This document shows, piece by piece, positions 1 to 64,000 of a DNA stretch of 64,000 nt. The stretch spans positions 26,837 through 90,836 of the forward strand of contig SCKQ01000001.1 of NCBI GenBank assembly GCA_004124535.1, read 5' to 3'. Source of the DNA: Fidelibacterota bacterium. GTDB taxonomy: Bacteria > Marinisomatota > Marinisomatia > Marinisomatales > TCS55. Positions within the stretch are counted from its first letter, which is position 1; each line of letters begins with the position of its first letter. Below the pieces are notes generated by a model. It made no database searches. It was given only the letters and a program-made list of their open reading frames with translations, and was not told the DNA's origin. The position numbers and the translations under genes are program-made.

Positions 1-1
1 C

Positions 2-2914
2 AGTATGCTCAAGGACGGCTGCTGTACGTACTACTGGACTGCTTCACCCATGGTAGGTGGACTCATCAATGGTGAACCATCTGTTGCGGTGGGTGTGCGT
101 GGTTCTGTTCGTGACCACGAGGAAGAATTTGAACCATTGCCGGGTTATGATGCCGGTACAGTGGATTCAGAAGCCAACCTGGGAATAGCATTTAGTGATA
201 TGCCTGAATCCTGGCCCGATCAATGGCCTATCGAGTCAGCAACAGGTGATACATTCATGTCCGTTATCTATGACCTTGAAGGAAATAAAGATACACTTTA
301 TTTCCCGGGCGTTGAACCGGAGCTTGGCCCAAGTGGCTTTCCCGATGCACCTTGTGGTATTGGTGTTCAAGCCGAGCGTGAAGCCTATTTTGTCGTAACA
401 GATAATGATCCTACTGAAGGAAACACTTTTGCCAGCAATAATGGCGTCGGTCCTTTGAATATCCGCTTTGATATTTGGGTATTGAATTATTCACTTTCTT
501 TCGGAAATGATGGTTTAATCTTCATCCAGCAAATGACCAATGTGGGTAAAGACACTATAAAAGATGCTTATGTTGGTACTGCCGGTGATCCAGATGCTCC
601 AGAACAAGGCGGTGCCGAATGGACCGATGATATGGCACTATTCATTCCAAAGAATGATCCGCTGATTGCTGAAAAACTTGTGGACACGACTGATGCCCAC
701 CTGCTTTCCAACTTTGCCCTGGTGTATGACAATGATGATAACTCGGATGGATTTAAATCATCTGGTATTGGCTGGGTAGGACTCAAATTCCTGGAATGCA
801 CAAAATTCAATAATGATGGAACGGACTCCAGTTATGATGTTTCCACTTTTTACACATATGAATACAGCATGGACGCCCAAAGTGACGCCCAGGCTTATAA
901 CGAACAAATGACACATGGAATACAAACACCCCACAATATTACGCCCAATGATTTCGACATATATCAGAAACCGTATTCTTATGGACCGGATATAACTTGG
1001 GTGATCGCTGCTGGACCATTTGATGTTGCCCCAGGAGAAAAGGTCATTTTCACATTCGCAGATTTTGTGGGCATCAACGAATCCGACCTGATCCGTAATG
1101 CAAAATTATTTCAATCGCTATATAATAATAATTGCTCCACTCCGAAACCGCCTGATCAACCTTTGGTACAAGTTATAGAAGATGATAGCCAGGTTACAGT
1201 ATTTTGGGACGACCGCAGTGAAGCATCTGTTGATCCTGTAACTTTAAATAATGCATTTCAAGGCTATCGGGTTTACCGCAGTCATGACCGTGGACTTAGC
1301 TGGGGCAATGTCATTACTGACCTGAATGGCGACCCAACAGATGTGTATCAACCATTGGCTATCTACGATATATCTGATGGCATTACGGGTTCTTTTGCCA
1401 TGTCGGATCCACTGATTTACTATAATCTTGGTACGGATGGAGGATTACAATACTCCTACGTTGATGATAATGTCGTGAATGGTTATGAATACTGGTATGC
1501 GGTTACTGCGTATGATGGTCCTGATGATTGGGCTGGATCTGTCGTAGACCCCTTAGAAAATTCCAGATCGAAAAATGCCTATGCCAGTGATGTGGATAAT
1601 ACCATTGCTGCTATCCCTCAAAAGGAAGCAGCGGGATATGACGCAGGTAGTTTTAGCGTAACCCATTCTGGTGAATCTGATGCAACTCTAGATGTAGTAA
1701 CAGCTGTTCCATCTACCCTGGAATTTCTTGGCCTTGAAGTCACCCCAGATGACTTTACAAGTAAAGGACATACATATACTGTAACATTTGGTGATACAGT
1801 CCTATATGATATAACAGAGGTTACCGGTGACAGCAGCTATACCACAATAGATACAATTGAGTCAAACTATTGGATGGTGTTTGATCAAACTGATAATGTA
1901 ACAGTTGTCGCTATGGATACATCCGATATCAGCGCAGGTATCTTAACCCACGTGATTGATGGTTTTGTTCCACTATTTGCTAACGCCAGTTGGAGAGTCA
2001 GTAGTTATTCTACTGCAGAAACAACAACAGATGCCGATACAAGTACTGCTATTGTTTTTGGAGGACTAAATCCCGGATCAAATGATGGTACATTTGCGGG
2101 TTTTTTAGAGAATCTGCCGGTAAACCAGCCGGAAGGCAGACCTGCTGTGACTGAATTACAACGAGACTTAGAATTTCGTTTTGGCGAAAGTTCTATAGCT
2201 TGTTATTTTAACTCAACACTAACTACAGTAGATACGATTGACATTCCTTTCTCCCTGTGGTCAACTGAAGAAAATAAACAGCTTGGCTGTTTAATCTACC
2301 AGGCTGCTGGGAGCAAGCCCATCATAGAACCAACGGATGATGATTCGTTGGTTTATGAATTCACGAAAACTGTATACATCATGCCCATCTATGAAGATTA
2401 TAATGCAGATATAACGCATTTACAATCATTTGATTATGCGGCAGATGCTGGACTATTTGGCTGGATGATTTATTTCAATAAGAGTAGTACATTATTCGAA
2501 AGTGGAAATGTTTTCACAGTTACATTTCAAAATCCACTGCTGCCTGGCGCAGACGTCTATACGATTACAACTGTGGCTGATGATTATAAACTGAGCAGCA
2601 AAGATGATTTGGAAAACATTCTTGTAGTACCCAATCCTTACAAAGCAACTTCAGCGTATGAATCAGTTGCTTTTGAGCGGGAATTGCAGTTCCACAACCT
2701 GCCTGAAAAATGTGTGATTCGAATCTATAATACTGCTGGTGAAATGGTTCAGATTTTAAAGCATGATGAAAGCAGTGATGGCTGGCGCGGCCCCAGCATT
2801 GAAGCATGGAATCTGCAGACCTACAATATCCAGGAGATTGCATTCGGGGTTTATATCTTCCATGTTATTTCAGATGAAAATGAATTCGTAAGCAAATTCG
2901 CGGTGATAAAATGA
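2..2914 (+). CDS. T9SS-exported multidomain surface protein (5' partial)
   Basis: The reading frame is open at the left edge, so the true start and any signal peptide lie outside the window; about 970 residues are visible. The visible part is rich in Asp, Thr, Tyr and Gly, as in secreted beta-sandwich proteins. A fibronectin-III-like segment lies at about residues 385-515, containing a GYRVYRS motif of the kind seen in extracellular proteins. The last ~90 residues (from VVPNPYKA, through RIYNTAGEMV, to GVYIFHV...FAVIK) match the type-A T9SS C-terminal sorting/FlgD-like domain, so export across the outer membrane is inferred. Its stop codon overlaps the start of the next gene by four bases (ATGA). 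That next gene is PorV/PorQ-like, consistent with a surface-export pair. No enzymatic motif was recognised and the specific role is unknown. Confidence 0.8.
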   Translation, partial: SMLKDGCCTYYWTASPMVGGLINGEPSVAVGVRGSVRDHEEEFEPLPGYDAGTVDSEANLGIAFSDMPESWPDQWPIESATGDTFMSVIYDLEGNKDTLYFPGVEPELGPSGFPDAPCGIGVQAEREAYFVVTDNDPTEGNTFASNNGVGPLNIRFDIWVLNYSLSFGNDGLIFIQQMTNVGKDTIKDAYVGTAGDPDAPEQGGAEWTDDMALFIPKNDPLIAEKLVDTTDAHLLSNFALVYDNDDNSDGFKSSGIGWVGLKFLECTKFNNDGTDSSYDVSTFYTYEYSMDAQSDAQAYNEQMTHGIQTPHNITPNDFDIYQKPYSYGPDITWVIAAGPFDVAPGEKVIFTFADFVGINESDLIRNAKLFQSLYNNNCSTPKPPDQPLVQVIEDDSQVTVFWDDRSEASVDPVTLNNAFQGYRVYRSHDRGLSWGNVITDLNGDPTDVYQPLAIYDISDGITGSFAMSDPLIYYNLGTDGGLQYSYVDDNVVNGYEYWYAVTAYDGPDDWAGSVVDPLENSRSKNAYASDVDNTIAAIPQKEAAGYDAGSFSVTHSGESDATLDVVTAVPSTLEFLGLEVTPDDFTSKGHTYTVTFGDTVLYDITEVTGDSSYTTIDTIESNYWMVFDQTDNVTVVAMDTSDISAGILTHVIDGFVPLFANASWRVSSYSTAETTTDADTSTAIVFGGLNPGSNDGTFAGFLENLPVNQPEGRPAVTELQRDLEFRFGESSIACYFNSTLTTVDTIDIPFSLWSTEENKQLGCLIYQAAGSKPIIEPTDDDSLVYEFTKTVYIMPIYEDYNADITHLQSFDYAADAGLFGWMIYFNKSSTLFESGNVFTVTFQNPLLPGADVYTITTVADDYKLSSKDDLENILVVPNPYKATSAYESVAFERELQFHNLPEKCVIRIYNTAGEMVQILKHDESSDGWRGPSIEAWNLQTYNIQEIAFGVYIFHVISDENEFVSKFAVIK

Positions 2915-4005
2915 AGAAAATACTACTTACATCTACCCTGCTGGTCGGGATGGCCAGTGCACAGTTTGATAACGTCGGCACTTCCGCTGCTAACTTCCTC
3001 AAGATTGGTGTAGGCAGCCGTGCCGAAGGAATGGGCGGCGCATATTCAGCACAGGTAGCAGATGCTTCTGCGCTGTATTGGAATCCATCCGGTATAGCCC
3101 ATATAACTTCCCCACAAGTCGTATTCAGTTCATTTAAATGGATTGCAGACATGAAACACAGTTTTCTGGCCGCTGCAATTCCAGCTGGAAGAGGTACTTT
3201 TGGCTTAAGCCTGGTGTATTTTGACATGGGCGATATGACCAAGACTACGGAACTATCACCCTATGGGGATGAGGGAACATTCAGCGCCAGCGATTTTGCC
3301 ATTGGCGTTGGCTATGGTACAAAAATCAGTGACCGCTTTGCCGTGGGTATGCAGGTCAAATTAATCAGGGAAACAATTTCCTTCTCCTCCGCTTCTGCCT
3401 TTGCGGTTGATGCCGGAACGCAATATGTGACCAGTTTTTACGGTCTGCGCGTAGGTATGGCCGTTACAAATTTTGGTACAAAAATGCGCCTTTATGGAAC
3501 GGACAATAAAGTGGATGTGGATGCCTATGAGGACCTGGATGGCAACCCGGACGTTGTGGCTCATTTAAATACGGATGAATGGTCACTACCCATGGCCTTC
3601 CGTTTTGGGATATCTATGACGCCAGTGGGAAAAAATGGATTTATAAAACAGGACATGGCTGAAGTCACTGTTAATTGGGAATATTTTGATCCGCGCGACT
3701 ATAATCCATATTATATCCTGGGTATTGAAGCGAAGATCATGGATGTTTTTTATATACGTTCGGGACTGCAATTTAAGTTCATGCAGTTCGATGAAGACTT
3801 AACAGATGATACTGATGATGATGAATTTCAGGATGCCATTGACAGTGAAGATGGTTTTGGCTACGTTAATAATATGGCTTACGGTATTGGTATTGACACA
3901 GAAAAAATCTCCTTTGTTCCGGTCAAGTTGCGGGTAGATTTTTCTGCCTCTGATTTAGGTTTGCTGGGACTTGTAGAAAGACTCACTCTCTCCATTTCTT
4001 TTTAA
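2911..4005 (+). CDS. PorV/PorQ family outer-membrane protein
   Basis: A 364-residue protein with a signal peptide (MKKILLTSTLLVGMASAQ) followed by the hallmark start of PorV/PorQ (UPF0164) proteins: a conserved stretch with SAANFLKIG, GSRAEGMGGAY and a DASALYWNPSGIA motif within the first 60 mature residues. The remainder alternates hydrophobic and polar residues like a FadL-type beta-barrel and ends in an aromatic residue (SISF). In characterised T9SS organisms PorV shuttles sorting-domain proteins to the attachment complex and PorQ is a related barrel. The gene is translationally coupled (ATGA overlap) to the T9SS cargo-like gene before it, which supports an export or anchoring role. A rho-independent terminator follows directly. 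The family assignment is firm; whether it is PorV, PorQ or a cargo-specific paralogue cannot be told. Confidence 0.85.
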   Translation: MKKILLTSTLLVGMASAQFDNVGTSAANFLKIGVGSRAEGMGGAYSAQVADASALYWNPSGIAHITSPQVVFSSFKWIADMKHSFLAAAIPAGRGTFGLSLVYFDMGDMTKTTELSPYGDEGTFSASDFAIGVGYGTKISDRFAVGMQVKLIRETISFSSASAFAVDAGTQYVTSFYGLRVGMAVTNFGTKMRLYGTDNKVDVDAYEDLDGNPDVVAHLNTDEWSLPMAFRFGISMTPVGKNGFIKQDMAEVTVNWEYFDPRDYNPYYILGIEAKIMDVFYIRSGLQFKFMQFDEDLTDDTDDDEFQDAIDSEDGFGYVNNMAYGIGIDTEKISFVPVKLRVDFSASDLGLLGLVERLTLSISF

Positions 4006-4026
4006 ATTTTATTTTAATTCGTGCTT

Positions 4027-4055
4027 AAAAAGGCCTTCTGTTGAAGGCCTTTTTT
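4027..4055 (+). terminator. Rho-independent terminator after PorV/PorQ gene
   Basis: A perfect inverted repeat, AAAAAGGCCTTC with loop TGTT and GAAGGCCTTTTT, ends in a T run. It lies 22 bases after the PorV/PorQ stop codon and before the next gene at 4104. Confidence 0.9.
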
Positions 4056-4103
4056 ATTTCAATTCCTTCCTGATGAAACAACATATACACTGTAATTTTC
4101 AGT

Positions 4104-7100
4104 ATGGATTTGAGTCGGGAAACAATCCAAAAACACGTTGTTCAGGCAGAAAATAATGTTGTTGATGTTGAAGAATTATTTGCAATTGCTCATCAACTTC
4201 TAGAGGAAAAAACTGAACGTAAGACGGTTCATGCCTTCCTTAATCTAGGCCACCTGCCTGCTGTTAATTCCAGCATCGCGGAAAATAATCGAATCGATGA
4301 TTGGCTCTCACTTTTGATAGAGCTGATCGATAAATCGAAATATTCTTTTGGCCATCTTTTTTATAACCGTTCCCGAAAGTATAAGCATAAGCATCTATTT
4401 CATGAATTTCAAAAAGGCAAAGTTGTCAGCTATTCTTATGAAGATATTTGGGAGGAATTGTTAAAAGCAGCCGGCGCTTTAACTCATATTGAAAAATCAT
4501 ACCATGATAAAATTCGTATTGGTATTCTGACACCTAACTGCCTGCGTGGTGCTATTGTTGATCTAACATGTATATCCTTTCATTTTCCCGTTATACCCAT
4601 ACCGGCCAATGAGACTAAAAAAGATATTGATTTTATTATCAAGCACAGTGGTGTGACACACCTGTTTGTCGATAATGAATTGAAAACAGAAATAAATGAC
4701 ATCTTTCTTCCCTCTTCTAATGATTTAAACATTATTAATCTGAATAATAAAGATTGGCAAACCTTCATCGAACAAGGACAAAAATCTGATCCTCTCGAAG
4801 TCTTAAAGCGCATTGGACGTGTACGAATGGACGAAGTTGCCACCATCATGTACACATCCGGGACGACCGGAGAACCAAAGGGCATCACCTTCAGTCAAAG
4901 AAATATGATCGTGAAGCGTTTTGCCCGTGCACTGGCATTAACAAAATTTGGATCGCATGATTCATTTCTATGTTATCTCCCGTTATATCATACTTTTGGA
5001 CGCTTCCTTGAATTACAGGGCAGTATTTTTTGGGGCGCCTCATATGCATTCGCAGAGGATTCATCATACGATACCTTGCGAAAAAACTTTTTGTTCATTA
5101 AACCTACGGTATTAATAAGCGTGCCCAAACGCTGGACACAACTGTATGAAACCATCCAATCATTAGCTGCAGACCATTTAGATGAGGATCGCATCGTTCG
5201 CAAAGCGATTAAAAAGGTTACAGGTGGAAATTTAAAATGGGGTCTGTCTGCTGCTGGTTATCTTGATCCAGATATTTTCCAGTTCTTTCAAAACAATGAT
5301 ATACAATTATTGAGTGGGTATGGAATGACCGAAGCGACAGGCGGAATCACCCTGACCTCCCCAGACGAATATGTCGTTGATTCAGTCGGCCAGAAACTTC
5401 CGGGCATAGAATTACGTATTTCTGATGAAGGCGAATTACTGCTAAAAGGTCCGTATATATCTGCTTTTTATTACGCTGATCCCCTCACTCCCAGTACAGA
5501 TGATGGCTGGTTTCATACTGGGGATATTTTCATTGAAAAGGATGACCATTATTTTATAAAAGATCGCAAAAAAGAAATTTATAAGAACGCAGCCGGCCAA
5601 ACCATCACACCGCAAAAGATCGAAAATATGCTTTCAGAATTTGATGCAATACAATCAGCGTTCCTTGTGGGTGATAATATGGATTTCAATACCGTATTGA
5701 TATATCCCGATGAGGAGTATTTGAATACGCATATACCGAAAAGAGAACCAGCTAAAATAAGGTCAGCATTTAGCGCATTGATCCAATCAGTGAATGGTTT
5801 CCTTGCACCCTATGAACGTATCATTAATTTTGCCGTCATTCACAGAGATTTCAGTGCTGAACATGACGAACTAACCCAAAAAGGTACATTTAAACGTCAA
5901 AACATTTTGACGAACTGGTGGACTATAATCAAACCCATGTATGCACCTAACCAGGCAAATATTGAATCCAAAGGGAAAATTATTTCATTCCCTAATTGGC
6001 TGCTGAAAGCAATGAATATTGTTGCCCAGGATATTTCCTGGAGTGGCCGCTATTTGAAAATTGAAATTCTCAGCCGGAAATGCAAATGCCAATGGCAGGA
6101 TGATTCTCTACTTTTGGGAGAATTTGTTTACACTGTAAACAGTAAGAATTTTGATTTGGGAAGTATTTTACTGGATCCCAGGCTGTGGTTGGGAAACAGT
6201 GCTCTTGTCATCTTTTTTGGCGATATCATTTTTCAATTAATTCATTATAAAAAATCAAAAAATGTTGAATTACTGTCACGCAAAACCTCACAACCTATAC
6301 TGGAAGGTTCAATCCAACCTGAACTTGATGAATCAGCTTTTATTGAAGATCTTCATATTGGCACATTGCTGCTGATTCAAGCACAAAAGAATGGTTTAGA
6401 TTACTTTAAACATGTCTTTGATCAAAAAGACATTGATCTGAAAAAGATCGGTATCCAAGTACTTATCAGCATGTTAAATGATTCAGAACTGAAGTTCAGC
6501 CGAACAATTTTTAGTGCTTTAATTCCCTATTTACAAAAAGATCAATTTATTCCTCCATTAAAGACACTATTCAAACGGCATCAGCAGAATAAAAAACTAC
6601 GCTCATTCAACATTGAGTATGCCCAATTAGACGCATATCACATTGAAGAATTAATCACAGCATTAATAAACCAAAGATCGCAAGCAGAATTAACCAAGAC
6701 AGATCAAGTGTATGTACGTATGCTCATGAACTTGTCAATGTTATTGGCGCAAACTCACCCGTCACAATACATACTCATAAGACATGAACTTACCTGTTGG
6801 AAATTGCTTTCATCAACAGAAACATTAAGCCAAACTGCAGCCAATTGCATCACATCGGCGACTAAACAGTTTAAGGAAATGATCGGAGAAGTCGATATTA
6901 AGAGTGTTGATCCTGAAACAGGTCGTGAATATTCCTGGGTAGATATTCTGCAGTTTGACAATGTTATTTCACCTAATGAACAAGCATACATACTGAATTT
7001 ATTTCAATCTCACCCTATTGCCAGAGAGGCCATATTTATCCTCACTGGTTACAGGCAACTGCATCTGGAAAACATCCAGAAAAAAGGGGTTTGGATCACA

Positions 7101-8639
7101 CCCTTAAACACGAATCTGCCTATCCAGCAATATCGTATCCTTACGACCCTGCAAGATGGAAATGCCTATAATTTCATGCTATCCCATTTACCAGAATCCA
7201 CAGCAGATGAAATAACAAATATGAGTGAATGGCAGATTGTAAAGAGCACCGGGTTAAACTCTTCAAGGGTTACGAATGATTTTCTTTGTTCCTATCCAGA
7301 TTCTGGAATCATTATATCAGACTTCGAAACCAAGGGAAATGTAGATTCATATTTACGGTTACATGAACATGAATTAAGCAATCCAAAACTCCGTGACCGG
7401 TGGGATATGCGCTGGCTGCATTTTGGATGGAGTGCATTACAGGGCTATATCAACCATTGGATGCTGACCCATTTTCAATATTCAATACCAAACCCTGCAA
7501 TTAAAAATGTAATTATATCTGAATACGACAATTCAACCAATGTCCGTATCATTCAATCTTTTTATCAAGAAACCGTCAAGTCCAATTTGGATTTCATTAC
7601 CACTCTTTTTAAGGAATTAATTATCGAGACTGAAAAAAAATTCACTGGACTGAACCATGTTCTCAATTGGGAAATTGTATTTACATGTATTCAGGAAGCT
7701 GCAGGAAAGGAAAAAGGATTAGAAATCTTGAATAAACTCGCAAATGAGATTCAAGATAAAGCTATACATGAATTAAATCAGTCTCAAATACACGAATATA
7801 TTGCAGAGGTGGAAGCCTATGGTTATATCCCAAAACCCGTTATCTTTGCTGCATTGCGATTTCAAAGATGGATGGATCTGAACCCCAATGCCACAATTGA
7901 AGCACGATGTGATATTTTACAGGAGTTGTATAATAATTATAGGCTGCATACCATTTATACAACCCATCCTGGAGTACGACTGCGCTACTTTTTACTGACG
8001 TGTTTTATAGATCATGAATCTTTTGTAGCTAAAAGATTATTTAAACTTTCATCCCAACTCACTCATCATGAAATTACAATCACTGAATTAGAAACCAATA
8101 TTCATGCATTGGTAAATGGCCCGGATTGTTCAAATGAAGATGCTTATTTCCTCACACGATTAATTTACCAGCATGTGGATGCAGCAGATTATGCTGAGTT
8201 GATCACCAGAGCCTCTGGGCAAAAGAAATTAGATCTAGCAGTGAATGTGAAAAATAAGGATGGCAAAATTTTTACGATCAGACCGCCCTTTAAACCCAAG
8301 GAGATTGCCAATTTTCATGATCTACTGCTTTCCAATGATCTGCCGGCTCAATTCCGAGAAGAACATGATTTTCTTATCATGTTTTCAGCCAATAAAACAC
8401 AGGCGGGCGGAGTATTCTGGAAAATGATCGATGAGCACACTGCTCACCTTGAAAAAATCGCCATTCATGAAAAATATTTAAGGAGTGGACTTGGTGATTT
8501 GTTAATGAAAGAAATGATGCAGCGTGTGAAAATTTCTGGAGCAACCCACTTAACTATCGGTTTTATGAAAACGGAATTCTTTAAACGATTTAGTTTTAAA
8601 ACAGATGAATCTTTTGCCGGACTGGTAAAAGAATTATAA
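4104..8639 (+). CDS. Acyl-CoA synthetase / helical region / GNAT acetyltransferase fusion
   Basis: A 1511-residue protein. Residues ~70-625 form an AMP-dependent acyl-CoA synthetase of the long-chain type: P-loop YTSGTTGEPKG at 250-260, YGMTEATGG at 406-414, HTGDIF with Asp474, and KDRKKEIYK with Asp487, the usual adenylation signature. Residues ~630-1390 match nothing I recognise; they look mostly alpha-helical, like a repeat or scaffold region, with a few Trp/Tyr-rich stretches. The last ~110 residues resemble a GNAT acetyltransferase, with the acetyl-CoA loop RSGLGD at 1460-1465 and a typical FFKRFSF ending. An adenylating enzyme joined to an acetyltransferase suggests control by lysine acylation, or acyl transfer, but this is inference. 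The start ATG has no clear ribosome site. The stop is one base from that of the convergent oxidase operon. Confidence 0.8.
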   Translation: MDLSRETIQKHVVQAENNVVDVEELFAIAHQLLEEKTERKTVHAFLNLGHLPAVNSSIAENNRIDDWLSLLIELIDKSKYSFGHLFYNRSRKYKHKHLFHEFQKGKVVSYSYEDIWEELLKAAGALTHIEKSYHDKIRIGILTPNCLRGAIVDLTCISFHFPVIPIPANETKKDIDFIIKHSGVTHLFVDNELKTEINDIFLPSSNDLNIINLNNKDWQTFIEQGQKSDPLEVLKRIGRVRMDEVATIMYTSGTTGEPKGITFSQRNMIVKRFARALALTKFGSHDSFLCYLPLYHTFGRFLELQGSIFWGASYAFAEDSSYDTLRKNFLFIKPTVLISVPKRWTQLYETIQSLAADHLDEDRIVRKAIKKVTGGNLKWGLSAAGYLDPDIFQFFQNNDIQLLSGYGMTEATGGITLTSPDEYVVDSVGQKLPGIELRISDEGELLLKGPYISAFYYADPLTPSTDDGWFHTGDIFIEKDDHYFIKDRKKEIYKNAAGQTITPQKIENMLSEFDAIQSAFLVGDNMDFNTVLIYPDEEYLNTHIPKREPAKIRSAFSALIQSVNGFLAPYERIINFAVIHRDFSAEHDELTQKGTFKRQNILTNWWTIIKPMYAPNQANIESKGKIISFPNWLLKAMNIVAQDISWSGRYLKIEILSRKCKCQWQDDSLLLGEFVYTVNSKNFDLGSILLDPRLWLGNSALVIFFGDIIFQLIHYKKSKNVELLSRKTSQPILEGSIQPELDESAFIEDLHIGTLLLIQAQKNGLDYFKHVFDQKDIDLKKIGIQVLISMLNDSELKFSRTIFSALIPYLQKDQFIPPLKTLFKRHQQNKKLRSFNIEYAQLDAYHIEELITALINQRSQAELTKTDQVYVRMLMNLSMLLAQTHPSQYILIRHELTCWKLLSSTETLSQTAANCITSATKQFKEMIGEVDIKSVDPETGREYSWVDILQFDNVISPNEQAYILNLFQSHPIAREAIFILTGYRQLHLENIQKKGVWITPLNTNLPIQQYRILTTLQDGNAYNFMLSHLPESTADEITNMSEWQIVKSTGLNSSRVTNDFLCSYPDSGIIISDFETKGNVDSYLRLHEHELSNPKLRDRWDMRWLHFGWSALQGYINHWMLTHFQYSIPNPAIKNVIISEYDNSTNVRIIQSFYQETVKSNLDFITTLFKELIIETEKKFTGLNHVLNWEIVFTCIQEAAGKEKGLEILNKLANEIQDKAIHELNQSQIHEYIAEVEAYGYIPKPVIFAALRFQRWMDLNPNATIEARCDILQELYNNYRLHTIYTTHPGVRLRYFLLTCFIDHESFVAKRLFKLSSQLTHHEITITELETNIHALVNGPDCSNEDAYFLTRLIYQHVDAADYAELITRASGQKKLDLAVNVKNKDGKIFTIRPPFKPKEIANFHDLLLSNDLPAQFREEHDFLIMFSANKTQAGGVFWKMIDEHTAHLEKIAIHEKYLRSGLGDLLMKEMMQRVKISGATHLTIGFMKTEFFKRFSFKTDESFAGLVKEL

Positions 8640-8640
8640 G

Positions 8641-9168
8641 CTAGTAAAGCATATAGTATACCAACACACCGGTCACAGAAACATACAGCCAGGCAGGGAG
8701 AGTTATTTTAGCTATCTTACGGTGTTTTGTTATTTGATTCGTCCAGCCGCGATACAATGTTACCAATGCCATGGGAATGATTGCTGCAGCAAGTACAATG
8801 TGTGTAATAAGTATAAAATAATAAAATGATGCATAATCTCCTGTATATAGTTTTGGACCGCTCTTAAACAAGTGATATATAACATACGTCACGAGAAATG
8901 CCGACGATGTACCGAATGATGTCAACATGACGTTTTTATGGGCTATACGCTTCTTTTGCTTAATGAGTATAAAACCAATGATCAGCAAAACGGCAGTGAC
9001 ACAATTGAGTGTGGCATTCACTTTGGGCAAGCCCGATACATCTAAAGCACCTTCTAATCCCTCCGGTCTGGGACCCAAAATCAAAAAAGCGATTGCAGCT
9101 GAAATAACGACTGAAACAATATAAATGATGCGAGTCCAGAATCGGTCAGCCTGGGCAGCAGAAACCAT
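8641..9168 (-). CDS. DUF420 membrane protein of the oxidase operon
   Basis: A 175-residue protein with four to five predicted membrane helices. It fits the DUF420 (YozB/CtaM-like) family, whose genes usually sit at the end of cytochrome oxidase assembly operons. Conserved features include His residues in the N-KVNATLNC region, the KKRIAHKN loop and the later THIVLA helix, which could bind heme or copper. It is the last gene of the minus-strand coxA-coxC-IV-coxB-ctaA-ctaB-sco operon, starting two bases after the sco stop. In Bacillus and Staphylococcus, DUF420 proteins are needed for maturation of aa3-type oxidase; an analogous role is inferred here. Confidence 0.85.
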   Translation of the reverse strand: MVSAAQADRFWTRIIYIVSVVISAAIAFLILGPRPEGLEGALDVSGLPKVNATLNCVTAVLLIIGFILIKQKKRIAHKNVMLTSFGTSSAFLVTYVIYHLFKSGPKLYTGDYASFYYFILITHIVLAAAIIPMALVTLYRGWTNQITKHRKIAKITLPAWLYVSVTGVLVYYMLY

Positions 9169-9170
9169 AT

Positions 9171-9746
9171 TCAGCTTTCTCGGTTCAATCTGGCAATATC
9201 GCGCTTCAGTTTTTTAACTTCTTCAGATTCAGTACCAGTATAGTATCCTCTAATATTCATGTTCCTATCTATCAAAGCAAATTTAGTACTGTGGAATACA
9301 ATTTCTTCTATATCTCCCATCTTAAACCCATTAGTAATAATATCTTGAATATCTTCATAAGGCGCAGTTAAGAAATGCCATTGTGACCTGTCAGCCTTGA
9401 ACCGTTCAGCATAAACGGCTAATATTTCAGGCGAATCATAATCTGGGTTGACAGTGTATGTAACAGTATGAATATCACTCTTATCCAGGAATGTTCTATG
9501 AATATCAGCCATTTCTGTACTCATGATTGGACAAGGACCGCCACAGGTTGTGAAAATAAAATCAGCTACCCAGATATTCCCAGTTAGGTTATCTGTTCCA
9601 AAAGGCTCACCTTTCGAATTTGTCATTTCAAACTGGGGAATACTGCCAAAGACAGGCAGTGGTTTGGATTTTGTAACCCACCACAGGGTAGCAATAACAA
9701 CACCAACAATAATATAAATAATGAAGCGTTTCCGTTGTGAAATCAT
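9171..9746 (-). CDS. sco1: SCO1/SenC family copper chaperone
   Basis: A 191-residue protein with a single N-terminal membrane anchor (about residues 9-24) and a thioredoxin-like periplasmic domain. The copper site of the SCO family is present: CGGPC with Cys68 and Cys72, plus His152 in a VFHSTKFALID context. SCO proteins deliver copper to, or reduce, the CuA centre of cytochrome oxidase subunit II, which is encoded three genes upstream. Its start overlaps the ctaB stop by four bases (ATGA), so translation is probably coupled. Length is typical for the family. Confidence 0.93.
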   Translation of the reverse strand: MISQRKRFIIYIIVGVVIATLWWVTKSKPLPVFGSIPQFEMTNSKGEPFGTDNLTGNIWVADFIFTTCGGPCPIMSTEMADIHRTFLDKSDIHTVTYTVNPDYDSPEILAVYAERFKADRSQWHFLTAPYEDIQDIITNGFKMGDIEEIVFHSTKFALIDRNMNIRGYYTGTESEEVKKLKRDIARLNRES

Positions 9747-10624
9747 AACACTTTGTCAACAACAATAAGAATCAATAAAAGCGGTAAATATATTACCGAT
9801 GATTTTAACAGCAGCCTTGCACTTTGAACTGATTTATCCCGAGCCAGTGGTAAAGCCGAAATAAGAAATATGCCCGTTAAAAAGATGACGCCCACGGCAT
9901 ATATCAGCCCAGAACTACCTTCTACATAGGGTAAGACTGAAATGGGTACCAACAATGTTAAATGCCAAAAAATTTGCCGCATAGTGCGTTTACCATCCGG
10001 TTCAATCACTGGCAGCATTTTAAAACTTGCTCGGGCATAATCGTCCTTGCACATCCAGGCAATGGCATAAAAATGGGGATGCTGCCAAAAAAACATGATG
10101 GCAAATAAGATCCATGCACCTGTTTCAATATTGCCTGTTGCAGCTGCCCAGCCACCCATGGGGGGCAATGCGCCGGGGATTGAACCTATGGATGTATTCA
10201 GCCATGTAATTTTTTTTAATGGTGTATAAACCAATACATAGAGAAAGGCTGTAAGAATGGAAAGAAAACCGGTCAGGAGATTTATTTGAGTAACAAGTAT
10301 GATTGTTCCTATAAGTACCAGTATAATACCAAATACTAATGCATTTCCCGGAGCAATTAATCCACTTGGAATTGGACGATTTTTTGTTCTTTGCATCAAT
10401 TTATCCGCATCCCGCTCCAAATAATGATTTAATGCACCGGCCCCCCCTGCTGTCAACGCTGTTCCCAACAATGTGATGAAAAGCCTTAAAAATGAATCAA
10501 TTCCATCGCCCCCCAGATAATAACCTAATACTGTGGTAACAAGCACCAATGACATGATATTCGGCTTTAATAGCTCTATGTAAGCGGCAGTGCTGGACTT
10601 GGCGGGGTGTTTTTTAAGACGCAT
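9743..10624 (-). CDS. ctaB: Protoheme IX farnesyltransferase
   Basis: A 293-residue UbiA-family prenyltransferase with about nine membrane helices. The first Asp-rich motif is visible as NHYLERDADKLMQRT followed by KNRPIPSG; the second, near residue 190, is represented by CKDDYARASFKMLP, which is characteristic of heme O synthase. It converts heme b to heme O, the precursor of the heme A used by the aa3 oxidase encoded in the same operon. It sits between ctaA (two-base gap) and sco (four-base overlap). Confidence 0.95.
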   Translation of the reverse strand: MRLKKHPAKSSTAAYIELLKPNIMSLVLVTTVLGYYLGGDGIDSFLRLFITLLGTALTAGGAGALNHYLERDADKLMQRTKNRPIPSGLIAPGNALVFGIILVLIGTIILVTQINLLTGFLSILTAFLYVLVYTPLKKITWLNTSIGSIPGALPPMGGWAAATGNIETGAWILFAIMFFWQHPHFYAIAWMCKDDYARASFKMLPVIEPDGKRTMRQIFWHLTLLVPISVLPYVEGSSGLIYAVGVIFLTGIFLISALPLARDKSVQSARLLLKSSVIYLPLLLILIVVDKVL

Positions 10625-10626
10625 GA

Positions 10627-11601
10627 TTATTTCCGCAGAAATGCTATATCTGACAGGCGTAAAAATAAGATGAAACTAAGTCCCATAACAGCAGCACCAT
10701 TCATAACATGAAAACTGGTAATAAACGGTCCTTTAGCTGTCCAAATGGTCAATGCACCTAACAAAATCTGCAGGAAAACAAAAACATAAATAGCGAAAAC
10801 GTTTTTTTGAATCTTTTTTGTATATGCACTTTTATTTTGATGCAAACGATAACCCATAAAGATCGTCAAGGTAAAAATAACAAACGCTCCAAAACGATGT
10901 AGAAAATGAATCAACACTTGCAGTATGGATACTTCAGGGTAATCCATGTAAAAACGCCAGTCATTGATCGTAGTCAACATTTTTTCATTAAAGATGGGCA
11001 GCCATTGTCCAGCCATTGTTGGAAAGTCATAAATAGCCAATCCAGATTCTGTATGTCTCATCCACGCTCCCAGGATCAATTGAATATATACAGCAATGAA
11101 CAGTGACAGAACAATTGTACGATTTGAGTCAGGTTTACTATTTCTATCAGAAAATTCTTTTGAAAGAGAATAGGCAATTAAAATGATGACTAAAAAAAAT
11201 GTTTGTGCAGTGATACCATGGATCATGGAAATAGCCGTTGGTAGAAAAAACATGACTGTTAGCCCGCCGAGCAGTCCTTGAGTAATCACCAGAATTAATG
11301 ATACATACCCAAGCTTCTTTACATTAACTCGTGTTTCAGAAAAACTTAGCCAAATTGAGAGACCTAAAGTCATTGCCCCAACAATGGTGGCTAACATGCG
11401 ATGGCTGTGTTCATAAAAAATACCGCCAACCATATCCGACCAAGGGAAAGCAAACATTTGAAATCCATAGGTGGTTGGCCAGTCAGGAACGGAGAGGCCC
11501 ACTTCAAAACTTTTTACCAGTGCACCAACAAAAATCAGAAAAAGCGTTGCCAAGACGGTTAGTTTTGAAAAACGTCTTAACCAGACGTTTGATGTGTTCA
11601 T
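10627..11601 (-). CDS. ctaA: Heme A synthase (COX15/CtaA)
   Basis: A 324-residue polytopic membrane protein with eight predicted helices in two related halves, as in COX15/CtaA. Visible signatures are GLSVPDWPTTYG near the N-terminus, the EHSHRMLA heme-ligand helix, LGAWMRHTESGLAIYDFP in the second half, and a HFLHRFGAF helix. It oxidises the C8 methyl group of heme O to make heme A. It is followed directly by ctaB, which makes the substrate. Confidence 0.94.
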   Translation of the reverse strand: MNTSNVWLRRFSKLTVLATLFLIFVGALVKSFEVGLSVPDWPTTYGFQMFAFPWSDMVGGIFYEHSHRMLATIVGAMTLGLSIWLSFSETRVNVKKLGYVSLILVITQGLLGGLTVMFFLPTAISMIHGITAQTFFLVIILIAYSLSKEFSDRNSKPDSNRTIVLSLFIAVYIQLILGAWMRHTESGLAIYDFPTMAGQWLPIFNEKMLTTINDWRFYMDYPEVSILQVLIHFLHRFGAFVIFTLTIFMGYRLHQNKSAYTKKIQKNVFAIYVFVFLQILLGALTIWTAKGPFITSFHVMNGAAVMGLSFILFLRLSDIAFLRK

Positions 11602-11626
11602 AAAGTTAGTTTATATGCTGCTGGAC

Positions 11627-12466
11627 CTACCAGTCGTCGTCACCCCAGTCATCCTCATCGTCCTCTTCTTCGATGTATGCTTTTTGTTCTTCAATCCAAT
11701 CAGCGTAACCCTGATCATCGTGAATTGTCAAAAAGCCGCGCATTCGATAATGACCTAATCCGCAGAGCTGAGCACATGCGATTTCAAGACCCTTACCTTC
11801 GCGAGGAGTTCCAACCATTTCTGACAAAAATTCTTCAGATGTCATCGTTGCTTCAAAATGCACAGGAATGACCATTCCCGGTATAGCATCTTGTTTGACG
11901 CGCAACTCAGGCAGTGCAAAACTGTGGATGACGTCTTTGGAGGTGAGATCGAGACGAACTTGTGTATCTACTGGTATATGCAGCTGATTAATCGTAACAA
12001 AGTCATCGGCACCGCCTGTGGAAGAGCGATCAAGTCCAATAGGGTTTTCCACTTCATCAACAAGATTTGGACGTGTCTGGCCAAAAATACCGTCTTCACC
12101 TGGATAGTGGATATTCCAGGTAAACTGCTGGGCAACCACCCGGGCATGAACTGCTCCGCTATTGACTTCTGGGACATCATTAATGCGACTGGCCCAGATT
12201 GGTAAAGCAAAACCCACCAGCAGCACCATTTCTATAACTGCAACAACAACTTCTAAAACAGATGATAAATGTGATTTCACGCCTTCATGATCGGCATTTG
12301 GATTCTTGGAACTTCTAAATTTGACCAAAGAAACTATAAAGAAAACTCCCCAGCCTATAAATAGTACCAACATGAGCCAGTGGGTTAGAATGATCACTTC
12401 ATCGATGGCTGGACCATCCACAGACATATTGATCGGTAAACCTAGATAATGAAGAATTTCAGCCAT
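11627..12466 (-). CDS. coxB: Cytochrome c oxidase subunit II
   Basis: A 279-residue subunit with two N-terminal membrane helices and a periplasmic cupredoxin domain carrying the CuA site: CAQLCGLGHYRM, i.e. CxxxCxxxHxxM. The segment ARVVAQQFTWNIHYPGEDG is the usual start of the soluble domain. There is no fused cytochrome c domain, so a separate electron donor is needed; the octaheme cytochrome nearby is a candidate. The C-terminus carries an unusual acidic tail of about 14 residues ending DDDW, resembling the end of that octaheme protein. Subunit II lies downstream of subunits I, III and IV, not in the common position in front of coxA. Confidence 0.95.
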   Translation of the reverse strand: MAEILHYLGLPINMSVDGPAIDEVIILTHWLMLVLFIGWGVFFIVSLVKFRSSKNPNADHEGVKSHLSSVLEVVVAVIEMVLLVGFALPIWASRINDVPEVNSGAVHARVVAQQFTWNIHYPGEDGIFGQTRPNLVDEVENPIGLDRSSTGGADDFVTINQLHIPVDTQVRLDLTSKDVIHSFALPELRVKQDAIPGMVIPVHFEATMTSEEFLSEMVGTPREGKGLEIACAQLCGLGHYRMRGFLTIHDDQGYADWIEEQKAYIEEEDDEDDWGDDDW

Positions 12467-12487
12467 AAATATGTAATCCTAAAGCAG

Positions 12488-12709
12488 TCAGTTGTTTTGG
12501 TTCTTCATAAATGATTTTGCCCTGTTACGTAAAGAAATGATACCGGCTACAATACTTGAAAGTACACCGCCGGTTATCACCAATAGTGTCCAAATTGCAC
12601 CATTCAACCCATGGGATGCAGGAGAATCCGGGGCGCCATAGCACGTCGCACAGGCCCAAGCCATTTCAAATACGAAAACAAGGAGTATTACACTAATTTT
12701 GCTGAACAT
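12488..12709 (-). CDS. Small membrane protein with N-terminal CxxC motif (cox operon)
   Basis: A 73-residue protein with a likely signal peptide or first helix (about residues 1-18), then ACATCYGAPDSPASHG, and one further membrane helix at about residues 37-60 followed by a basic tail. Its start overlaps the stop of the preceding gene by one base (TAATG), so translation is coupled. Short proteins with a C-x-x-C-[FY]-G-x-P start occur near cytochrome oxidase genes in other phyla as far as I recall; their function is unknown. The two Cys and the later His could hold copper, which is inference. Confidence 0.75.
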   Translation of the reverse strand: MFSKISVILLVFVFEMAWACATCYGAPDSPASHGLNGAIWTLLVITGGVLSSIVAGIISLRNRAKSFMKNQNN

Positions 12710-12900
12710 TATAATGTTTTGAATTTCTTATAGACTTTCAAGCCGTAAATGATTAACCCTCCGCTAACCATCAGGGAAACAATCGCTATTGCCGTCGACA
12801 TGCCATTTTCATCCAATTGCAATTCATACATGGCGAACCACACTGTCAATATGATTGACATCATAATGAAAAACAGATGAAACGTTTTTAGCGATATCAT
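12709..12900 (-). CDS. Small two-helix membrane protein (cox operon)
   Basis: A 63-residue protein beginning MISLKTFHLF, with two membrane helices (about residues 5-24 and 32-53) and a basic C-terminus (KVYKKFKTL). I chose the ATG at 12900 because it overlaps the subunit IV stop as ATGA; an upstream TTG at 12915 in the same frame is less likely. It is coupled to its neighbours on both sides. No family was recognised; a small structural or assembly subunit of the oxidase is the natural guess. Confidence 0.7.
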   Translation of the reverse strand: MISLKTFHLFFIMMSIILTVWFAMYELQLDENGMSTAIAIVSLMVSGGLIIYGLKVYKKFKTL

Positions 12901-13202
12901 GAAATGTTTACCCAATCAAAAAAAGAAATAGTGGGAATAAACATGAGTACAAAAAAGAAAGCAAGAGTTAACATCAATATCCAGGTAATGAGTGCTTTTT
13001 CGGAAATTAAGTGCATAAAATAACTAGCCACCAGAGAACCTTTAATCGAGGCGATGGTTAAGGCCAGAAAAATGGCTTCACCTGTACTCAAATTCAAATA
13101 GGAAGCTGCTACCGTAACCATAGTCAGCACCGCTAATACAGCAAAAACAATCATGTAAACTTTTACATGACTTTTGATATCATTCATACTGTGTTCACTC
13201 AT
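12897..13202 (-). CDS. Cytochrome c oxidase subunit IV (prokaryotic type)
   Basis: A 101-residue protein with three membrane helices, matching the caa3/cbo-type subunit IV (COX4_pro) family: an N-terminal SHVKVYMIVFAVLAVLTM helix, the KGSLVASYFMHLISE segment, and a final helix ending in FFDWVNIS. The start at 13202 is preferred over the frame's upstream ATG at 13247, because AGGAGG lies four bases in front of it and it leaves eight bases after the coxC stop. It stabilises the catalytic core of the oxidase. Confidence 0.88.
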   Translation of the reverse strand: MSEHSMNDIKSHVKVYMIVFAVLAVLTMVTVAASYLNLSTGEAIFLALTIASIKGSLVASYFMHLISEKALITWILMLTLAFFFVLMFIPTISFFDWVNIS

Positions 13203-13210
13203 AATGCCTC

Positions 13211-13807
13211 CTACAGCAAATAAAGAACCGGAAAAAGGAAGATCCATACCAAGTCAACAAAGTGCCAATATAGACCGGCAATCTCAATCCTGTTTGTGAA
13301 ATGTTCAGGTTCCGTTGTCCACATTTTAGATCCCGATCCTAAAAAATACCCATTGACGATCATTCCGCCAATGATATGTAAGCCGTGAAGACCGGTCAGC
13401 GTAAAATAAATAGACATGAACGTATTTGTACCGGGAAAAATACCATGATGAAACTTGGCTGTATATTCAAAATACTTGATCACCAGAAAGCCAAGAGCAC
13501 ACAACAACGTTAAACCCATGTACAGTTTGTATTTCTTGAAATCATTCATTTTCAGAGAAGCCCAAGACATGACCATGGTTACACTGGATGAAATCAGGAT
13601 CAGCGTATTCAATGTTGCTAAAGGTATATTTAATTCCTGACCCCATTCATGAAAAGCGCCAGCCGGGGCACCCAAACGCAGAAAAACGTAGGCAGAAAAC
13701 AAACCCCCAAAAAGCATGACTTCTGAAGCTAGGAATAACCAAATTCCTAATTTGGAATTAATTAAACCAGTATCTGGACGTTCTTCAATTGTATATGGTA
13801 TTTCCAT
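13211..13807 (-). CDS. coxC: Cytochrome c oxidase subunit III
   Basis: A 198-residue protein of the heme-copper oxidase subunit III family (short, five-helix form). Characteristic segments are KLGIWLFLASEVMLFGGLF near the N-terminus with its conserved Glu, YFTLTGLHGLHIIGG in the middle, and YWHFVDLVWIFLFPVLYL at the C-terminus. It has no catalytic metal but binds lipid and stabilises subunit I. It starts eight bases after the coxA stop. Confidence 0.95.
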   Translation of the reverse strand: MEIPYTIEERPDTGLINSKLGIWLFLASEVMLFGGLFSAYVFLRLGAPAGAFHEWGQELNIPLATLNTLILISSSVTMVMSWASLKMNDFKKYKLYMGLTLLCALGFLVIKYFEYTAKFHHGIFPGTNTFMSIYFTLTGLHGLHIIGGMIVNGYFLGSGSKMWTTEPEHFTNRIEIAGLYWHFVDLVWIFLFPVLYLL

Positions 13808-13815
13808 AAAAAATT

Positions 13816-15534
13816 TTACCCTTTTTTCGGTTCTGTTTGCGGTGTGTAATCTCGCTTCCGTCCCGGAACGCTGTATTCATAAGGATCGCGATGTACCTCT
13901 GGAATTACTTCAAAATTCACATGGGGTAAGGGCGGAGATGGCGCTGTCCATTCCAAGGTAGTGGATTCCCAAGGATTATTATCTACTTTTTCGCCATTTT
14001 TTATGCTGTAAAGAACATTAATAATAAATGGGATCTGGGATAGTCCCAACAACCATGCTGATACAGACATAAATTCATTCCATTGCAACACACCGGATGC
14101 ATGGGCATATTGCAAACCGCCATCCCATAAACGGCGGGATACACCGGCAAGTCCCTGAATTAACATGGGCATAAAAATGAGATTCATGAAGATCAGGGAA
14201 GGCCAGAAGTGGAGTTTGCCAAGTTTTTCGCTTAATTTTCGCCCTGTTATTTTTGGATACCAATAATAAATTCCGGCAAATAATCCAAAAATTGTTCCCG
14301 GAGCGACTATATAGTGAAAGTGGCCAATCACATAATACGTATCATGAAGGTGGATATCCGCAGCTGCAAAACCCAAAGGGAGTCCAGTCAGTCCGCCAAT
14401 TCCGAACATCGGCAGAAACGCCAAGGCAAATAACATGGGTGTATTAAACCTGATCGAACTGCCCCAGAGTGAAATAAAAAAGGCGGAAAGGATAATGACC
14501 GAAGGAATTGAGATGATCATAGTAGTCAACTGGAAAAATGCACTCATGGTACTACCCATTCCCGTAATAAACATGTGGTGTGCCCATACAATAAAAGACA
14601 TAAAACCCAAAAAAATTACAGAATAGACCATTGATTTATATCCCCATAACGGTTTACGGGAATTATTAGCTATGACTTCTGCCACGATGCCCATTGCCGG
14701 TAGTATCAAGACATAGACTTCCGGATGAGCAAGAAACCAGAATAAGTGCTGCCATAACAGTGGACTTCCTCCACCACTTACATTTAATAGTTCACCGGAG
14801 ACAACTAAACCACTGGGTAGAAAAAAGCTTGTTCCGGCAACCCTGTCCATAAGTTGCAGAACGGCGGCTGCTTCCAAGGGAGGAAATGCAAGAACCAAAA
14901 GAAATGCAGTGACAAACTGTGACCAAACAAAGAATGGCAATCGCATCCAGGTCAGCCCTGGTGCGCGTAGCTGAATAATGGTTGTAATAAAATTGATGGA
15001 ACCCAGCAATGATGATGTAATCAGGAACAACATACCTATAAGCCAGAATGTTTGACCCACTTCTATATCAGCCAGTGGCGGATAGGATGTCCAGCCGGAA
15101 CGCGCTGCCCCTTCTGGTGAAAAGAAACTGGTCAACATAATGACACCGCCAACGAAATAAGACCAGTAACTGGCCATATTCAGTTTTGGGAAAGCCATGT
15201 CCGGTGCTCCAATTTGAAGGGGTACAAAATAGTTTCCGAAGGCACCAACAGCCAGGGGGACAATGCCCAAAAAGATCATGATGGTTCCGTGCATCGCACC
15301 AAGGGAATTATAAATTTCGGGAAGGAGAATACCACCATCACCCAGTAATTTGCCTACAACGGGGACAGCCTCCTCCGGGTAAGCAAGCTGCCAGCGCATG
15401 ACCAGCATCAGGCAAAATCCAAAAAACAGAAATAGTAAACTGGTTATACCATACTGCAGTCCAATAATCTTATGATCAACGGAGAATATGTATTTTCGCC
15501 AGAAACCCTCTTGGTGGTGCTGATCTGTACTAAT
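13816..15534 (-). CDS. coxA: Cytochrome c oxidase subunit I, probable AUU start
   Basis: The catalytic heme a / heme a3-CuB subunit. Signatures include the FWFLAHPEVYVLILPAMG segment (CuB His and cross-linked Tyr), a HHMF pair, and HDTYYVIGHFHYIV for the a/a3 histidines. An ATG start at 15408 would give only 530 residues and cut the first helix. Reading further upstream in frame recovers a canonical N-terminus (MSTDQHHQEGFWRKYIF, then SVDHKIIGLQYG) with no ATG, GTG or TTG before the in-frame stop at 15571-15573. The only well-placed start is ATT at 15532-15534, six bases after AAAGGAG, giving 572 residues. Gene identity is certain; the start codon is inferred, and a sequencing error is the alternative. 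Confidence 0.93.
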   Translation of the reverse strand: MSTDQHHQEGFWRKYIFSVDHKIIGLQYGITSLLFLFFGFCLMLVMRWQLAYPEEAVPVVGKLLGDGGILLPEIYNSLGAMHGTIMIFLGIVPLAVGAFGNYFVPLQIGAPDMAFPKLNMASYWSYFVGGVIMLTSFFSPEGAARSGWTSYPPLADIEVGQTFWLIGMLFLITSSLLGSINFITTIIQLRAPGLTWMRLPFFVWSQFVTAFLLVLAFPPLEAAAVLQLMDRVAGTSFFLPSGLVVSGELLNVSGGGSPLLWQHLFWFLAHPEVYVLILPAMGIVAEVIANNSRKPLWGYKSMVYSVIFLGFMSFIVWAHHMFITGMGSTMSAFFQLTTMIISIPSVIILSAFFISLWGSSIRFNTPMLFALAFLPMFGIGGLTGLPLGFAAADIHLHDTYYVIGHFHYIVAPGTIFGLFAGIYYWYPKITGRKLSEKLGKLHFWPSLIFMNLIFMPMLIQGLAGVSRRLWDGGLQYAHASGVLQWNEFMSVSAWLLGLSQIPFIINVLYSIKNGEKVDNNPWESTTLEWTAPSPPLPHVNFEVIPEVHRDPYEYSVPGRKRDYTPQTEPKKG

Positions 15535-15540
15535 AACGAA

Positions 15541-15547
15541 CTCCTTT
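15541..15547 (-). promoter_or_regulatory. Ribosome binding site of coxA that supports an AUU start
   Basis: On the minus strand AAAGGAG lies six bases before an ATT codon at 15534-15532. There is no other start codon in this frame nearby, so this site fixes the likely coxA start. Confidence 0.7.
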
Positions 15548-15741
15548 GGGATGTTTAATATATATCTTATTTACTAATTTTACAGACGGGGAATATATTA
15601 AAAAGAGAGTAATGTATACAACGAAATCAGTTGAAATCTTATACATAAAAACTTGAAATCGTTATTCATTTTCTAATAGTAAATCATCTAAATTGCGCGG
15701 CTAAAAAAAACAAAAAATTGATAGACAGGAGAAATCAAATA
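15548..15741. promoter_or_regulatory. Divergent AT-rich intergenic region between coxA and the cupredoxin gene
   Basis: About 190 AT-rich bases separate two divergent genes and must carry both promoters. On the plus strand, TTGAAA at 15653-15658 followed by TAGTAA at 15677-15682 is a weak sigma70-like candidate. AGGAGA at 15727-15732 is the ribosome site for the gene starting at 15742. No clear operator was found. Confidence 0.4.
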
Positions 15742-16440
15742 ATGAAAATATTTATTTCGACAGTGATCATTGCCGGAATGGTCACAGCTTCCTTTGCGGG
15801 AGACCTAACTGGTACTGTCACTTATGAAGGAAAAACCCCGAAGAAAAAAACATTACGCATGGATTCTGATCCAGTATGCAGCGCTGCACATCAGGATGCA
15901 GTATATACCGAAAGTTTCATTGTAGATGAAAATGGCAATTTAGCAAATGTTATTGTTTATTTAAAAAGTGCCAGTTCTGATTCTGCACCTTCAGTAGCAG
16001 CAGTTATCGATCAAAATGGATGTATGTATACACCCCATGTTTTTGGTATGCAAGCTGGACAGGAATTAAAAATTCTCAATAGTGATCCCACTATGCACAA
16101 TATTCATGGATTACCAAAACTGAACAAAGAATTCAACTTTGGTATGCCTAAGACAGTAAAAGAAAAATCAGTTACTTTTCATAAAGCAGAAGATGTTTTT
16201 GTTATTAAGTGCGACGTACATCCCTGGATGAAATCCTATGTACAGGTTTTTGACCATCCCTATTTTGCCGTAACGGGAACTGATGGAAAGTATTCTATTC
16301 CCGGAATTTCCGCGGGTGAATATGAAGTAGTAGCTTGGCAGGAAAAATTTGGATCCAAAAGAACAATGGTCCAAACAGTTACGATTGGTGATGATTCAAC
16401 CACTTTGGACTTCAAATTTATCAAGCCTAGTAAGAAATAA
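15742..16440 (+). CDS. Periplasmic cupredoxin-like copper protein
   Basis: A 232-residue protein with a signal peptide (residues 1-19, ...VTASFAG). The middle resembles a cupredoxin fold with possible type-1 copper ligands: His119 or His122 (TMHNIHG), then Cys157, His160 and Met163 in KCDVHPWMKSY. The C-terminal ~60 residues (FAVTGTDGKYSIPGISAGEY) resemble a carboxypeptidase-regulatory/CarbopepD beta-sandwich. The start at 15742 follows AGGAGA; a TTG eight codons upstream is less likely. It is divergent from coxA, so an electron carrier or copper handler for the oxidase is plausible but unproven. A terminator follows. Confidence 0.8.
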   Translation: MKIFISTVIIAGMVTASFAGDLTGTVTYEGKTPKKKTLRMDSDPVCSAAHQDAVYTESFIVDENGNLANVIVYLKSASSDSAPSVAAVIDQNGCMYTPHVFGMQAGQELKILNSDPTMHNIHGLPKLNKEFNFGMPKTVKEKSVTFHKAEDVFVIKCDVHPWMKSYVQVFDHPYFAVTGTDGKYSIPGISAGEYEVVAWQEKFGSKRTMVQTVTIGDDSTTLDFKFIKPSKK

Positions 16441-16460
16441 TTATATTTTACAGTAAATAA

Positions 16461-16490
16461 AAAAAGGCGGTTAAATAACCGCCTTTTTTA
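16461..16490. terminator. Bidirectional terminator between convergent operons
   Basis: GGCGGTTA (16466-16473) and TAACCGCC (16476-16483) form a stem with an AA loop, flanked by an A run and a T run. It can end both the cupredoxin gene and the convergent bc-complex operon. Confidence 0.9.
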
Positions 16491-16514
16491 TATCAAAATT
16501 TTTTTACCTATCAT

Positions 16515-19500
16515 TTACCAATCGTCTTCTTCAATGATGAAGTCATAACCAACATCTTCTAAATGGGCTCTAACAATCAGTGAAACATCCTCTTTTCCTT
16601 TCAATCCCCAGAGATAATCCACTAACCCTTGATATAATTTGGTAGAGTCTCCATTCATGTTAGCCACTGATTTACCCCAATTGGTCAAGACATCTGCTAC
16701 AGGCTCTTCCGTGGGAATATAAGGTGCAGGCATTTTAGTGCCGGGCATTATATCCTGTGGATTACTGAAAAATTCTAATAACCAATCTGGTCGTAAACGA
16801 TTCTTTGTTAAAACAAGGTTCGGGGCCCAGGTTAAAGCAGCTTGTTTGGGTTTCTGGTTGCCATAGAAATGACAATTTGTGCAGGCACCAAGTTCCTGGA
16901 TGACGTTGCCTGCTTTATAAGAGTCAGAATTAATATTCATGGAATGGGGCAATTCATAAGCAAGGGCTTGTCCGTCTTTTTTCTGAAAATATTCAATCAC
17001 GGTATTCCATTCCTCATCGGTAAAATCAAAACTGGGCATGCGCACCTGCAAATGCGGTCTGATCATCGTAATGTCTTTAAACCAATTTAATAACCATTCA
17101 GGCTGGGTCTTACGGCCCTGTGAATCCAGTAAAGGTGGTGAAAAACTTTGGACGATACTCATATCTTCGGCATTGGTTTCATCGGCAATCTCACGCAGCC
17201 ATTCTGCTGTTGCAGGCCAGATGGCTCCGCCATCGCCATCTATCTTATGACAGCCTTTACAATTATTGGTTTGTATAAGCTGTTCGCCTGCTTCTAAAGC
17301 CAGTTGTTTTGCATTTACTTCGGGCAATTTACCTGCTGGTATTTCATCTTTTACAGAACCCATGATAACCGTGACCAATGCATCTATCTCATGCTGTGTT
17401 AAACCATAATCAGGCATACGCAATTTATCCAGAGGCCGTTTTTCCATGGATTTCAATGATCCATCTTCCTGTGGAATCATATCAAAGATTCGCGGATCAT
17501 CGAGCTTTTGTGCAAACCAATCCCAGCGGGTATGAGGCAGATTATCATGGTGAAAACCAAAATCCAGTTTGGTAATCAGTTTACTCCCTTCAATTGTTAA
17601 ACTTGTACCAATTGGTTTCACTTTTTCAAATCCGGGAATATTATGACAGCCAAAACAACCATATTGTCCTATGAGGCGTTGTCCATTATAATCCAATTTC
17701 TCATCTATCGTTATTCCAGCAAGCTTGGCATCTACCTGCTCCTTACGAAGTTGCTGGCTTAAAAATCCAGCCGCAATATCATCAAGGATCTCTTCATTCA
17801 CTCCAGGAATTTCTTGCGCATCAAATTCATTATTTTTATCCTGTGTAAGATACGCAGCTATGTCAGCTGCTTCCTGTCTAGTCAAACGCAGGTTTGGCAT
17901 TTTCGTTTCCGGATGGAAAGAAGCAGGATCCCTGACCCAATTATATACCCATTGAGCAGTTGATTTAGATCCCAATCCAATTAAGTTTGGACCTTGCTCA
18001 CGTCTTAAGGTTTGGATGGAGGTTGGTTCTTCAGCTACAGCATCGGGTTGAATCTCATGGCAGCCCATACAACCAACAGATGCCACTAAAAGCTGTCCAT
18101 TTTCTGCATCCGCATTCCGTGGCAGTTTATCCATAGGGAAAGATTCACTCTTATTAAATAAATATGCAGTGATCGAATGAATTTCCTGTTCAGTACGAAT
18201 TAAAGAATTTGGGTCGCTATTGTTTGTTACATTAAAGAAATGGGGCATCCACGTATTGTGACGAAAATCCCTGGGGCTGTTGATCCATTTCCAAGTCCAA
18301 TCTTTGGTCGTTTTCGAAGCGACCTTTGCCAAATTGGGTCCCGTTTTGGGCTTACCTTCCCAGCGGTCCATCTTATGGCACCCAAAGCATCCGGTGCGCT
18401 CAACAAGGGCCATGCCAAGAGAAAGCGTTTTCGCTCCATCTATGGGCATATTTCCGCTATGGCATTTGAAGCAGCCTGCTTCCATATTCTGTTTGGTAAA
18501 CATAGGGTTGTCCCAATGGTGCATGCGGTGCCAATCATATTTTTCTTCCCATTCATGGGCTTGCTCTAGACTAGAGGGTGAGTGAGCAGTTGTATTAAAA
18601 CCTGTACCTCTGCCTCGACCTGCATGGCATGTTGTACAGCCAAATTCACTCAAAGGGTGTGGAGAATTCGCTCCCACCATTTGATCTAAATTAGGATGTG
18701 TTGTATAAGGCTGGGGAGAATCTTCAAAGTCCTTATTATCGATACCCATGTGACAGGTCATGCAGCGATCAACCTTTGGCATACCTAAATACACAAGGTC
18801 TTCTTCAATGTCCTTTACTACAACCTGTTTTACCTCATAATAAGGATCAATAAAATCCAGAACAGGAAGATCACGGACCACATTGGCGATCTTGTTAGAA
18901 AATGACATTTTTTCCGGATCAGTTTTAGCCAGTTTCCTAACTGCAAGATTGCGTTTCCGACTGATGGAACTTAATTCATCTTTATAGGATTTGTTTTCAG
19001 CATATAGATCGGCTAAACGATTTTGCAGAATTTCCAGCTTCTTTTCAACTGTCTCTAGTTCCAACTTAAACCCAGAAGTAAGTGCATCGAGACGTTTAAG
19101 GTTTTTTTCTGCAGTTTCTACATTTCCATTTCCGTGACGAGCTTGATCTGCGGTATATTTTGCTACATCAGATTCAGCTTTGGCAAATTGATGATTCTGG
19201 TTCATACGATAGCGTTCTGCGTCAACTTCCTTGATCTTTCCGTTTAGTTCATCTATCTCATCGACCTTGCCTTGCAATTTCTTTTTAGCTTCCGACAAAC
19301 GCTCCTGCAACGTATTATATTCGTCATTGCTCTCAAGATTACTATTCAGTTCAGCAAGATTATTGCTGATTTTTTCTATTTCAACACTGCGGAATTCCTT
19401 TTGAAATTTTTTCCATGGACGCTGATAATCATCAGCAAAAGTAAGAATGAAAATACCAGCAAAAACCAGACTCGATAGAGCGAACCAACGATTCAGCTTG

Positions 19501-19535
19501 AGTATATTATAATATCGTTCTTGTTGGTCAATCAT
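16515..19535 (-). CDS. Membrane-anchored octaheme cytochrome c with long coiled coil
   Basis: A 1006-residue protein. A signal anchor lies at about residues 17-33. Residues ~50-205 form a long, charged coiled coil. Then come eight CxxCH heme-c sites at residues 258-262, 300-304, 355-359, 383-387, 489-493, 627-631, 759-763 and 885-889. Each of the later sites is followed by cytochrome-c-like modules with MPxFxxT/MPNLRLT-type Met ligand motifs, so several mono-heme cytochrome domains seem to be strung together. It is the last gene of the Rieske/cytochrome b operon, so it most likely replaces cytochrome c1 and passes electrons to the aa3 oxidase. The C-terminus ends IIEEDDW, like the CoxB tail. 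The domain count is seen directly; electron flow is inferred. Confidence 0.88.
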   Translation of the reverse strand: MIDQQERYYNILKLNRWFALSSLVFAGIFILTFADDYQRPWKKFQKEFRSVEIEKISNNLAELNSNLESNDEYNTLQERLSEAKKKLQGKVDEIDELNGKIKEVDAERYRMNQNHQFAKAESDVAKYTADQARHGNGNVETAEKNLKRLDALTSGFKLELETVEKKLEILQNRLADLYAENKSYKDELSSISRKRNLAVRKLAKTDPEKMSFSNKIANVVRDLPVLDFIDPYYEVKQVVVKDIEEDLVYLGMPKVDRCMTCHMGIDNKDFEDSPQPYTTHPNLDQMVGANSPHPLSEFGCTTCHAGRGRGTGFNTTAHSPSSLEQAHEWEEKYDWHRMHHWDNPMFTKQNMEAGCFKCHSGNMPIDGAKTLSLGMALVERTGCFGCHKMDRWEGKPKTGPNLAKVASKTTKDWTWKWINSPRDFRHNTWMPHFFNVTNNSDPNSLIRTEQEIHSITAYLFNKSESFPMDKLPRNADAENGQLLVASVGCMGCHEIQPDAVAEEPTSIQTLRREQGPNLIGLGSKSTAQWVYNWVRDPASFHPETKMPNLRLTRQEAADIAAYLTQDKNNEFDAQEIPGVNEEILDDIAAGFLSQQLRKEQVDAKLAGITIDEKLDYNGQRLIGQYGCFGCHNIPGFEKVKPIGTSLTIEGSKLITKLDFGFHHDNLPHTRWDWFAQKLDDPRIFDMIPQEDGSLKSMEKRPLDKLRMPDYGLTQHEIDALVTVIMGSVKDEIPAGKLPEVNAKQLALEAGEQLIQTNNCKGCHKIDGDGGAIWPATAEWLREIADETNAEDMSIVQSFSPPLLDSQGRKTQPEWLLNWFKDITMIRPHLQVRMPSFDFTDEEWNTVIEYFQKKDGQALAYELPHSMNINSDSYKAGNVIQELGACTNCHFYGNQKPKQAALTWAPNLVLTKNRLRPDWLLEFFSNPQDIMPGTKMPAPYIPTEEPVADVLTNWGKSVANMNGDSTKLYQGLVDYLWGLKGKEDVSLIVRAHLEDVGYDFIIEEDDW

Positions 19536-19552
19536 GTTCTATTAAATCTAAA

Positions 19553-20671
19553 CTAGAAATTGAAGAAATATTCTGGTATGGCTATGATGTATTTCAAATT
19601 GAATATCCACCGCAGATACATTTTAATCGGTAATGTTAATGCAGTCAGGATCAAAACGATGAAAAGTGAATAAACAAAAGGATTCAACCGTTTATATATA
19701 TTCTTACATACTGTTTTGGCCAATAATGGCGGCAGAATGAGAAAATATCCAGCTAAAAGAAGGATGCCCCAAATTTCTCTAACTAAAATACTATCAGGGA
19801 GCCCTGTGCTAAACCATTTAATATAAATATATTCAGATAAATTAATGTTGGTTAGTGCTTCAATTTTATGGATATCCCAGTATTCGAACGGACCAAAGAA
19901 ATTCCAGTTTGGTCCTCTGAGAAACGTTCCAACTATGATCAGCATATTCCACATTACCAGCCAGCCGAACATGAAAAGAGCAATGGATAATTTCCTGTTT
20001 TTAAAACTATAATATCCAGAACCAGCTGGTTCATTATCGATAAAAGGGAAAGCCATCAAACCCACTATGATTAAGGTGGGTAAAACAACGCCAGCCATCC
20101 AGGGATCAAAATATACCAGCATTTCCTGCAGGCCTAAGAAATACCATGGTGCTTTTGCAGGATTAGGAGATTCGGAGGGGTTCGCTGGTTCTTCGATAGG
20201 CGCTTGTAAACTAATGGACCAGATCAGCAGAAAAGCAGAACATAAAATCAGAGCAATAAATTCAACATACACAAGATCCGGCCAAACTAGCACTTTATCA
20301 TTTGGTGCGTCGTATTGTTCATCAATCGATTCGCCGCGTTCTAATTTGGCATCGTTTTCGTATGCCTGGTGCATCGATAACCATGTAAAAAAGTAAACAA
20401 GAAAAATCAATCCGGAGATAGGCACATTATCAGGTTTCAGAACAATGGATTTGAAATCAGGATCCGTTATGCCAAATATGAAAAAAGCGGCCATGATAAT
20501 TGCCGCAATGAGCATACCTTTGCCAGACCATAACACATATAATTTTAACCGGCGGTTCCATTTATCAAACCAGTTATTGATGGGAAAAATAAAGAAAAAG
20601 ATAATCAGTGTCGACGTAAAAAGAATCGTCGGATTCGAGATTGTGTCGATTAAATGCTTAAAATCTTCCAT
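19553..20671 (-). CDS. Cytochrome b C-terminal subunit (subunit IV-like, extended)
   Basis: A 372-residue membrane protein. Its middle contains the cytochrome b C-terminal signature: PNPAKAPWYFLGLQEML, which carries the quinol-site region equivalent to PEWY, followed by a VGLMAFPFIDN segment. Two extra helices precede this and several follow, so it is much longer than plastid subunit IV (~160 residues). With the 256-residue neighbour it makes a split b6f-like cytochrome b. The gene starts two bases after the end of the N-terminal subunit gene. Confidence 0.88.
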   Translation of the reverse strand: MEDFKHLIDTISNPTILFTSTLIIFFFIFPINNWFDKWNRRLKLYVLWSGKGMLIAAIIMAAFFIFGITDPDFKSIVLKPDNVPISGLIFLVYFFTWLSMHQAYENDAKLERGESIDEQYDAPNDKVLVWPDLVYVEFIALILCSAFLLIWSISLQAPIEEPANPSESPNPAKAPWYFLGLQEMLVYFDPWMAGVVLPTLIIVGLMAFPFIDNEPAGSGYYSFKNRKLSIALFMFGWLVMWNMLIIVGTFLRGPNWNFFGPFEYWDIHKIEALTNINLSEYIYIKWFSTGLPDSILVREIWGILLLAGYFLILPPLLAKTVCKNIYKRLNPFVYSLFIVLILTALTLPIKMYLRWIFNLKYIIAIPEYFFNF

Positions 20672-20673
20672 TA

Positions 20674-21444
20674 TTATACTGGAGTTGAAATACCACCGTC
20701 TTTACGAATTCGCCAGAAATGGACGGCCATGAAAATCATAATAATAAATGGCAAGCCGATACAATGCAGCACATAAAAACGCAAAAGTGCTGCTTCACCC
20801 ATAAACCGTCCTCCAATTAAAGCAAAACGCACATCACTGCCCATGGTTATAAAATTAATATCTCCAATAGCCAATAATCCTGCTCCAGGGCCTTCATGTC
20901 CAAGAAATGGGGCTGCGCGAGCCATATTGGATCCAACAGTGATCGCCCAAATGGCCAGTTGATCCCAAGGAAGCAGATAACCGGTAAAACTCAACAACAA
21001 TGTTAGAAGTAAAAGTATAACACCGATTGCCCAATTAAATTCGCGTGGCGGTTTGTATGAACCTGTCATAAACACACGGAACATGTGCAGCCAAACAGTA
21101 ATAACCATGGCATGGGCACCCCAGCGGTGGACTTCTCTCATGATCCCAAAGGGTACTTGTTCTGCTAAATCAATAATATCGGTATAAGCATATTCAATCG
21201 TCGGGCGATAATAGAACATGAGCAGTATACCTGAAATGGTCAAGATAAGGAATATGAAAAAAGATAATCCACCCATGCACCAGGTGAATTTTAATTTTAC
21301 TGCGTGTTTGGGTAATCGTACAGGGTGAAGATGAAGAAATACACTATTCAGCACCACCATCATCCTTTGACGGCGGCTTTTGGGAACACCACCTCCGCGG
21401 AAGATGGATTTATACAATTGAGTCCCGCGAAATTTATCTAACAT
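20674..21444 (-). CDS. Cytochrome b N-terminal subunit (b6-like)
   Basis: A 256-residue subunit with four membrane helices carrying the bis-histidine heme b sites: REVHRWGAHAMVITVWLHMFR in the second helix and YVLHCIGLPFIIMIFMAVHFW in the fourth. The GYLLPWDQLAIWA segment is the conserved quinone-site region. The ~40-residue basic N-terminal extension (SRRQRMMV) is typical of b6-type proteins in diverse bacteria. It forms the quinol-oxidising core with the Rieske protein upstream and the subunit IV-like protein downstream. Confidence 0.93.
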   Translation of the reverse strand: MLDKFRGTQLYKSIFRGGGVPKSRRQRMMVVLNSVFLHLHPVRLPKHAVKLKFTWCMGGLSFFIFLILTISGILLMFYYRPTIEYAYTDIIDLAEQVPFGIMREVHRWGAHAMVITVWLHMFRVFMTGSYKPPREFNWAIGVILLLLTLLLSFTGYLLPWDQLAIWAITVGSNMARAAPFLGHEGPGAGLLAIGDINFITMGSDVRFALIGGRFMGEAALLRFYVLHCIGLPFIIMIFMAVHFWRIRKDGGISTPV

Positions 21445-21454
21445 AGAGTTTCCA

Positions 21455-22027
21455 TTATACTTTTAAAAACGCTTCCGGGTCATTCCATTGACCCTTTTCC
21501 TGTTGGAATTTTCTCGTTTTATCAACGATGATCTGACCATTATCTGCCAAAACGATCTTGAATCGTTCCAAGGGTCGTGGAGCTGGTCCTTCAAAATTAA
21601 TTCCAGTTTTAAAGAATCCACTCCCATGGCAAGGGCATTTAAATTTTTGTTCCGAACTTAACCAATTAGGTGTACAGCCAAGATGCGTACATGTTGTTGA
21701 AAGAGCATAAATGCCAGCAGCATTCCGAACGATCCACACACCATATTTATTTTTCCATCGCAAATCTACTTCACCAACAGTATAATCATCTGGATATCCA
21801 GCGCGGAAGGTCTGTACAGGTTCAAACAACACATTTGGGAAAAAGAAACGCAGCATCATGGTAAAAAACCCTCCAGTTGCAGCAACAAATGCTAACCACC
21901 CAATGGATAGCCAGGAAAAAAATGAACGGCGTGTTATTTGATCGCTCGAATCAGCTTTACCAAGGGCTGCGGGTGGACGACGGCCAGGGTCTTTAGTAGC
22001 AGATTCTTTTGAAATTGTTTCGGCCAT
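21455..22027 (-). CDS. Rieske iron-sulfur protein
   Basis: A 190-residue protein with a twin-arginine-like N-terminus (ITRRSFFSWL, about residues 31-40) followed by one membrane helix, and a periplasmic Rieske domain. The 2Fe-2S site is seen as CTHLGC (Cys113, His115, Cys118) and CPCHGSGF (Cys131, Cys133, His134), including the disulfide cysteines of the high-potential class. It accepts an electron from quinol in the bc-type complex. It is followed by the cytochrome b gene after a ten-base gap. Confidence 0.95.
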   Translation of the reverse strand: MAETISKESATKDPGRRPPAALGKADSSDQITRRSFFSWLSIGWLAFVAATGGFFTMMLRFFFPNVLFEPVQTFRAGYPDDYTVGEVDLRWKNKYGVWIVRNAAGIYALSTTCTHLGCTPNWLSSEQKFKCPCHGSGFFKTGINFEGPAPRPLERFKIVLADNGQIIVDKTRKFQQEKGQWNDPEAFLKV

Positions 22028-22035
22028 ATATTTTC

Positions 22036-22911
22036 TTAATCAACTAATGCGTGTCGTGCTGCTTCTCGTACCTTCATGCTTCGGTCTTTATCTCTCAAAT
22101 CTATTAATACAGATTCAAATTCTGAATCAATAATATTGGGTATAACTTGAATCGCCACCAACATGGCTTGATCCTGTTCAAAGGGATCAATATTAGGAAA
22201 AGAATCTAAATATTTTCGGTCTAAAAGGTCTAATAATATTCCGCGTCCACGGTCATTTTTTAACTTTGCCAAAGCTACGGCTGCATCCCAGCGAACATTA
22301 ACTTCCTGGTCCGCTAATGCTGTTAAAAATATATCTGCTGCTTCATGATTCTGATAATTACCCAGTGCAATAATGGTTTGTAACCGTACATGTGCATCTT
22401 CATGATTAGCCATATTTTTTAAAGCAGCGAATCCTTCGGGGTTTTGTATCAAACCTAAAGAATAGGCACAGGCAGCTACAATAGAATAATTGTTATCTTG
22501 TAATGCATTGATTAACGTTGGGGTATAGCGCTGATCCCTTGTTCTACCCATGGCCAAAGCAAGATAAGAACGAATCTGGGGATTGTGTTCATGTGCTGAA
22601 TACTCAAAAGTTGATATCATATCCTGAACAAAGCGATCATCTTTTGGTACCATTTTGGGATTAGAAAGAATTTTGGAAAGTTCGAAAGCACCCTGCCAGC
22701 GTTTAGTCGTTCCACCAATTTTTACATGCTCTAAATAATCTCGGGCTGTATTGGGCTCTACGGTGAGAACTTTCACCATTAAAAAAACAAGCACTGCAAA
22801 TACAGCGATCAAAAAGGGAACGACAAAAAAACTATGTATAATAACACGTAGAGCTGATTTCTTTTCAGGCTCCTGAGTGTTCATATTTTCTATTTTAATT
22901 TCTTCTGACAT
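22036..22911 (-). CDS. Membrane-anchored HEAT-repeat protein of the bc operon
   Basis: A 291-residue protein with a short charged N-terminus, one membrane helix at about residues 24-50 and then HEAT/PBS-lyase-type repeats (for example IRSYLALAMGRT, YSIVAACAYSLGLI, AHVRLQTIIALGNYQ, VNVRWDAAVALAKL, KVREAARHALVD). The start at 22911 is chosen because the frame upstream runs through a tRNA gene. It is the first protein gene of the operon, nine bases before the Rieske gene, so an assembly or docking role for the bc complex is likely. No obvious ribosome site precedes it; only five bases separate it from the tRNA 3' end. Confidence 0.8.
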   Translation of the reverse strand: MSEEIKIENMNTQEPEKKSALRVIIHSFFVVPFLIAVFAVLVFLMVKVLTVEPNTARDYLEHVKIGGTTKRWQGAFELSKILSNPKMVPKDDRFVQDMISTFEYSAHEHNPQIRSYLALAMGRTRDQRYTPTLINALQDNNYSIVAACAYSLGLIQNPEGFAALKNMANHEDAHVRLQTIIALGNYQNHEAADIFLTALADQEVNVRWDAAVALAKLKNDRGRGILLDLLDRKYLDSFPNIDPFEQDQAMLVAIQVIPNIIDSEFESVLIDLRDKDRSMKVREAARHALVD

Positions 22912-22916
22912 TTTTG

Positions 22917-22999
22917 TGCCGCGGAAAGGAGTCGAACCTTCACACCTAATGGGCACCAGATCCTAAATCTGGCGTGTCTACCAATTCCACCACCGCGGC
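22917..22999 (-). tRNA. tRNA-Leu (anticodon TAG)
   Basis: Read on the minus strand, this 83-base sequence has a GCCGCGG/CCGCGGC acceptor stem, a D arm with GGTGGAATTGGTAGACAC, an anticodon stem CCAGA/TCTGG around loop TTTAGGA (anticodon TAG), a long leucine-type variable arm and a T arm with GGTTCGACTCC. The discriminator base is A. CCA is not encoded. It is the first element of the transcript that continues into the HEAT-repeat and bc-complex genes. Confidence 0.95.
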
Positions 23000-23044
23000 T
23001 ATATATATTTATAAAAATCAAGCGAAGTTAAGATTTTATGTATG

Positions 23045-23079
23045 TCAGAAAAAGAAAAAGGGCAGGAAAACCTGCCCTT
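23045..23079 (-). terminator. Terminator of the cohesin-repeat protein gene
   Basis: AAGGGCAGG (23058-23066) and CCTGCCCTT (23071-23079) form a stem with a four-base loop. On the minus strand it is followed by a T-rich run, 65 bases beyond the stop codon of the gene ending at 23144. Confidence 0.85.
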
Positions 23080-23143
23080 AATTTTGAAGTTCTTCCTGCT
23101 GAGCGTCACGTCCTGCAGGAGTGTTATATTATTGAAATGTGGT

Positions 23144-26100
23144 CTACTTCAATAAAATCAGCTTTTGGGATTGAACCTGACCTGCAGTTTCCAATCTGTA
23201 TATATAAACACCGGCACTTACACTACGACCGTTATTATCCTTGGCATTCCAAACAACCGATTTTGCACCCGCATGATCAAAACCTCTTGCCAATGTACGT
23301 ACTTCTCGTCCAGTGAGATCAAAAATACGAAGGTCAACATAACTTGCTTGAGGTAAATCATAACGAATATTCGTCATGGGATTGAATGGATTTGGAAATG
23401 CAGGGTGCAAAGCAAACTTAACCGGTATTTCAATTTCTTCATCCACGCTCAAGTTTGCATCGAGAATTGCAAATCCTATCCCACTAGATGGAATAGAATT
23501 CAATCCAGCATCTGCTGAATACACTTCACTTATCCATGTGATCACATCACCGCTAAAACCTGTATTTGAATTAACATTATAACTGACTTCCAGAATTTCA
23601 CCAGATCCTGCGGCAATACCATTAGCCAGGTCATAAGCAAGTATATAACCAATACCATCTTCTGTCTCACCTGTCTGTCCATCTACTGAACCACTAAAGC
23701 GGCCAGCTGGAGTAACATCAATAATTTCAATCCCTTCTGGTGCATCAGCGAGGTCGATTTCAAGGACATAGACTGGAGATGAATTTTCCAATTCAATTAA
23801 AATAGTTTGCGCAGATTCATCCACATCCCCTAAGGTATAAATAGCATCGGGTGTTCCAATATATACTTCACTTTCATACAGTTCAGCATGCATGGCAATA
23901 TTGTTTTGATCAACAACTACCACTTCTTCCATAAATATCTGTACAGTGGAGCCCGTTGCTGCACCGGCATCTATATACATAGAAATATCAGCAATATGAC
24001 CCGTCCCAGCGGGTAGTGGATTATTCAAAGAAGTATTGAACAACAGAATCCGATATTCATTCCCTATATTATTTCCCTCTACTATCCAGTTACTGAAATC
24101 ATGATAGTTTGTAGCAACAATGGCAATACCGTCTAAATAATCAGGATAGTCCGTCAGGAAAATCTGTATTCCATAAACATCCTGAGTATTATTGATCAGT
24201 AAGGGAATAGTAATCAAATCACCGGGATTGCCGTGAGCATTGGGCATGACCAGAAATTGAGTTTCAACTGTAACATCAAAGGTCGCTCCCTCGGCAGTCC
24301 ATATCATATCATTACCATTAGCATCTTGCACTGCAGCTGTTGTGATATTCAAATCTAACATAAGCGGGTCTTGACTGGCTGCCAGCACCACAACACGGCA
24401 AACAGCATCACTGCCTGGTGTCATATCATTTCCTAACCCGAGGCCGGTAACGACCATTTTTCCACCGACTTCCGCGACATCCAATGTCCAGCTACTGGTA
24501 CGATCAGTCGAAATTATCTCCTGGGAAATCAGTAAATCAGGTACATCTTCAATTTCAAAGTAAAAGAAACTGACATCTGATTCATTATTGACAAAAATAT
24601 CCAGAGTGTCTGTTGTTCCTGACAATGCTTCACCATCACTTAAGGCCAGTTCAATCCATTCAACAGGTGTGGCGTCTGCGGTGTTGGATGGGCCGGATTC
24701 TGTGCCATCTGGAGTATAGTCAGCTTTTATATAATAATAGTAGGTAGTGCCGTTAATTACATCTTCATCCATGTATGTCAATACATCAGGTCCGACTGAT
24801 GCTATCATGTCTATGTTCGTACCGTCAATTGTACGATAAATGTTGTATGCAGTAACAGGTACATCACGATCAACATGTTGAGGTTCAAGTGGATTGTCCC
24901 AATCCACTTTCTGTTGATATGTAATTCCGTTAGGATACTGTTCCACTACTTCCGCTTTATCTGCAGTGATGACCCATTGCCCGAGTTCATTAAAATCAAA
25001 GTGAATATTGCGAGCAATGCGACCTCCTGAAAAACTGACCAGAATATCATCTATTGCCCAGCCAGAAGCCCATACACCGTTATCATTTGAATGAAAGGCA
25101 ATATAAAATTCGTTTTCACCTGCATATTCATTCAAATCAACGGTTTCAGTGACCCACTCTGCGCTGGCAGGTAACGAATAAACTTCAGTGAAATTGACAC
25201 CATCTGTGCTGATCTCAACATGTGCAGTTTGACTGTATGCGCCATCATAATAAGAAGCAAAACTCAATTGAAAATCAGTTGCCCCATTTGTATTTAAAGA
25301 TGGAGTAATCAAATAATCTACTGAACCATCATCGTCTGCTGCATCATCATTGGAGCAGGCATAGTATGTATGCGATGGGATTGCCCAAAAAGCACTGGAT
25401 CCGTCTTGTGTGATAAACCAACCTACTGCTGAATTTGTAGTCGTTGTCCAGCCTTCAGGAAATGCACCATCTTCAAAATCTACTTCAATATCATTCCCTA
25501 CCGGGCCATAAGGTGCATCCCAAGCCAAGGGGACCATCCCGTCCAAGCCGGATGTTGCTTCCAAGTTATGGGGTTCTTCCATATATCCAGGAAATACGGT
25601 GACGTACCCTGTGTCCAGACCAGCAATCCAGTACACCCCGCCAATATCATCTGATACAACCACTTCGTTAAAAAATAAAGCAACATCACCCCCATAAGCA
25701 TCACTGTGAATCGTGAGATCTAAATTCAGGATGGGCCCTGTACCAGCTGATATATTATTCCCAGTATCATCATATACCAAAACCCGAGTGCCATGGTCAA
25801 TATCAGTCGTTGTCACAGTGAAACCAGAGGTGCGATCAGTTGTCGTAATGTCTGAAACGGTTACATAATCCGGAGAATCAAATAAATCAAATTGAACACC
25901 GCCGACTATACCACCGTTATCCATATCCACTGTTACACTGACTGTTTCATTAACATCGCCTGTTGTATCGGTCAAAGCAAGAGAAACGACTTGGCCAATG
26001 GTAATAGATCCATCGCTTCCGGTAGATGAGATGGACCCACCGCTTGAATCACTTACAATCAAACCTGATATTAAAAGATTAATTTGAGCTGATACAATGG

Positions 26101-26467
26101 AGGAACCATCAAAATGTAATATTATGACAGTATCAGCATTGACAGCAATAGATGCATTGCTGGCAGCATTATAAAGAAGCACACGATACACATTATCGCT
26201 TAAGGAATTGTAATCAGCAGTAAAACCAGATGCAGCACCAACAGCATCTGCTCCTGACAAAGATATCATGCCCGGTGCAACTTCAACATCAAACTGAATA
26301 CCAGCTACTCCATCGTTCGGATTTGTTAATATAACAGGTACTTCAATATCAGATGAATACCCGTCAACTGTTGCAGCGCCAATCGTGACTACTACACTTT
26401 GAGCCATTATTGGTGCAGAAACACACAATATTATTAGGTAGAAATTCGCAAGTCTCCTTGTAATCAT
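23144..26467 (-). CDS. Cohesin-repeat, T9SS-exported surface protein
   Basis: A 1107-residue protein with a signal peptide (ending ...SAPIMAQ). Residues ~23-153 and ~155-293 look like two cohesin-type beta domains (VTIGAATVDGYSSDIEVPV; SVTVDMDNGGIVGGVQFDL). About residues 325-480 resemble a choice-of-anchor-J/MAM-like domain (VDFEDGAFPEGW...GWAIDDILV). A fibronectin-III-like stretch follows to ~625, then three further cohesin-like domains to ~1020. The last ~80 residues (HPAFPNPFNPMTNIRYDLP...GREVRTL...KLILLK) are a type-A T9SS sorting domain. GGAGG lies six bases before the ATG. A surface scaffold or adhesion role is suggested; no dockerin was seen in the window. Confidence 0.87.
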   Translation of the reverse strand: MITRRLANFYLIILCVSAPIMAQSVVVTIGAATVDGYSSDIEVPVILTNPNDGVAGIQFDVEVAPGMISLSGADAVGAASGFTADYNSLSDNVYRVLLYNAASNASIAVNADTVIILHFDGSSIVSAQINLLISGLIVSDSSGGSISSTGSDGSITIGQVVSLALTDTTGDVNETVSVTVDMDNGGIVGGVQFDLFDSPDYVTVSDITTTDRTSGFTVTTTDIDHGTRVLVYDDTGNNISAGTGPILNLDLTIHSDAYGGDVALFFNEVVVSDDIGGVYWIAGLDTGYVTVFPGYMEEPHNLEATSGLDGMVPLAWDAPYGPVGNDIEVDFEDGAFPEGWTTTTNSAVGWFITQDGSSAFWAIPSHTYYACSNDDAADDDGSVDYLITPSLNTNGATDFQLSFASYYDGAYSQTAHVEISTDGVNFTEVYSLPASAEWVTETVDLNEYAGENEFYIAFHSNDNGVWASGWAIDDILVSFSGGRIARNIHFDFNELGQWVITADKAEVVEQYPNGITYQQKVDWDNPLEPQHVDRDVPVTAYNIYRTIDGTNIDMIASVGPDVLTYMDEDVINGTTYYYYIKADYTPDGTESGPSNTADATPVEWIELALSDGEALSGTTDTLDIFVNNESDVSFFYFEIEDVPDLLISQEIISTDRTSSWTLDVAEVGGKMVVTGLGLGNDMTPGSDAVCRVVVLAASQDPLMLDLNITTAAVQDANGNDMIWTAEGATFDVTVETQFLVMPNAHGNPGDLITIPLLINNTQDVYGIQIFLTDYPDYLDGIAIVATNYHDFSNWIVEGNNIGNEYRILLFNTSLNNPLPAGTGHIADISMYIDAGAATGSTVQIFMEEVVVVDQNNIAMHAELYESEVYIGTPDAIYTLGDVDESAQTILIELENSSPVYVLEIDLADAPEGIEIIDVTPAGRFSGSVDGQTGETEDGIGYILAYDLANGIAAGSGEILEVSYNVNSNTGFSGDVITWISEVYSADAGLNSIPSSGIGFAILDANLSVDEEIEIPVKFALHPAFPNPFNPMTNIRYDLPQASYVDLRIFDLTGREVRTLARGFDHAGAKSVVWNAKDNNGRSVSAGVYIYRLETAGQVQSQKLILLK

Positions 26468-26628
26468 AAATCGCCTCCGGTTAAATATCAGCGGTAAGAG
26501 GTAAAGTTGTTAAGTATCATTTTGTAATATAAAATCATATGTACTACATTATTCTTTCTAAAACAAGTTCGTGAAAGTAATCAATTCACAAGGATTTTCC
26601 AGCAAATATTTGAATAATTTGATGCAGG

Positions 26629-27792
26629 TCACAACGCCTGTTGTAAATCATTTTTTAGATCGCTGAAGTCCTCGATACCTATTGATAAACGGATGAGTCC
26701 CTCGGTAATACTCATAGTCAATTTTTTGTCTTCTGGAACATCTCCATGGGTCATATTAAATGGATTTGAGATTAAACTTTCAACCCCTCCCAAACTTTCT
26801 GCTAATAAAAATATATTCAGTTTAGCTAAAAAGTTGTCTCTTGCTTGAATAGTACCAAGATCAATGGAAATTATGCTCCCAAATATAGGTTTACCATCAG
26901 GCGTCAATTGTTGTTTAGCAGCTAAATCATGCTGTGAAAATGATGCCAATCCCGGATAGATCACTCTATCTAAATTTTGTTCTTCCAACCACTGTGCCAG
27001 TTTCATTGCTGTATCACATTGTCGCTGGACTCTTAATGACAGTGTTTTAGTCGAACGTAATAGCAGCCAGCAATCGAAGGCACTGGGAATGGCACCACCT
27101 GATTTTTGAATAAAATGCAGATTTTCAGCCAATTCATCTTTATTGGTAATCAAAACACCACCCAGCAAATCACTGTGACCGCCAATAAATTTTGTTGAAC
27201 TGTGCATAACAACATCAGCACCTAGTTCCAAGGGCCGCTGTCCATAAGGGCTCATAAAAGTATTATCTACGCCAAGCTGAACATCTTTACTTTTGCATAT
27301 TTCTGAAAGTGACTGAATATCTGTTATTTCCAACAGTGGGTTTGTGGGTGTTTCTATAAACACCATTTTTGTATTGGGTTTGAACGTTTTCTTTACAGTA
27401 TCTAATTTTTTAGTTTCGATAAAATCAACATAAAATCCATGGCGTTTAAACACTTTTTCTAACACACGGTAAGTGCCGCCGTAAGTATTGCGGGAAACAA
27501 TAAAATGGTCTCCTGCATCGAAAGTTTGAAATAAAGCAGTCGTTGCAGCCATCCCAGAAGAAAATGCAATACCGTGGGCCCCACCCTCTAACGAAGCGAT
27601 ATTTTGTTCATGCATTCTTCGCGTTGGATTGTTTGCACGGGAATAATCATAGCCTTTATTTTTGGATACACTTTCCTGCTTATAGGTAGAAGTGGCGTAG
27701 ATAGGTGGTATAACGGCGCCCGTTTCCTTATCGGCTTCATTCCCTACATGAACAGCTTTTGTATTAAAACCTAATTTGTTTGTTTTGCTCAA
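26629..27792 (-). CDS. Cystathionine gamma-synthase/lyase family PLP enzyme
   Basis: A 387-residue enzyme of the Cys/Met metabolism PLP-dependent family (fold type I). Visible features are the YSRANNPTR substrate/PLP segment, SSGMAA phosphate binding, DNTFMSPY, and the PLP lysine in SSTKFIGGHSD. It handles trans-sulfuration (cystathionine gamma-synthase, gamma-lyase or O-acetylhomoserine sulfhydrylase type); sequence alone does not separate these. It overlaps secA by four bases and is the last gene of a long operon. Length is normal. Confidence 0.9.
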   Translation of the reverse strand: MSKTNKLGFNTKAVHVGNEADKETGAVIPPIYATSTYKQESVSKNKGYDYSRANNPTRRMHEQNIASLEGGAHGIAFSSGMAATTALFQTFDAGDHFIVSRNTYGGTYRVLEKVFKRHGFYVDFIETKKLDTVKKTFKPNTKMVFIETPTNPLLEITDIQSLSEICKSKDVQLGVDNTFMSPYGQRPLELGADVVMHSSTKFIGGHSDLLGGVLITNKDELAENLHFIQKSGGAIPSAFDCWLLLRSTKTLSLRVQRQCDTAMKLAQWLEEQNLDRVIYPGLASFSQHDLAAKQQLTPDGKPIFGSIISIDLGTIQARDNFLAKLNIFLLAESLGGVESLISNPFNMTHGDVPEDKKLTMSITEGLIRLSIGIEDFSDLKNDLQQAL

Positions 27793-30700
27793 GCTGCTTT
27801 CGTATAGCCTTTATTAATGTAATTTTGCAGTTTTTTAAACTTTATTTCTATTTCTTCTCCACTGGGACTGATCATTTTTATTTTTTCATTGCGACCAATC
27901 TTTTTTTCAGCATGAATAGGTGCTTTTGTGGCTTGCTGTGGTCTATTTGACTGCTGTGTTTCCTGCGGCTGGGCAGTCATTCCCATGCCTGTTGTGTCTT
28001 GATGCTGGAGCTGTACATTTCTGGGCGAATATTGCTGCGCCTGGGGTTGTTGCTCCACACCTTGTAATTGTGTTCTGAATAAACGCTGCAAAGTTATTTT
28101 GTTTGTGGAGGACATCATTTCCCTGAACATCTGAAACCCTTCAGATTTGTATTCCAACAACGGGTTTTTCTGACCATAGGCGCGGAGGTTTATGCCTTCT
28201 CTTAACTGGTCCATAGCATAGAGATGATCTTTCCATTTTTCATCAGTCGAGCGCAGGATCACAAACCGCTCAAAACTGCGCATAACATCTTCCGGGATGA
28301 GTGTTTCCCGGGCTTGATACATACCCGCTGCTTCATCCATTATGCGTTGATGGATATCATCAACACTCAATTCATTTCCATTTTCCGGTAGTAACTCATC
28401 CGTGTTCACATCTACCATAAGTACTGAGGAAAAAATATGCTTTAAATGCTCCCAATCCCAATCTCTCGGATTTTCGCTACCCTGTGTTTCAAATTCATCA
28501 TCAATATAATCAGAAATCAAATTCAAGACCGTTTCACGCAGGTTTTTACCTTGCAACGCTTGATTGCGCAGGTCATATACAACCTGTCGCTGCTGATTCA
28601 TGACGTCATCATATTCAAGCAAATGTTTGCGGATACCGAAGTTGCGCTGTTCCACTTTCTTTTGCGCATTACTAATTGCCCGTGTAACCATTTTATGGGT
28701 AATTACTTCACCTTCTTCAACACCCATCTTATCCATAATTTTAGCCACGCGTTCAGAATTGAATAAGCGCATCAAGTCATCCTCCAGAGATAGATAAAAC
28801 TGTGATGAGCCTGGATCGCCTTGCCGCCCGGATCGGCCCCGTAACTGATCGTCAATCCTGCGTGATTCATGACGTTCTGTCCCCAGAATATGCAGTCCGC
28901 CCAATTCTATCACACCCTTTCCCAGTTTGATATCTGTACCACGGCCGGCCATATTTGTCGCTATGGTGACTGCTCCGGTCTGACCCGCCCTGGCAACAAT
29001 TTCGGCTTCACTTTTGTGCTGCTTGGCATTTAAAACGTTATGGGGGATACCGCGGCGCTTAAGCATTCTGGATAGTAATTCTGATGCTTCCACTGATATT
29101 GTGCCTACCAGCATCGGCTGTCCTTTGTGATGGGATTCAGCTATTTCATCGATGACAGCATTGTATTTCTCACGTTTTGTTTTGTACACCAAATCCTCTC
29201 TATCATCGCGAATGACAGTTTCGTTTGTAGGTATAACCATCACATCCAGATTATAAATACTGCTCAATTCTTCTGCCTCTGTTTCAGCCGTACCTGTCAT
29301 TCCGGACAGTTTATCATACATACGAAAATAATTTTGAATCGTGATCGTGGCTAGCGTTTGAGTTTCTCTTTTGATCTCAACATTTTCCTTGGCTTCAATG
29401 GCCTGGTGTAAACCGTCGCTGTAACGGCGCCCCGGAAGAATACGACCGGTAAATTCATCGACAATGAGTACCTGCCCATCCTGGACAACATACTCAACAT
29501 CTTTCTCATAAAGTGTTTGGGCTCGAAGTAGCTGACTGATAGTATGAATCTTTGAGCTCCGTTCTGCATGGAGCTGGTGAGCTTGTTCTTTTTCCTGCTG
29601 TTTTTGACCTGTGTCAATTGAATCATTTTCATCTATATCTTGAAGGATTTCGCCGAGATCTGGAATGACGAACATATCCGGGTTATCAGGTGCTAACGCT
29701 TCCCGGCCCTTATCTGTAATATCAATGACATGTGTTTTTTCATCAACGCTGAAATAAAGGTCTTCGTCTACTTCATGCAATTTTTTATCGCGCATGTAAT
29801 CAGACTCTATGGATTGAGTCAATGACTGCATACCTTTTTCCTGGAAAATCTTCAACAACCGTTTATGCTTTGGCATACCATGGACTGCCTGCAGGAGTTT
29901 CAATCCGGCATCATCATCTTTACCTTCAGTCAGTAGTTTTTCTGCACTTATCACCAACTCAGTTACAAGGGTTTGCTGTTTTTTAACCAGGTTTTGTACC
30001 AACGGTTTAAGGTCTCGGGATGTATTATCTATCGGCGCATCTACAGCTCCAGAAATGATTAAAGGTGTTCGGGCTTCATCAATGAGTACACTATCCACTT
30101 CATCAACAATCGCATAGACATGGTTACGCTGAACTTTATCAGCTGCCGATAAAGCCATATTATCACGGAGATAGTCAAACCCAAACTCATTATTGGTTCC
30201 ATAGGTAATATCGCAATTATAAGCTTCCTGACGGGCTTCATTATCCATGGAGTTCAAGATAAAACCAACGGTTAAGCCAAGGCGCTTAAAGATCTCACCC
30301 ATCCATTCAGCATCACGCTGGGCAAGGTAATCGTTCACTGTAATTAAATGAGTACCCTGATTCGCCAGCGCATTTAGATAAAGGGGCATTGTGGCAACCA
30401 ATGTTTTTCCTTCACCCGTTTTCATTTCTGTCACTCTGCCTTTGTGCAAAGCGATCGCGCCAATCAGCTGCACATCGTATGGAATCATTTCCCACGTGAT
30501 TTCCTGGCCAACAACACGCAAGGATTGGCCCATGAGACGTCTGCATGTTTCCTTGACCATGGCAAACGCTTCCGGGAGCAATTCATCAAGTTTTGCTTGT
30601 GTGACTTCATGAACAACTTTGCTGAATTCCTCTTTTGCCAAGCCCTTTGTTTCCACTTTCTCTTTGGCAGCATCTCGAGCCGAAATGGTTTCATTTCTCA

Positions 30701-30842
30701 TCGCTATAGTGCGGGCTACAAGATCATCATTTGATTTGCCACTGAGTGTTTCATAAATAGCATTTATTTCATATACCATGGGCTGCAAATTCTTTGTATC
30801 ACGTTCGGATTTTGTTCCTAAAATCTTTTTTAATATATTCAT
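27789..30842 (-). CDS. secA: Preprotein translocase ATPase SecA
   Basis: A 1017-residue SecA, the ATPase motor that drives preproteins through SecYEG. Seen in order: Walker A MKTGEGKTLVATMPLYLNAL near residue 101, the DEVDSVLIDEARTPLIISG helicase motif, the GMTGTAETEAEE region, MAGRGTDIKLG, and LRGRSGRQGDPGSSQFYLS. A ~110-residue, Gln/Glu-rich linker insertion lies at about residues 270-430. The C-terminal zinc motif (CxCxxxxxCH) usual in SecA is absent; the protein ends in GRNEKIKMISPSGEEIEIK and a lysine-rich tail. The start lies five bases after the nusB stop. Confidence 0.96.
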   Translation of the reverse strand: MNILKKILGTKSERDTKNLQPMVYEINAIYETLSGKSNDDLVARTIAMRNETISARDAAKEKVETKGLAKEEFSKVVHEVTQAKLDELLPEAFAMVKETCRRLMGQSLRVVGQEITWEMIPYDVQLIGAIALHKGRVTEMKTGEGKTLVATMPLYLNALANQGTHLITVNDYLAQRDAEWMGEIFKRLGLTVGFILNSMDNEARQEAYNCDITYGTNNEFGFDYLRDNMALSAADKVQRNHVYAIVDEVDSVLIDEARTPLIISGAVDAPIDNTSRDLKPLVQNLVKKQQTLVTELVISAEKLLTEGKDDDAGLKLLQAVHGMPKHKRLLKIFQEKGMQSLTQSIESDYMRDKKLHEVDEDLYFSVDEKTHVIDITDKGREALAPDNPDMFVIPDLGEILQDIDENDSIDTGQKQQEKEQAHQLHAERSSKIHTISQLLRAQTLYEKDVEYVVQDGQVLIVDEFTGRILPGRRYSDGLHQAIEAKENVEIKRETQTLATITIQNYFRMYDKLSGMTGTAETEAEELSSIYNLDVMVIPTNETVIRDDREDLVYKTKREKYNAVIDEIAESHHKGQPMLVGTISVEASELLSRMLKRRGIPHNVLNAKQHKSEAEIVARAGQTGAVTIATNMAGRGTDIKLGKGVIELGGLHILGTERHESRRIDDQLRGRSGRQGDPGSSQFYLSLEDDLMRLFNSERVAKIMDKMGVEEGEVITHKMVTRAISNAQKKVEQRNFGIRKHLLEYDDVMNQQRQVVYDLRNQALQGKNLRETVLNLISDYIDDEFETQGSENPRDWDWEHLKHIFSSVLMVDVNTDELLPENGNELSVDDIHQRIMDEAAGMYQARETLIPEDVMRSFERFVILRSTDEKWKDHLYAMDQLREGINLRAYGQKNPLLEYKSEGFQMFREMMSSTNKITLQRLFRTQLQGVEQQPQAQQYSPRNVQLQHQDTTGMGMTAQPQETQQSNRPQQATKAPIHAEKKIGRNEKIKMISPSGEEIEIKFKKLQNYINKGYTKAA

Positions 30843-30847
30843 CTTGA

Positions 30848-31282
30848 TTAACTGGCTTTTGCCTGTTTTGGCTTATATAATATTGATTGTTTATACACTG
30901 CATCCAGAATACCATTGACAAAACTTGAACTTTCGGCAGTGCTGTATTCTTTAGCGATTTCGATTGCTTCACTTATCACAACTTTTGGCGGTACATCATT
31001 GATAAACAGCATTTCTGTAATCGCCATGCGCATAATCAGTTTATCCAATAATGCGATACGGCTGAATTCCCAATTTTTTAGGTGTTCATCGATCAACTTA
31101 TCACATCCCTCAACCTGGGAGATGGTTTCCATAAAAAGTGAGCGAATAAAATCTTTATTGCCGTTACTATATTTTTCCCGCTTATAAACATCTTTGAGAA
31201 TTTTCTTCGGTTCTTCATTGATTTGAGCTGCAGAGTATAATGCACAGAGCACGCCAATTCTAGCTTTGCGTCTGGGGTGCAT
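30848..31282 (-). CDS. nusB: Transcription antitermination factor NusB
   Basis: A 144-residue all-helical NusB protein. It begins with a basic R-RKARIGVLCALYSA segment and ends with VVISEAIEIAKEYSTAESSSFVNGILD, a clear NusB signature. It binds boxA RNA with NusE (S10) and supports rRNA transcription antitermination. It lies in an operon between the leucine-type dehydrogenase and secA, with gaps of two and five bases. Confidence 0.93.
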   Translation of the reverse strand: MHPRRKARIGVLCALYSAAQINEEPKKILKDVYKREKYSNGNKDFIRSLFMETISQVEGCDKLIDEHLKNWEFSRIALLDKLIMRMAITEMLFINDVPPKVVISEAIEIAKEYSTAESSSFVNGILDAVYKQSILYKPKQAKAS

Positions 31283-31284
31283 TT

Positions 31285-32388
31285 TTAATTATCCCGCTTG
31301 TTCATCGGGTTTTGCTTTGGCAGAAATACATTGCGCAATTTGCTGATTTCTTCCATGCGTTGGATGGCCACTTTTTCAGCAGCTTTGTTTGTTGGAATAT
31401 TTTCCTTATCAGAGGTGTTATATATGGTCATCAAGGTGTCGTAAATACCTTCGGCTTGATTAAAGGCTCTTTCTCTGTTATAGCCATCAATTTCATTAGC
31501 GACGTTGATTAATCCACCCGCATTGATAGCATAATCCGGTGCATATAAAATACCCATATCTTTCAGTGCTTGCCCGTGTTTAGCTTCCTCTGCTAATTGA
31601 TTATTGGCTGCTCCGGCAACTATAGACACTTTCAATTTGGGCAAGGTATCATCATTGATAGTCGCTCCCAAGGCACAAGGTGCATAGATGTCTACATCAA
31701 GATCATAAATTTCATCCAGATCTATAATAGATGCATTGCAATCATCAGCGACTTTTTTCAAGCTCTGTTGATCAATATCCGTCGCATAAATCTCCACTTC
31801 TTCTTCAGCAAGGTATTTACATAAATGATATCCAACATTGCCAACACCTTGTACAGAAACTTTTAATCCACTCAAACTATCTTTACCCATCTGTTTTTTC
31901 ACAGTGGCTTTCATGCCAATATACGTACCGAATGCCGTGACCGGTGAAGGATCGCCGCTGCCACCCAATGCCCGGGAAATACCGGTCACATATTGTGTTT
32001 CCATGCGCACCCATTCCATATCATGTACAGTTGTTCCGACATCTTCAGCGGTGATATATCTGCCACCCAGGCCTTGTACAAATCGTCCAAATGAACGAAA
32101 CAAGACTTCAGACTTATCTTTCTTGGAATCACCGAATATGACTGCTTTACCACCCCCAAGGTTGAGCTGGGCAATGGCAGCTTTATAGCTCATACCTCGT
32201 GATAAACGTAATACATCTTTTAAAGCATCATCTTCCGATTTATAATTCCACATTCTACATCCGCCCAAAGCAGGTCCGATTGTTGTATTATGTATAGCAA
32301 TAATAGATTTCAAGCCAGTATCAGGATCATTGCAGAAAACTACCTGTTCATGATCTTTAAAATTCATTTCCTCAAACACCGTTTGCAT
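31285..32388 (-). CDS. Leucine/valine-type amino acid dehydrogenase
   Basis: A 367-residue enzyme of the Glu/Leu/Phe/Val dehydrogenase family, in the short leucine/valine dehydrogenase group. The N-terminal domain shows GPALGGCRMW, SYKAAIAQLNLGGGKAVI with the catalytic Lys, and a TAEDVGTT segment. The C-terminal Rossmann domain has VQGVGNVG and later AGAANNQL. It deaminates branched-chain amino acids to 2-oxo acids with NAD. It sits next to a branched-chain aminotransferase, which supports the assignment to branched-chain amino-acid catabolism. Confidence 0.9.
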   Translation of the reverse strand: MQTVFEEMNFKDHEQVVFCNDPDTGLKSIIAIHNTTIGPALGGCRMWNYKSEDDALKDVLRLSRGMSYKAAIAQLNLGGGKAVIFGDSKKDKSEVLFRSFGRFVQGLGGRYITAEDVGTTVHDMEWVRMETQYVTGISRALGGSGDPSPVTAFGTYIGMKATVKKQMGKDSLSGLKVSVQGVGNVGYHLCKYLAEEEVEIYATDIDQQSLKKVADDCNASIIDLDEIYDLDVDIYAPCALGATINDDTLPKLKVSIVAGAANNQLAEEAKHGQALKDMGILYAPDYAINAGGLINVANEIDGYNRERAFNQAEGIYDTLMTIYNTSDKENIPTNKAAEKVAIQRMEEISKLRNVFLPKQNPMNKRDN

Positions 32389-32395
32389 TTAATAC

Positions 32396-33445
32396 CTATC
32401 CTGATTTGTGTTCATTAACTGGGTGTAGCCAGCCAAATGTGTCTTCACATTCTTCTCGCTGAATACCTAATAACATTTTTCTGATTTTTCCAGTGACATG
32501 ACCTGTAACACCATTATTGAAACTATGTTCTTGTCCTTGATGAGTGATTTTTCCCACTGGGTTTACAACCACTGCTGTTCCTGTACAAAACACTTCATCT
32601 GCTGCTAATACTACATCCAAAGAAACATCTGTTTCCTGCACATCAAAACCCAGTTTTTCTCTGGCTAATTTGATAACGGAATCTCGGGTTATACCAGGCA
32701 GTATGGAACCACACAGCTTTGGGGTTTTTAATGTATTTCCTTTAAAAACAAATAGATTAGCAGAACCAAGTTCTTCTATAAGTCGTTCATCACTAGCATT
32801 TAAATAAATGACTTCATCAAAACCTTCTTTTTTTGCTTCTGAAAGCGGAAACAATGATGCAGAATAATTACCGATGGCCTTAGCATTACCGATTCCTTTA
32901 GGTGCGGCACGATGATATTCATCGGAGACTTTTAAATGTAACGGTTTTACCCCATCTTTGAAATAAGGGCCTACAGGAGACACAAAAATCATAAAAGTAT
33001 ATTCTTCAGCTGGTCGAACACCCAGCGCTGGTGATGTACCCCAAACAATCGGGCGTATATACAGGCTACCTTTCCTATAAGGTGGAATATATTCAATATT
33101 ATCCTGAATTGTCCTTTCAATAGCATGAAGAAAAAACTCTGTATTCATTTCCGGGATACAAAGCCGTTTGGTTGACATGGCCATCCGCTGCGCATTCATT
33201 TCCGGCCTGAACATGATGATGCGATCTTTTACGGTTCGAAATGCTTTTGTTCCTTCAAATACACCTTGTCCATAATTCAACACTCCGGCAGCTGGTGATA
33301 ATTGTATTGTGCCATAAGGTACAAGTTCGCCCCCGCTCCAGCTCTCACCCGTTTTACATGTTGCTTTAAACATGCTTTTGGTTTCAAGGGCATCAAATCC
33401 CAGACTGTCCCAATCAATTTTCTTTGGATCTAAAGCTATCATCAA
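32396..33445 (-). CDS. ilvE: Branched-chain amino acid aminotransferase
   Basis: A 349-residue PLP enzyme of fold type IV, in the longer class typified by eukaryotic and Bacillus YwaA/YbgE enzymes. Motifs include LNYGQGVFEGTKAFR near the N-terminus, YIRPIVWGTSPALGV, the PLP lysine in NAKAIGNYSASL, and the EELGSANLFVF and CGSILPGITRDSV segments. It interconverts leucine, isoleucine and valine with their 2-oxo acids. Its start overlaps the acyl-CoA dehydrogenase stop by four bases, indicating coupling. Confidence 0.94.
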   Translation of the reverse strand: MMIALDPKKIDWDSLGFDALETKSMFKATCKTGESWSGGELVPYGTIQLSPAAGVLNYGQGVFEGTKAFRTVKDRIIMFRPEMNAQRMAMSTKRLCIPEMNTEFFLHAIERTIQDNIEYIPPYRKGSLYIRPIVWGTSPALGVRPAEEYTFMIFVSPVGPYFKDGVKPLHLKVSDEYHRAAPKGIGNAKAIGNYSASLFPLSEAKKEGFDEVIYLNASDERLIEELGSANLFVFKGNTLKTPKLCGSILPGITRDSVIKLAREKLGFDVQETDVSLDVVLAADEVFCTGTAVVVNPVGKITHQGQEHSFNNGVTGHVTGKIRKMLLGIQREECEDTFGWLHPVNEHKSG

Positions 33446-34584
33446 TTCCCCAATACTGATTTGGCAATAACCAATTGCTGGATTTCGGATGTACCTTCAT
33501 AGATCTGGGTAATTTTGGCATCACGCATTAAGCGTTCTACGCCATATTCCTGCATATATCCATAGCCGCCAAATATCTGTACACAATCTGTCGCTGCATC
33601 CATGGCCGTTTGTGAAGCAAACACTTTCGCCATGGCCGCTTCCCTTCTGAATGGTTTGCCTTCATCTTTCAATTTTGCTGCACGATGGATCAACATTCTG
33701 GATGCATCCACATTGGTTGCCATCGTAGCAATTTTATCCTGGATTGCTCCAAAGGAACCAATGGTTTTCCCAAACTGCTTCCGTTCTTTTGCATATTCCA
33801 CTGAACGTTCTAAAGCTGCTCTGGCAATACCCAGGGCTTGGCTGGCAATCCCAATGCGGCCCCCATCCAGAGTACTCAAAGCTATTTTGAATCCCTTGCC
33901 TTCTGCACCGATTAAATTTTCAACCGGAACCCTGCAATTCTCAAAATAAAGTTCACATGTGTCAGAGCCGCGGACACCCAGTTTATCTTCTTTTTTCCCA
34001 TGGGAAAAACCGGGCGTACCTTTTTCAACTATCAATGTGGAAATTCCTTTGTAACCTATGCCCTTCTCGGTCATTAAAAAAATAACGACAACATTTGAAC
34101 TGATACCATTACTCACCCAGTTTTTCGTACCATTAATTATATAGTGATCACCATCTTTTTGAGCGAAGGCGAGCATATTGCTGGCATCTGAACCCGATTG
34201 CGGCTCACTCAATGAAAAAGCGCCCAACCATTCACCGGACGCCAATTTTTTTAAATATTTCTCGCGCTGGTCATTGTTGGCATATTTATACAATAAATGG
34301 CACACTAGGCAATTATTTACCGACATGATGACACCCATAGATGCATCCACGCTGCAAATTTCTTCCATGGCAATACAATAGCTGATGGTATCCAGACCCG
34401 CTCCGCTCCACTTTTCGGGAATCATCATACCCATAAAGCCCAATTCGCCAAACATTTTTAATTGTTCTTTGGGAAATTCAGCTTTTTCATCCCGTTCTAT
34501 CACACCCGGAGCCAAATGCTCCTTGGCGAATTCACGGGCAGTTTTTTGTATTAGCTGTTGTTCTTCTGTGTACGAAAAATCCAT
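33442..34584 (-). CDS. Short-chain/branched acyl-CoA dehydrogenase
   Basis: A 380-residue acyl-CoA dehydrogenase with the FAD and substrate signatures: GAFSLSEPQSGSDAS, then TKNWVSNG, a GVRGSDTCELYF segment, ERKQFGKTIG, and at the C-terminus the catalytic Glu in IYEGTSEIQQL. It oxidises acyl-CoA to enoyl-CoA and passes electrons to ETF. Butyryl-, isovaleryl- or 2-methylbutyryl-CoA are possible substrates; the operon context favours branched-chain catabolism. It overlaps the thiolase stop codon by one base. Confidence 0.92.
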   Translation of the reverse strand: MDFSYTEEQQLIQKTAREFAKEHLAPGVIERDEKAEFPKEQLKMFGELGFMGMMIPEKWSGAGLDTISYCIAMEEICSVDASMGVIMSVNNCLVCHLLYKYANNDQREKYLKKLASGEWLGAFSLSEPQSGSDASNMLAFAQKDGDHYIINGTKNWVSNGISSNVVVIFLMTEKGIGYKGISTLIVEKGTPGFSHGKKEDKLGVRGSDTCELYFENCRVPVENLIGAEGKGFKIALSTLDGGRIGIASQALGIARAALERSVEYAKERKQFGKTIGSFGAIQDKIATMATNVDASRMLIHRAAKLKDEGKPFRREAAMAKVFASQTAMDAATDCVQIFGGYGYMQEYGVERLMRDAKITQIYEGTSEIQQLVIAKSVLGN

Positions 34585-35768
34585 TATACCTTTTCCACGA
34601 TTAATGCCGAAGCTTCACCACCGCCAATACATAACGTGGCTAGCCCGGTTTTTGCTTTTTTATTTTCCATGGCATAGATCAAAGTAGTAAGGATGCGCGC
34701 GCCGCTGGCGCCGATGGGATGGCCCAGAGCAATGGCACCGCCGTTAACATTCACGATATTTTCATCAAGATTGAAATCATCAATGGCTGCCTTGGCTACC
34801 GGAGCAAAAGCTTCATTGATTTCCCAGAGGTCAATTGCTGCCGAATCAAGACCTGCTTTATCCAAAACGGTTTTTATGGCCTTGACGGGCGCTGTTGTAA
34901 ACCACTCTGGTTCTTGCGCTGCTGATGCCTGGGCGACAATTTTCACTTTTGGTTTGAGTCCCAGTTCTTCCGCCTTTGCCGCTGACATCATTAATACAGC
35001 AGCTGCGCCATCATTGATCTTGGAAGCATTGGCAGCGGTTACAGTACCATCTTTTTCAAAGGAAGGACGCAGTGTTTTCATTTTATCGAAATCAGCCCTG
35101 GCCGGTTCGTCATCTTCAGCAATAACGACAGGGTCTCCTTTACGCCGGGGCACTTCCACAGCTGTTATCTCATTACTAAATAATTTTTCTTTTTGCGCAT
35201 TTAGCGCACGGCTGTACGATTGTTCCGCAAATGCATCCTGTTCTTCACGGGAATAATTCTTATCCCGAGCGCACATTTCCGCACAATTGCCCATATGCTG
35301 ATCAGTATACACATCCCAGAGACCATCTTTGATCACACTGTCTTCAATGCTACCGTGTCCCAGCCGATAACCGGAACGCCCCTTGATTAATAAATACGGA
35401 GCTGCTGACATATTTTCCATACCGCCAGCAATAACTACTTCGGCATCGCCACACTGAATGGCCTGCGCGCCCAGCATGACCGCTTTCAAACCCGAGCCGC
35501 ACATTTTATTGATCGTCAGGCATTCAACGCTGTTAGGCAGCCCGGCAAATAATGCCGCCTGCCGCGCCGGAGCTTGGCCCAGACCTGCCGCAAGAACATT
35601 GCCCATGATCACTTCATCCACAACATTGACATCAATACCCGTTTCATCCAATATTGCATTTATGGCAACAGCACCGAGTTTAGGAGCGGAAACAGAAGCT
35701 AAACTGCCCTGAAAAGCTCCCACTGGTGTTCGTTTTGCTGCAATGATCACAACTTCATTTGAATTCAT
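34584..35768 (-). CDS. Acetyl-CoA C-acetyltransferase (thiolase)
   Basis: A 394-residue thiolase. The nucleophilic Cys90 lies in NKMCGSGLKAV; the C-terminal GHPIGASGAR and LCIGGGEASA segments carry the active-site His and second Cys. It cleaves or condenses 3-oxoacyl-CoA, releasing acetyl-CoA. It is the first gene of the long minus-strand operon running through acyl-CoA dehydrogenase, aminotransferase, dehydrogenase, nusB and secA. Biosynthetic and degradative thiolases are not separable by eye; the context favours degradation. Confidence 0.94.
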   Translation of the reverse strand: MNSNEVVIIAAKRTPVGAFQGSLASVSAPKLGAVAINAILDETGIDVNVVDEVIMGNVLAAGLGQAPARQAALFAGLPNSVECLTINKMCGSGLKAVMLGAQAIQCGDAEVVIAGGMENMSAAPYLLIKGRSGYRLGHGSIEDSVIKDGLWDVYTDQHMGNCAEMCARDKNYSREEQDAFAEQSYSRALNAQKEKLFSNEITAVEVPRRKGDPVVIAEDDEPARADFDKMKTLRPSFEKDGTVTAANASKINDGAAAVLMMSAAKAEELGLKPKVKIVAQASAAQEPEWFTTAPVKAIKTVLDKAGLDSAAIDLWEINEAFAPVAKAAIDDFNLDENIVNVNGGAIALGHPIGASGARILTTLIYAMENKKAKTGLATLCIGGGEASALIVEKV

Positions 35769-36003
35769 AATTAGACCTTAATTTTTGCGTAAATAGCGGA
35801 TGGCTAAGGCTATTGTTGGTAACAACCACTTCATGACTAGAACACAGTAGCCCCGTAAAGCCCTGATATATGTAAAAAAACATCGTTTGTTTAATAATTG
35901 TCTGTTTCCGTCTCGGGCAATTTATCGCTAAAAATTGCGCCGAAAGTTAGTATTGTTTATTCCGGGAAACATGGATTTTTACGGTATAACCCAGCACTTA
36001 AAT

Positions 36004-36954
36004 TTACTCCTTATTGCCTCCATTGGCCTTATCGTAGGCCTTAATGATATCCCGCACCAGTTTATGACGCACCACATCGCTTTCATTCAGTTCTACGAAG
36101 CCTATACCATCCACTCCTTTAAGGATCTTTATGACATCGATCAGTCCGGAGTCAGAACGTTTGGGTAAATCAATCTGTGTAATGTCCCCTGTAATGATGG
36201 CTTTGGAATTCACACCCAAGCGGGTCAGGAACATTTTCATCTGCATGGGGGTTGAATTCTGCGCCTCATCCAAGATCAGAAAAGAGTTGTTAAGGGTCCG
36301 GCCGCGCATATATGCCAGGGGGATTATTTCGATGATATTTTTGTTTAATATCGGTTTTAGTTTGTTGGCCGGCACCATTTCATTCAGCGCGTCATAAAGC
36401 GGTGTCAGGTACGGGTCCACTTTTTCTTTCAGATCGCCCGGAAGAAACCCCAGACTCTCCCCAGCTTCAACAGCAGGACGGCATAAAATGATGCGGTCTA
36501 CATCGTGATTTTCCAATGCCGCTACGGCAAAGGCCACAGCAATGAATGTTTTGCCCGTTCCGGCGGGTCCAACTGAAAATACAATATCATCCCTGTTGAC
36601 CATCTGCACATAGTGTTTCTGGCCAGCTGTCCGCGGAACGATGGCACCTTTTTTTCCATAATGAATCACTTCATGAGGAACTTCCTTAGTATGTCCATTT
36701 TCAGACCGGATTACTTTGATCAGCTGGTGAACGTTTTTTTTCGTTAATGTCCCTTTGCGACTCACTGTCAGGATCATTTCGTGGATGATCTCATGTACCA
36801 TTTCCACATCCCTTTTTAACCCATCCAGCTTAATTTCATTCCCGCGCACCAGTATTTCTGTAGAAAATGTATCGTTTAACAAACGAACATGGGTATCGGC
36901 TACGCCAAGAAGTGTCTGTAAATCAACACCTTTTAATTCAATAGTTTTCTTCAT
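36004..36954 (-). CDS. PhoH family ATPase
   Basis: A 316-residue PhoH-like protein with an N-terminal KH-like region (about residues 1-85) and a P-loop ATPase domain: Walker A SVGPAGTGKTFIAV near residue 132, RPAVEAGESLGFLPGD, and Walker B SFLILDEAQN. A TGDITQIDLP motif and VRHKLVRDII end complete the PhoH signature. PhoH/YbeZ proteins are RNA-binding helicase-like ATPases that often work with the endoribonuclease YbeY; no ybeY is seen nearby. The gene is monocistronic here. Confidence 0.92.
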   Translation of the reverse strand: MKKTIELKGVDLQTLLGVADTHVRLLNDTFSTEILVRGNEIKLDGLKRDVEMVHEIIHEMILTVSRKGTLTKKNVHQLIKVIRSENGHTKEVPHEVIHYGKKGAIVPRTAGQKHYVQMVNRDDIVFSVGPAGTGKTFIAVAFAVAALENHDVDRIILCRPAVEAGESLGFLPGDLKEKVDPYLTPLYDALNEMVPANKLKPILNKNIIEIIPLAYMRGRTLNNSFLILDEAQNSTPMQMKMFLTRLGVNSKAIITGDITQIDLPKRSDSGLIDVIKILKGVDGIGFVELNESDVVRHKLVRDIIKAYDKANGGNKE

Positions 36955-37018
36955 CCTTTAGTGATTCTGTATTAAGTTTTCAGCCTTGAGAAACAGGCAG
37001 ATATACCACGCCTTAAAA

Positions 37019-37918
37019 ATGCGTCTTCGAATGTGCAAAGTCTATAAGTTAACACTCACGCAATTTACACAATTATTAATACTTTTTGTGCTGGCCTTCA
37101 CTGCCTGCAAAACAACAGCGCCATTCACGCAGGAAGAAGCGTACCAGGAAAATGTGCAATATCTCAAGACACAAGCCTATGATAACTGGAATAAACGTAT
37201 TAATCGGAAAAACGCTACTGTTGCCACCTTTTTTCTGGAAAAAGTTCATTCCCTAGAGCCGGATAATCTGGAAATAGCTTTATTATTAAGCAGAGCATAT
37301 CATTTTGAAGGGTATTATATCGAGACTGATCCAGCTCAAAAGGATAGCCTGTTTATGATGGGTAAACGGTTAGCGATTCAAATTGTCGAGCAATCGGAAG
37401 TTTTTCAAAACGCAAAAGCAGCTGTACAGGGCGATTCCATGGTCAAGGTCACTGAGGCGGTATCGGTTGTGGAAAAGAAATATTTAAGTGCTTTGTATTG
37501 GTGGGCAGCGAATAGAGGTCGTTATTTTTCAACCAAACCTGTACGCATGCGCCTGGAGTACAGAGAACTGGGCGAAGCGTTGATGCATCGTGTGTTGGCT
37601 CTTGACCCTGAATTTTTCTATGGAGGACCCTACCGTTTTTTCGGTGCACTGTACGCCCGCCTCCCCGGTGTAGAGTTGTCCAGGTCGGAAGAATATTTTC
37701 AAAAAGCGATCGCTGCCTATCCTGATTATTTGGGTACTTATGTATTACGAGCGCAGTTTTTACACACCAAAGCAGGGGATCGAGAAAAATTCAAAGCAGA
37801 TCTGGAGTACGTCATTAACGCTGACCCAGCGCTGTTACCTGATGCGATGCCGGAAAATTTATTTGAACAAAAATTTGCAGAAGAATTATTAGCAAATGAA
37901 AACATGCTTTTTGAGTAA
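37019..37918 (+). CDS. TatT-like lipoprotein (TRAP transporter T-component family)
   Basis: A 299-residue protein with a hydrophobic N-terminal segment ending in a lipobox (LAFTAC, Cys30), so a lipoprotein. The body is helical and TPR-like, with the family's characteristic ALYWWAANRGRYF and GGPYRFFGALYARLPG segments as in the TatT (TRAP-associated TPR) family. TatT of Treponema forms a periplasmic trimer that works with a TRAP substrate-binding protein. No TRAP P, Q or M genes are present in this window, so the partner is unknown. The ATG at 37019 is chosen; the frame also allows TTG at 36986 or ATG at 37031. Confidence 0.8.
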   Translation: MRLRMCKVYKLTLTQFTQLLILFVLAFTACKTTAPFTQEEAYQENVQYLKTQAYDNWNKRINRKNATVATFFLEKVHSLEPDNLEIALLLSRAYHFEGYYIETDPAQKDSLFMMGKRLAIQIVEQSEVFQNAKAAVQGDSMVKVTEAVSVVEKKYLSALYWWAANRGRYFSTKPVRMRLEYRELGEALMHRVLALDPEFFYGGPYRFFGALYARLPGVELSRSEEYFQKAIAAYPDYLGTYVLRAQFLHTKAGDREKFKADLEYVINADPALLPDAMPENLFEQKFAEELLANENMLFE

Positions 37919-37925
37919 AATATGT

Positions 37926-38954
37926 TTAACTATTCCAGATATCGATTTTTTTCTTTTCTAAATATTGATCGAGTTTATCTGAAATAACAGCCTTTACCTC
38001 TGCCCTTTTATCTTTCGCGATCGAAAGAACACCATCCTTTAATTCATAATCCTTGTAATAAATATCTATTCTAGGCTCTCGCTTCCGCGCCCGCTGGAAA
38101 AAATCCTTATTCATCCGGAATACACCCACCACGGTATCATAAATCTGATCAGCCGGTAATGCGCTAAAAACATCATCCAGAAAATGGCTGTAAACTTTCT
38201 GCCATTCAGGAATAATCATTACCGGATCAAAACACAGACGTACGTTCCACCCTCTTGCCAGCGCTTGACGAACCGCTTTTAGCCGTTTGGCCAATGGCGG
38301 TGTATCCCATTCATATTTTTCCACGACTACTTTTGGTGACAACGTCCAGCTGAGCAGCACATTCCTGTTCGGATCAATGTTTTTTAACGCATTGAAGAGG
38401 GCACTCTTTGTCCTGATTTCGATTAATACATCCGGTTGGTTTGCTGCGTATTCAATCCAGTGCCGGCAGAAAGGAATAATATTTTCGAAGGCCAGCAAAT
38501 CTGTATTGTAGGATATAGATAAGACCAGCGGCTGATCCCTATTTTCACGATGGTAGATGGCATTCCTTGCCTCATTAAAAAAATTATCCTCATTGACAAA
38601 GGCCACCAGGTTTGCTGAAGGATACATGCCCTGCAGAAAACAATACTGGCAATTATAGAGACAATTCAGCAGAGGCGTTGTATATACAAAATTCTCAAAA
38701 CCGGCATCTTGGAGAATATCAGTGGATTCATAAATAAAAGGTGGTTTTTTTACTGCCAGGATCAGTTTCATACTTTTCTTTTGTTGTATAAAATCCTGGC
38801 CGGAACGATTGAAGGCTGTTTTATAATCGGAAATAGTTACTTGTACAGCATCAGGAAATCGCTGCAGGATGTCTTGAGTAAGCGGATACTTTTCTGCGCC
38901 TTCTTCAATATAGATGTGGGAAAAATCAGGCAGATAGTCTGGTGCAGATCTCAT
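37926..38954 (-). CDS. Spore-photoproduct-lyase family radical SAM protein
   Basis: A 342-residue radical SAM protein. The iron-sulfur motif is NCLYNCQYCFLQG (CxxxCxxC), followed by a SPL-like NLVAFVNEDNFF segment. The C-terminal half contains a TIM-barrel-like LSWTLSPKVVVEKYEWDTPPL and WNVRLCFDPVMII, which match the SPL family rather than other radical SAM groups. True SPL repairs spore photoproduct in UV-damaged DNA; the host shows no sign of sporulation. A 29-base overlap with the upstream nucleosidase gene implies co-translation. A repair role is inferred only. Confidence 0.82.
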   Translation of the reverse strand: MRSAPDYLPDFSHIYIEEGAEKYPLTQDILQRFPDAVQVTISDYKTAFNRSGQDFIQQKKSMKLILAVKKPPFIYESTDILQDAGFENFVYTTPLLNCLYNCQYCFLQGMYPSANLVAFVNEDNFFNEARNAIYHRENRDQPLVLSISYNTDLLAFENIIPFCRHWIEYAANQPDVLIEIRTKSALFNALKNIDPNRNVLLSWTLSPKVVVEKYEWDTPPLAKRLKAVRQALARGWNVRLCFDPVMIIPEWQKVYSHFLDDVFSALPADQIYDTVVGVFRMNKDFFQRARKREPRIDIYYKDYELKDGVLSIAKDKRAEVKAVISDKLDQYLEKKKIDIWNS

Positions 38955-39753
38955 GGAAAACTTTTGTTCGTTCTTGTTTTGTTTTTATTTCAACTTTGAG
39001 ATATTGGGATAAAAATGCAATATCATCATCTTGTACAGCTATAAATCCTTCAGCTTTGTCTTTTAATTGGTAGGTTTGTGTTGCGGTCAGTTTTAATGAT
39101 TTTTTTAATCCATTTAACAGGTGTTCATGCTGGTCATTCAGTAAAGGTGTTCTAACTAATCCAGAATTTTGCATTAATGATATTAATCCATCAATTTCTG
39201 GTAATTGTTTATTAATAAGCGAGACAACTTGTTCGGGACTGTCCAGTATCTCATCCATATGATCTGAAACAATCTTCAGAAAAACCAGGCAGTGGACCGG
39301 AATGAACTGCACGGCTGTCTCAAAAATGGCCGCCCCTTCCATGTCCACAAGTCCAGCATATTGATTCCCGCCATCCGTTACACCTTTGGAAACTGAAGAG
39401 AGTGGCATTTCAGGAAGACCGGTTTTCAATAACGCATCTGGCAACCAGACCTTACCGTTCTTTTCATCAGTAATCTTATTTATCAAATATAATTTTCCAA
39501 TTTCAGTCGCATCTTGGTTTCCACCAGCAATTCCCATATTCATAAGTATGGTATTTCTGCAAACTGTCTCATTTAGGAATGCACCTAATCGTTTACGAAC
39601 ATTTTTTTCGCCGACACCAGTTGTCAGACAGGTGATCACGCCCCGCTGGAAATAGAATATATTTGCAGAGCACTGTTTTTTCTCCAATTGATAATGTTCT
39701 ATCAAAGGTTGGGCTTCGGCCTGCAGGGCTGTTGTAATCAGAATATGGTTCAT
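38926..39753 (-). CDS. Purine nucleosidase/phosphorylase family protein (MTA/SAH nucleosidase-like)
   Basis: A 275-residue protein of the nucleoside phosphorylase/uridine phosphorylase superfamily. The core is shorter than usual: ITTALQAEAQPL at the N-terminus, TTGVGEKN, MNMGIAGGN and LVDMEGAAIFETA with the substrate-binding Met-Glu pair. About 80 C-terminal residues after ~200 look helical and unlike the family. The exact substrate (methylthioadenosine, S-adenosylhomocysteine, 5'-deoxyadenosine or futalosine) cannot be read. It precedes and overlaps an SPL-type radical SAM gene, which would give 5'-deoxyadenosine as a by-product to clear; this link is inference. Confidence 0.75.
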   Translation of the reverse strand: MNHILITTALQAEAQPLIEHYQLEKKQCSANIFYFQRGVITCLTTGVGEKNVRKRLGAFLNETVCRNTILMNMGIAGGNQDATEIGKLYLINKITDEKNGKVWLPDALLKTGLPEMPLSSVSKGVTDGGNQYAGLVDMEGAAIFETAVQFIPVHCLVFLKIVSDHMDEILDSPEQVVSLINKQLPEIDGLISLMQNSGLVRTPLLNDQHEHLLNGLKKSLKLTATQTYQLKDKAEGFIAVQDDDIAFLSQYLKVEIKTKQERTKVFHEICTRLSA

Positions 39754-39836
39754 GGTATATTAAAATTTACTGTGATGACCAGTTGTAAATGAAGTACTGC
39801 CCTTGAACTTTTCACCGCCATGGAGTACAATTACAT

Positions 39837-40370
39837 ATGACTGGCGTTAAAATAATGCTGATCTTGCTGCTGTTTTCTGCCATAATAGTTGGTCAACAAC
39901 CAAAACATAAGGAGGTTGTCATGAAAATAACCAGTTCTGCTTTTTCAGATGGTGCCCTGATTCCCATTAAATACACCTGCGATGGTGATGATATATCACC
40001 GCCCCTTGTGTGGAGTGACATCCCTGAAAATACAGCCAGTTTTGTGCTTATCAATGATGACCCTGACGCGCCGGTAGGTACCTGGGATCACTGGATTCTG
40101 TTTAACCTTGACGGCAAAACAACAGAACTTGCTGAAAATGTTGATTTGTCAAAGCTGGCTGGAGTGCAACTGGGCCACAACAGCTGGCGCCGGAATGATT
40201 ATGGGGGTCCCTGTCCGCCCTATGGTACACATCGCTATTTCTTCAAACTCTATGCTTTGGATATGAAACTGGACCTGCCTGCGGGCAGCAGTAAACAGGA
40301 CATCAAAAAAGCCATGGCTGGTCACATCCTGGCGGAAGCGGAACTCTTGGGCCGCTACAAACGACCATAA
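39837..40370 (+). CDS. YbhB/YbcL family PEBP-like protein with two possible starts
   Basis: A protein of the phosphatidylethanolamine-binding (Raf-kinase-inhibitor-like) YbhB/YbcL family. Core motifs are DGDDISPPLVWSDIPE, NDDPDAPVGTWDHWI and YGGPCPPYGTHRYFFKLYALD. From the first ATG the product has 177 residues with a hydrophobic stretch like a signal peptide (ILLLFSAIIVGQ). From the ATG at 39921 it has 149 residues, starting MKITSSAF just as cytosolic YbhB does, with AAGGAGG five bases upstream. Either start, or both, could be used. The molecular function of the family in bacteria is not settled. Confidence 0.85.
   Translation: MTGVKIMLILLLFSAIIVGQQPKHKEVVMKITSSAFSDGALIPIKYTCDGDDISPPLVWSDIPENTASFVLINDDPDAPVGTWDHWILFNLDGKTTELAENVDLSKLAGVQLGHNSWRRNDYGGPCPPYGTHRYFFKLYALDMKLDLPAGSSKQDIKKAMAGHILAEAELLGRYKRP
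39909..39915 (+). promoter_or_regulatory. Internal strong ribosome site in the YbhB-like gene
   Basis: AAGGAGG lies five bases before the in-frame ATG at 39921. It supports a second, cytosolic start in a gene whose first start would give an exported product. Confidence 0.65.
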
Positions 40371-40371
40371 A

Positions 40372-40593
40372 TTATTTAAAATACTGCCAGAACCGGACCA
40401 AAAGCGTCAATACAATGGACACCAGGATCATAGTAGTAATGGGAAAATAAAAGTTGAAATTCTCCTTTTCGATGCGTATATCTCCCGGCAGGCGACCCAG
40501 CCAGGTAAAGCGGTCTCCGGCACCATAAAGAATTAAACCGGCTAGAACTAATGCAACTCCTATAATAAGTAGCAGTTTTCCCATATCCTGCAT
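40372..40593 (-). CDS. DUF2905 family small membrane protein
   Basis: A 73-residue protein with two membrane helices (about residues 5-25 and 52-69) linked by the family hallmark WLGRLPGDIRIEKENFNFYFPITT, of the DUF2905 family. Function unknown. A second ATG three codons in (MGKLLL) with AGGA just in front may be the true start. It is convergent with the PEBP-like gene, the two stops being one base apart. Confidence 0.85.
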   Translation of the reverse strand: MQDMGKLLLIIGVALVLAGLILYGAGDRFTWLGRLPGDIRIEKENFNFYFPITTMILVSIVLTLLVRFWQYFK

Positions 40594-40607
40594 AGTTGAA
40601 ATTTACA

Positions 40608-40640
40608 TAAAAAAAGCCCTCCCGAAATCGGGAGGGCTTT
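40608..40640 (-). terminator. Terminator of the Tyr/Asp-rich T9SS protein gene
   Basis: AAAGCCCTCCCG (40613-40624) and CGGGAGGGCTTT (40629-40640) pair perfectly around an AAAT loop. On the minus strand a T run follows. It lies just beyond the stop codon of the gene ending at 40663. Confidence 0.9.
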
Positions 40641-40662
40641 GACTTTCTGATTCAGGATTTAA

Positions 40663-42147
40663 TTATTTCAATAGAAGGGATTTGGCAGTCTGTTGCTTGC
40701 CATTTACATTCACCTTAAATAAATAAACTCCGGAACTCATACTTCGTCCGTGATCATCTTTCGCATCCCAACGGATCTCATGCTGGCCGGGAATTTGAAT
40801 GCCATTATACAGACTGCGAATCTTGCGGCCATTTACATCAAATACATCAATGGAAACTGATCCTGCTGAACCCATTTCATATTTCAGTGTAGTCGTTGGG
40901 TTGAATGGGTTGGGATAAGCCTGGTGCAGTTTGAATTGACCGGGTTGCAACCCAATTTCTCCGGCAATGGCTAATGGACCACTATAACTCATTTCCATCC
41001 AGAAATCGAGAGTGATGTCCTGGATATCCATAATACCAAATTGCATTTCAAACATATCATAACAATTCAATGAATCATAATAATAGTAATAATAATCATC
41101 TCCCATCATTTCACAAAAATCAAATTCAGCTGAAAGAGATAACATATCATCTGTTACTTCATAGGCAAGAGAGATTGTATCAGACTCTTCATATCCATAA
41201 TAATAACCCTCATGCATAAAAATGAGTGTAATCGAATCATCAGTCGCTGACCACTCAATCTCCGATGTATCGGAATATTCATAGTAACCGTAATAATAAT
41301 CTTCTTCAATCCCTGACCATATTTCTAGGCCTGTTCCATCTTCAAAAAACTGCAAGGTCATGGTTTCATCATCACCCGGATCCGGACCAGAATCATCTGC
41401 TAAAATTGGCATTTCAAAAGGGGTATCAGCTACCAGGTCCATGGTTCCGGGAACTATTGTACCTGAGATAGTATAGGTCGTATCTCCAGCATCATTGGCA
41501 ACCGTTAATGCTGAAATATCTACTCTCATTGAAGTTGTATCGATAGAAATATAATCAGCTGCATCTTCAATTTCATATTCATAACCCATCATTTCACCAT
41601 CAACAGTATCCGCAATCATAAAACCAGTGTCACTGTAACCCATAAATGACATATGCATAAATTTAAAATACGGCAATTCTATATCTTCAGGAATTTCATC
41701 GTCATCATAATAATCGTAATCACTTTCCGTATCCATTGGATTATTAGATAAAAAGACAATTGAAATGTCATAACCATCATAAGACTGAGCTTGTGCCACC
41801 ATATAATCCATTGTAACGGAAGCAGTACCTGTTACATCAACTCCGCCTTCTGCAGGTTCCAAGCCGTTAAGTTGCATAAAGTTCATGATTGTCTGATCTG
41901 TCCCCACTGTCATCCAAACTGTAGACTCTTCATCTTCATGCATCCATTCACCCAATAAGTCACTGGGGTCCATCATGGTTCGGTTAAAAGGTTTCCCGGG
42001 GATGTTTTTCCAAGAAAGTGCTTTTTTGGAAAATTGCTGCTGAATTTCCGGGGGTAGCTGTTGGATTTGGGATTGCAGCAGGTTAGCAATTTTATCTCCG
42101 CCGAAACACAGGGAAACAAGTGTAATAAAAAGTGTGAACTGTTTCAT
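40663..42147 (-). CDS. Tyr/Asp-rich T9SS-exported protein
   Basis: A 494-residue protein with a signal peptide (MKQFTLFITLVSLCFGG). The interior is very rich in Tyr, Asp and Glu, with runs such as a six-Tyr stretch and DYDYYDDDE, resembling lipocalin-like or beta-sheet secreted proteins. The C-terminal ~85 residues (LHQAYPNPFNPTTTLKYEMG...GRKIRSL...AKSLLLK) are a type-A T9SS sorting domain. AAAGGAGG precedes two adjacent ATGs; the second (42147) has the better spacing. Function unknown; it is a cell-surface or released protein. Confidence 0.85.
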   Translation of the reverse strand: MKQFTLFITLVSLCFGGDKIANLLQSQIQQLPPEIQQQFSKKALSWKNIPGKPFNRTMMDPSDLLGEWMHEDEESTVWMTVGTDQTIMNFMQLNGLEPAEGGVDVTGTASVTMDYMVAQAQSYDGYDISIVFLSNNPMDTESDYDYYDDDEIPEDIELPYFKFMHMSFMGYSDTGFMIADTVDGEMMGYEYEIEDAADYISIDTTSMRVDISALTVANDAGDTTYTISGTIVPGTMDLVADTPFEMPILADDSGPDPGDDETMTLQFFEDGTGLEIWSGIEEDYYYGYYEYSDTSEIEWSATDDSITLIFMHEGYYYGYEESDTISLAYEVTDDMLSLSAEFDFCEMMGDDYYYYYYDSLNCYDMFEMQFGIMDIQDITLDFWMEMSYSGPLAIAGEIGLQPGQFKLHQAYPNPFNPTTTLKYEMGSAGSVSIDVFDVNGRKIRSLYNGIQIPGQHEIRWDAKDDHGRSMSSGVYLFKVNVNGKQQTAKSLLLK

Positions 42148-42215
42148 CATATCCTCCTTTAGGTACGCGATAATTTAAAGTTACCGGGTTAATAGTTTTC
42201 AATCAAATAAATAAA

Positions 42216-42383
42216 TTATGCCTTGGCAAGGGGTCCAATGATTTTCAGCAGGTGCAGGAATCTATCTTTATATTTTTCGTTTTCATCCCTGTTATCGGCA
42301 ATTATCAGTCCGCAGCGGTGTTGTATTTGTAATTGAATTAAATATTGGCGAATCTGATTTTCAGTATAATTATCTTTCTTCAT
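42216..42383 (-). CDS. Small hypothetical protein, 55 residues
   Basis: A short frame coding for a 55-residue, highly charged protein (begins MKKDNYTENQIRQYLIQ, ends IIGPLAKA). AAAGGA lies about eight bases before the ATG, and it fills most of an otherwise empty 300-base gap. The sequence reads as amphipathic helices with charged residues, like a real soluble protein. No family was recognised. Moderate support only. Confidence 0.5.
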   Translation of the reverse strand: MKKDNYTENQIRQYLIQLQIQHRCGLIIADNRDENEKYKDRFLHLLKIIGPLAKA

Positions 42384-42448
42384 GGCTCATCCTTTAGGTC
42401 TTCTGACTAATAATACCGCAGATAATCAACCGTAAGCCGTGTCCGCCG

Positions 42449-43159
42449 TCACATATTGAATAATTGCGGGAGCAATTCTCCTGCTTTACCTTGATACACC
42501 CTGTCATATATCATTGACTGTTCGCTGGGTTGGGGATTCAATTCGATACACAAGGCTCCCGTAGATTTGGCCAATTGTGGATAACCAGCGGCGGGCCACA
42601 CCACTCCGGACGTACCGATACTAACAAATAAATCGCATGTGGATACAGCTTCATCGGCTTGCTGAACGGTGTCCGGATTCAGTATATCGCTGAACCAGAT
42701 GATGTCAGGACGCAGCCAGGCACCGCAGTCACATTTTCTTTTATTATAAGGTCCCAGGTTTAAATCATCCTTGAACCAGCCTTCCCTTTCACAGCGCACC
42801 CGCCAAATACTGCCATGGAGTTCAATCACATTCTTTGATCCCGCACGCTGATGCATTCCGTCTATATTTTGGGTAACAATTATTACATTTAGGTGAGCTT
42901 TTTGTACGGCAGTAATGATTTCATGTCCCTTATGAGGAAAGCATTTCAATGCTTCTTCTCGACGCAAATCGTGGAAATCGAACACCTTTTCCGGATTCAG
43001 TTCCCATGCTTCCTGGCAGGCGTATTCACGCCAATTATACTCATGCCAAACGCCGCCTTCCCCGCGGTAAGTAGGCACACCCGATTCAGCGGACATGCCG
43101 GCGCCTGTAAAAAACACGATACGTTTAAATTTGTTAATATCTATTGTTTTGATGTTCAT
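42449..43159 (-). CDS. Sirtuin NAD-dependent protein deacylase
   Basis: A 236-residue Sir2 family enzyme. The NAD site is seen as FFTGAGMSAESGVPTYRG (residues 16-33), TQNIDGMH at 96-103, and the catalytic His115 in ELHGS. The zinc-binding module looks reduced: only Cys123, Cys143 and Cys145 are visible, not the usual four. The class III (SIRT5/CobB) Tyr-x-x-Arg acyl-binding motif appears as His63-x-x-Arg66, so the acyl preference may differ from typical desuccinylases. It removes acyl groups from lysine and produces O-acyl-ADP-ribose. It is divergent from a gene pair that includes a macrodomain protein, 49 bases away. Confidence 0.9.
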   Translation of the reverse strand: MNIKTIDINKFKRIVFFTGAGMSAESGVPTYRGEGGVWHEYNWREYACQEAWELNPEKVFDFHDLRREEALKCFPHKGHEIITAVQKAHLNVIIVTQNIDGMHQRAGSKNVIELHGSIWRVRCEREGWFKDDLNLGPYNKRKCDCGAWLRPDIIWFSDILNPDTVQQADEAVSTCDLFVSIGTSGVVWPAAGYPQLAKSTGALCIELNPQPSEQSMIYDRVYQGKAGELLPQLFNM

Positions 43160-43208
43160 TATGGGATTGAAATTACTTCTGAAACTGACATAATATCACC
43201 TGACCATT

Positions 43209-43649
43209 ATGCCGTTACTCGATAATTTAATTGCCACTTTAACACAACGCGATCCTCTTCCGCCACTTGTACCTGAAAAGGTATGGGATGAAAGTTTAAC
43301 AGCAAAAATTGATAAACTGACTGCAGCGCCACTGGCCAAAGCCGGCTTGCATCTTTTGAATGATAACATTCACAATTGCCATATCATCGCCCAGGAACAT
43401 GAAAATCCAGACAGCAATTACTGGCATGCTATCCTGCACCGCCGGGAGCCTGATTACTGGAATTCAAAATACTGGTATAAACGTGTAGGCAATCATCCCG
43501 TCATCCATGACATGCAAAAAGAAGAACCGGGCTGGGATCCCTTTGATTTTGTGGATCAGTGCGAAAGGTCGGACACTGAAACCGAACGAATGATCCAGTT
43601 TAAGGAAATGAAATTCCTCCTCAATTATACCTTGGAAAAATATGAATAA
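43209..43649 (+). CDS. Conserved hypothetical protein upstream of the macrodomain gene
   Basis: A 146-residue soluble protein rich in Trp, His and Asp/Glu, with a conserved-looking [30 protein letters not shown] region (given here from position 70 to about 97) and a C-terminal helical part. Similar short proteins with WHxIxHRREPD motifs occur in several phyla as far as I recall; their function is unknown. The stop codon overlaps the macrodomain gene by eight bases, which suggests the two products work together. Confidence 0.7.
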
Positions 43650-44151
43650 TAGAATTGAAATAATTCAAGGTGATATTACAGATATAAAAGTGGATGCCAT
43701 TGTTAATGCGGCTAATACCTCATTATTAGGCGGCGGCGGTGTGGATGGGGCCATTCATCGTGCGGCCGGGCCGGAACTGCTGACTGAATGCAAAACCATT
43801 GGCGGCTGCCCCACAGGAGAAGCGCGTATCACGAAAGGATATCATCTACAATCGCGATTTGTGATTCATACCGTTGGACCCATCTGGAGTGGAGGAAATA
43901 ATGATGAGGAATTATTGCTGAAAAATTGCTACATAAATTCCCTGCAACTGGCTGTTGAAAATGACATCAGCACCATCACCTTTCCAAATATCAGCACAGG
44001 AGTATATCATTTTCCAAAAGAGAAGGCAGCGCAGATAGCTTTAACTATTATTCAAGAATATTTAACAGATAATAACCATCTGGAAAACGTGATCTTTTGC
44101 TGTTTTGATGAAGAAAATTTCTCTATATATCAATCACTATTGATTGGTTAA
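43642..44151 (+). CDS. Macrodomain ADP-ribose-binding/hydrolase protein
   Basis: A 169-residue macrodomain protein of the YmdB/MacroD type. The ADP-ribose pocket is seen as [21 protein letters not shown] near the N-terminus and [14 protein letters not shown] later. Such enzymes hydrolyse O-acetyl-ADP-ribose, the by-product of sirtuins, or ADP-ribose on proteins. It is coupled to the preceding 146-residue gene by an eight-base overlap and lies near a divergent sirtuin, which fits an O-acyl-ADP-ribose disposal role. Its stop overlaps that of the convergent methyltransferase gene. Confidence 0.93.
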
Positions 44152-44861
44152 TCCTGATCCGGAATCGGTTTTTCCGGGTGCACCATGGGTACAAAACGTA
44201 CGGGAATCACCGATTCCTTATCCATGATTTCACCCTCCAGTTTGGTAATGACCCATAATTCCTGCCAGATACTTCCTACAGGAATAACCAAACGCCCACC
44301 GACTTTCAACTGTTCGAATAATTTCGGTGGCACCTCTGGCGGAGCTGCAGTAACAATAACAGCATCAAACGGTGCTTCATCAGGCCAGCCCTGGTAGCCA
44401 TCCCCCCATTTTACATGAATGTTATTATAGCCTAGATCTTTTAGTTTTTTTGCTGATCTTTCTGCTAATTCTTTAACGATCTCAATGGTAAACACTTCGT
44501 TAGATAGTGGTGCCAATACCGCAGCTTGGTAGCCGGAACCGGTACCAATCTCCAGGACTTTTTCATGGCCTTTTAACTGCAGAAGTGATGTCATCAACCC
44601 AACGATATAAGGCTGGGATATGGTTTGTTCATAACCAATTGGTAATGGATAATCCATGTAGGCATTGGGCTGCTGCTCCACTGGGATAAACTCATGGCGG
44701 GGTGTCTGGCGCATGATGTTCAATACATGATTATCAGATACTCCCCGGGCCATGATCTGGCTGTCCACCATGATACTTGCTTTCCGCTCCCAGTTTTCAA
44801 CCTGTCCAACCAGGTTTTGAATAAGAAAGATTAAAAGCAGGAAACTGTTGATATGCTTCAT
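44148..44861 (-). CDS. pcm: Exported protein-L-isoaspartate O-methyltransferase
   Basis: A 237-residue enzyme of the PIMT family. The SAM site [16 protein letters not shown], the substrate region [13 protein letters not shown] and the PRHEFIP motif are intact. It repairs isoaspartyl residues in aged proteins by methylation. The N-terminus carries a clear signal peptide ([20 protein letters not shown]), so the enzyme is probably periplasmic, which is unusual for this family. The 3' end overlaps the convergent macrodomain gene. Confidence 0.9.
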
Positions 44862-44900
44862 ACCAGAATGTATTGCGTTATAATGAAAAAGGAAAGAGCG

Positions 44901-45743
44901 TCAGCTTAAAAATTCTTCGCTCACGGACCAGAGGCGCTGCTGATCTTTTATAACATTGGATTGTTTGGAGCTTTGCTTGGATTTGCATTTGGAGAAGTAT
45001 TTTCCGCTGATACCTTCTACTTCATCAGAAGATGCCAAGTAGATGCTGGTCAATGCACCTTTTTTAACATTGATAGCGCCAACTGCTTTCGCAGCGGATA
45101 AACTCATGCGTACGCTGGTTTTATTATTATTGCCAAAATTGGTATTCACAAAACCGGGGTGCAGACAGTTTGCGGTTGTACCACTTCCTTCCAGTCTACG
45201 GGCTAATTCATACGTGAACATGACATTGCACAATTTGGATTTGCAATAGGCTGGCCAGCCCCTATAACCATCGAAGCCCTGCAGTTTATCAAAATTCAGG
45301 TTGGTGTTTAAATGGGCAGCTGAAGCGACGTTGACAATTCGTGAATTTTTTGTTGCTTTAATAATATCCAGTAACAAATCCGTTAATAAAAAATAAGAAA
45401 GATGATTCAGGGCAAATGTATTCTCAAATCCCTCCTCTGTTTTTCTGAAATCTGCGATATAGGCGCCGGCATTGTTCAATAATACATCGATGCGATTGTA
45501 GGTGGTTTGAATTTCCCCGGCTAATCGCCGAACCTGCTCCATAAGCGATAGATCTGCCTGGAAGAAAGTAATGTTCTCATTACCGGTTGTGTTTGTTATC
45601 TCATGTTGAGTTGCTGATATTTTTTCGGAATTCCTACCCACAAGACCAAGTGTAAATCCCATTTCAGCCAGGTTTACAGCTGCTTCTTTACCAATACCAT
45701 CCGTTGCACCGCTAATGATGCAAACTTTATCTTGGTAGGTCAA
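44901..45743 (-). CDS. Short-chain dehydrogenase/reductase, probable TTG start
   Basis: A 280-residue SDR of the retinol-dehydrogenase-like group. Features are GATDGIGKEAA (NAD(P) site), LLNNAGAY, and the YCKSKL catalytic Tyr/Lys. Its substrate is unknown. The first ATG in frame (45854) lies 110 bases inside aspS and adds an unlikely 37-residue extension. The TTG at 45743, one base after the aspS stop, gives MTYQDKVCIISGATDG, a normal SDR start, and is preferred. Confidence 0.85.
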   Translation of the reverse strand: MTYQDKVCIISGATDGIGKEAAVNLAEMGFTLGLVGRNSEKISATQHEITNTTGNENITFFQADLSLMEQVRRLAGEIQTTYNRIDVLLNNAGAYIADFRKTEEGFENTFALNHLSYFLLTDLLLDIIKATKNSRIVNVASAAHLNTNLNFDKLQGFDGYRGWPAYCKSKLCNVMFTYELARRLEGSGTTANCLHPGFVNTNFGNNNKTSVRMSLSAAKAVGAINVKKGALTSIYLASSDEVEGISGKYFSKCKSKQSSKQSNVIKDQQRLWSVSEEFLS

Positions 45744-45744
45744 T

Positions 45745-47499
45745 TTATTTTTTCTTTTTGAGCAGGATGCCGAGCTCGTCCAATTGTTCCTTACTGACTG
45801 TATCCGGCGATCCATCCATAAGTGATAGTGCTGATGTGGTTTTTGGGAAAGCAATTACGTCCCGAATGTTATTCGATCCGGTCAGGAGCATGACCAGTCT
45901 GTCAAAACCAAATGCAATACCGCCGTGGGGCGGTGCACCATAGGTCAGAGCTTCCAACAAGAAGCCAAATTTTTCTTCTGCTTCATCAAGACTTAACCCC
46001 AAAAGAGAAAATGCTTTTTTTTGAATATCCGGTGAATGAATACGAATGGAACCGCCGGCAATTTCATGACCGTTCAAAGTCAGATCATAACCTCTGGACA
46101 AGACCGCTGCAGGATCTGATTCCAGTTTATCAATATCCTCCACCCTGGGTGCTGTAAAAGGATGGTGCATGGCCATAAATCGTTTTTCTTTTTCATCAAA
46201 CTTAAACATGGGAAAAGACGTGACCCATAAAGGTTTATACATATTTGGATCCGTCAAACCTTCACGTCTGGCAATTTCAACGCGTAATGCACCTAAAGCA
46301 GGTTCTACTATGGAACGCTCATCCCCGATCAGAAATATTATATCGCCATCATTCACGCCAGTGTAATTGATAAATTCCTTTTGCAGATCCTCTCCGAAAA
46401 ACTTGGAAATGCCGCCCGTTAATCCACCATTTTCTCCTTTCATAAAAGCTAGGCCTTTAGCTTTGTACATCTTTACAAAGTCTGTCAATCCATCAATAAT
46501 TTTCCGGGAATATTTTGCTCCATCCGGAACGATAATAGCTTTGACACATTCTGCTGATTTAAAAGCATTGAAATCAGATTTATCAGTGAATTCTTTAACA
46601 TCTTGGAGGAATAATTCAAAGCGCATGTCCGGTTTATCTGAACCGTACTTGGACATGGCTTCCGCATAGGTCAACCGTGGAAATGGATCTGGTAAATCTT
46701 CACCGATCACTTCCTTAAAAACATGCCTTGTCAATCCTTCCATGTTTGAAAATATATCTTCCTCATCCACAAAGGACATTTCAATATCGATCTGGGTGAA
46801 TTCCGGTTGGCGGTCGGCACGAAAATCTTCATCCCGAAAACATTTCACGATTTGAAAATAGCGGTCAAAACCGGAGATCATTAAAATCTGCTTATAGATC
46901 TGGGGAGATTGGGGCAATGCATAAAATTTACCATTGTGCAGTCGGCTGGGTACCAGGAAATCCCGGGCCCCTTCCGGTGTGGATTTCATCAGTACAGGTG
47001 TTTCTATTTCTACAAAATCCTGTTCAGATAAATAACTGCGCACAGCCTGATACGTTTTATGACGGGTAATTATATTATGCTGGAGTTCATCTGTCCGCAG
47101 TTCCAAGTAACGGTATTTCAACCGCAAATCTTCCAAAGCGCTGTTCCGGTTGGTGATCACAAAAGGCAATGGCGCTGTTTCACTCAACAATTCCATGGCT
47201 TCAACAATGACTTCTATTTCCCCTGTTGGCATATCAGGATTTACAGCATTTTCTCCCCGAGACTGCACTTTGCCTTTGATAGAAAGGACATCTTCCATGG
47301 ACAGTTTTTTAATCGTTTCAAAATCACCATCATAGTCTTCAGAATTGAATACGATCTGGGTTTTGCCGTAGCGGTCCCGGAGGTCAATAAAGATTACCTG
47401 TCCGTGCAGGCGGACTGTATTTACCCAGCCATTTAAACTGACTGATTCGCCAATGTGTTCTTTGCGTAGTTCTCCGCAGGTGTGTGTTCTTTTAAACAT
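45745..47499 (-). CDS. aspS: Aspartyl-tRNA synthetase
   Basis: A 584-residue class II synthetase of the bacterial type. Visible are the N-terminal OB-fold (GWVNTVRLHGQVIFIDLRDRYG), motif 2 (KCFRDEDFRADRQPEFTQID), a GAD-domain insertion, and motif 3 (GFDRLVMLLTG). It charges tRNA-Asp. It appears to be co-transcribed with the SDR gene downstream and is separated from the ATP synthase operon by a terminator. Confidence 0.96.
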   Translation of the reverse strand: MFKRTHTCGELRKEHIGESVSLNGWVNTVRLHGQVIFIDLRDRYGKTQIVFNSEDYDGDFETIKKLSMEDVLSIKGKVQSRGENAVNPDMPTGEIEVIVEAMELLSETAPLPFVITNRNSALEDLRLKYRYLELRTDELQHNIITRHKTYQAVRSYLSEQDFVEIETPVLMKSTPEGARDFLVPSRLHNGKFYALPQSPQIYKQILMISGFDRYFQIVKCFRDEDFRADRQPEFTQIDIEMSFVDEEDIFSNMEGLTRHVFKEVIGEDLPDPFPRLTYAEAMSKYGSDKPDMRFELFLQDVKEFTDKSDFNAFKSAECVKAIIVPDGAKYSRKIIDGLTDFVKMYKAKGLAFMKGENGGLTGGISKFFGEDLQKEFINYTGVNDGDIIFLIGDERSIVEPALGALRVEIARREGLTDPNMYKPLWVTSFPMFKFDEKEKRFMAMHHPFTAPRVEDIDKLESDPAAVLSRGYDLTLNGHEIAGGSIRIHSPDIQKKAFSLLGLSLDEAEEKFGFLLEALTYGAPPHGGIAFGFDRLVMLLTGSNNIRDVIAFPKTTSALSLMDGSPDTVSKEQLDELGILLKKKK

Positions 47500-47516
47500 T
47501 TGTTAATTATTTTTAC

Positions 47517-47549
47517 ATAAAAAAAAGCCGCTCAAAGTTACGAGCGGCT
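47517..47549 (-). terminator. Terminator of the ATP synthase operon
   Basis: AGCCGCTC (47526-47533) and GAGCGGCT (47542-47549) form a stem with a loop of eight bases. On the minus strand a T run follows. It lies 22 bases after the atpC stop and before aspS. Confidence 0.88.
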
Positions 47550-47570
47550 GAAGTATGATTGTACTGGAAA

Positions 47571-47962
47571 TCAGCGTTTAGAAACCTTTAATCGATTCAG
47601 CGCCCGCAGTAATGATACTTCATTACGTGCAGCATCAATATGTTTTGCTTCTTTCCGTTCTTGGGCTCGTTGTAAGGCAGCTTCTGCCCTGCTTGTATCA
47701 ATTTCTTCTGCTCGTTCATATGTTTCCAGTAATAACTCCATTTTTTCTTTGGAAACTTCTGCAAAACCACCGCTGGTGGCGAGGTAATGATCTTTTCCGT
47801 TTTGCGTGACTTTGATTTCACCTACACCTAGCCCAAAAACGGCTTCTCTATGATTGGCCAGCACACCAAAAGATCCATCCAGTCCGGGGCAGCGGACGTA
47901 TTCCACCTGCCCTTCATCAAGAATTTTAGTCGGTGTAACTATTTCCAGTTGGAAAGAGATCA

Positions 47963-47963
<1 letters not shown>
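47571..47963 (-). CDS. atpC: ATP synthase epsilon subunit
   Basis: A 130-residue F1 epsilon subunit. The N-terminal beta domain is seen in FQLEIVTPTKIL, VRCPGLDGSFGVLANH and YLATSGGFAEV; two C-terminal helices follow. It links the F1 motor to the rotor and can inhibit hydrolysis. The start overlaps the atpD stop by one base. It is the last gene of the operon. Confidence 0.93.
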
Positions 47964-49369
<1,406 letters not shown>

Positions 49370-49374
49370 TTAAT

Positions 49375-50229
49375 TTAGTTTTGTAAGGCTTCGGCACCGC
49401 TGACGATTTCCAACATTTCTGTGGTAATAGTAGCTTGGCGAACCTTATTGAATTGTAATGTTAAATCTTTAATCATTTCTTGAGCGTTATCTGTGGCATT
49501 TTCCATTGCCAGCATTCTTGCGGCATGTTCGCTGGCATAAGATTCCAGCAGATATTTCCACATTTGAATATTCAAATGACGCGGAATCAAGCTTTTTACT
49601 ATATCTTCTTTATTGGGTTCAAACAGTCGGCCAACAGTTTGATCTTTTTCTGCTTCAAACACTAGAGGCAAGAGCACTTCTGTTCGCACATATTGTGCAG
49701 CCACATTCACAAACTCATTGTACACCACATGTATTTCTTCCACGTGCTGATGAGTAAAATGGCTGATAACGCCTGCACCAATATTTATTGCATGACTATA
49801 GTTCAACTCATTCCAAAAATCAGTATGACTTTCAATAATATTGTAATCACGCTTTTTAAAATAGTCGCGCGCTTTTTTACCGATGCAAAATACATCCACA
49901 TTTTCTTTCCCGATTGCATCAATCTCACTTTGTGCAACTTTCAGGACGTTTGCGTTAAATGAACCGGCCATACCTCTGTCTGAGGTTACCACAACATAAC
50001 CTACACGATTTACTTCACGGACATCCAATAATTCCAATAGGTCACGATCCACATCCGGCAGCAAATGATTGATCACATTGGAAAGACGATTGGCATAGGG
50101 CCGTGCTTCTTCCATATGCTCCTGGGCACGGCGCATTTTAGCAGCTGCAACCATTTTCATTGCTTTGGTTACTTTCTGAATGCTTTTAACGGATTTGATC
50201 CGGTTGCGAATATTTTTCAACTTGGCCAT
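49375..50229 (-). CDS. atpG: ATP synthase gamma subunit
   Basis: A 284-residue F1 central stalk subunit. The N-terminal helix (IRNRIKSVKSIQKVTKAMKMVAAAKMRRAQ) and C-terminal helix (NATDNAQEMIKDLTLQFNKVRQATITTEMLEIVSGAEAL; residues ~245-284) are typical; the central part has the TSDRGMAGSFN segment. It rotates within alpha3beta3. The gap to atpA is two bases. Confidence 0.95.
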   Translation of the reverse strand: MAKLKNIRNRIKSVKSIQKVTKAMKMVAAAKMRRAQEHMEEARPYANRLSNVINHLLPDVDRDLLELLDVREVNRVGYVVVTSDRGMAGSFNANVLKVAQSEIDAIGKENVDVFCIGKKARDYFKKRDYNIIESHTDFWNELNYSHAINIGAGVISHFTHQHVEEIHVVYNEFVNVAAQYVRTEVLLPLVFEAEKDQTVGRLFEPNKEDIVKSLIPRHLNIQMWKYLLESYASEHAARMLAMENATDNAQEMIKDLTLQFNKVRQATITTEMLEIVSGAEALQN

Positions 50230-50231
50230 TT

Positions 50232-51755
50232 TTAGAGGGTGAAACCTCCTTTAAATGCAGTGATTGCTTCATCGAGCTTTGCTTCTACTGCGCTGCTTAT
50301 TTTGCCCTCGTCAATTATGGATTTTAGTTCAGTGGCATTGTTGGCTTCCAGATAATCAAAAAGACCTTTTTCAAATTCAGTAACTTTATCAGCTTCAATT
50401 TCATCTAAAAATCCTTTCGTACCTGCATAAATGATGGCAATCTGTTTTTCTACATCCATAGGGACATACTGGTTTTGCTTCAGGATTTCTACCATGCGTT
50501 CACCACGGGTTAACTGGTCTTGAGTTGCCTTATCTAAATCTGATCCAAACTTAGCGAAAGCTTCCAACTCTCGGTATTGTGCTAGATCCAAGCGTAGTGT
50601 ACCAGCCACACTTTTCATGGCTTTGATCTGGGCATTACCGCCTACACGGGATACAGATAGACCCACATCAATAGCCGGACGAACTCCAGAATTGAACAGA
50701 TTTGTTTCCAAGTAGATCTGTCCATCGGTAATGGAAATAACATTTGTGGGAATATATGCCGCTATATCACCTTCCTGTGTTTCAATGATCGGCAGCGCTG
50801 TTAAAGACCCCCCACCTAAATCATCAGAAAGTTTGGAAGCTCGCTCCAGCAAACGACTGTGCAAATAGAACACATCACCGGGAAATGCTTCACGGCCGGG
50901 AGGCCTGCGCAAAAGCAATGACATCTGACGATAAGAAACGGCATGTTTGGATAAATCATCATAAATAATTAAGGCATGCTTGCCGTTATCACGGAAATGT
51001 TCACCCATGGCGCAACCGGAATAAGGTGCGATATACTGCATTGGTGCTGGGTCAGAAGCATTGGCCGCAACGACCGTTGTATATTCCATGGCGTCGTTGG
51101 CTTCCAATTCGGCAACTATGGTTGCAACCGTGGATGCCTTTTGGCCGATAGCTACGTAAATACAATAAACGGGTTCATCTGTTTGGTGGGTATATATCTG
51201 ATTTATGATTGTATCAATAGCAATTGCGGTTTTACCCGTTTGACGATCGCCGATAATCAATTCGCGCTGTCCGCGGCCGATTGGAATCATTGCATCAATC
51301 GCTTTGATTCCCGTTTGCAGGGGCTGTTTCACCGGTTGTCTCGCCATGACCCCTAACGCCTTCCTCTCAATTGGAAGAAACTCTTTTGCATCAATAGGAC
51401 CTTTTCCATCCATGGGGTGTCCTAAAGGGTTCACCACCCGGCCTAGCATACTTTTGCCCACAGGGACTTCTACAACACGTTCAGTACGTTTTGCTAAATC
51501 GCCTTCTTTTACTTTACGACTCTCGCCAAAAAGCACAAGACCGACATTGTCATCTTCCAGATTGAGTGCCATGCCAAATACGCCGTTGGGCAACTCCACC
51601 AATTCGGAACTCATGACATTTTCAAGTCCGCTTACACGAGCAATACCATCACCGATCTCGATGACTTCACCGACTTCAGATACATCTACAGATACATCAA
51701 ATTTTTCGATCTGCTGCCGAAGTAATTCAGTTATATTTTCTGTTTTAATTTCCAT
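50232..51755 (-). CDS. atpA: ATP synthase alpha subunit
   Basis: A 507-residue F1 subunit. Walker [43 protein letters not shown] and [26 protein letters not shown] (from about residue 279) are all present. It carries the regulatory nucleotide sites. It lies fifteen bases after the atpH stop. Confidence 0.97.
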
Positions 51756-51770
51756 TATGTTTCCTTGGTT

Positions 51771-52304
51771 CTAGGATTGCAACAATTCAGTCTGCAAGCG
51801 ATTCAATTTACTTTTTAGTGATGCATCCAGAAACGTGTTTTCTATTCTCAACTTGATTCCACCTAGTAGTTGACCATCAACTTCAATTTTTAAATCAGCT
51901 TTTTTATTCATAGCCCTTTGCAGATTTTGCTGTAAAGCATCGATATCTGCTGTATCCATTTCCTGAGCAACATGGGCCTGGACAGAGACAATTCCTGCTT
52001 TTTCTTTATATAAAGCATCATATGCTTTAATGACTTGACGAATAAGCTGCACAGATTTTTCTTCTGCAATCAAACCAAAAAATTCAATGGCGATGGTGTG
52101 GCATGAACTTGCCAGCACTTCCCGCAGAATTTCAGTTCTTTTATCATTGGAAATGCGTTTCGATTGCAGCAATGACCTAAACCGCGCATTTTTCTTTATC
52201 AGATTATCTAGCTGTTGTAGAGATGTATGAACTGCACCCGCATTATCCCCGGATGATTCCAAAAGGATTACGGCGAGTTTCTTTGCACGCTGGTTAAGCT
52301 TCAT
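51771..52304 (-). CDS. atpH: ATP synthase delta subunit
   Basis: A 177-residue delta (OSCP) subunit: helical N-terminal domain with RAKKLAVILLE, and a C-terminal GGIKLRIENTFLDASLKSKLNRL segment, which is diagnostic. It ties the peripheral stalk to alpha3beta3. It overlaps atpF by eleven bases. Confidence 0.92.
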   Translation of the reverse strand: MKLNQRAKKLAVILLESSGDNAGAVHTSLQQLDNLIKKNARFRSLLQSKRISNDKRTEILREVLASSCHTIAIEFFGLIAEEKSVQLIRQVIKAYDALYKEKAGIVSVQAHVAQEMDTADIDALQQNLQRAMNKKADLKIEVDGQLLGGIKLRIENTFLDASLKSKLNRLQTELLQS

Positions 52305-52797
52305 ATTTCTTTACATGTGACAATGATTCATCTATAAGAGCTTTATTATCTTCTGCAGAAAGATTCTTTTTAATGAGCTTTTCTGCAACAGAAAGCGATA
52401 AGTTTACAACCTCACTTTTGATCTCAGCAATCGCCTTTTCCTTCTCTACTTGAATCTGTTTTGTAGCATCAGCAGCTATAGATTTCGCTTTTTCTTTGGC
52501 ATCGTTGAGAATCTCATCCTTCAATTTTGCAGAAGCAGTTTTACCTTCAGAAAGAATGGTTTGTGCTTCAGCACGGGCTTTATTTATAATTTCCTCTCCT
52601 TCAGCATTTAGCTTTGCCAATTCTGTCTGGGCCTTTTCCGCATCTTCCAGTGAAGAACGGATAAACTCTTCCCGCTCTTTCAGCATTTTCAATAGCGGCT
52701 TCCAGGCAAACTTTGACAATACCGTAAGTAACAGTAGAAAGGTGACGATGGTCCAGACAAATAATCCGGGATCAAGCTGGACTAAAGGGTTATTCAT
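52294..52797 (-). CDS. atpF: ATP synthase b subunit
   Basis: A 167-residue peripheral-stalk subunit: one N-terminal membrane helix (about residues 9-27) followed by a long charged coiled coil rich in Ala, Lys and Glu. Only one b gene is present, so it probably forms a homodimer. It lies between atpE and atpH. Confidence 0.92.
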   Translation of the reverse strand: MNNPLVQLDPGLFVWTIVTFLLLLTVLSKFAWKPLLKMLKEREEFIRSSLEDAEKAQTELAKLNAEGEEIINKARAEAQTILSEGKTASAKLKDEILNDAKEKAKSIAADATKQIQVEKEKAIAEIKSEVVNLSLSVAEKLIKKNLSAEDNKALIDESLSHVKKYEA

Positions 52798-52816
52798 TAT
52801 ATTTCCTTAAAGATTG

Positions 52817-53041
52817 TTATTTCATCAATACAATCAACAGGGCAAATACTTCACCCAAAATTGCTACACCTTCGAGCAGGAATAGGGGCAAATTAACAGC
52901 GGCTGTGATCTTATCGGATGCTTCTGGCTGACGGGCAATACCTTCAGCTGCAGCTGCAGCCAGGCGGCCAATGCCCATACCTGCTCCGATCACGATGAGT
53001 CCAAGACCCAGTCCTACTCCTAACAAATGAAGATTTTCCAT
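52817..53041 (-). CDS. atpE: ATP synthase c subunit
   Basis: A 74-residue proteolipid with two membrane helices joined by the ARQPE loop (Arg37-Glu40). Aligned with E. coli AtpE, the ion-binding carboxylate (Asp61) corresponds to Glu57. A second Glu, Glu64, lies seven residues later in the same helix, which is unusual. Ion specificity (proton or sodium) is uncertain; no clear sodium-binding motif was recognised. Many copies form the rotor ring. Confidence 0.93.
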   Translation of the reverse strand: MENLHLLGVGLGLGLIVIGAGMGIGRLAAAAAEGIARQPEASDKITAAVNLPLFLLEGVAILGEVFALLIVLMK

Positions 53042-53065
53042 CTTACGTTTCTCCTTTATTTTTGA

Positions 53066-54001
53066 TTAATGATGTACATTAATTGCCATGCCGATAAACA
53101 CAGCAGACAACAGTGTGAAAACATATGCCTGTACCATAACAACAATTAATTCTAAACCTGAAATAGCTGTGGCCATAGGAATTGAAAAAAGCGCCAAACT
53201 CAAACCTGTCACTGTACTTTGAAACATTTCTGCAAAAATAGCCATGAATGATAAAATGGCTAAAATTGCAATGTGACCCCCAGTCATGTTGGCCGCCAAG
53301 CGCATGGTTAATGCAAAAGGCTTTACAAACATGCCAATGATTTCAATCGGGATCAAAATGATATATACTGGCCAGGGCAGGCCGTGTGGTGCTAAATTTT
53401 TCCAATGATTAATAAATCCATGAGCGTATATACCAGCTATCATGATTGCAAAAAATGTGATCACCGCCAGGCCAGCGGTTACGTTAAAATTTCCGGTGGC
53501 CGTAACACCTCCATGCAATAGAGAATTAATTAAATTGTGTTCAGCACTTGCCGGGACTTGGAATACAAAGCGGTTCAATGCTCCAAGGAAATCAAAAACC
53601 GGGATTAACCCAATGCCATTCGCAAACAGAATGAAAAAGAAAAATGTAAGTATCAAGGGTGCCCATGTTTCGCTATACTTGGAACCGATATTAGGATGAA
53701 TAACTGAATCACGAAAAAACTTTACAATCGATTCAAGAACATTCATCCAGCCGCTGGGAACCGGCTTATCTTGCTGCAGGTATTTTCTGACTGGTATAAT
53801 CACAGCACAGGTTAGCAGAATGGTAACAATCCACAACATGAGTACATGTTTGGTCACAGAAAAATTAATACCGAAAATTTGCGGTAAATGAATTAATGGT
53901 TGATCTAAAGAACTATTAGATACATGGTGTATAATGTTATCGCCAACCTGGTCTAATACACTCGTGCCAGCGGTGTGGCTCTGATCAGCTGCTACACTCA
54001 T
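53066..54001 (-). CDS. atpB: ATP synthase a subunit
   Basis: A 311-residue membrane subunit. The essential Arg lies in FVKPFALTMRLAANMTGGH; the C-terminal helix has ELIVVMVQAYVFTLLSAVFIGMAI. A ~70-residue N-terminal extension before the first helix is present. It forms the ion path with the c-ring. The gap to atpE is 24 bases. Confidence 0.95.
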   Translation of the reverse strand: MSVAADQSHTAGTSVLDQVGDNIIHHVSNSSLDQPLIHLPQIFGINFSVTKHVLMLWIVTILLTCAVIIPVRKYLQQDKPVPSGWMNVLESIVKFFRDSVIHPNIGSKYSETWAPLILTFFFFILFANGIGLIPVFDFLGALNRFVFQVPASAEHNLINSLLHGGVTATGNFNVTAGLAVITFFAIMIAGIYAHGFINHWKNLAPHGLPWPVYIILIPIEIIGMFVKPFALTMRLAANMTGGHIAILAILSFMAIFAEMFQSTVTGLSLALFSIPMATAISGLELIVVMVQAYVFTLLSAVFIGMAINVHH

Positions 54002-54020
54002 TTGATGATATAAATTTTGT

Positions 54021-54377
54021 CTAGTTGAATATGGATCTTAAAAATAACGCTTCACCAATGTGAAGCGTTATAAAATAGCCAACAAAACTAAGTATAAAAG
54101 GCATTGGATTAAAAGTGTAAAAAGCAAAAATATATACAAAATATACTGCATAGAATACCATCTTACCGGCAAATGATTTGACTATCACACTGGTTACTTT
54201 TTCAGGAGAGTTTTTATGCACAATTGAAAGATATACTATTGAAATAACGCCTATGATCAATGGTGCAATCATACCTAGAAAAATTTCTCTAGCATATTGC
54301 ATCATTCCGCCAGCTATTAAACCCCAGGTTCCCATACAAAATACACCTATAAATATTGAAAATTGAATTGCAGACAC
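54021..54377 (-). CDS. AtpI-like membrane protein of the ATP synthase operon, GTG start
   Basis: A 118-residue protein with four membrane helices and little polar sequence. By position, between atpZ and atpB, and by topology it fits the ATP synthase subunit I / AtpI group, which helps c-ring assembly in other bacteria. No strong motif is present, so this rests on context. The start is GTG at 54377, one base after the atpZ stop. Confidence 0.7.
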   Translation of the reverse strand: MSAIQFSIFIGVFCMGTWGLIAGGMMQYAREIFLGMIAPLIIGVISIVYLSIVHKNSPEKVTSVIVKSFAGKMVFYAVYFVYIFAFYTFNPMPFILSFVGYFITLHIGEALFLRSIFN

Positions 54378-54378
54378 G

Positions 54379-54621
54379 CTATTTACGCCAGACGGTTTTT
54401 GCTAATTGATAAAATCCTGAAAATAAAGCCAGCATTAAACCAATAAAAAGTAGCCATGGTTTTGTCCCCAGCCAATTGTCCAGGAAATATCCCAACAGTC
54501 CCAAAATCAACACACCGCCAATGAGTGAATATGACGCTGAAGCAGCGGGACCAGAATCTTTTATAATTTTTTGGAAATATTGAAAAGAACGGGCGAAATA
54601 ATCGTCCCTGTTTTCATTCAT
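54379..54621 (-). CDS. atpZ: AtpZ/AtpI family protein
   Basis: An 80-residue protein with two membrane helices, matching the AtpZ/AtpI (putative F0F1-ATPase subunit) family: SLIGGVLILGLLGYFLDNWL followed by PWLLFIGLMLALFSGFYQL. It precedes the ATP synthase genes and may support c-ring assembly or Mg/Ca handling. Its ATG overlaps the bactofilin stop by eight bases. Confidence 0.87.
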   Translation of the reverse strand: MNENRDDYFARSFQYFQKIIKDSGPAASASYSLIGGVLILGLLGYFLDNWLGTKPWLLFIGLMLALFSGFYQLAKTVWRK

Positions 54622-55030
54622 TGTGTTCAGGCGAGTCTTCTAATCCTGATGAGAATCCCTCTTCACCAATTTGGGAATCATCGTTGGCTGTTTCATTGCC
54701 AAGGATAATACACTGGCCTTGAAACTGGGCACCCTCTTCAATGATCAATGATTTATAAGTTAAGTTGCCATTCAAAAGTGAAGCTTCGCCAAGGACAGCC
54801 CTGTTTTCCACGACAACATCGCCTTCCACATTGCCGCCAATATGGATATCGCTGGCTGAAATATCCCCATGAACTTTGCCAGTCCTTGAAACACGCACAG
54901 CGCCTTTAGACTGAATATTACCGTAGACAGTTCCATATACAATGATGCCTTCATCAAGTTTTATATCGCCCTGAAAAACAGCATCTTGTCCGACCATGCT
55001 GTTCATGTTCTGAAAATTTATTTTAGCCAT
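54614..55030 (-). CDS. Bactofilin
   Basis: A 138-residue bactofilin (polymer-forming cytoskeletal DUF583 protein). The central right-handed beta-helix shows the repeating pattern GDIKLDEGIIVYGTVYGNIQ, GAVRVSRTGKVHGDISASD, EGDVVVENRAVLGEA; the C-terminal tail is acidic. Bactofilins form filaments that position cell-wall enzymes. ATG at 55030 overlaps the M23 peptidase stop by eight bases; a TTG at 55039 is less likely. Confidence 0.9.
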   Translation of the reverse strand: MAKINFQNMNSMVGQDAVFQGDIKLDEGIIVYGTVYGNIQSKGAVRVSRTGKVHGDISASDIHIGGNVEGDVVVENRAVLGEASLLNGNLTYKSLIIEEGAQFQGQCIILGNETANDDSQIGEEGFSSGLEDSPEHNE

Positions 55031-55793
55031 TTTTTTCAACGCTCAAATCTCGTTCTTTGTATTCTGGAAAAAACACCAGAGGATCAATCGCATCACCATC
55101 TTTCCAAATTTCAAAGTGCAGATGCGGACCGGAAGATATACCTGTACTGCCTGCCAAGGCAATAACATCTCCTCTTTTTACAATACCGTGATTTTGAATG
55201 AGATTCAATTGATTATGACCATAATGCGTAAAATATTCATCACCATGATAGATTATGATCAAATTACCCAGATCATATGTCCAGCCTGAAAAGATCACTC
55301 TTCCTCCGGCTGCAGCAAGCACAGGTTCTCCTTCATGTACTGCAATATCAATACCGTAATGATTCTTTTGCCAAAAGTAAGATTTGTCCAGCATCCGCTG
55401 GGTTAAAAATCCATCAACCGGTGCTTGGGATGGGATATTTTCAATATAAGAAATAGTAAAGGACTTACTTTTTACTGCCGCTGAAGATTCATTACCTGCA
55501 TCCACAATGCTTAAATTGCTGCGAATAATTTCTTCCATCTGCCCCAGGCGATTCAGATCACGATACAATTCCATAACTTGGGTGCGCTCTGCAAGCATTT
55601 TTTCAAATTGCTGATCTTTTTCACGGAATTCAGCAATACCCGGAATATAGTACCACAATACACCGCCAATACTTAGCAATGAAAAAACGATTATAAAAAG
55701 TAATGTCCACAGCCAGAAATGGCTAATAGAGAAGCGCTTTTGAGCATCTACATTGTCCGATACGATATGAACCGTGTAACGATTTGATTTCAT
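55023..55793 (-). CDS. M23 (LytM-type) peptidase, membrane anchored
   Basis: A 256-residue protein with one N-terminal membrane helix (about residues 25-47), a short coiled coil and a C-terminal M23 domain. Zinc ligands are seen in HYGIDIA (His, Asp), and the HLHFE motif; the central HYGHNQ is the usual active-site His. It probably cuts, or regulates cutting of, peptidoglycan cross-links. It is coupled to bactofilin, a pairing seen in shape-determining loci such as CcmA/Csd1 of Helicobacter. Confidence 0.9.
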   Translation of the reverse strand: MKSNRYTVHIVSDNVDAQKRFSISHFWLWTLLFIIVFSLLSIGGVLWYYIPGIAEFREKDQQFEKMLAERTQVMELYRDLNRLGQMEEIIRSNLSIVDAGNESSAAVKSKSFTISYIENIPSQAPVDGFLTQRMLDKSYFWQKNHYGIDIAVHEGEPVLAAAGGRVIFSGWTYDLGNLIIIYHGDEYFTHYGHNQLNLIQNHGIVKRGDVIALAGSTGISSGPHLHFEIWKDGDAIDPLVFFPEYKERDLSVEKNG

Positions 55794-55801
55794 TATGTGA
55801 A

Positions 55802-56668
55802 TTATTTTATAGTGCGCAGCAAGTCCATGATACGCCCGAAATCATCATCAGAAAAATATTCGATTTCAATCGTTCCCTTAGAATCCTTATGACTGATGCG
55901 CACTTTTGTGCCTAAGAGTGTAATCAATTCATTTTCCAGCGATCGCACAGCAGCTGTTGTTCTGCGTATTTTCTTTTTGCCGGCCTTTGGTTTAGGAGCA
56001 GACTTCCCTTTTACAATATCCTCCGCCGCCCGGACGCTCAATTTTTCATTGAGAATTCGCTGCCATAACTTATTTTGAGTGGCCGGTGTTTTCATAACTA
56101 ACACAGCTCTACCATGACCGGCGCTTATCTCACCTTTGCGGAGACTGGCTTTTATTTCAGCCGGGAGATTCAACAGGCGCAATGAATTTGAAATGGTGAC
56201 CCGTTTTTTCCCCACAGCTTTGGCGATAGCTGTTTGATTCAAGTTGAAATCATTTTGCAATACTTTATAAGCTTCTGCTTCTTCTATCGAATTCAGGTTT
56301 TCCCGCTGTATATTTTCAATGAGGGCCATTTCCATAAGCTCGGCATCATCGGCTACTTCCATAATGTAAACAGGAATCTTTTTCAAGCCAGCTAATTTTG
56401 ATGCTCGCCAACGCCGCTCACCAGCCACCAACATAAAACCCTTATCAAATTCTTGAACAGTAACGGGCGTTATCACCCCTTTTTCTTTTATGGAAGCCAC
56501 CAACTCCTCAAGACTCGTATTATCCAATCCATCTTTCCGGGGCTGATTTGGATTGGCTTTAATTTTAGATAGTGCAATTTCTGTTACACCAGCCGGTGCT
56601 GGAGCTTGCATTTCTTCATACGGACGAATAAGTGCTTCCAAGCCTTTGCCAAGTCGTTTAGTTGCCAC
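55802..56668 (-). CDS. parB: Chromosome partitioning protein ParB
   Basis: A 288-residue ParB/Spo0J protein. The CTPase/N-terminal region has IKANPNQPRKD and the GERRWRASKLAGL signature (residues ~80-95); NLNQTAIAKAVGKKRVTISNSLRLL is the DNA-binding helix-turn-helix. It loads at parS and helps segregate the origin. It overlaps parA by eleven bases. Confidence 0.95.
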   Translation of the reverse strand: MATKRLGKGLEALIRPYEEMQAPAPAGVTEIALSKIKANPNQPRKDGLDNTSLEELVASIKEKGVITPVTVQEFDKGFMLVAGERRWRASKLAGLKKIPVYIMEVADDAELMEMALIENIQRENLNSIEEAEAYKVLQNDFNLNQTAIAKAVGKKRVTISNSLRLLNLPAEIKASLRKGEISAGHGRAVLVMKTPATQNKLWQRILNEKLSVRAAEDIVKGKSAPKPKAGKKKIRRTTAAVRSLENELITLLGTKVRISHKDSKGTIEIEYFSDDDFGRIMDLLRTIK

Positions 56669-57425
56669 TGTCTAATAACTCCTCTACTAAATCCATATAA
56701 TCTCTAGCACCTACAGAATTGGCATCATACAATAATGCCGGCTTGCCAAAACTGGGTGCTTCACCAAGACGGACGTTACGATGAATGATTGTTTTGAACA
56801 ATTTATCTCCAAAATAGCTTTTAATCTCATCCGCAACTTGCTTGGATAAATTTAATCGGCTATCAAACATCGTCAGCAATACACCTTCAATTTTCAGTTT
56901 CTTATTCAAATTGCGCTGGACCAGCCTTATGGTATTTAAAAGCTGCCCGAGGCCTTCCAATGCATAATATTCAGTTTGAATGGGAATAATAATGGATTTG
57001 GCAGTTGTTAAGGCATTTACAGTTAAAAGCCCTAATGAAGGTGGGCAATCAATCAAAATAAATTTGTACTTCCGTTTTAATGATTCCAGCGCCTGCTGCA
57101 ATTGAAATTCCCGAGCCATAATACTCACAAGTTCAACTTCCGCTCCAACAAGGTCGCCGTTCGCAGTAATAATATCTAAATGATTAAAATTTGTATTGAT
57201 AATTGCGTCTTTGATTGCTGTACCGCGAATAAGAACATCATAAATCGTTTTAACTTCTTTGCCGTTAATTAAACCGGACAAGCCCGTCGTGGCATTGGCC
57301 TGGGGATCCAGATCGATCAGTAGGGTTTTTTCTTCCGAAACAGCAAGGCTGACAGCAATGTTTACCGCTGAAGTCGTTTTACCGACGCCGCCTTTCTGGT
57401 TGGTTAGAGCAATGATGCGAGTCAT
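56658..57425 (-). CDS. parA: Chromosome partitioning ATPase ParA (Soj)
   Basis: A 255-residue MinD/ParA-family ATPase with deviant Walker A KGGVGKTTSAVNIAVSL at residues 10-26, DLDPQANAT, and the DCPPSLGLLTVNAL motif. It forms the gradient that moves ParB-parS complexes. It is the first gene of the parAB-M23-bactofilin-atp run. Confidence 0.95.
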   Translation of the reverse strand: MTRIIALTNQKGGVGKTTSAVNIAVSLAVSEEKTLLIDLDPQANATTGLSGLINGKEVKTIYDVLIRGTAIKDAIINTNFNHLDIITANGDLVGAEVELVSIMAREFQLQQALESLKRKYKFILIDCPPSLGLLTVNALTTAKSIIIPIQTEYYALEGLGQLLNTIRLVQRNLNKKLKIEGVLLTMFDSRLNLSKQVADEIKSYFGDKLFKTIIHRNVRLGEAPSFGKPALLYDANSVGARDYMDLVEELLDSGN

Positions 57426-57479
57426 GGTGCTGGTTTTATGGTATTATAGACATAAAATAAACCGCCGAATTTAGGGGAC

Positions 57480-57495
57480 GTCTTCAGGTGAAACA
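57480..57495. promoter_or_regulatory. Degenerate parS-like candidate upstream of parA
   Basis: The 16 bases GTCTTCAGGTGAAACA match the consensus parS (TGTTTCACGTGAAACA) at 12 of 16 positions, mostly in the right half. It lies about 55 bases in front of parA in the divergent gap. The left half is poor, so this is only a candidate. Confidence 0.25.
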
Positions 57496-57558
57496 AGAGA
57501 GGTGATGAATCAATTGATGATGTTGTTAAATTCAGAACCTGTTTACTATGAATTATTT

Positions 57559-58590
57559 ATGAAAGCTATTTGCAAATCAAAACCTGAAACTGGTCTAAAG
57601 CTTAAGGTTATGTCCAAGCCTGAAGCAGGAACAAATGAAGTTCTGATTAAAATTTCCAAAACGGCTATTTGCGGTACTGACCTGCATATTTATCATTGGG
57701 ATGAATGGTCACAAAGTATTATTAATCCGCCATTAGTTATTGGTCATGAGTTCGTCGGTATAGTTGAGGATATTGGTCCGGGTGTAACTCATTATAAAGC
57801 GGGTGATGTTGTATCCGGCGAAGGGCATATTACCTGTGGTTACTGCAGAAATTGCCGTGCCGGGCTACGTCATTTATGCAATGAGACCATTGGTATTGGC
57901 ATTCATCGGGACGGCGCTTTTGCAGAATACATGATACTTCCGGAAGGGAATGTTTGGCCCGTCCACGAAGACATTGATACGGATGTGGCTTCTTTTTTCG
58001 ATCCTCTTGGAAATGCTGTCCATTGCGCGTTGAGTTTTGATATGGTAGCTGAAGATGTAATCATTACCGGTGCCGGACCCATCGGCTGCATGGCAGCCGC
58101 TATCTGTAAACAAATCGGCGCCCGGAATGTGGTTGTGACGGATGTAAATGATTATCGCCTGGAACTGGCAGGTAAAATGGGCGCTGATCGGGTGGTAAAT
58201 GTCAGCAAAGAAAAGATTGAGGACTGTTTTAGCAAGTTGAAAATTTCCAATGGTTTTGATATTGGGCTGGAAATGTCCGGAAACCCTAAGGCTCTGCAGG
58301 ATATGATCCACACCATGTATCATGGCGGTAAAATTGCTTTACTGGGCATATTGCCCAACGATACGCACATCAATTGGGATGAAATCATTTTTAAGGGTCT
58401 GCAAATAAAAGGCATTTACGGCCGGGAAATGTTTGAAACGTGGTATAAAATGACCCAGCTCATCCGTGGCGGATTGGATGTATCCCCTGTAATCACACAT
58501 AAATTTGATGCCGATGATTTTCAAAGTGCATTTGATGTACTTGAATCCGGACAATGCGGCAAGGTGATTTTAGAATGGGGAGAAAAATAG
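57559..58590 (+). CDS. tdh: L-threonine 3-dehydrogenase
   Basis: A 343-residue zinc-dependent medium-chain dehydrogenase. Catalytic zinc ligands lie in [14 protein letters not shown] and GHEF; structural zinc Cys in [15 protein letters not shown]; the Rossmann site is [13 protein letters not shown]. It oxidises L-threonine to 2-amino-3-oxobutyrate. The ATG at 57559 aligns with the E. coli N-terminus ([10 protein letters not shown]); the frame also opens upstream from GTG 57502. Followed by kbl. Confidence 0.94.
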
Positions 58591-58667
58591 AATGGATGAT
58601 TGCTCAATCTACCAATCGGTAAATCAATCCCGCCCTTGAAGGTCATAGGCTCACGAATCATGAAAAT

Positions 58668-59855
58668 ATGAATAATTCAAAACAGATCTTTAAAGATACG
58701 TTAAGCCAAATCGAATCCGAGGGCTTATATAAAAAAGAACGCACCATAACCACTCCTCAAGGTGTGACTATACATACAAAAGAAGGTGGTGAAGTTCTCA
58801 ATTTCTGTGCTAATAACTATTTAGGTTTATCCAATCATCCGGAAATAAAAGCTGTCGCTCAAAAGGCTTTGGAAGAGCATGGGTTTGGCATGGCTTCCGT
58901 ACGTTTCATTTGCGGGACACAAGATATCCACAAAGAATTGGAACAGAAGATTTCTGATTTTTTTGGTACGGATGATACTATCTTATATACTTCATGTTTT
59001 GATGCTAATGGTGGCTTGTTTGAAACATTATTAGGACCCGCAGATGCCATCATTTCTGATGCGTTGAACCATGCTTCCATAATAGATGGTGTGCGACTTT
59101 GCAAGGCCCAGCGCTATCGTTATGCCAACAGTGACATGGCAGACCTTGAAACAAAACTCCAAGAAGCCCAAAATACCCGCTTGCGTATGATCACCACGGA
59201 TGGTGTTTTTTCCATGGATGGTTTTGTGGCAAAATTGGACGAGATTACTACTCTTGCAGAAAAATATGATGCTCTAGTCATGGTGGATGATTCCCACGCC
59301 ACTGGATTTGTTGGCAAGACCGGACGCGGTTCGGCAGAGTATCATAATGTGATGGACAAGGTGGATGTATGGACCTCCACTTTAGGCAAAGCTTTGGGTG
59401 GCGCGTCTGGCGGTTTTACCACAGGCTACCAGGAAATTATTGATATGCTGCGCCAGCGCTCCCGGCCTTACCTTTTTTCCAATACGTTAGCTCCAGCAAT
59501 TGTTGCTGCCGGGATTAAGGTATTTGATATGCTTTCAGCCACCACTGAACTCCGCGACAAACTTGAAGAAAACACTCTCTACTTCCGGAAGAAAATGAGC
59601 GCTGCTGGATTTGATATTAAAGAAGGGAATCATCCCATTGTCCCCGTTATGCTTTACGAAGCCAACCTTGCGCAAAAGATGGCGGCTGCATTATTAGAAG
59701 AAGGTATCTATGTGATAGGCTTTTTCTACCCTGTAGTCCCCAAAGGTGAAGCTCGTATCCGGGTCCAGATCTCCGCAGGCATGGAAAAAGATCATCTTGA
59801 TCAAGCTGTTGAAGCCTTCGCCAAAGTAGGTAGAGCATTAAACGTGCTTTCTTGA
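58668..59855 (+). CDS. kbl: 2-amino-3-ketobutyrate CoA ligase (glycine C-acetyltransferase)
   Basis: A 395-residue alpha-oxoamine synthase PLP enzyme. Motifs include [42 protein letters not shown], and the PLP lysine in [14 protein letters not shown]. It cleaves 2-amino-3-oxobutyrate with CoA into glycine and acetyl-CoA, completing threonine breakdown begun by tdh, 77 bases upstream. Confidence 0.95.
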
Positions 59856-59944
59856 CCATAATATTATAAATATATTTTGAAAGTTCTTTAGTTAGGTCGG
59901 TATATTCCCGAGCTTTTTTTGCAACCAAAAATTTTATTTAATCC

Positions 59945-61864
59945 ATGAAGAGAAAATTAACACCGCGATATATCATTATTATTTTGGTGCTGGTCTGGGC
60001 TGTTTATGCCATTTGGCCGACGGTAAAATATCAAAATCTTTCTGAGGATGAGATCGAAACCATGCGGGATGAAGGTACTCTGCAGGACTTGGAAAGCAAG
60101 ATTATTAAACAGGGATTGGATTTAAAAGGTGGTATTTATATTGTTCTTGAAGTTGATATCCCAACATTGGTGAGCAATCTGGCTATCAATAAGGATAAAC
60201 GTTTTGAACAGGCGCTGGCAAATGTCAGCACAAAAATTGATGTTGAATCACAACTGGATTTTTTCCAAGTTTTTCAGGAAGAAATTGATGCAGCCGGCTT
60301 ACGCATTCACCGTTATTTTGATGTGGATTTTGGCGGCAGTCTTGAAGAAATTATTGCTAGTCTCAGGGATCAGGCTGATGATGCTATTAACCGTGTACTC
60401 GAAATCCTCCAGAATCGCGTAGACCAGTTTGGCGTCTCAGAACCTACCATCCAGAAACAGGGCAATCGCAGGATTATCGTTGAATTAGCAGGCATCCAGG
60501 ACTCAGAAAGAGCCCGCGATTTACTGCAAAGCACAGCGCTACTGGAATTTGTTCTGATCAAATCTCCTGAACTTACTAATGACATGTTGCTGCGCATTGA
60601 TAAAGTAATCAAAGGCAGTGAAGAATTGGCGGACTTCACTCAAACGGATGAAAAAGAATATATTATAGACACTCCGGCTCCCATCAGCGAAGATAAAACG
60701 ATTTCAGTCAGTGATCTATTTGGCGAACAAGCTGCTCAAGCTGCAGCGGACACGTCTGATACAGCTATCGTTGTTGATCAAAACCTTGTGGAAAATAGGC
60801 CTTTCTCTTCCCTGTTAAGAGCGCTGGGAAATGATATAGGTGTCCCGGAGAAAAATTTATATATCATCAAGAAGATTCTGGCTATGGATGATGTTCAGGA
60901 TAAGTTGAATGCTGCCAATGGCCAATTTCTTATGAGCGATGCTCCTGAATCATTTACAAGTATCGATGGGCTTCAGGAAAAAATGTACCGCATGTTCTAT
61001 TTGGAAGGTGAATCAGAACTCACCGGGGGAGTTGTAGAAAAAGCCAGTGCCACAATCGGCGGCACAGGTAGTTCGGCTTCGGGGCAATCCATTGTTTTAC
61101 TCGATATGAATTCAGAAGGTGCCCGGACATGGTCGAGGGTAACCGGTGGCAATATCGGACGCAGAGTGGCCATTGTTCTTGATAAAAAAGTGCATATGGC
61201 ACCAGTGATCCGTAGCAAGATATCTGATGGCGGAACCATGATCGAGGGTTTTGCAAATTTGGATGAAGCCAAGGATATCGCTATTGTACTACGTGCTGGT
61301 GCCTTGCCGGCTCCGGTAAACATTATTGAAGAACGCGTGGTGGGCCCTTCACTGGGCGCAGATTCAGTGGCTAAAGGCACACAATCTGTATTAATTGGAC
61401 TTGCGTTGGTGCTGGTATTTATGATTGTCTACTACAGACTTTTCGGTATCATTGCCAATTTCGCATTGATCTGGAATATCATTCTCCTCCTGGCTGTTTT
61501 GGCCATGCTGGATGCAACACTGACTCTTCCTGGAATCGCAGCAATTATCTTAACAGTAGGTATGTCGATTGATGCCAACGTGATCATTTTTGAAAGAATC
61601 CGTGAAGAACAGCGTAAGGGTAAAACACCCCGTGCTGCCATTGATGCCGGTTATGACCGGGCGCTGACAACCATCATTGATGCCAATGTAACAACTCTGG
61701 TTGCTGCTTTGGTTTTATACCAATTTGGCACCGGCCCGATTCGCGGCTTTGCCACTGTTCTTTTTTGGGGTATTGTGATTTCCATGTTTACCGCCATTTT
61801 TGTAACACGAACCATTTTTAATACCATGACAGAACGCAGGAGTTTACAGAAATTAAGTATATAA
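59945..61864 (+). CDS. secD: Protein translocase accessory subunit SecD
   Basis: A 639-residue SecD. Features: first membrane helix, GLDLKGGIYIVLEVD, a long periplasmic region (about residues 60-440) with ILQNRVDQFGVSEPTIQ, and five C-terminal helices with DATLTLPGIAAIILTVGMSID and IDANVIIFERIREE. It uses the proton motive force to help release translocated proteins. Followed by secF after four bases. Confidence 0.96.
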   Translation: MKRKLTPRYIIIILVLVWAVYAIWPTVKYQNLSEDEIETMRDEGTLQDLESKIIKQGLDLKGGIYIVLEVDIPTLVSNLAINKDKRFEQALANVSTKIDVESQLDFFQVFQEEIDAAGLRIHRYFDVDFGGSLEEIIASLRDQADDAINRVLEILQNRVDQFGVSEPTIQKQGNRRIIVELAGIQDSERARDLLQSTALLEFVLIKSPELTNDMLLRIDKVIKGSEELADFTQTDEKEYIIDTPAPISEDKTISVSDLFGEQAAQAAADTSDTAIVVDQNLVENRPFSSLLRALGNDIGVPEKNLYIIKKILAMDDVQDKLNAANGQFLMSDAPESFTSIDGLQEKMYRMFYLEGESELTGGVVEKASATIGGTGSSASGQSIVLLDMNSEGARTWSRVTGGNIGRRVAIVLDKKVHMAPVIRSKISDGGTMIEGFANLDEAKDIAIVLRAGALPAPVNIIEERVVGPSLGADSVAKGTQSVLIGLALVLVFMIVYYRLFGIIANFALIWNIILLLAVLAMLDATLTLPGIAAIILTVGMSIDANVIIFERIREEQRKGKTPRAAIDAGYDRALTTIIDANVTTLVAALVLYQFGTGPIRGFATVLFWGIVISMFTAIFVTRTIFNTMTERRSLQKLSI

Positions 61865-61868
61865 GTAT

Positions 61869-62798
61869 ATGAGACTGATTAAAGAGACTGACATAAAATT
61901 TATGAGCCAGAGTCGTTTTGCGTTCTTTTTATCCGGAGCTGTCATTCTGGCCGGGCTGATTTCCCTGTTTCTGCAGGGCGGTCCCCGTTTGAGTATTGAC
62001 TTTAAGGGCGGCACGCTGGTTGCCGTACAGTTCATTGAAGATATGGATGTGAATGACGTGCGCCAATCCATGGGTGCAGTGTCAATCGAAGGCCGGGCCC
62101 ATGATTACAGCCGTGCAGAAATCAAACATTTTGGCAGTGCCAGAGATATTTCCGTAAGGCTGCCTATTTTGGAAGATCAGCCCGAGAATTTTCCCCAATT
62201 GATTGTTAATCACTTATATGATTCATTTCCCACAGTTGTACCAGCTGATCAAAATGATTTTATTTTATCCATCGATAAAGTCGGACCAAAGATTGGCGCT
62301 GAATTGAGCGGTAAAGCGGTCATGGCCATTGTATCTGCCTTGCTGCTGATCCTTATTTACATTTCCATCCGTTTTGAATTCAAATTTGCTGTGGGAGCCA
62401 TTGCCGCGTTGAGCCATGATGTTTTAATTACGATAGGCATTTTTTCCATTATGGATTATGAAATATCCCTGCCCATTATTGCTGCATTTTTGACCATTGT
62501 CGGTTATTCGCTTAATGACACTATTGTTATTCTGGATCGCGTTCGGGAAAATGTAAAATCTATGAAACGGATCTCTTACAGCGATATGGTGGACCATAGT
62601 ATTAATGACTCACTAAGCAGAACCATCATTACTTCCATTACCACTTTCCTGGTTGTATTGATACTCTATCTTTTCGGCGGTGAAGTTATTCATTACTTTG
62701 CTTTTGCGATGATGATTGGTGTTGTTGTAGGAACATATTCCAGCATGTATGTGGCATGTCCTATTGTGGTCCAGCTGCACAAAGGAATCAAATCCTGA
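61869..62798 (+). CDS. secF: Protein translocase accessory subunit SecF
   Basis: A 309-residue SecF: N-terminal helix, LSIDFKGGTLVAVQF, the VGPKIGAEL motif, and a five-helix bundle with LSHDVLITIGIFSI and GYSLNDTIVILDRVREN. It pairs with SecD. A terminator follows the stop codon. Confidence 0.96.
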   Translation: MRLIKETDIKFMSQSRFAFFLSGAVILAGLISLFLQGGPRLSIDFKGGTLVAVQFIEDMDVNDVRQSMGAVSIEGRAHDYSRAEIKHFGSARDISVRLPILEDQPENFPQLIVNHLYDSFPTVVPADQNDFILSIDKVGPKIGAELSGKAVMAIVSALLLILIYISIRFEFKFAVGAIAALSHDVLITIGIFSIMDYEISLPIIAAFLTIVGYSLNDTIVILDRVRENVKSMKRISYSDMVDHSINDSLSRTIITSITTFLVVLILYLFGGEVIHYFAFAMMIGVVVGTYSSMYVACPIVVQLHKGIKS

Positions 62799-62822
62799 TT
62801 TTTTCATCAAAAACAAATATTG

Positions 62823-62849
62823 AAAACTCCGCTGTGGCGGAGTTTTTTG
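62823..62849 (+). terminator. Terminator after secF
   Basis: AAAACTCCGC (62823-62832) and GCGGAGTTTT (62837-62846) pair around TGTG, followed by a T run. It lies only a few bases before the EamA gene at 62857. Confidence 0.9.
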
Positions 62850-62856
62850 TTTCAGC

Positions 62857-63735
62857 ATGTTGTTGAAGTCCAAGACCTTTATCTTGTACGCAACGCTGTG
62901 TCTCATCTGGGGTACAACATGGGTTATCCTGAAAAAAAGCCTTATTGAAGGAACACCGGCTATTTATGGAGTAGGATTGCGTTTTTTTGCAGCAGGAATC
63001 ATTCTACTGTTAATTACATTTATCCTAAAACGGCCTATTCCCCGTTCCCGTGAAGCCATCAATATTTATATCTCTTTTGGACTGTTGAATTTAGTTATTG
63101 GTTATGGAGTGACGTATTGGGCAACACAATTCATCTATTCCAACGTGGCATCCATTCTTTGGGCCGGTTTTCCTATCATCGTAGTTATTATATCTCATTT
63201 TTACCTCCCGGACGAAAAAATTAATTTACCCAAAATCATTACAATTGCAATCGGCACAACTGGTGTACTTTTAATTCTCTCCCAGGGTAAAACATTTGGT
63301 GGCAATGATGTGTTTTTGGGGATGTACTTTATTTTATTTGCTGTTATAATGGCCGCGTGGCCAAATGTCTATTTGAAAAAACATAACCATGCTGTAGATA
63401 CCTTAACTATGAATGCACTCTGTCAAACAGGTGCCGGAATAATTCTGCTCACAATTTCAAGTTTCCTGGAAAAAGATCAGGTGATGGTCTGGAGTCCTTA
63501 TAATATTTTCGCCATGGTGTATCTGACATTATTTGGCTCCATCGCAGCATGGCTTATTTATATCTGGCTCTTCAAACATTTGACCATGACTCAAATTGCC
63601 TATATCGCTTTCTCGCCTCCTGTAATTGCATCTTTTCTTGGCTGGAAGTTTTTAGGTGAAGCGCTGACACCGCTTTCCATCCTGGGCGCTGTTATGGTAA
63701 TCATTGGTGCTGTTGCTATTAATATCAAGCGCTAG
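62857..63735 (+). CDS. EamA/DMT family permease
   Basis: A 292-residue transporter with ten membrane helices in two EamA repeats (LCLIWGTTWVILKKSL ... GSIAAWLIYIWLFKHL). Family members export amino acids or metabolites; the substrate is unknown. The ATG is immediately after the secF terminator. Length and topology are typical. Confidence 0.88.
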   Translation: MLLKSKTFILYATLCLIWGTTWVILKKSLIEGTPAIYGVGLRFFAAGIILLLITFILKRPIPRSREAINIYISFGLLNLVIGYGVTYWATQFIYSNVASILWAGFPIIVVIISHFYLPDEKINLPKIITIAIGTTGVLLILSQGKTFGGNDVFLGMYFILFAVIMAAWPNVYLKKHNHAVDTLTMNALCQTGAGIILLTISSFLEKDQVMVWSPYNIFAMVYLTLFGSIAAWLIYIWLFKHLTMTQIAYIAFSPPVIASFLGWKFLGEALTPLSILGAVMVIIGAVAINIKR

Positions 63736-63795
63736 ATTCTAAAGCAAATCTCCTAAACACTGGTTATATTCCATACTTAATTAGGACACAGGAAT

Positions 63796-64000
63796 ATGAA
63801 AACAATTTCATACACCACTGTAAAAACGCCTTTTGGAATCATGGGCATCGCCAAATCAAATAAAGGACTTTGCCGGGTCTATTTCCCTGAAGAAGCGCCT
63901 TTTGATAGTGCATTGAAAAGAGATTTTCCGGATTTTTTATTCGTTAAAGATGATACTTCCTTTACAGATATCAAGAAACAAATTGAGGAATATTTTTCTG
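63796..64000 (+). CDS. Methylated-DNA-protein-cysteine methyltransferase (3' partial)
   Basis: The last gene runs off the window; 68 residues are visible. The start MKTISYTTVKTPFGIMGIAK, then KGLCRVYFPEE, matches the N-terminal ribonuclease-like domain of Ogt/MGMT. The catalytic PCHR motif lies beyond the edge, so the call is by N-terminal similarity. AGGA lies four bases before the ATG. The enzyme repairs O6-alkylguanine. Confidence 0.75.
   Translation, partial: MKTISYTTVKTPFGIMGIAKSNKGLCRVYFPEEAPFDSALKRDFPDFLFVKDDTSFTDIKKQIEEYFS

What the first reader, a model, noticed from the sequence alone, without database searches (positions are those of the whole stretch)
15532..15573. coxA (oxidase subunit I) appears to start at an AUU codon
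In frame upstream of the first ATG (15408), translation gives a canonical CoxA N-terminus up to ATT at 15532-15534. AAAGGAG stands six bases before it, and there is no ATG, GTG or TTG back to the in-frame stop at 15571-15573. AUU starts are known for infC and a few others, where IF3 control is possible; one on a core oxidase gene would be a regulatory novelty.
Basis: partly seen in the sequence, partly recalled or inferred. Interest (0 to 1): 0.7.

Follow-up and report, generated by a model that had tools for sequence, protein, structure and literature searches.

The report
AUU start codon on oxidase gene
In an uncultured marine bacterium the gene for the core subunit of its oxygen-consuming enzyme appears to be translated from an AUU codon instead of the usual AUG, and some relatives in separate lineages show similar starts, which suggests that this protein is made at a deliberately weak and possibly adjustable rate.

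Summary
coxA (minus strand) has no ATG, GTG or TTG between its in-frame stop (15573-15571) and residue 43 (ATG 15408); CoxA homology runs back to ATT 15534-15532, six bases behind AAAGGAG. A base error is unlikely: the nearest held genome (95% identical CoxA) has the same ATT and ribosome site, and a 99% identical database protein is cut exactly where an unrecognised AUU predicts. The organism is a Marinimicrobia/Fidelibacterota bacterium. Of 92 coxA rows of the phylum, 6 have ATT or ATC at the aligned start and 1 CTG; the tree needs at least four changes. coxA starts are weak in general (48 of 92 not ATG; coxC 5 of 68), and weak codons go with stronger Shine-Dalgarno sites. infC, the classical IF3-controlled gene, starts at AUC/AUA in the same clade with a similar site. 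Best reading: a genuine, attenuated AUU start, helped by a strong Shine-Dalgarno site and expected to be discriminated by IF3. Conditional IF3 control is plausible but untested. New member of a known kind.

The parts
15532..15534 (-). ATT (AUU), inferred start codon of coxA, residue 1
   Evidence: aligned with ATT in G001, ATC in G017/G022/G050, and ATG/GTG/TTG in other relatives
15541..15547 (-). AAAGGAG, Shine-Dalgarno site, six-base spacer to ATT
   Evidence: pairing with an assumed CACCUCCUUU tail -8.4 kcal/mol against a mean of -4.0 for the 44 ATG-started coxA rows
13816..15534 (-). coxA/ctaD, cytochrome c oxidase subunit I, 572 aa counted from ATT
   Evidence: TIGR02891 CtaD_CoxA is the best family (588.9 bits, below its curated cut-off of 670.75); Paracoccus CoxA E 7.8e-128
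15571..15573 (-). in-frame stop TAA that closes the frame upstream
15406..15408 (-). first in-frame ATG (residue 43), where gene callers start the protein; no Shine-Dalgarno motif in the 16 bases before it
   Evidence: database protein P0012 begins here
15535..15741 (-). coxA leader and promoter region, between coxA and a divergent gene; 91% identical to G001 over 206 bases
   Evidence: no sigma-70-like match on the minus strand, no Rfam match here
13211..13807 (-). coxC-like subunit III, second gene of the cluster, ATG start
   Evidence: matches below the curated cut-offs; used as control
12897..13247 (-). caa3-type oxidase subunit IV-like gene
   Evidence: TIGR02229 over its cut-off
11627..12466 (-). 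coxB-like subunit II
   Evidence: TIGR02866, below its cut-off
9746..11601 (-). haem A synthase-like gene (weak match, far below its cut-off) and haem O synthase gene (TIGR01473 over its cut-off) downstream in the cluster
15742..16440 (+). divergent gene (ATG), without an NCBIfam match, that bounds the coxA leader

Best explanation
coxA is translated from the AUU codon at 15534-15532. The 30S subunit is placed by a strong Shine-Dalgarno site (AAAGGAG, six-base spacer), and ordinary fMet-tRNA (anticodon CAU) decodes AUU with a mismatch at the third position, so the protein still begins with Met. Initiation is weaker than from AUG and open to rejection by IF3, as at infC; the strong site partly makes up for it. 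Supported here by comparison: the start position, its recurrence, and the link between weak starts and strong sites. Inferred from known systems: lower efficiency and IF3 discrimination. Open: whether IF3 changes coxA output in life.
For: No ATG/GTG/TTG from the stop to residue 43, and CoxA homology back to residue 4. Same ATT, AAAGGAG and six-base spacer in G001. Database protein P0012 (99% identical, representative of a 24-member cluster) begins exactly at the predicted ATG. At the aligned site 6 of 92 phylum coxA rows have ATT/ATC, 1 CTG, 44 ATG, 25 TTG, 16 GTG; at least four changes on the tree, four forced by starred branches (quick tree). Mean pairing energy of the ribosome site: AUH/CUG (7 rows) -7.9, GTG (16) -8.2, TTG (25) -6.6, ATG (44) -4.0 kcal/mol. 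SD-like motifs are enriched before ATG starts, 147 of 642 against 43 of 642 further upstream. All 13 infC 5' ends read by eye lack a usual start and begin at AUC or AUA. The 6 initiator tRNA genes confirmed among 15 loci scanned have CAU. G017 (93% complete, ATC) has one coxA match in all. Precedents: infC and sigR under IF3 (PMC5472188, passages); ccpN and cvfC1 non-canonical starts with extended Shine-Dalgarno sites, about 10% of AUG output in poor medium (PMC13009471, passages).
Against: No peptide, ribosome profile or reads. The 16S tail pattern was not found in 10 genomes searched for it, nor a conserved 16S pattern shortly before it in 13, so the anti-Shine-Dalgarno sequence is assumed. 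G002 of the same genus uses ATG, and P0001 (97%) shows GTG. Of the six AUH rows, L011/L012 have a GTG six codons downstream and L030 a TTG four codons upstream as rival starts, though I see no well-placed Shine-Dalgarno site for them; the window, L001 and L146 have no rival. The seven non-NTG labels were set by hand. The sites of L011/L012 are only moderate (-5.8), GTG-started rows have sites as strong as the AUH rows, and against all other rows together the AUH/CUG difference is P 0.015.
Confidence: 0.85

Rival explanations
1. Tuning without regulation (shares the AUU start with the best explanation): AUU is a fixed low-efficiency start, tolerated or selected to set oxidase subunit stoichiometry, and drifting among AUG, GUG, UUG, AUU and AUC because the Shine-Dalgarno site carries initiation. 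IF3 levels do not change coxA output in a meaningful way.
For: Start codons of coxA vary widely even between close relatives, G002 ATG against window ATT; 48 of 92 coxA starts are not ATG against 5 of 68 in coxC; stronger sites accompany weaker codons. Listeria work reports selected ATA/ATT starts that change stoichiometry (PMC13068326, abstract).
Against: Does not explain why infC, the other AUH-started gene seen, has a nearly identical site; but that likeness could be general.
Confidence: 0.5
2. Translation starts downstream at ATG 15408 (residue 43), giving a 530-residue protein as gene callers predict.
For: A gene caller did so for P0012.
Against: It would remove residues 4-42, which align with Paracoccus CoxA and, by recalled topology, hold most of the first membrane helix; no Shine-Dalgarno motif before it; codons 2-43 evolve as coding sequence.
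Confidence: 0.03
3. Base or assembly error in the window that turned a usual start into ATT.
For: G002 of the same genus has ATG; P0001 has GTG.
Against: G001, a different genome whose leader is 91% identical over 206 bases, has the same ATT; P0012, 99% identical but not the window's own protein, is cut at the predicted place.
Confidence: 0.02
4. A special initiator tRNA with an Ile anticodon decodes AUU/AUC as a cognate start.
For: G001 and G050 lack an exact match to the usual initiator motif.
Against: Both genomes are 77% complete; the motif variants matched in G001 and G050 are not tRNA genes by ARAGORN; G017 and G022, with ATC starts, carry an ordinary CAU initiator.
Confidence: 0.02
5. 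Another start in the same frame: AUA at 15570 or 15561, or AUC at 15552, upstream of ATT.
For: They are in frame before ATT.
Against: No Shine-Dalgarno motif in front of them; in L011 the frame is closed two codons before the aligned ATC.
Confidence: 0.03

Closest known systems
infC (IF3) AUU/AUC/AUA start, autoregulated by IF3
   Same: AUH start and Shine-Dalgarno site; in G002, G005 and G007 the infC context AAAGGAGTTCATA-ATC is close to coxA AAAGGAGTTCGTT-ATT
   Different: coxA is a respiratory enzyme subunit, not a translation factor, so no feedback loop; the start is not universal, and AUG/GUG/UUG are commoner in relatives
Streptomyces sigR GTC start, repressed by IF3 (PMC5472188, passages)
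   Same: Non-canonical start on a gene other than infC, strong ribosome site, gene-caller misannotation
   Different: GTC (GTT in 2 of 34 species), not AUU; conserved within one genus, where coxA AUH turns up in separate lineages; IF3 effect shown there, not here
Staphylococcus/Bacillus ccpN (AUA) and S. aureus cvfC1 (AUU) starts (PMC13009471, passages)
   Same: AUH codons with extended Shine-Dalgarno sites
   Different: A metabolic repressor and a small protein, not a core membrane enzyme; mapped by ribosome profiling and reporters
Borrelia pncA AUU start (PMC13398362, abstract)
   Same: Metabolic enzyme with an AUU start; databases hold the truncated protein
   Different: One species, with genetic, biochemical and structural support; recurrence not mentioned in the abstract

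Membership tests
Non-canonical (non-NUG) bacterial start codons | No ATG, GTG or TTG in frame that could give the conserved N-terminus | tested here: met
   Window: none between stop and residue 43; L001: none between stop and the conserved block
Non-canonical (non-NUG) bacterial start codons | Codon aligns with the start codon of homologues | tested here: met
   ATT AGT ACA GAT against ATG AGC ACT GAC in L022 and similar rows
Non-canonical (non-NUG) bacterial start codons | Ribosome site at proper spacing | tested here: met
   AAAGGAG, six bases; the 16S tail itself was not found
Non-canonical (non-NUG) bacterial start codons | Protein N-terminus or ribosome position determined by experiment | not testable with these tools
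   No proteome or ribosome profile of the organism at hand
IF3-controlled start codons (infC, sigR) | Output changes with IF3 level or infC fidelity mutants | not testable with these tools
   Needs a reporter assay
IF3-controlled start codons (infC, sigR) | Start codon of a kind known to be disfavoured by IF3 (AUU with CAU initiator) | tested here: met
   AUU in the window; CAU initiators in 6 relatives, none seen for the window itself; full-length fraction from AUU/CAU falls as IF3 rises in vitro (PMC10158994, passages)
IF3-controlled start codons (infC, sigR) | IF3 present in the lineage | tested here: met
   IF3_C in 13 of 14 genomes, G001 included; G050, 77% complete, had none
Haem-copper oxidase subunit I, aa3 type | Family profile and solved homologues | tested here: met
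   Best family CtaD_CoxA though under its curated cut-off; Paracoccus E 7.8e-128

The most novel reading that the evidence does not exclude
In several Marinimicrobia lineages infC and coxA form a small set read through IF3-sensitive AUU/AUC starts, so that synthesis of the terminal oxidase is tied to the ratio of IF3 to ribosomes (growth state), and the same gene has entered this set repeatedly (the tree needs at least four changes, though it cannot tell gain from loss).
Probability: 0.3. Interest if true: 0.75.

Novelty: new member of a known kind. Interest (0 to 1): 0.55.

Why it matters
Few bacterial genes with non-NUG starts have been characterised by experiment (so stated in PMC5472188, passages). 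A core respiratory enzyme with a recurrent AUU/AUC start would widen the set of genes open to IF3 discrimination, suggest that oxidase supply is set at initiation, and show that gene callers can cut the N-terminus from CoxA in a marine phylum. It also gives a direct test bed: the same gene with ATG, GTG, TTG, ATT and ATC in relatives.

Tried and rejected
Sequencing error, downstream ATG, upstream near-cognate codons and an Ile-type initiator were examined and found unlikely (see rivals). A leader RNA was looked for: the only Rfam match in the window is a tRNA at 22917-22999, and the minimum-energy folds of the window and L001 leaders differ, so no leader structure is claimed. A sigma-70 scan gave three sites in 15400-15800, all on the plus strand and close to the number expected by chance. 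The SD-based survey (54 ORFs of the window, 289 of G017 C21, 58 of 60 kb of G050 C24) is insensitive: it missed coxA of G017, whose site scored low and which has a GTG close by. The homology-based survey without gene selection was swamped by antisense frames and its output was cut; the filtered version replaced it. There, 56 of 470 tested ORFs were flagged. I looked through the list but did not resolve each entry. Only four had three or more supporting homologues: coxA in the window (7 of 7), G017 (3 of 7) and G022 (3 of 7), and window ORF index 29386 (3 of 4), an acyl-CoA dehydrogenase-like frame whose extension probably overlaps the preceding gene (my inference). The G050 coxA was not flagged because a TTG stands in front of its ATC. 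The other 52 had one or two supporting homologues. So coxA and infC are the well-supported AUH cases in partial genomes; others are not excluded. Literature: of which I went through the listings, gave no report that I could see of a non-canonical start on bacterial coxA; (Marinimicrobia with 'start codon') listed one paper, on mercury methylation; (coxA with 'non-canonical start codon') listed none. One search showed 10 of 102 papers. The library holds open-licence papers only.

Full report
Observation. coxA lies on the minus strand. Reading back from its body, the frame is open to a TAA at 15573-15571; between that stop and ATG 15408 there is no ATG, GTG or TTG. The ATT at 15534-15532 stands six bases behind AAAGGAG (15547-15541). 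Translation from ATT gives ISTDQHHQEGFWRKYIFSVDHKIIGLQYGITSLLFLFFGFCLMLVMRW, and phmmer aligns it with Paracoccus CoxA from residue 4. Between the window and the nearest genome (G001), codons 2-43 differ in 7 codons, 4 of them synonymous, with 1, 1 and 5 base differences at positions 1, 2 and 3; codons 44-570 show 80 synonymous and 24 non-synonymous codon changes. The gene is intact and looks to be under purifying selection from ATT on.

Organism and context. Named relatives include Candidatus Neomarinimicrobiota/Marinimicrobia (L031, L033, L041, L053), filed under Fidelibacterota. The window's own assembly is not held; the nearest, G001, shares 20% of sampled 31-letter words. coxA is the first gene of a cluster with subunit III-, IV- and II-like genes and haem A and haem O synthase-like genes, and is preceded by a divergent gene that starts at 15742. 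The stretch between is 91% identical to G001 over 206 bases.

Is it an error? Hardly. G001, with a CoxA 95% identical, reads AAAGGAG-TGCGTT-ATT-AGT-ACA-GAT, and its frame is closed eight codons before ATT with no usual start. In a search of 5.8 billion predicted proteins (the best 120 listed), the most identical protein, P0012 (99%, representative of a 24-member cluster; the members were not seen), is 530 residues long and begins MLVMRWQ, at the codon that corresponds to ATG 15408; P0030 (92%) is likewise cut short. These are 2 of 120; the other 118 begin with M or V at or within a few residues of the usual place. Against: P0001, 97% identical overall, is one of these and begins VSNDSHHKENFLQ. 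This N-terminus is unlike the window's and like that of L031, so the contig (3,379 bases) may be recombinant or chimaeric; I could not check.

How common is it? CoxA was searched in 61, 40, 130 and 171 genomes of widening rank around G001 (the sets overlap, and the last match list was cut). I read the start region of 92 coxA rows of this type from the phylum, window included, after dropping two duplicates (L118, L150) and one row cut by a contig end (L117). Not counted: partial matches without the start, paralogues of about 47% identity or less, a G130 paralogue (L275, read, TTG), and four short or fragmentary starts that I did not fetch (G028 C21, G033 C63, G130 C134 and C175). Labels: ATG 44, TTG 25, GTG 16, ATT 3 (window, L001 of G001, L146 of G130), ATC 3 (L011 of G022, L012 of G017, L030 of G050), CTG 1 (L122 of G126). 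The seven non-NTG labels were set by hand, the others by a rule that takes the usual start codon nearest the aligned position. The window, L001 and L146 have no usual start as an alternative. L011 and L012 have a GTG six codons later; L030 has a TTG four codons earlier that lies in front of its own GGAGGAG; I see no well-placed Shine-Dalgarno site for these, but they cannot be excluded. L020 (ATT GTG) was counted as GTG. All six AUH rows read Ile-Ser-Thr from the start, matching Met-Ser-Thr in ATG rows such as L022. With fuller sequences, three more rows (all ATG) and five short rows left out, the tree needs at least four changes of the AUH label and starred branches force four; shuffled labels need 5.9 on average (quick method, no bootstrap). 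The place of the G130 row is unsure because of its long branch, and the count cannot tell gain from loss. Of 76 homologues outside these Marinimicrobia rows (L032, L034-L040, L042-L052, L054-L110), 74 have a usual start codon in frame and 2 are cut by a contig end; this is a weak control, since a usual codon in frame need not be the start.

Is coxA special? By the same kind of rule the following gene, coxC, has ATG in 63 of 68 rows, and the subunit IV and divergent genes have ATG in 43 of 51 and 30 of 37; none lacked a usual start. For coxA 48 of 92 are not ATG; Fisher P 7.7e-10 against coxC, overstated because rows are related. Pairing with an assumed anti-Shine-Dalgarno tail averages -4.0 kcal/mol for ATG-started coxA, -6.6 for TTG, -8.2 for GTG and -7.9 for AUH/CTG (Mann-Whitney AUH/CTG against ATG P 0.00017, against all others P 0.015, same caveat). 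So weak codons go with strong sites, and AUH rows are not stronger than GTG rows. Shine-Dalgarno motifs are real but sparse in these genomes: 147 of 642 ATG genes against 43 of 642 at an upstream control position. The 16S tail was not found in 10 genomes, nor a nearby conserved 16S pattern in 13, so the tail is assumed.

Other genes. Among 470 ORFs with a homologue in another genome (window and fetched stretches of six genomes, about 1.19 million bases), coxA stood out for homology before the first usual start (limits in Tried and rejected). infC was examined on purpose: IF3_C was found in 13 of 14 genomes, and in the 13 infC 5' ends that I read by eye there is no usual start before the conserved block; they begin at ATC, or ATA in G126. 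In G002, G005 and G007 the infC site reads AAAGGAGTTCATA-ATC; the window's coxA reads AAAGGAGTTCGTT-ATT. The likeness may be no more than a good ribosome site. Of 15 loci scanned, 6 hold an initiator-type tRNA-Met with anticodon CAU, including those of G017 and G022 with ATC-started coxA.

How it works. [quoted passage not shown] infC (ATT in E. coli, ATC in Streptomyces) is autoregulated in this way, and Streptomyces sigR with GTC is repressed by IF3 (PMC5472188, passages). In vitro, the full-length fraction from AUU with a CAU anticodon falls as IF3 rises (PMC10158994, passages). In S. aureus cvfC1 (AUU) and ccpN (AUA) have extended Shine-Dalgarno sites and about 10% of AUG output in poor medium, up to 30% for ccpN in rich medium (PMC13009471, passages). 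By the same physics coxA of the window should be initiated by fMet-tRNA at a reduced rate, helped by AAAGGAG, and be sensitive to IF3. The start position is shown as well as comparison can show it; the reduced rate is inferred with good precedent; conditional regulation is a hypothesis.

Novelty. Non-canonical starts are a known kind; coxA is a new member as far as my searches show (open-licence papers only). What is unusual is a core membrane enzyme, recurrence in one phylum, and the general weakness of coxA starts there.

Noticed in passing
L220 about 6696-7690 (minus strand, G017 C21) and L239 about 7578-8530 (minus strand, G050 C24): A conserved frame ...LL(Y/W)GQ-TGA-x-x-TGA-TNPSLPVGTANSG in two families of the order: signal-peptide-like start, then two TGA codons at the same places, then a conserved body (21 database homologues, no Pfam label). 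It looks like a UxxU selenoprotein; selB is over its cut-off in 7 of 7 genomes searched. No SECIS element was looked for.
   Followed up: partly
L269 about 18950-19420 (minus strand, G002 C10), ORF of 157 residues: CTG GAT ATT TTT AGT CAT aligns with the ATG GAT ACA CTA AGC start of the G017 homologue: a possible CUG start on another gene.
   Followed up: partly
L122 (G126): coxA appears to start at CTG (preceded by ATA); the search also reported one TGA inside the matched stretch.
   Followed up: no
13 Marinimicrobia genomes: No 16S 3' end pattern was found, even in genomes reported 95-97% complete; rRNA operons are probably missing from the bins or withheld (my guess).
   Followed up: no
L289 (G130 C31), L294 (G002 C2), L290, L291: A longer CoxA paralogue group (open frames of about 620-660 residues) has an insertion after about residue 60, close behind the first membrane helix.
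   Followed up: no
window 16515-19535 and 19553-20671, minus strand: A 1006-residue cytochrome c-like protein with several haem motifs and a coiled-coil-like N-terminal part, and a protein with weak likeness to cytochrome b6f subunit IV, upstream of the oxidase cluster.
   Followed up: no
P0001: Database CoxA 97% identical to the window's but with an N-terminus of the L031 type and a Val (GTG) start; recombinant or chimaeric contig suspected.
   Followed up: no
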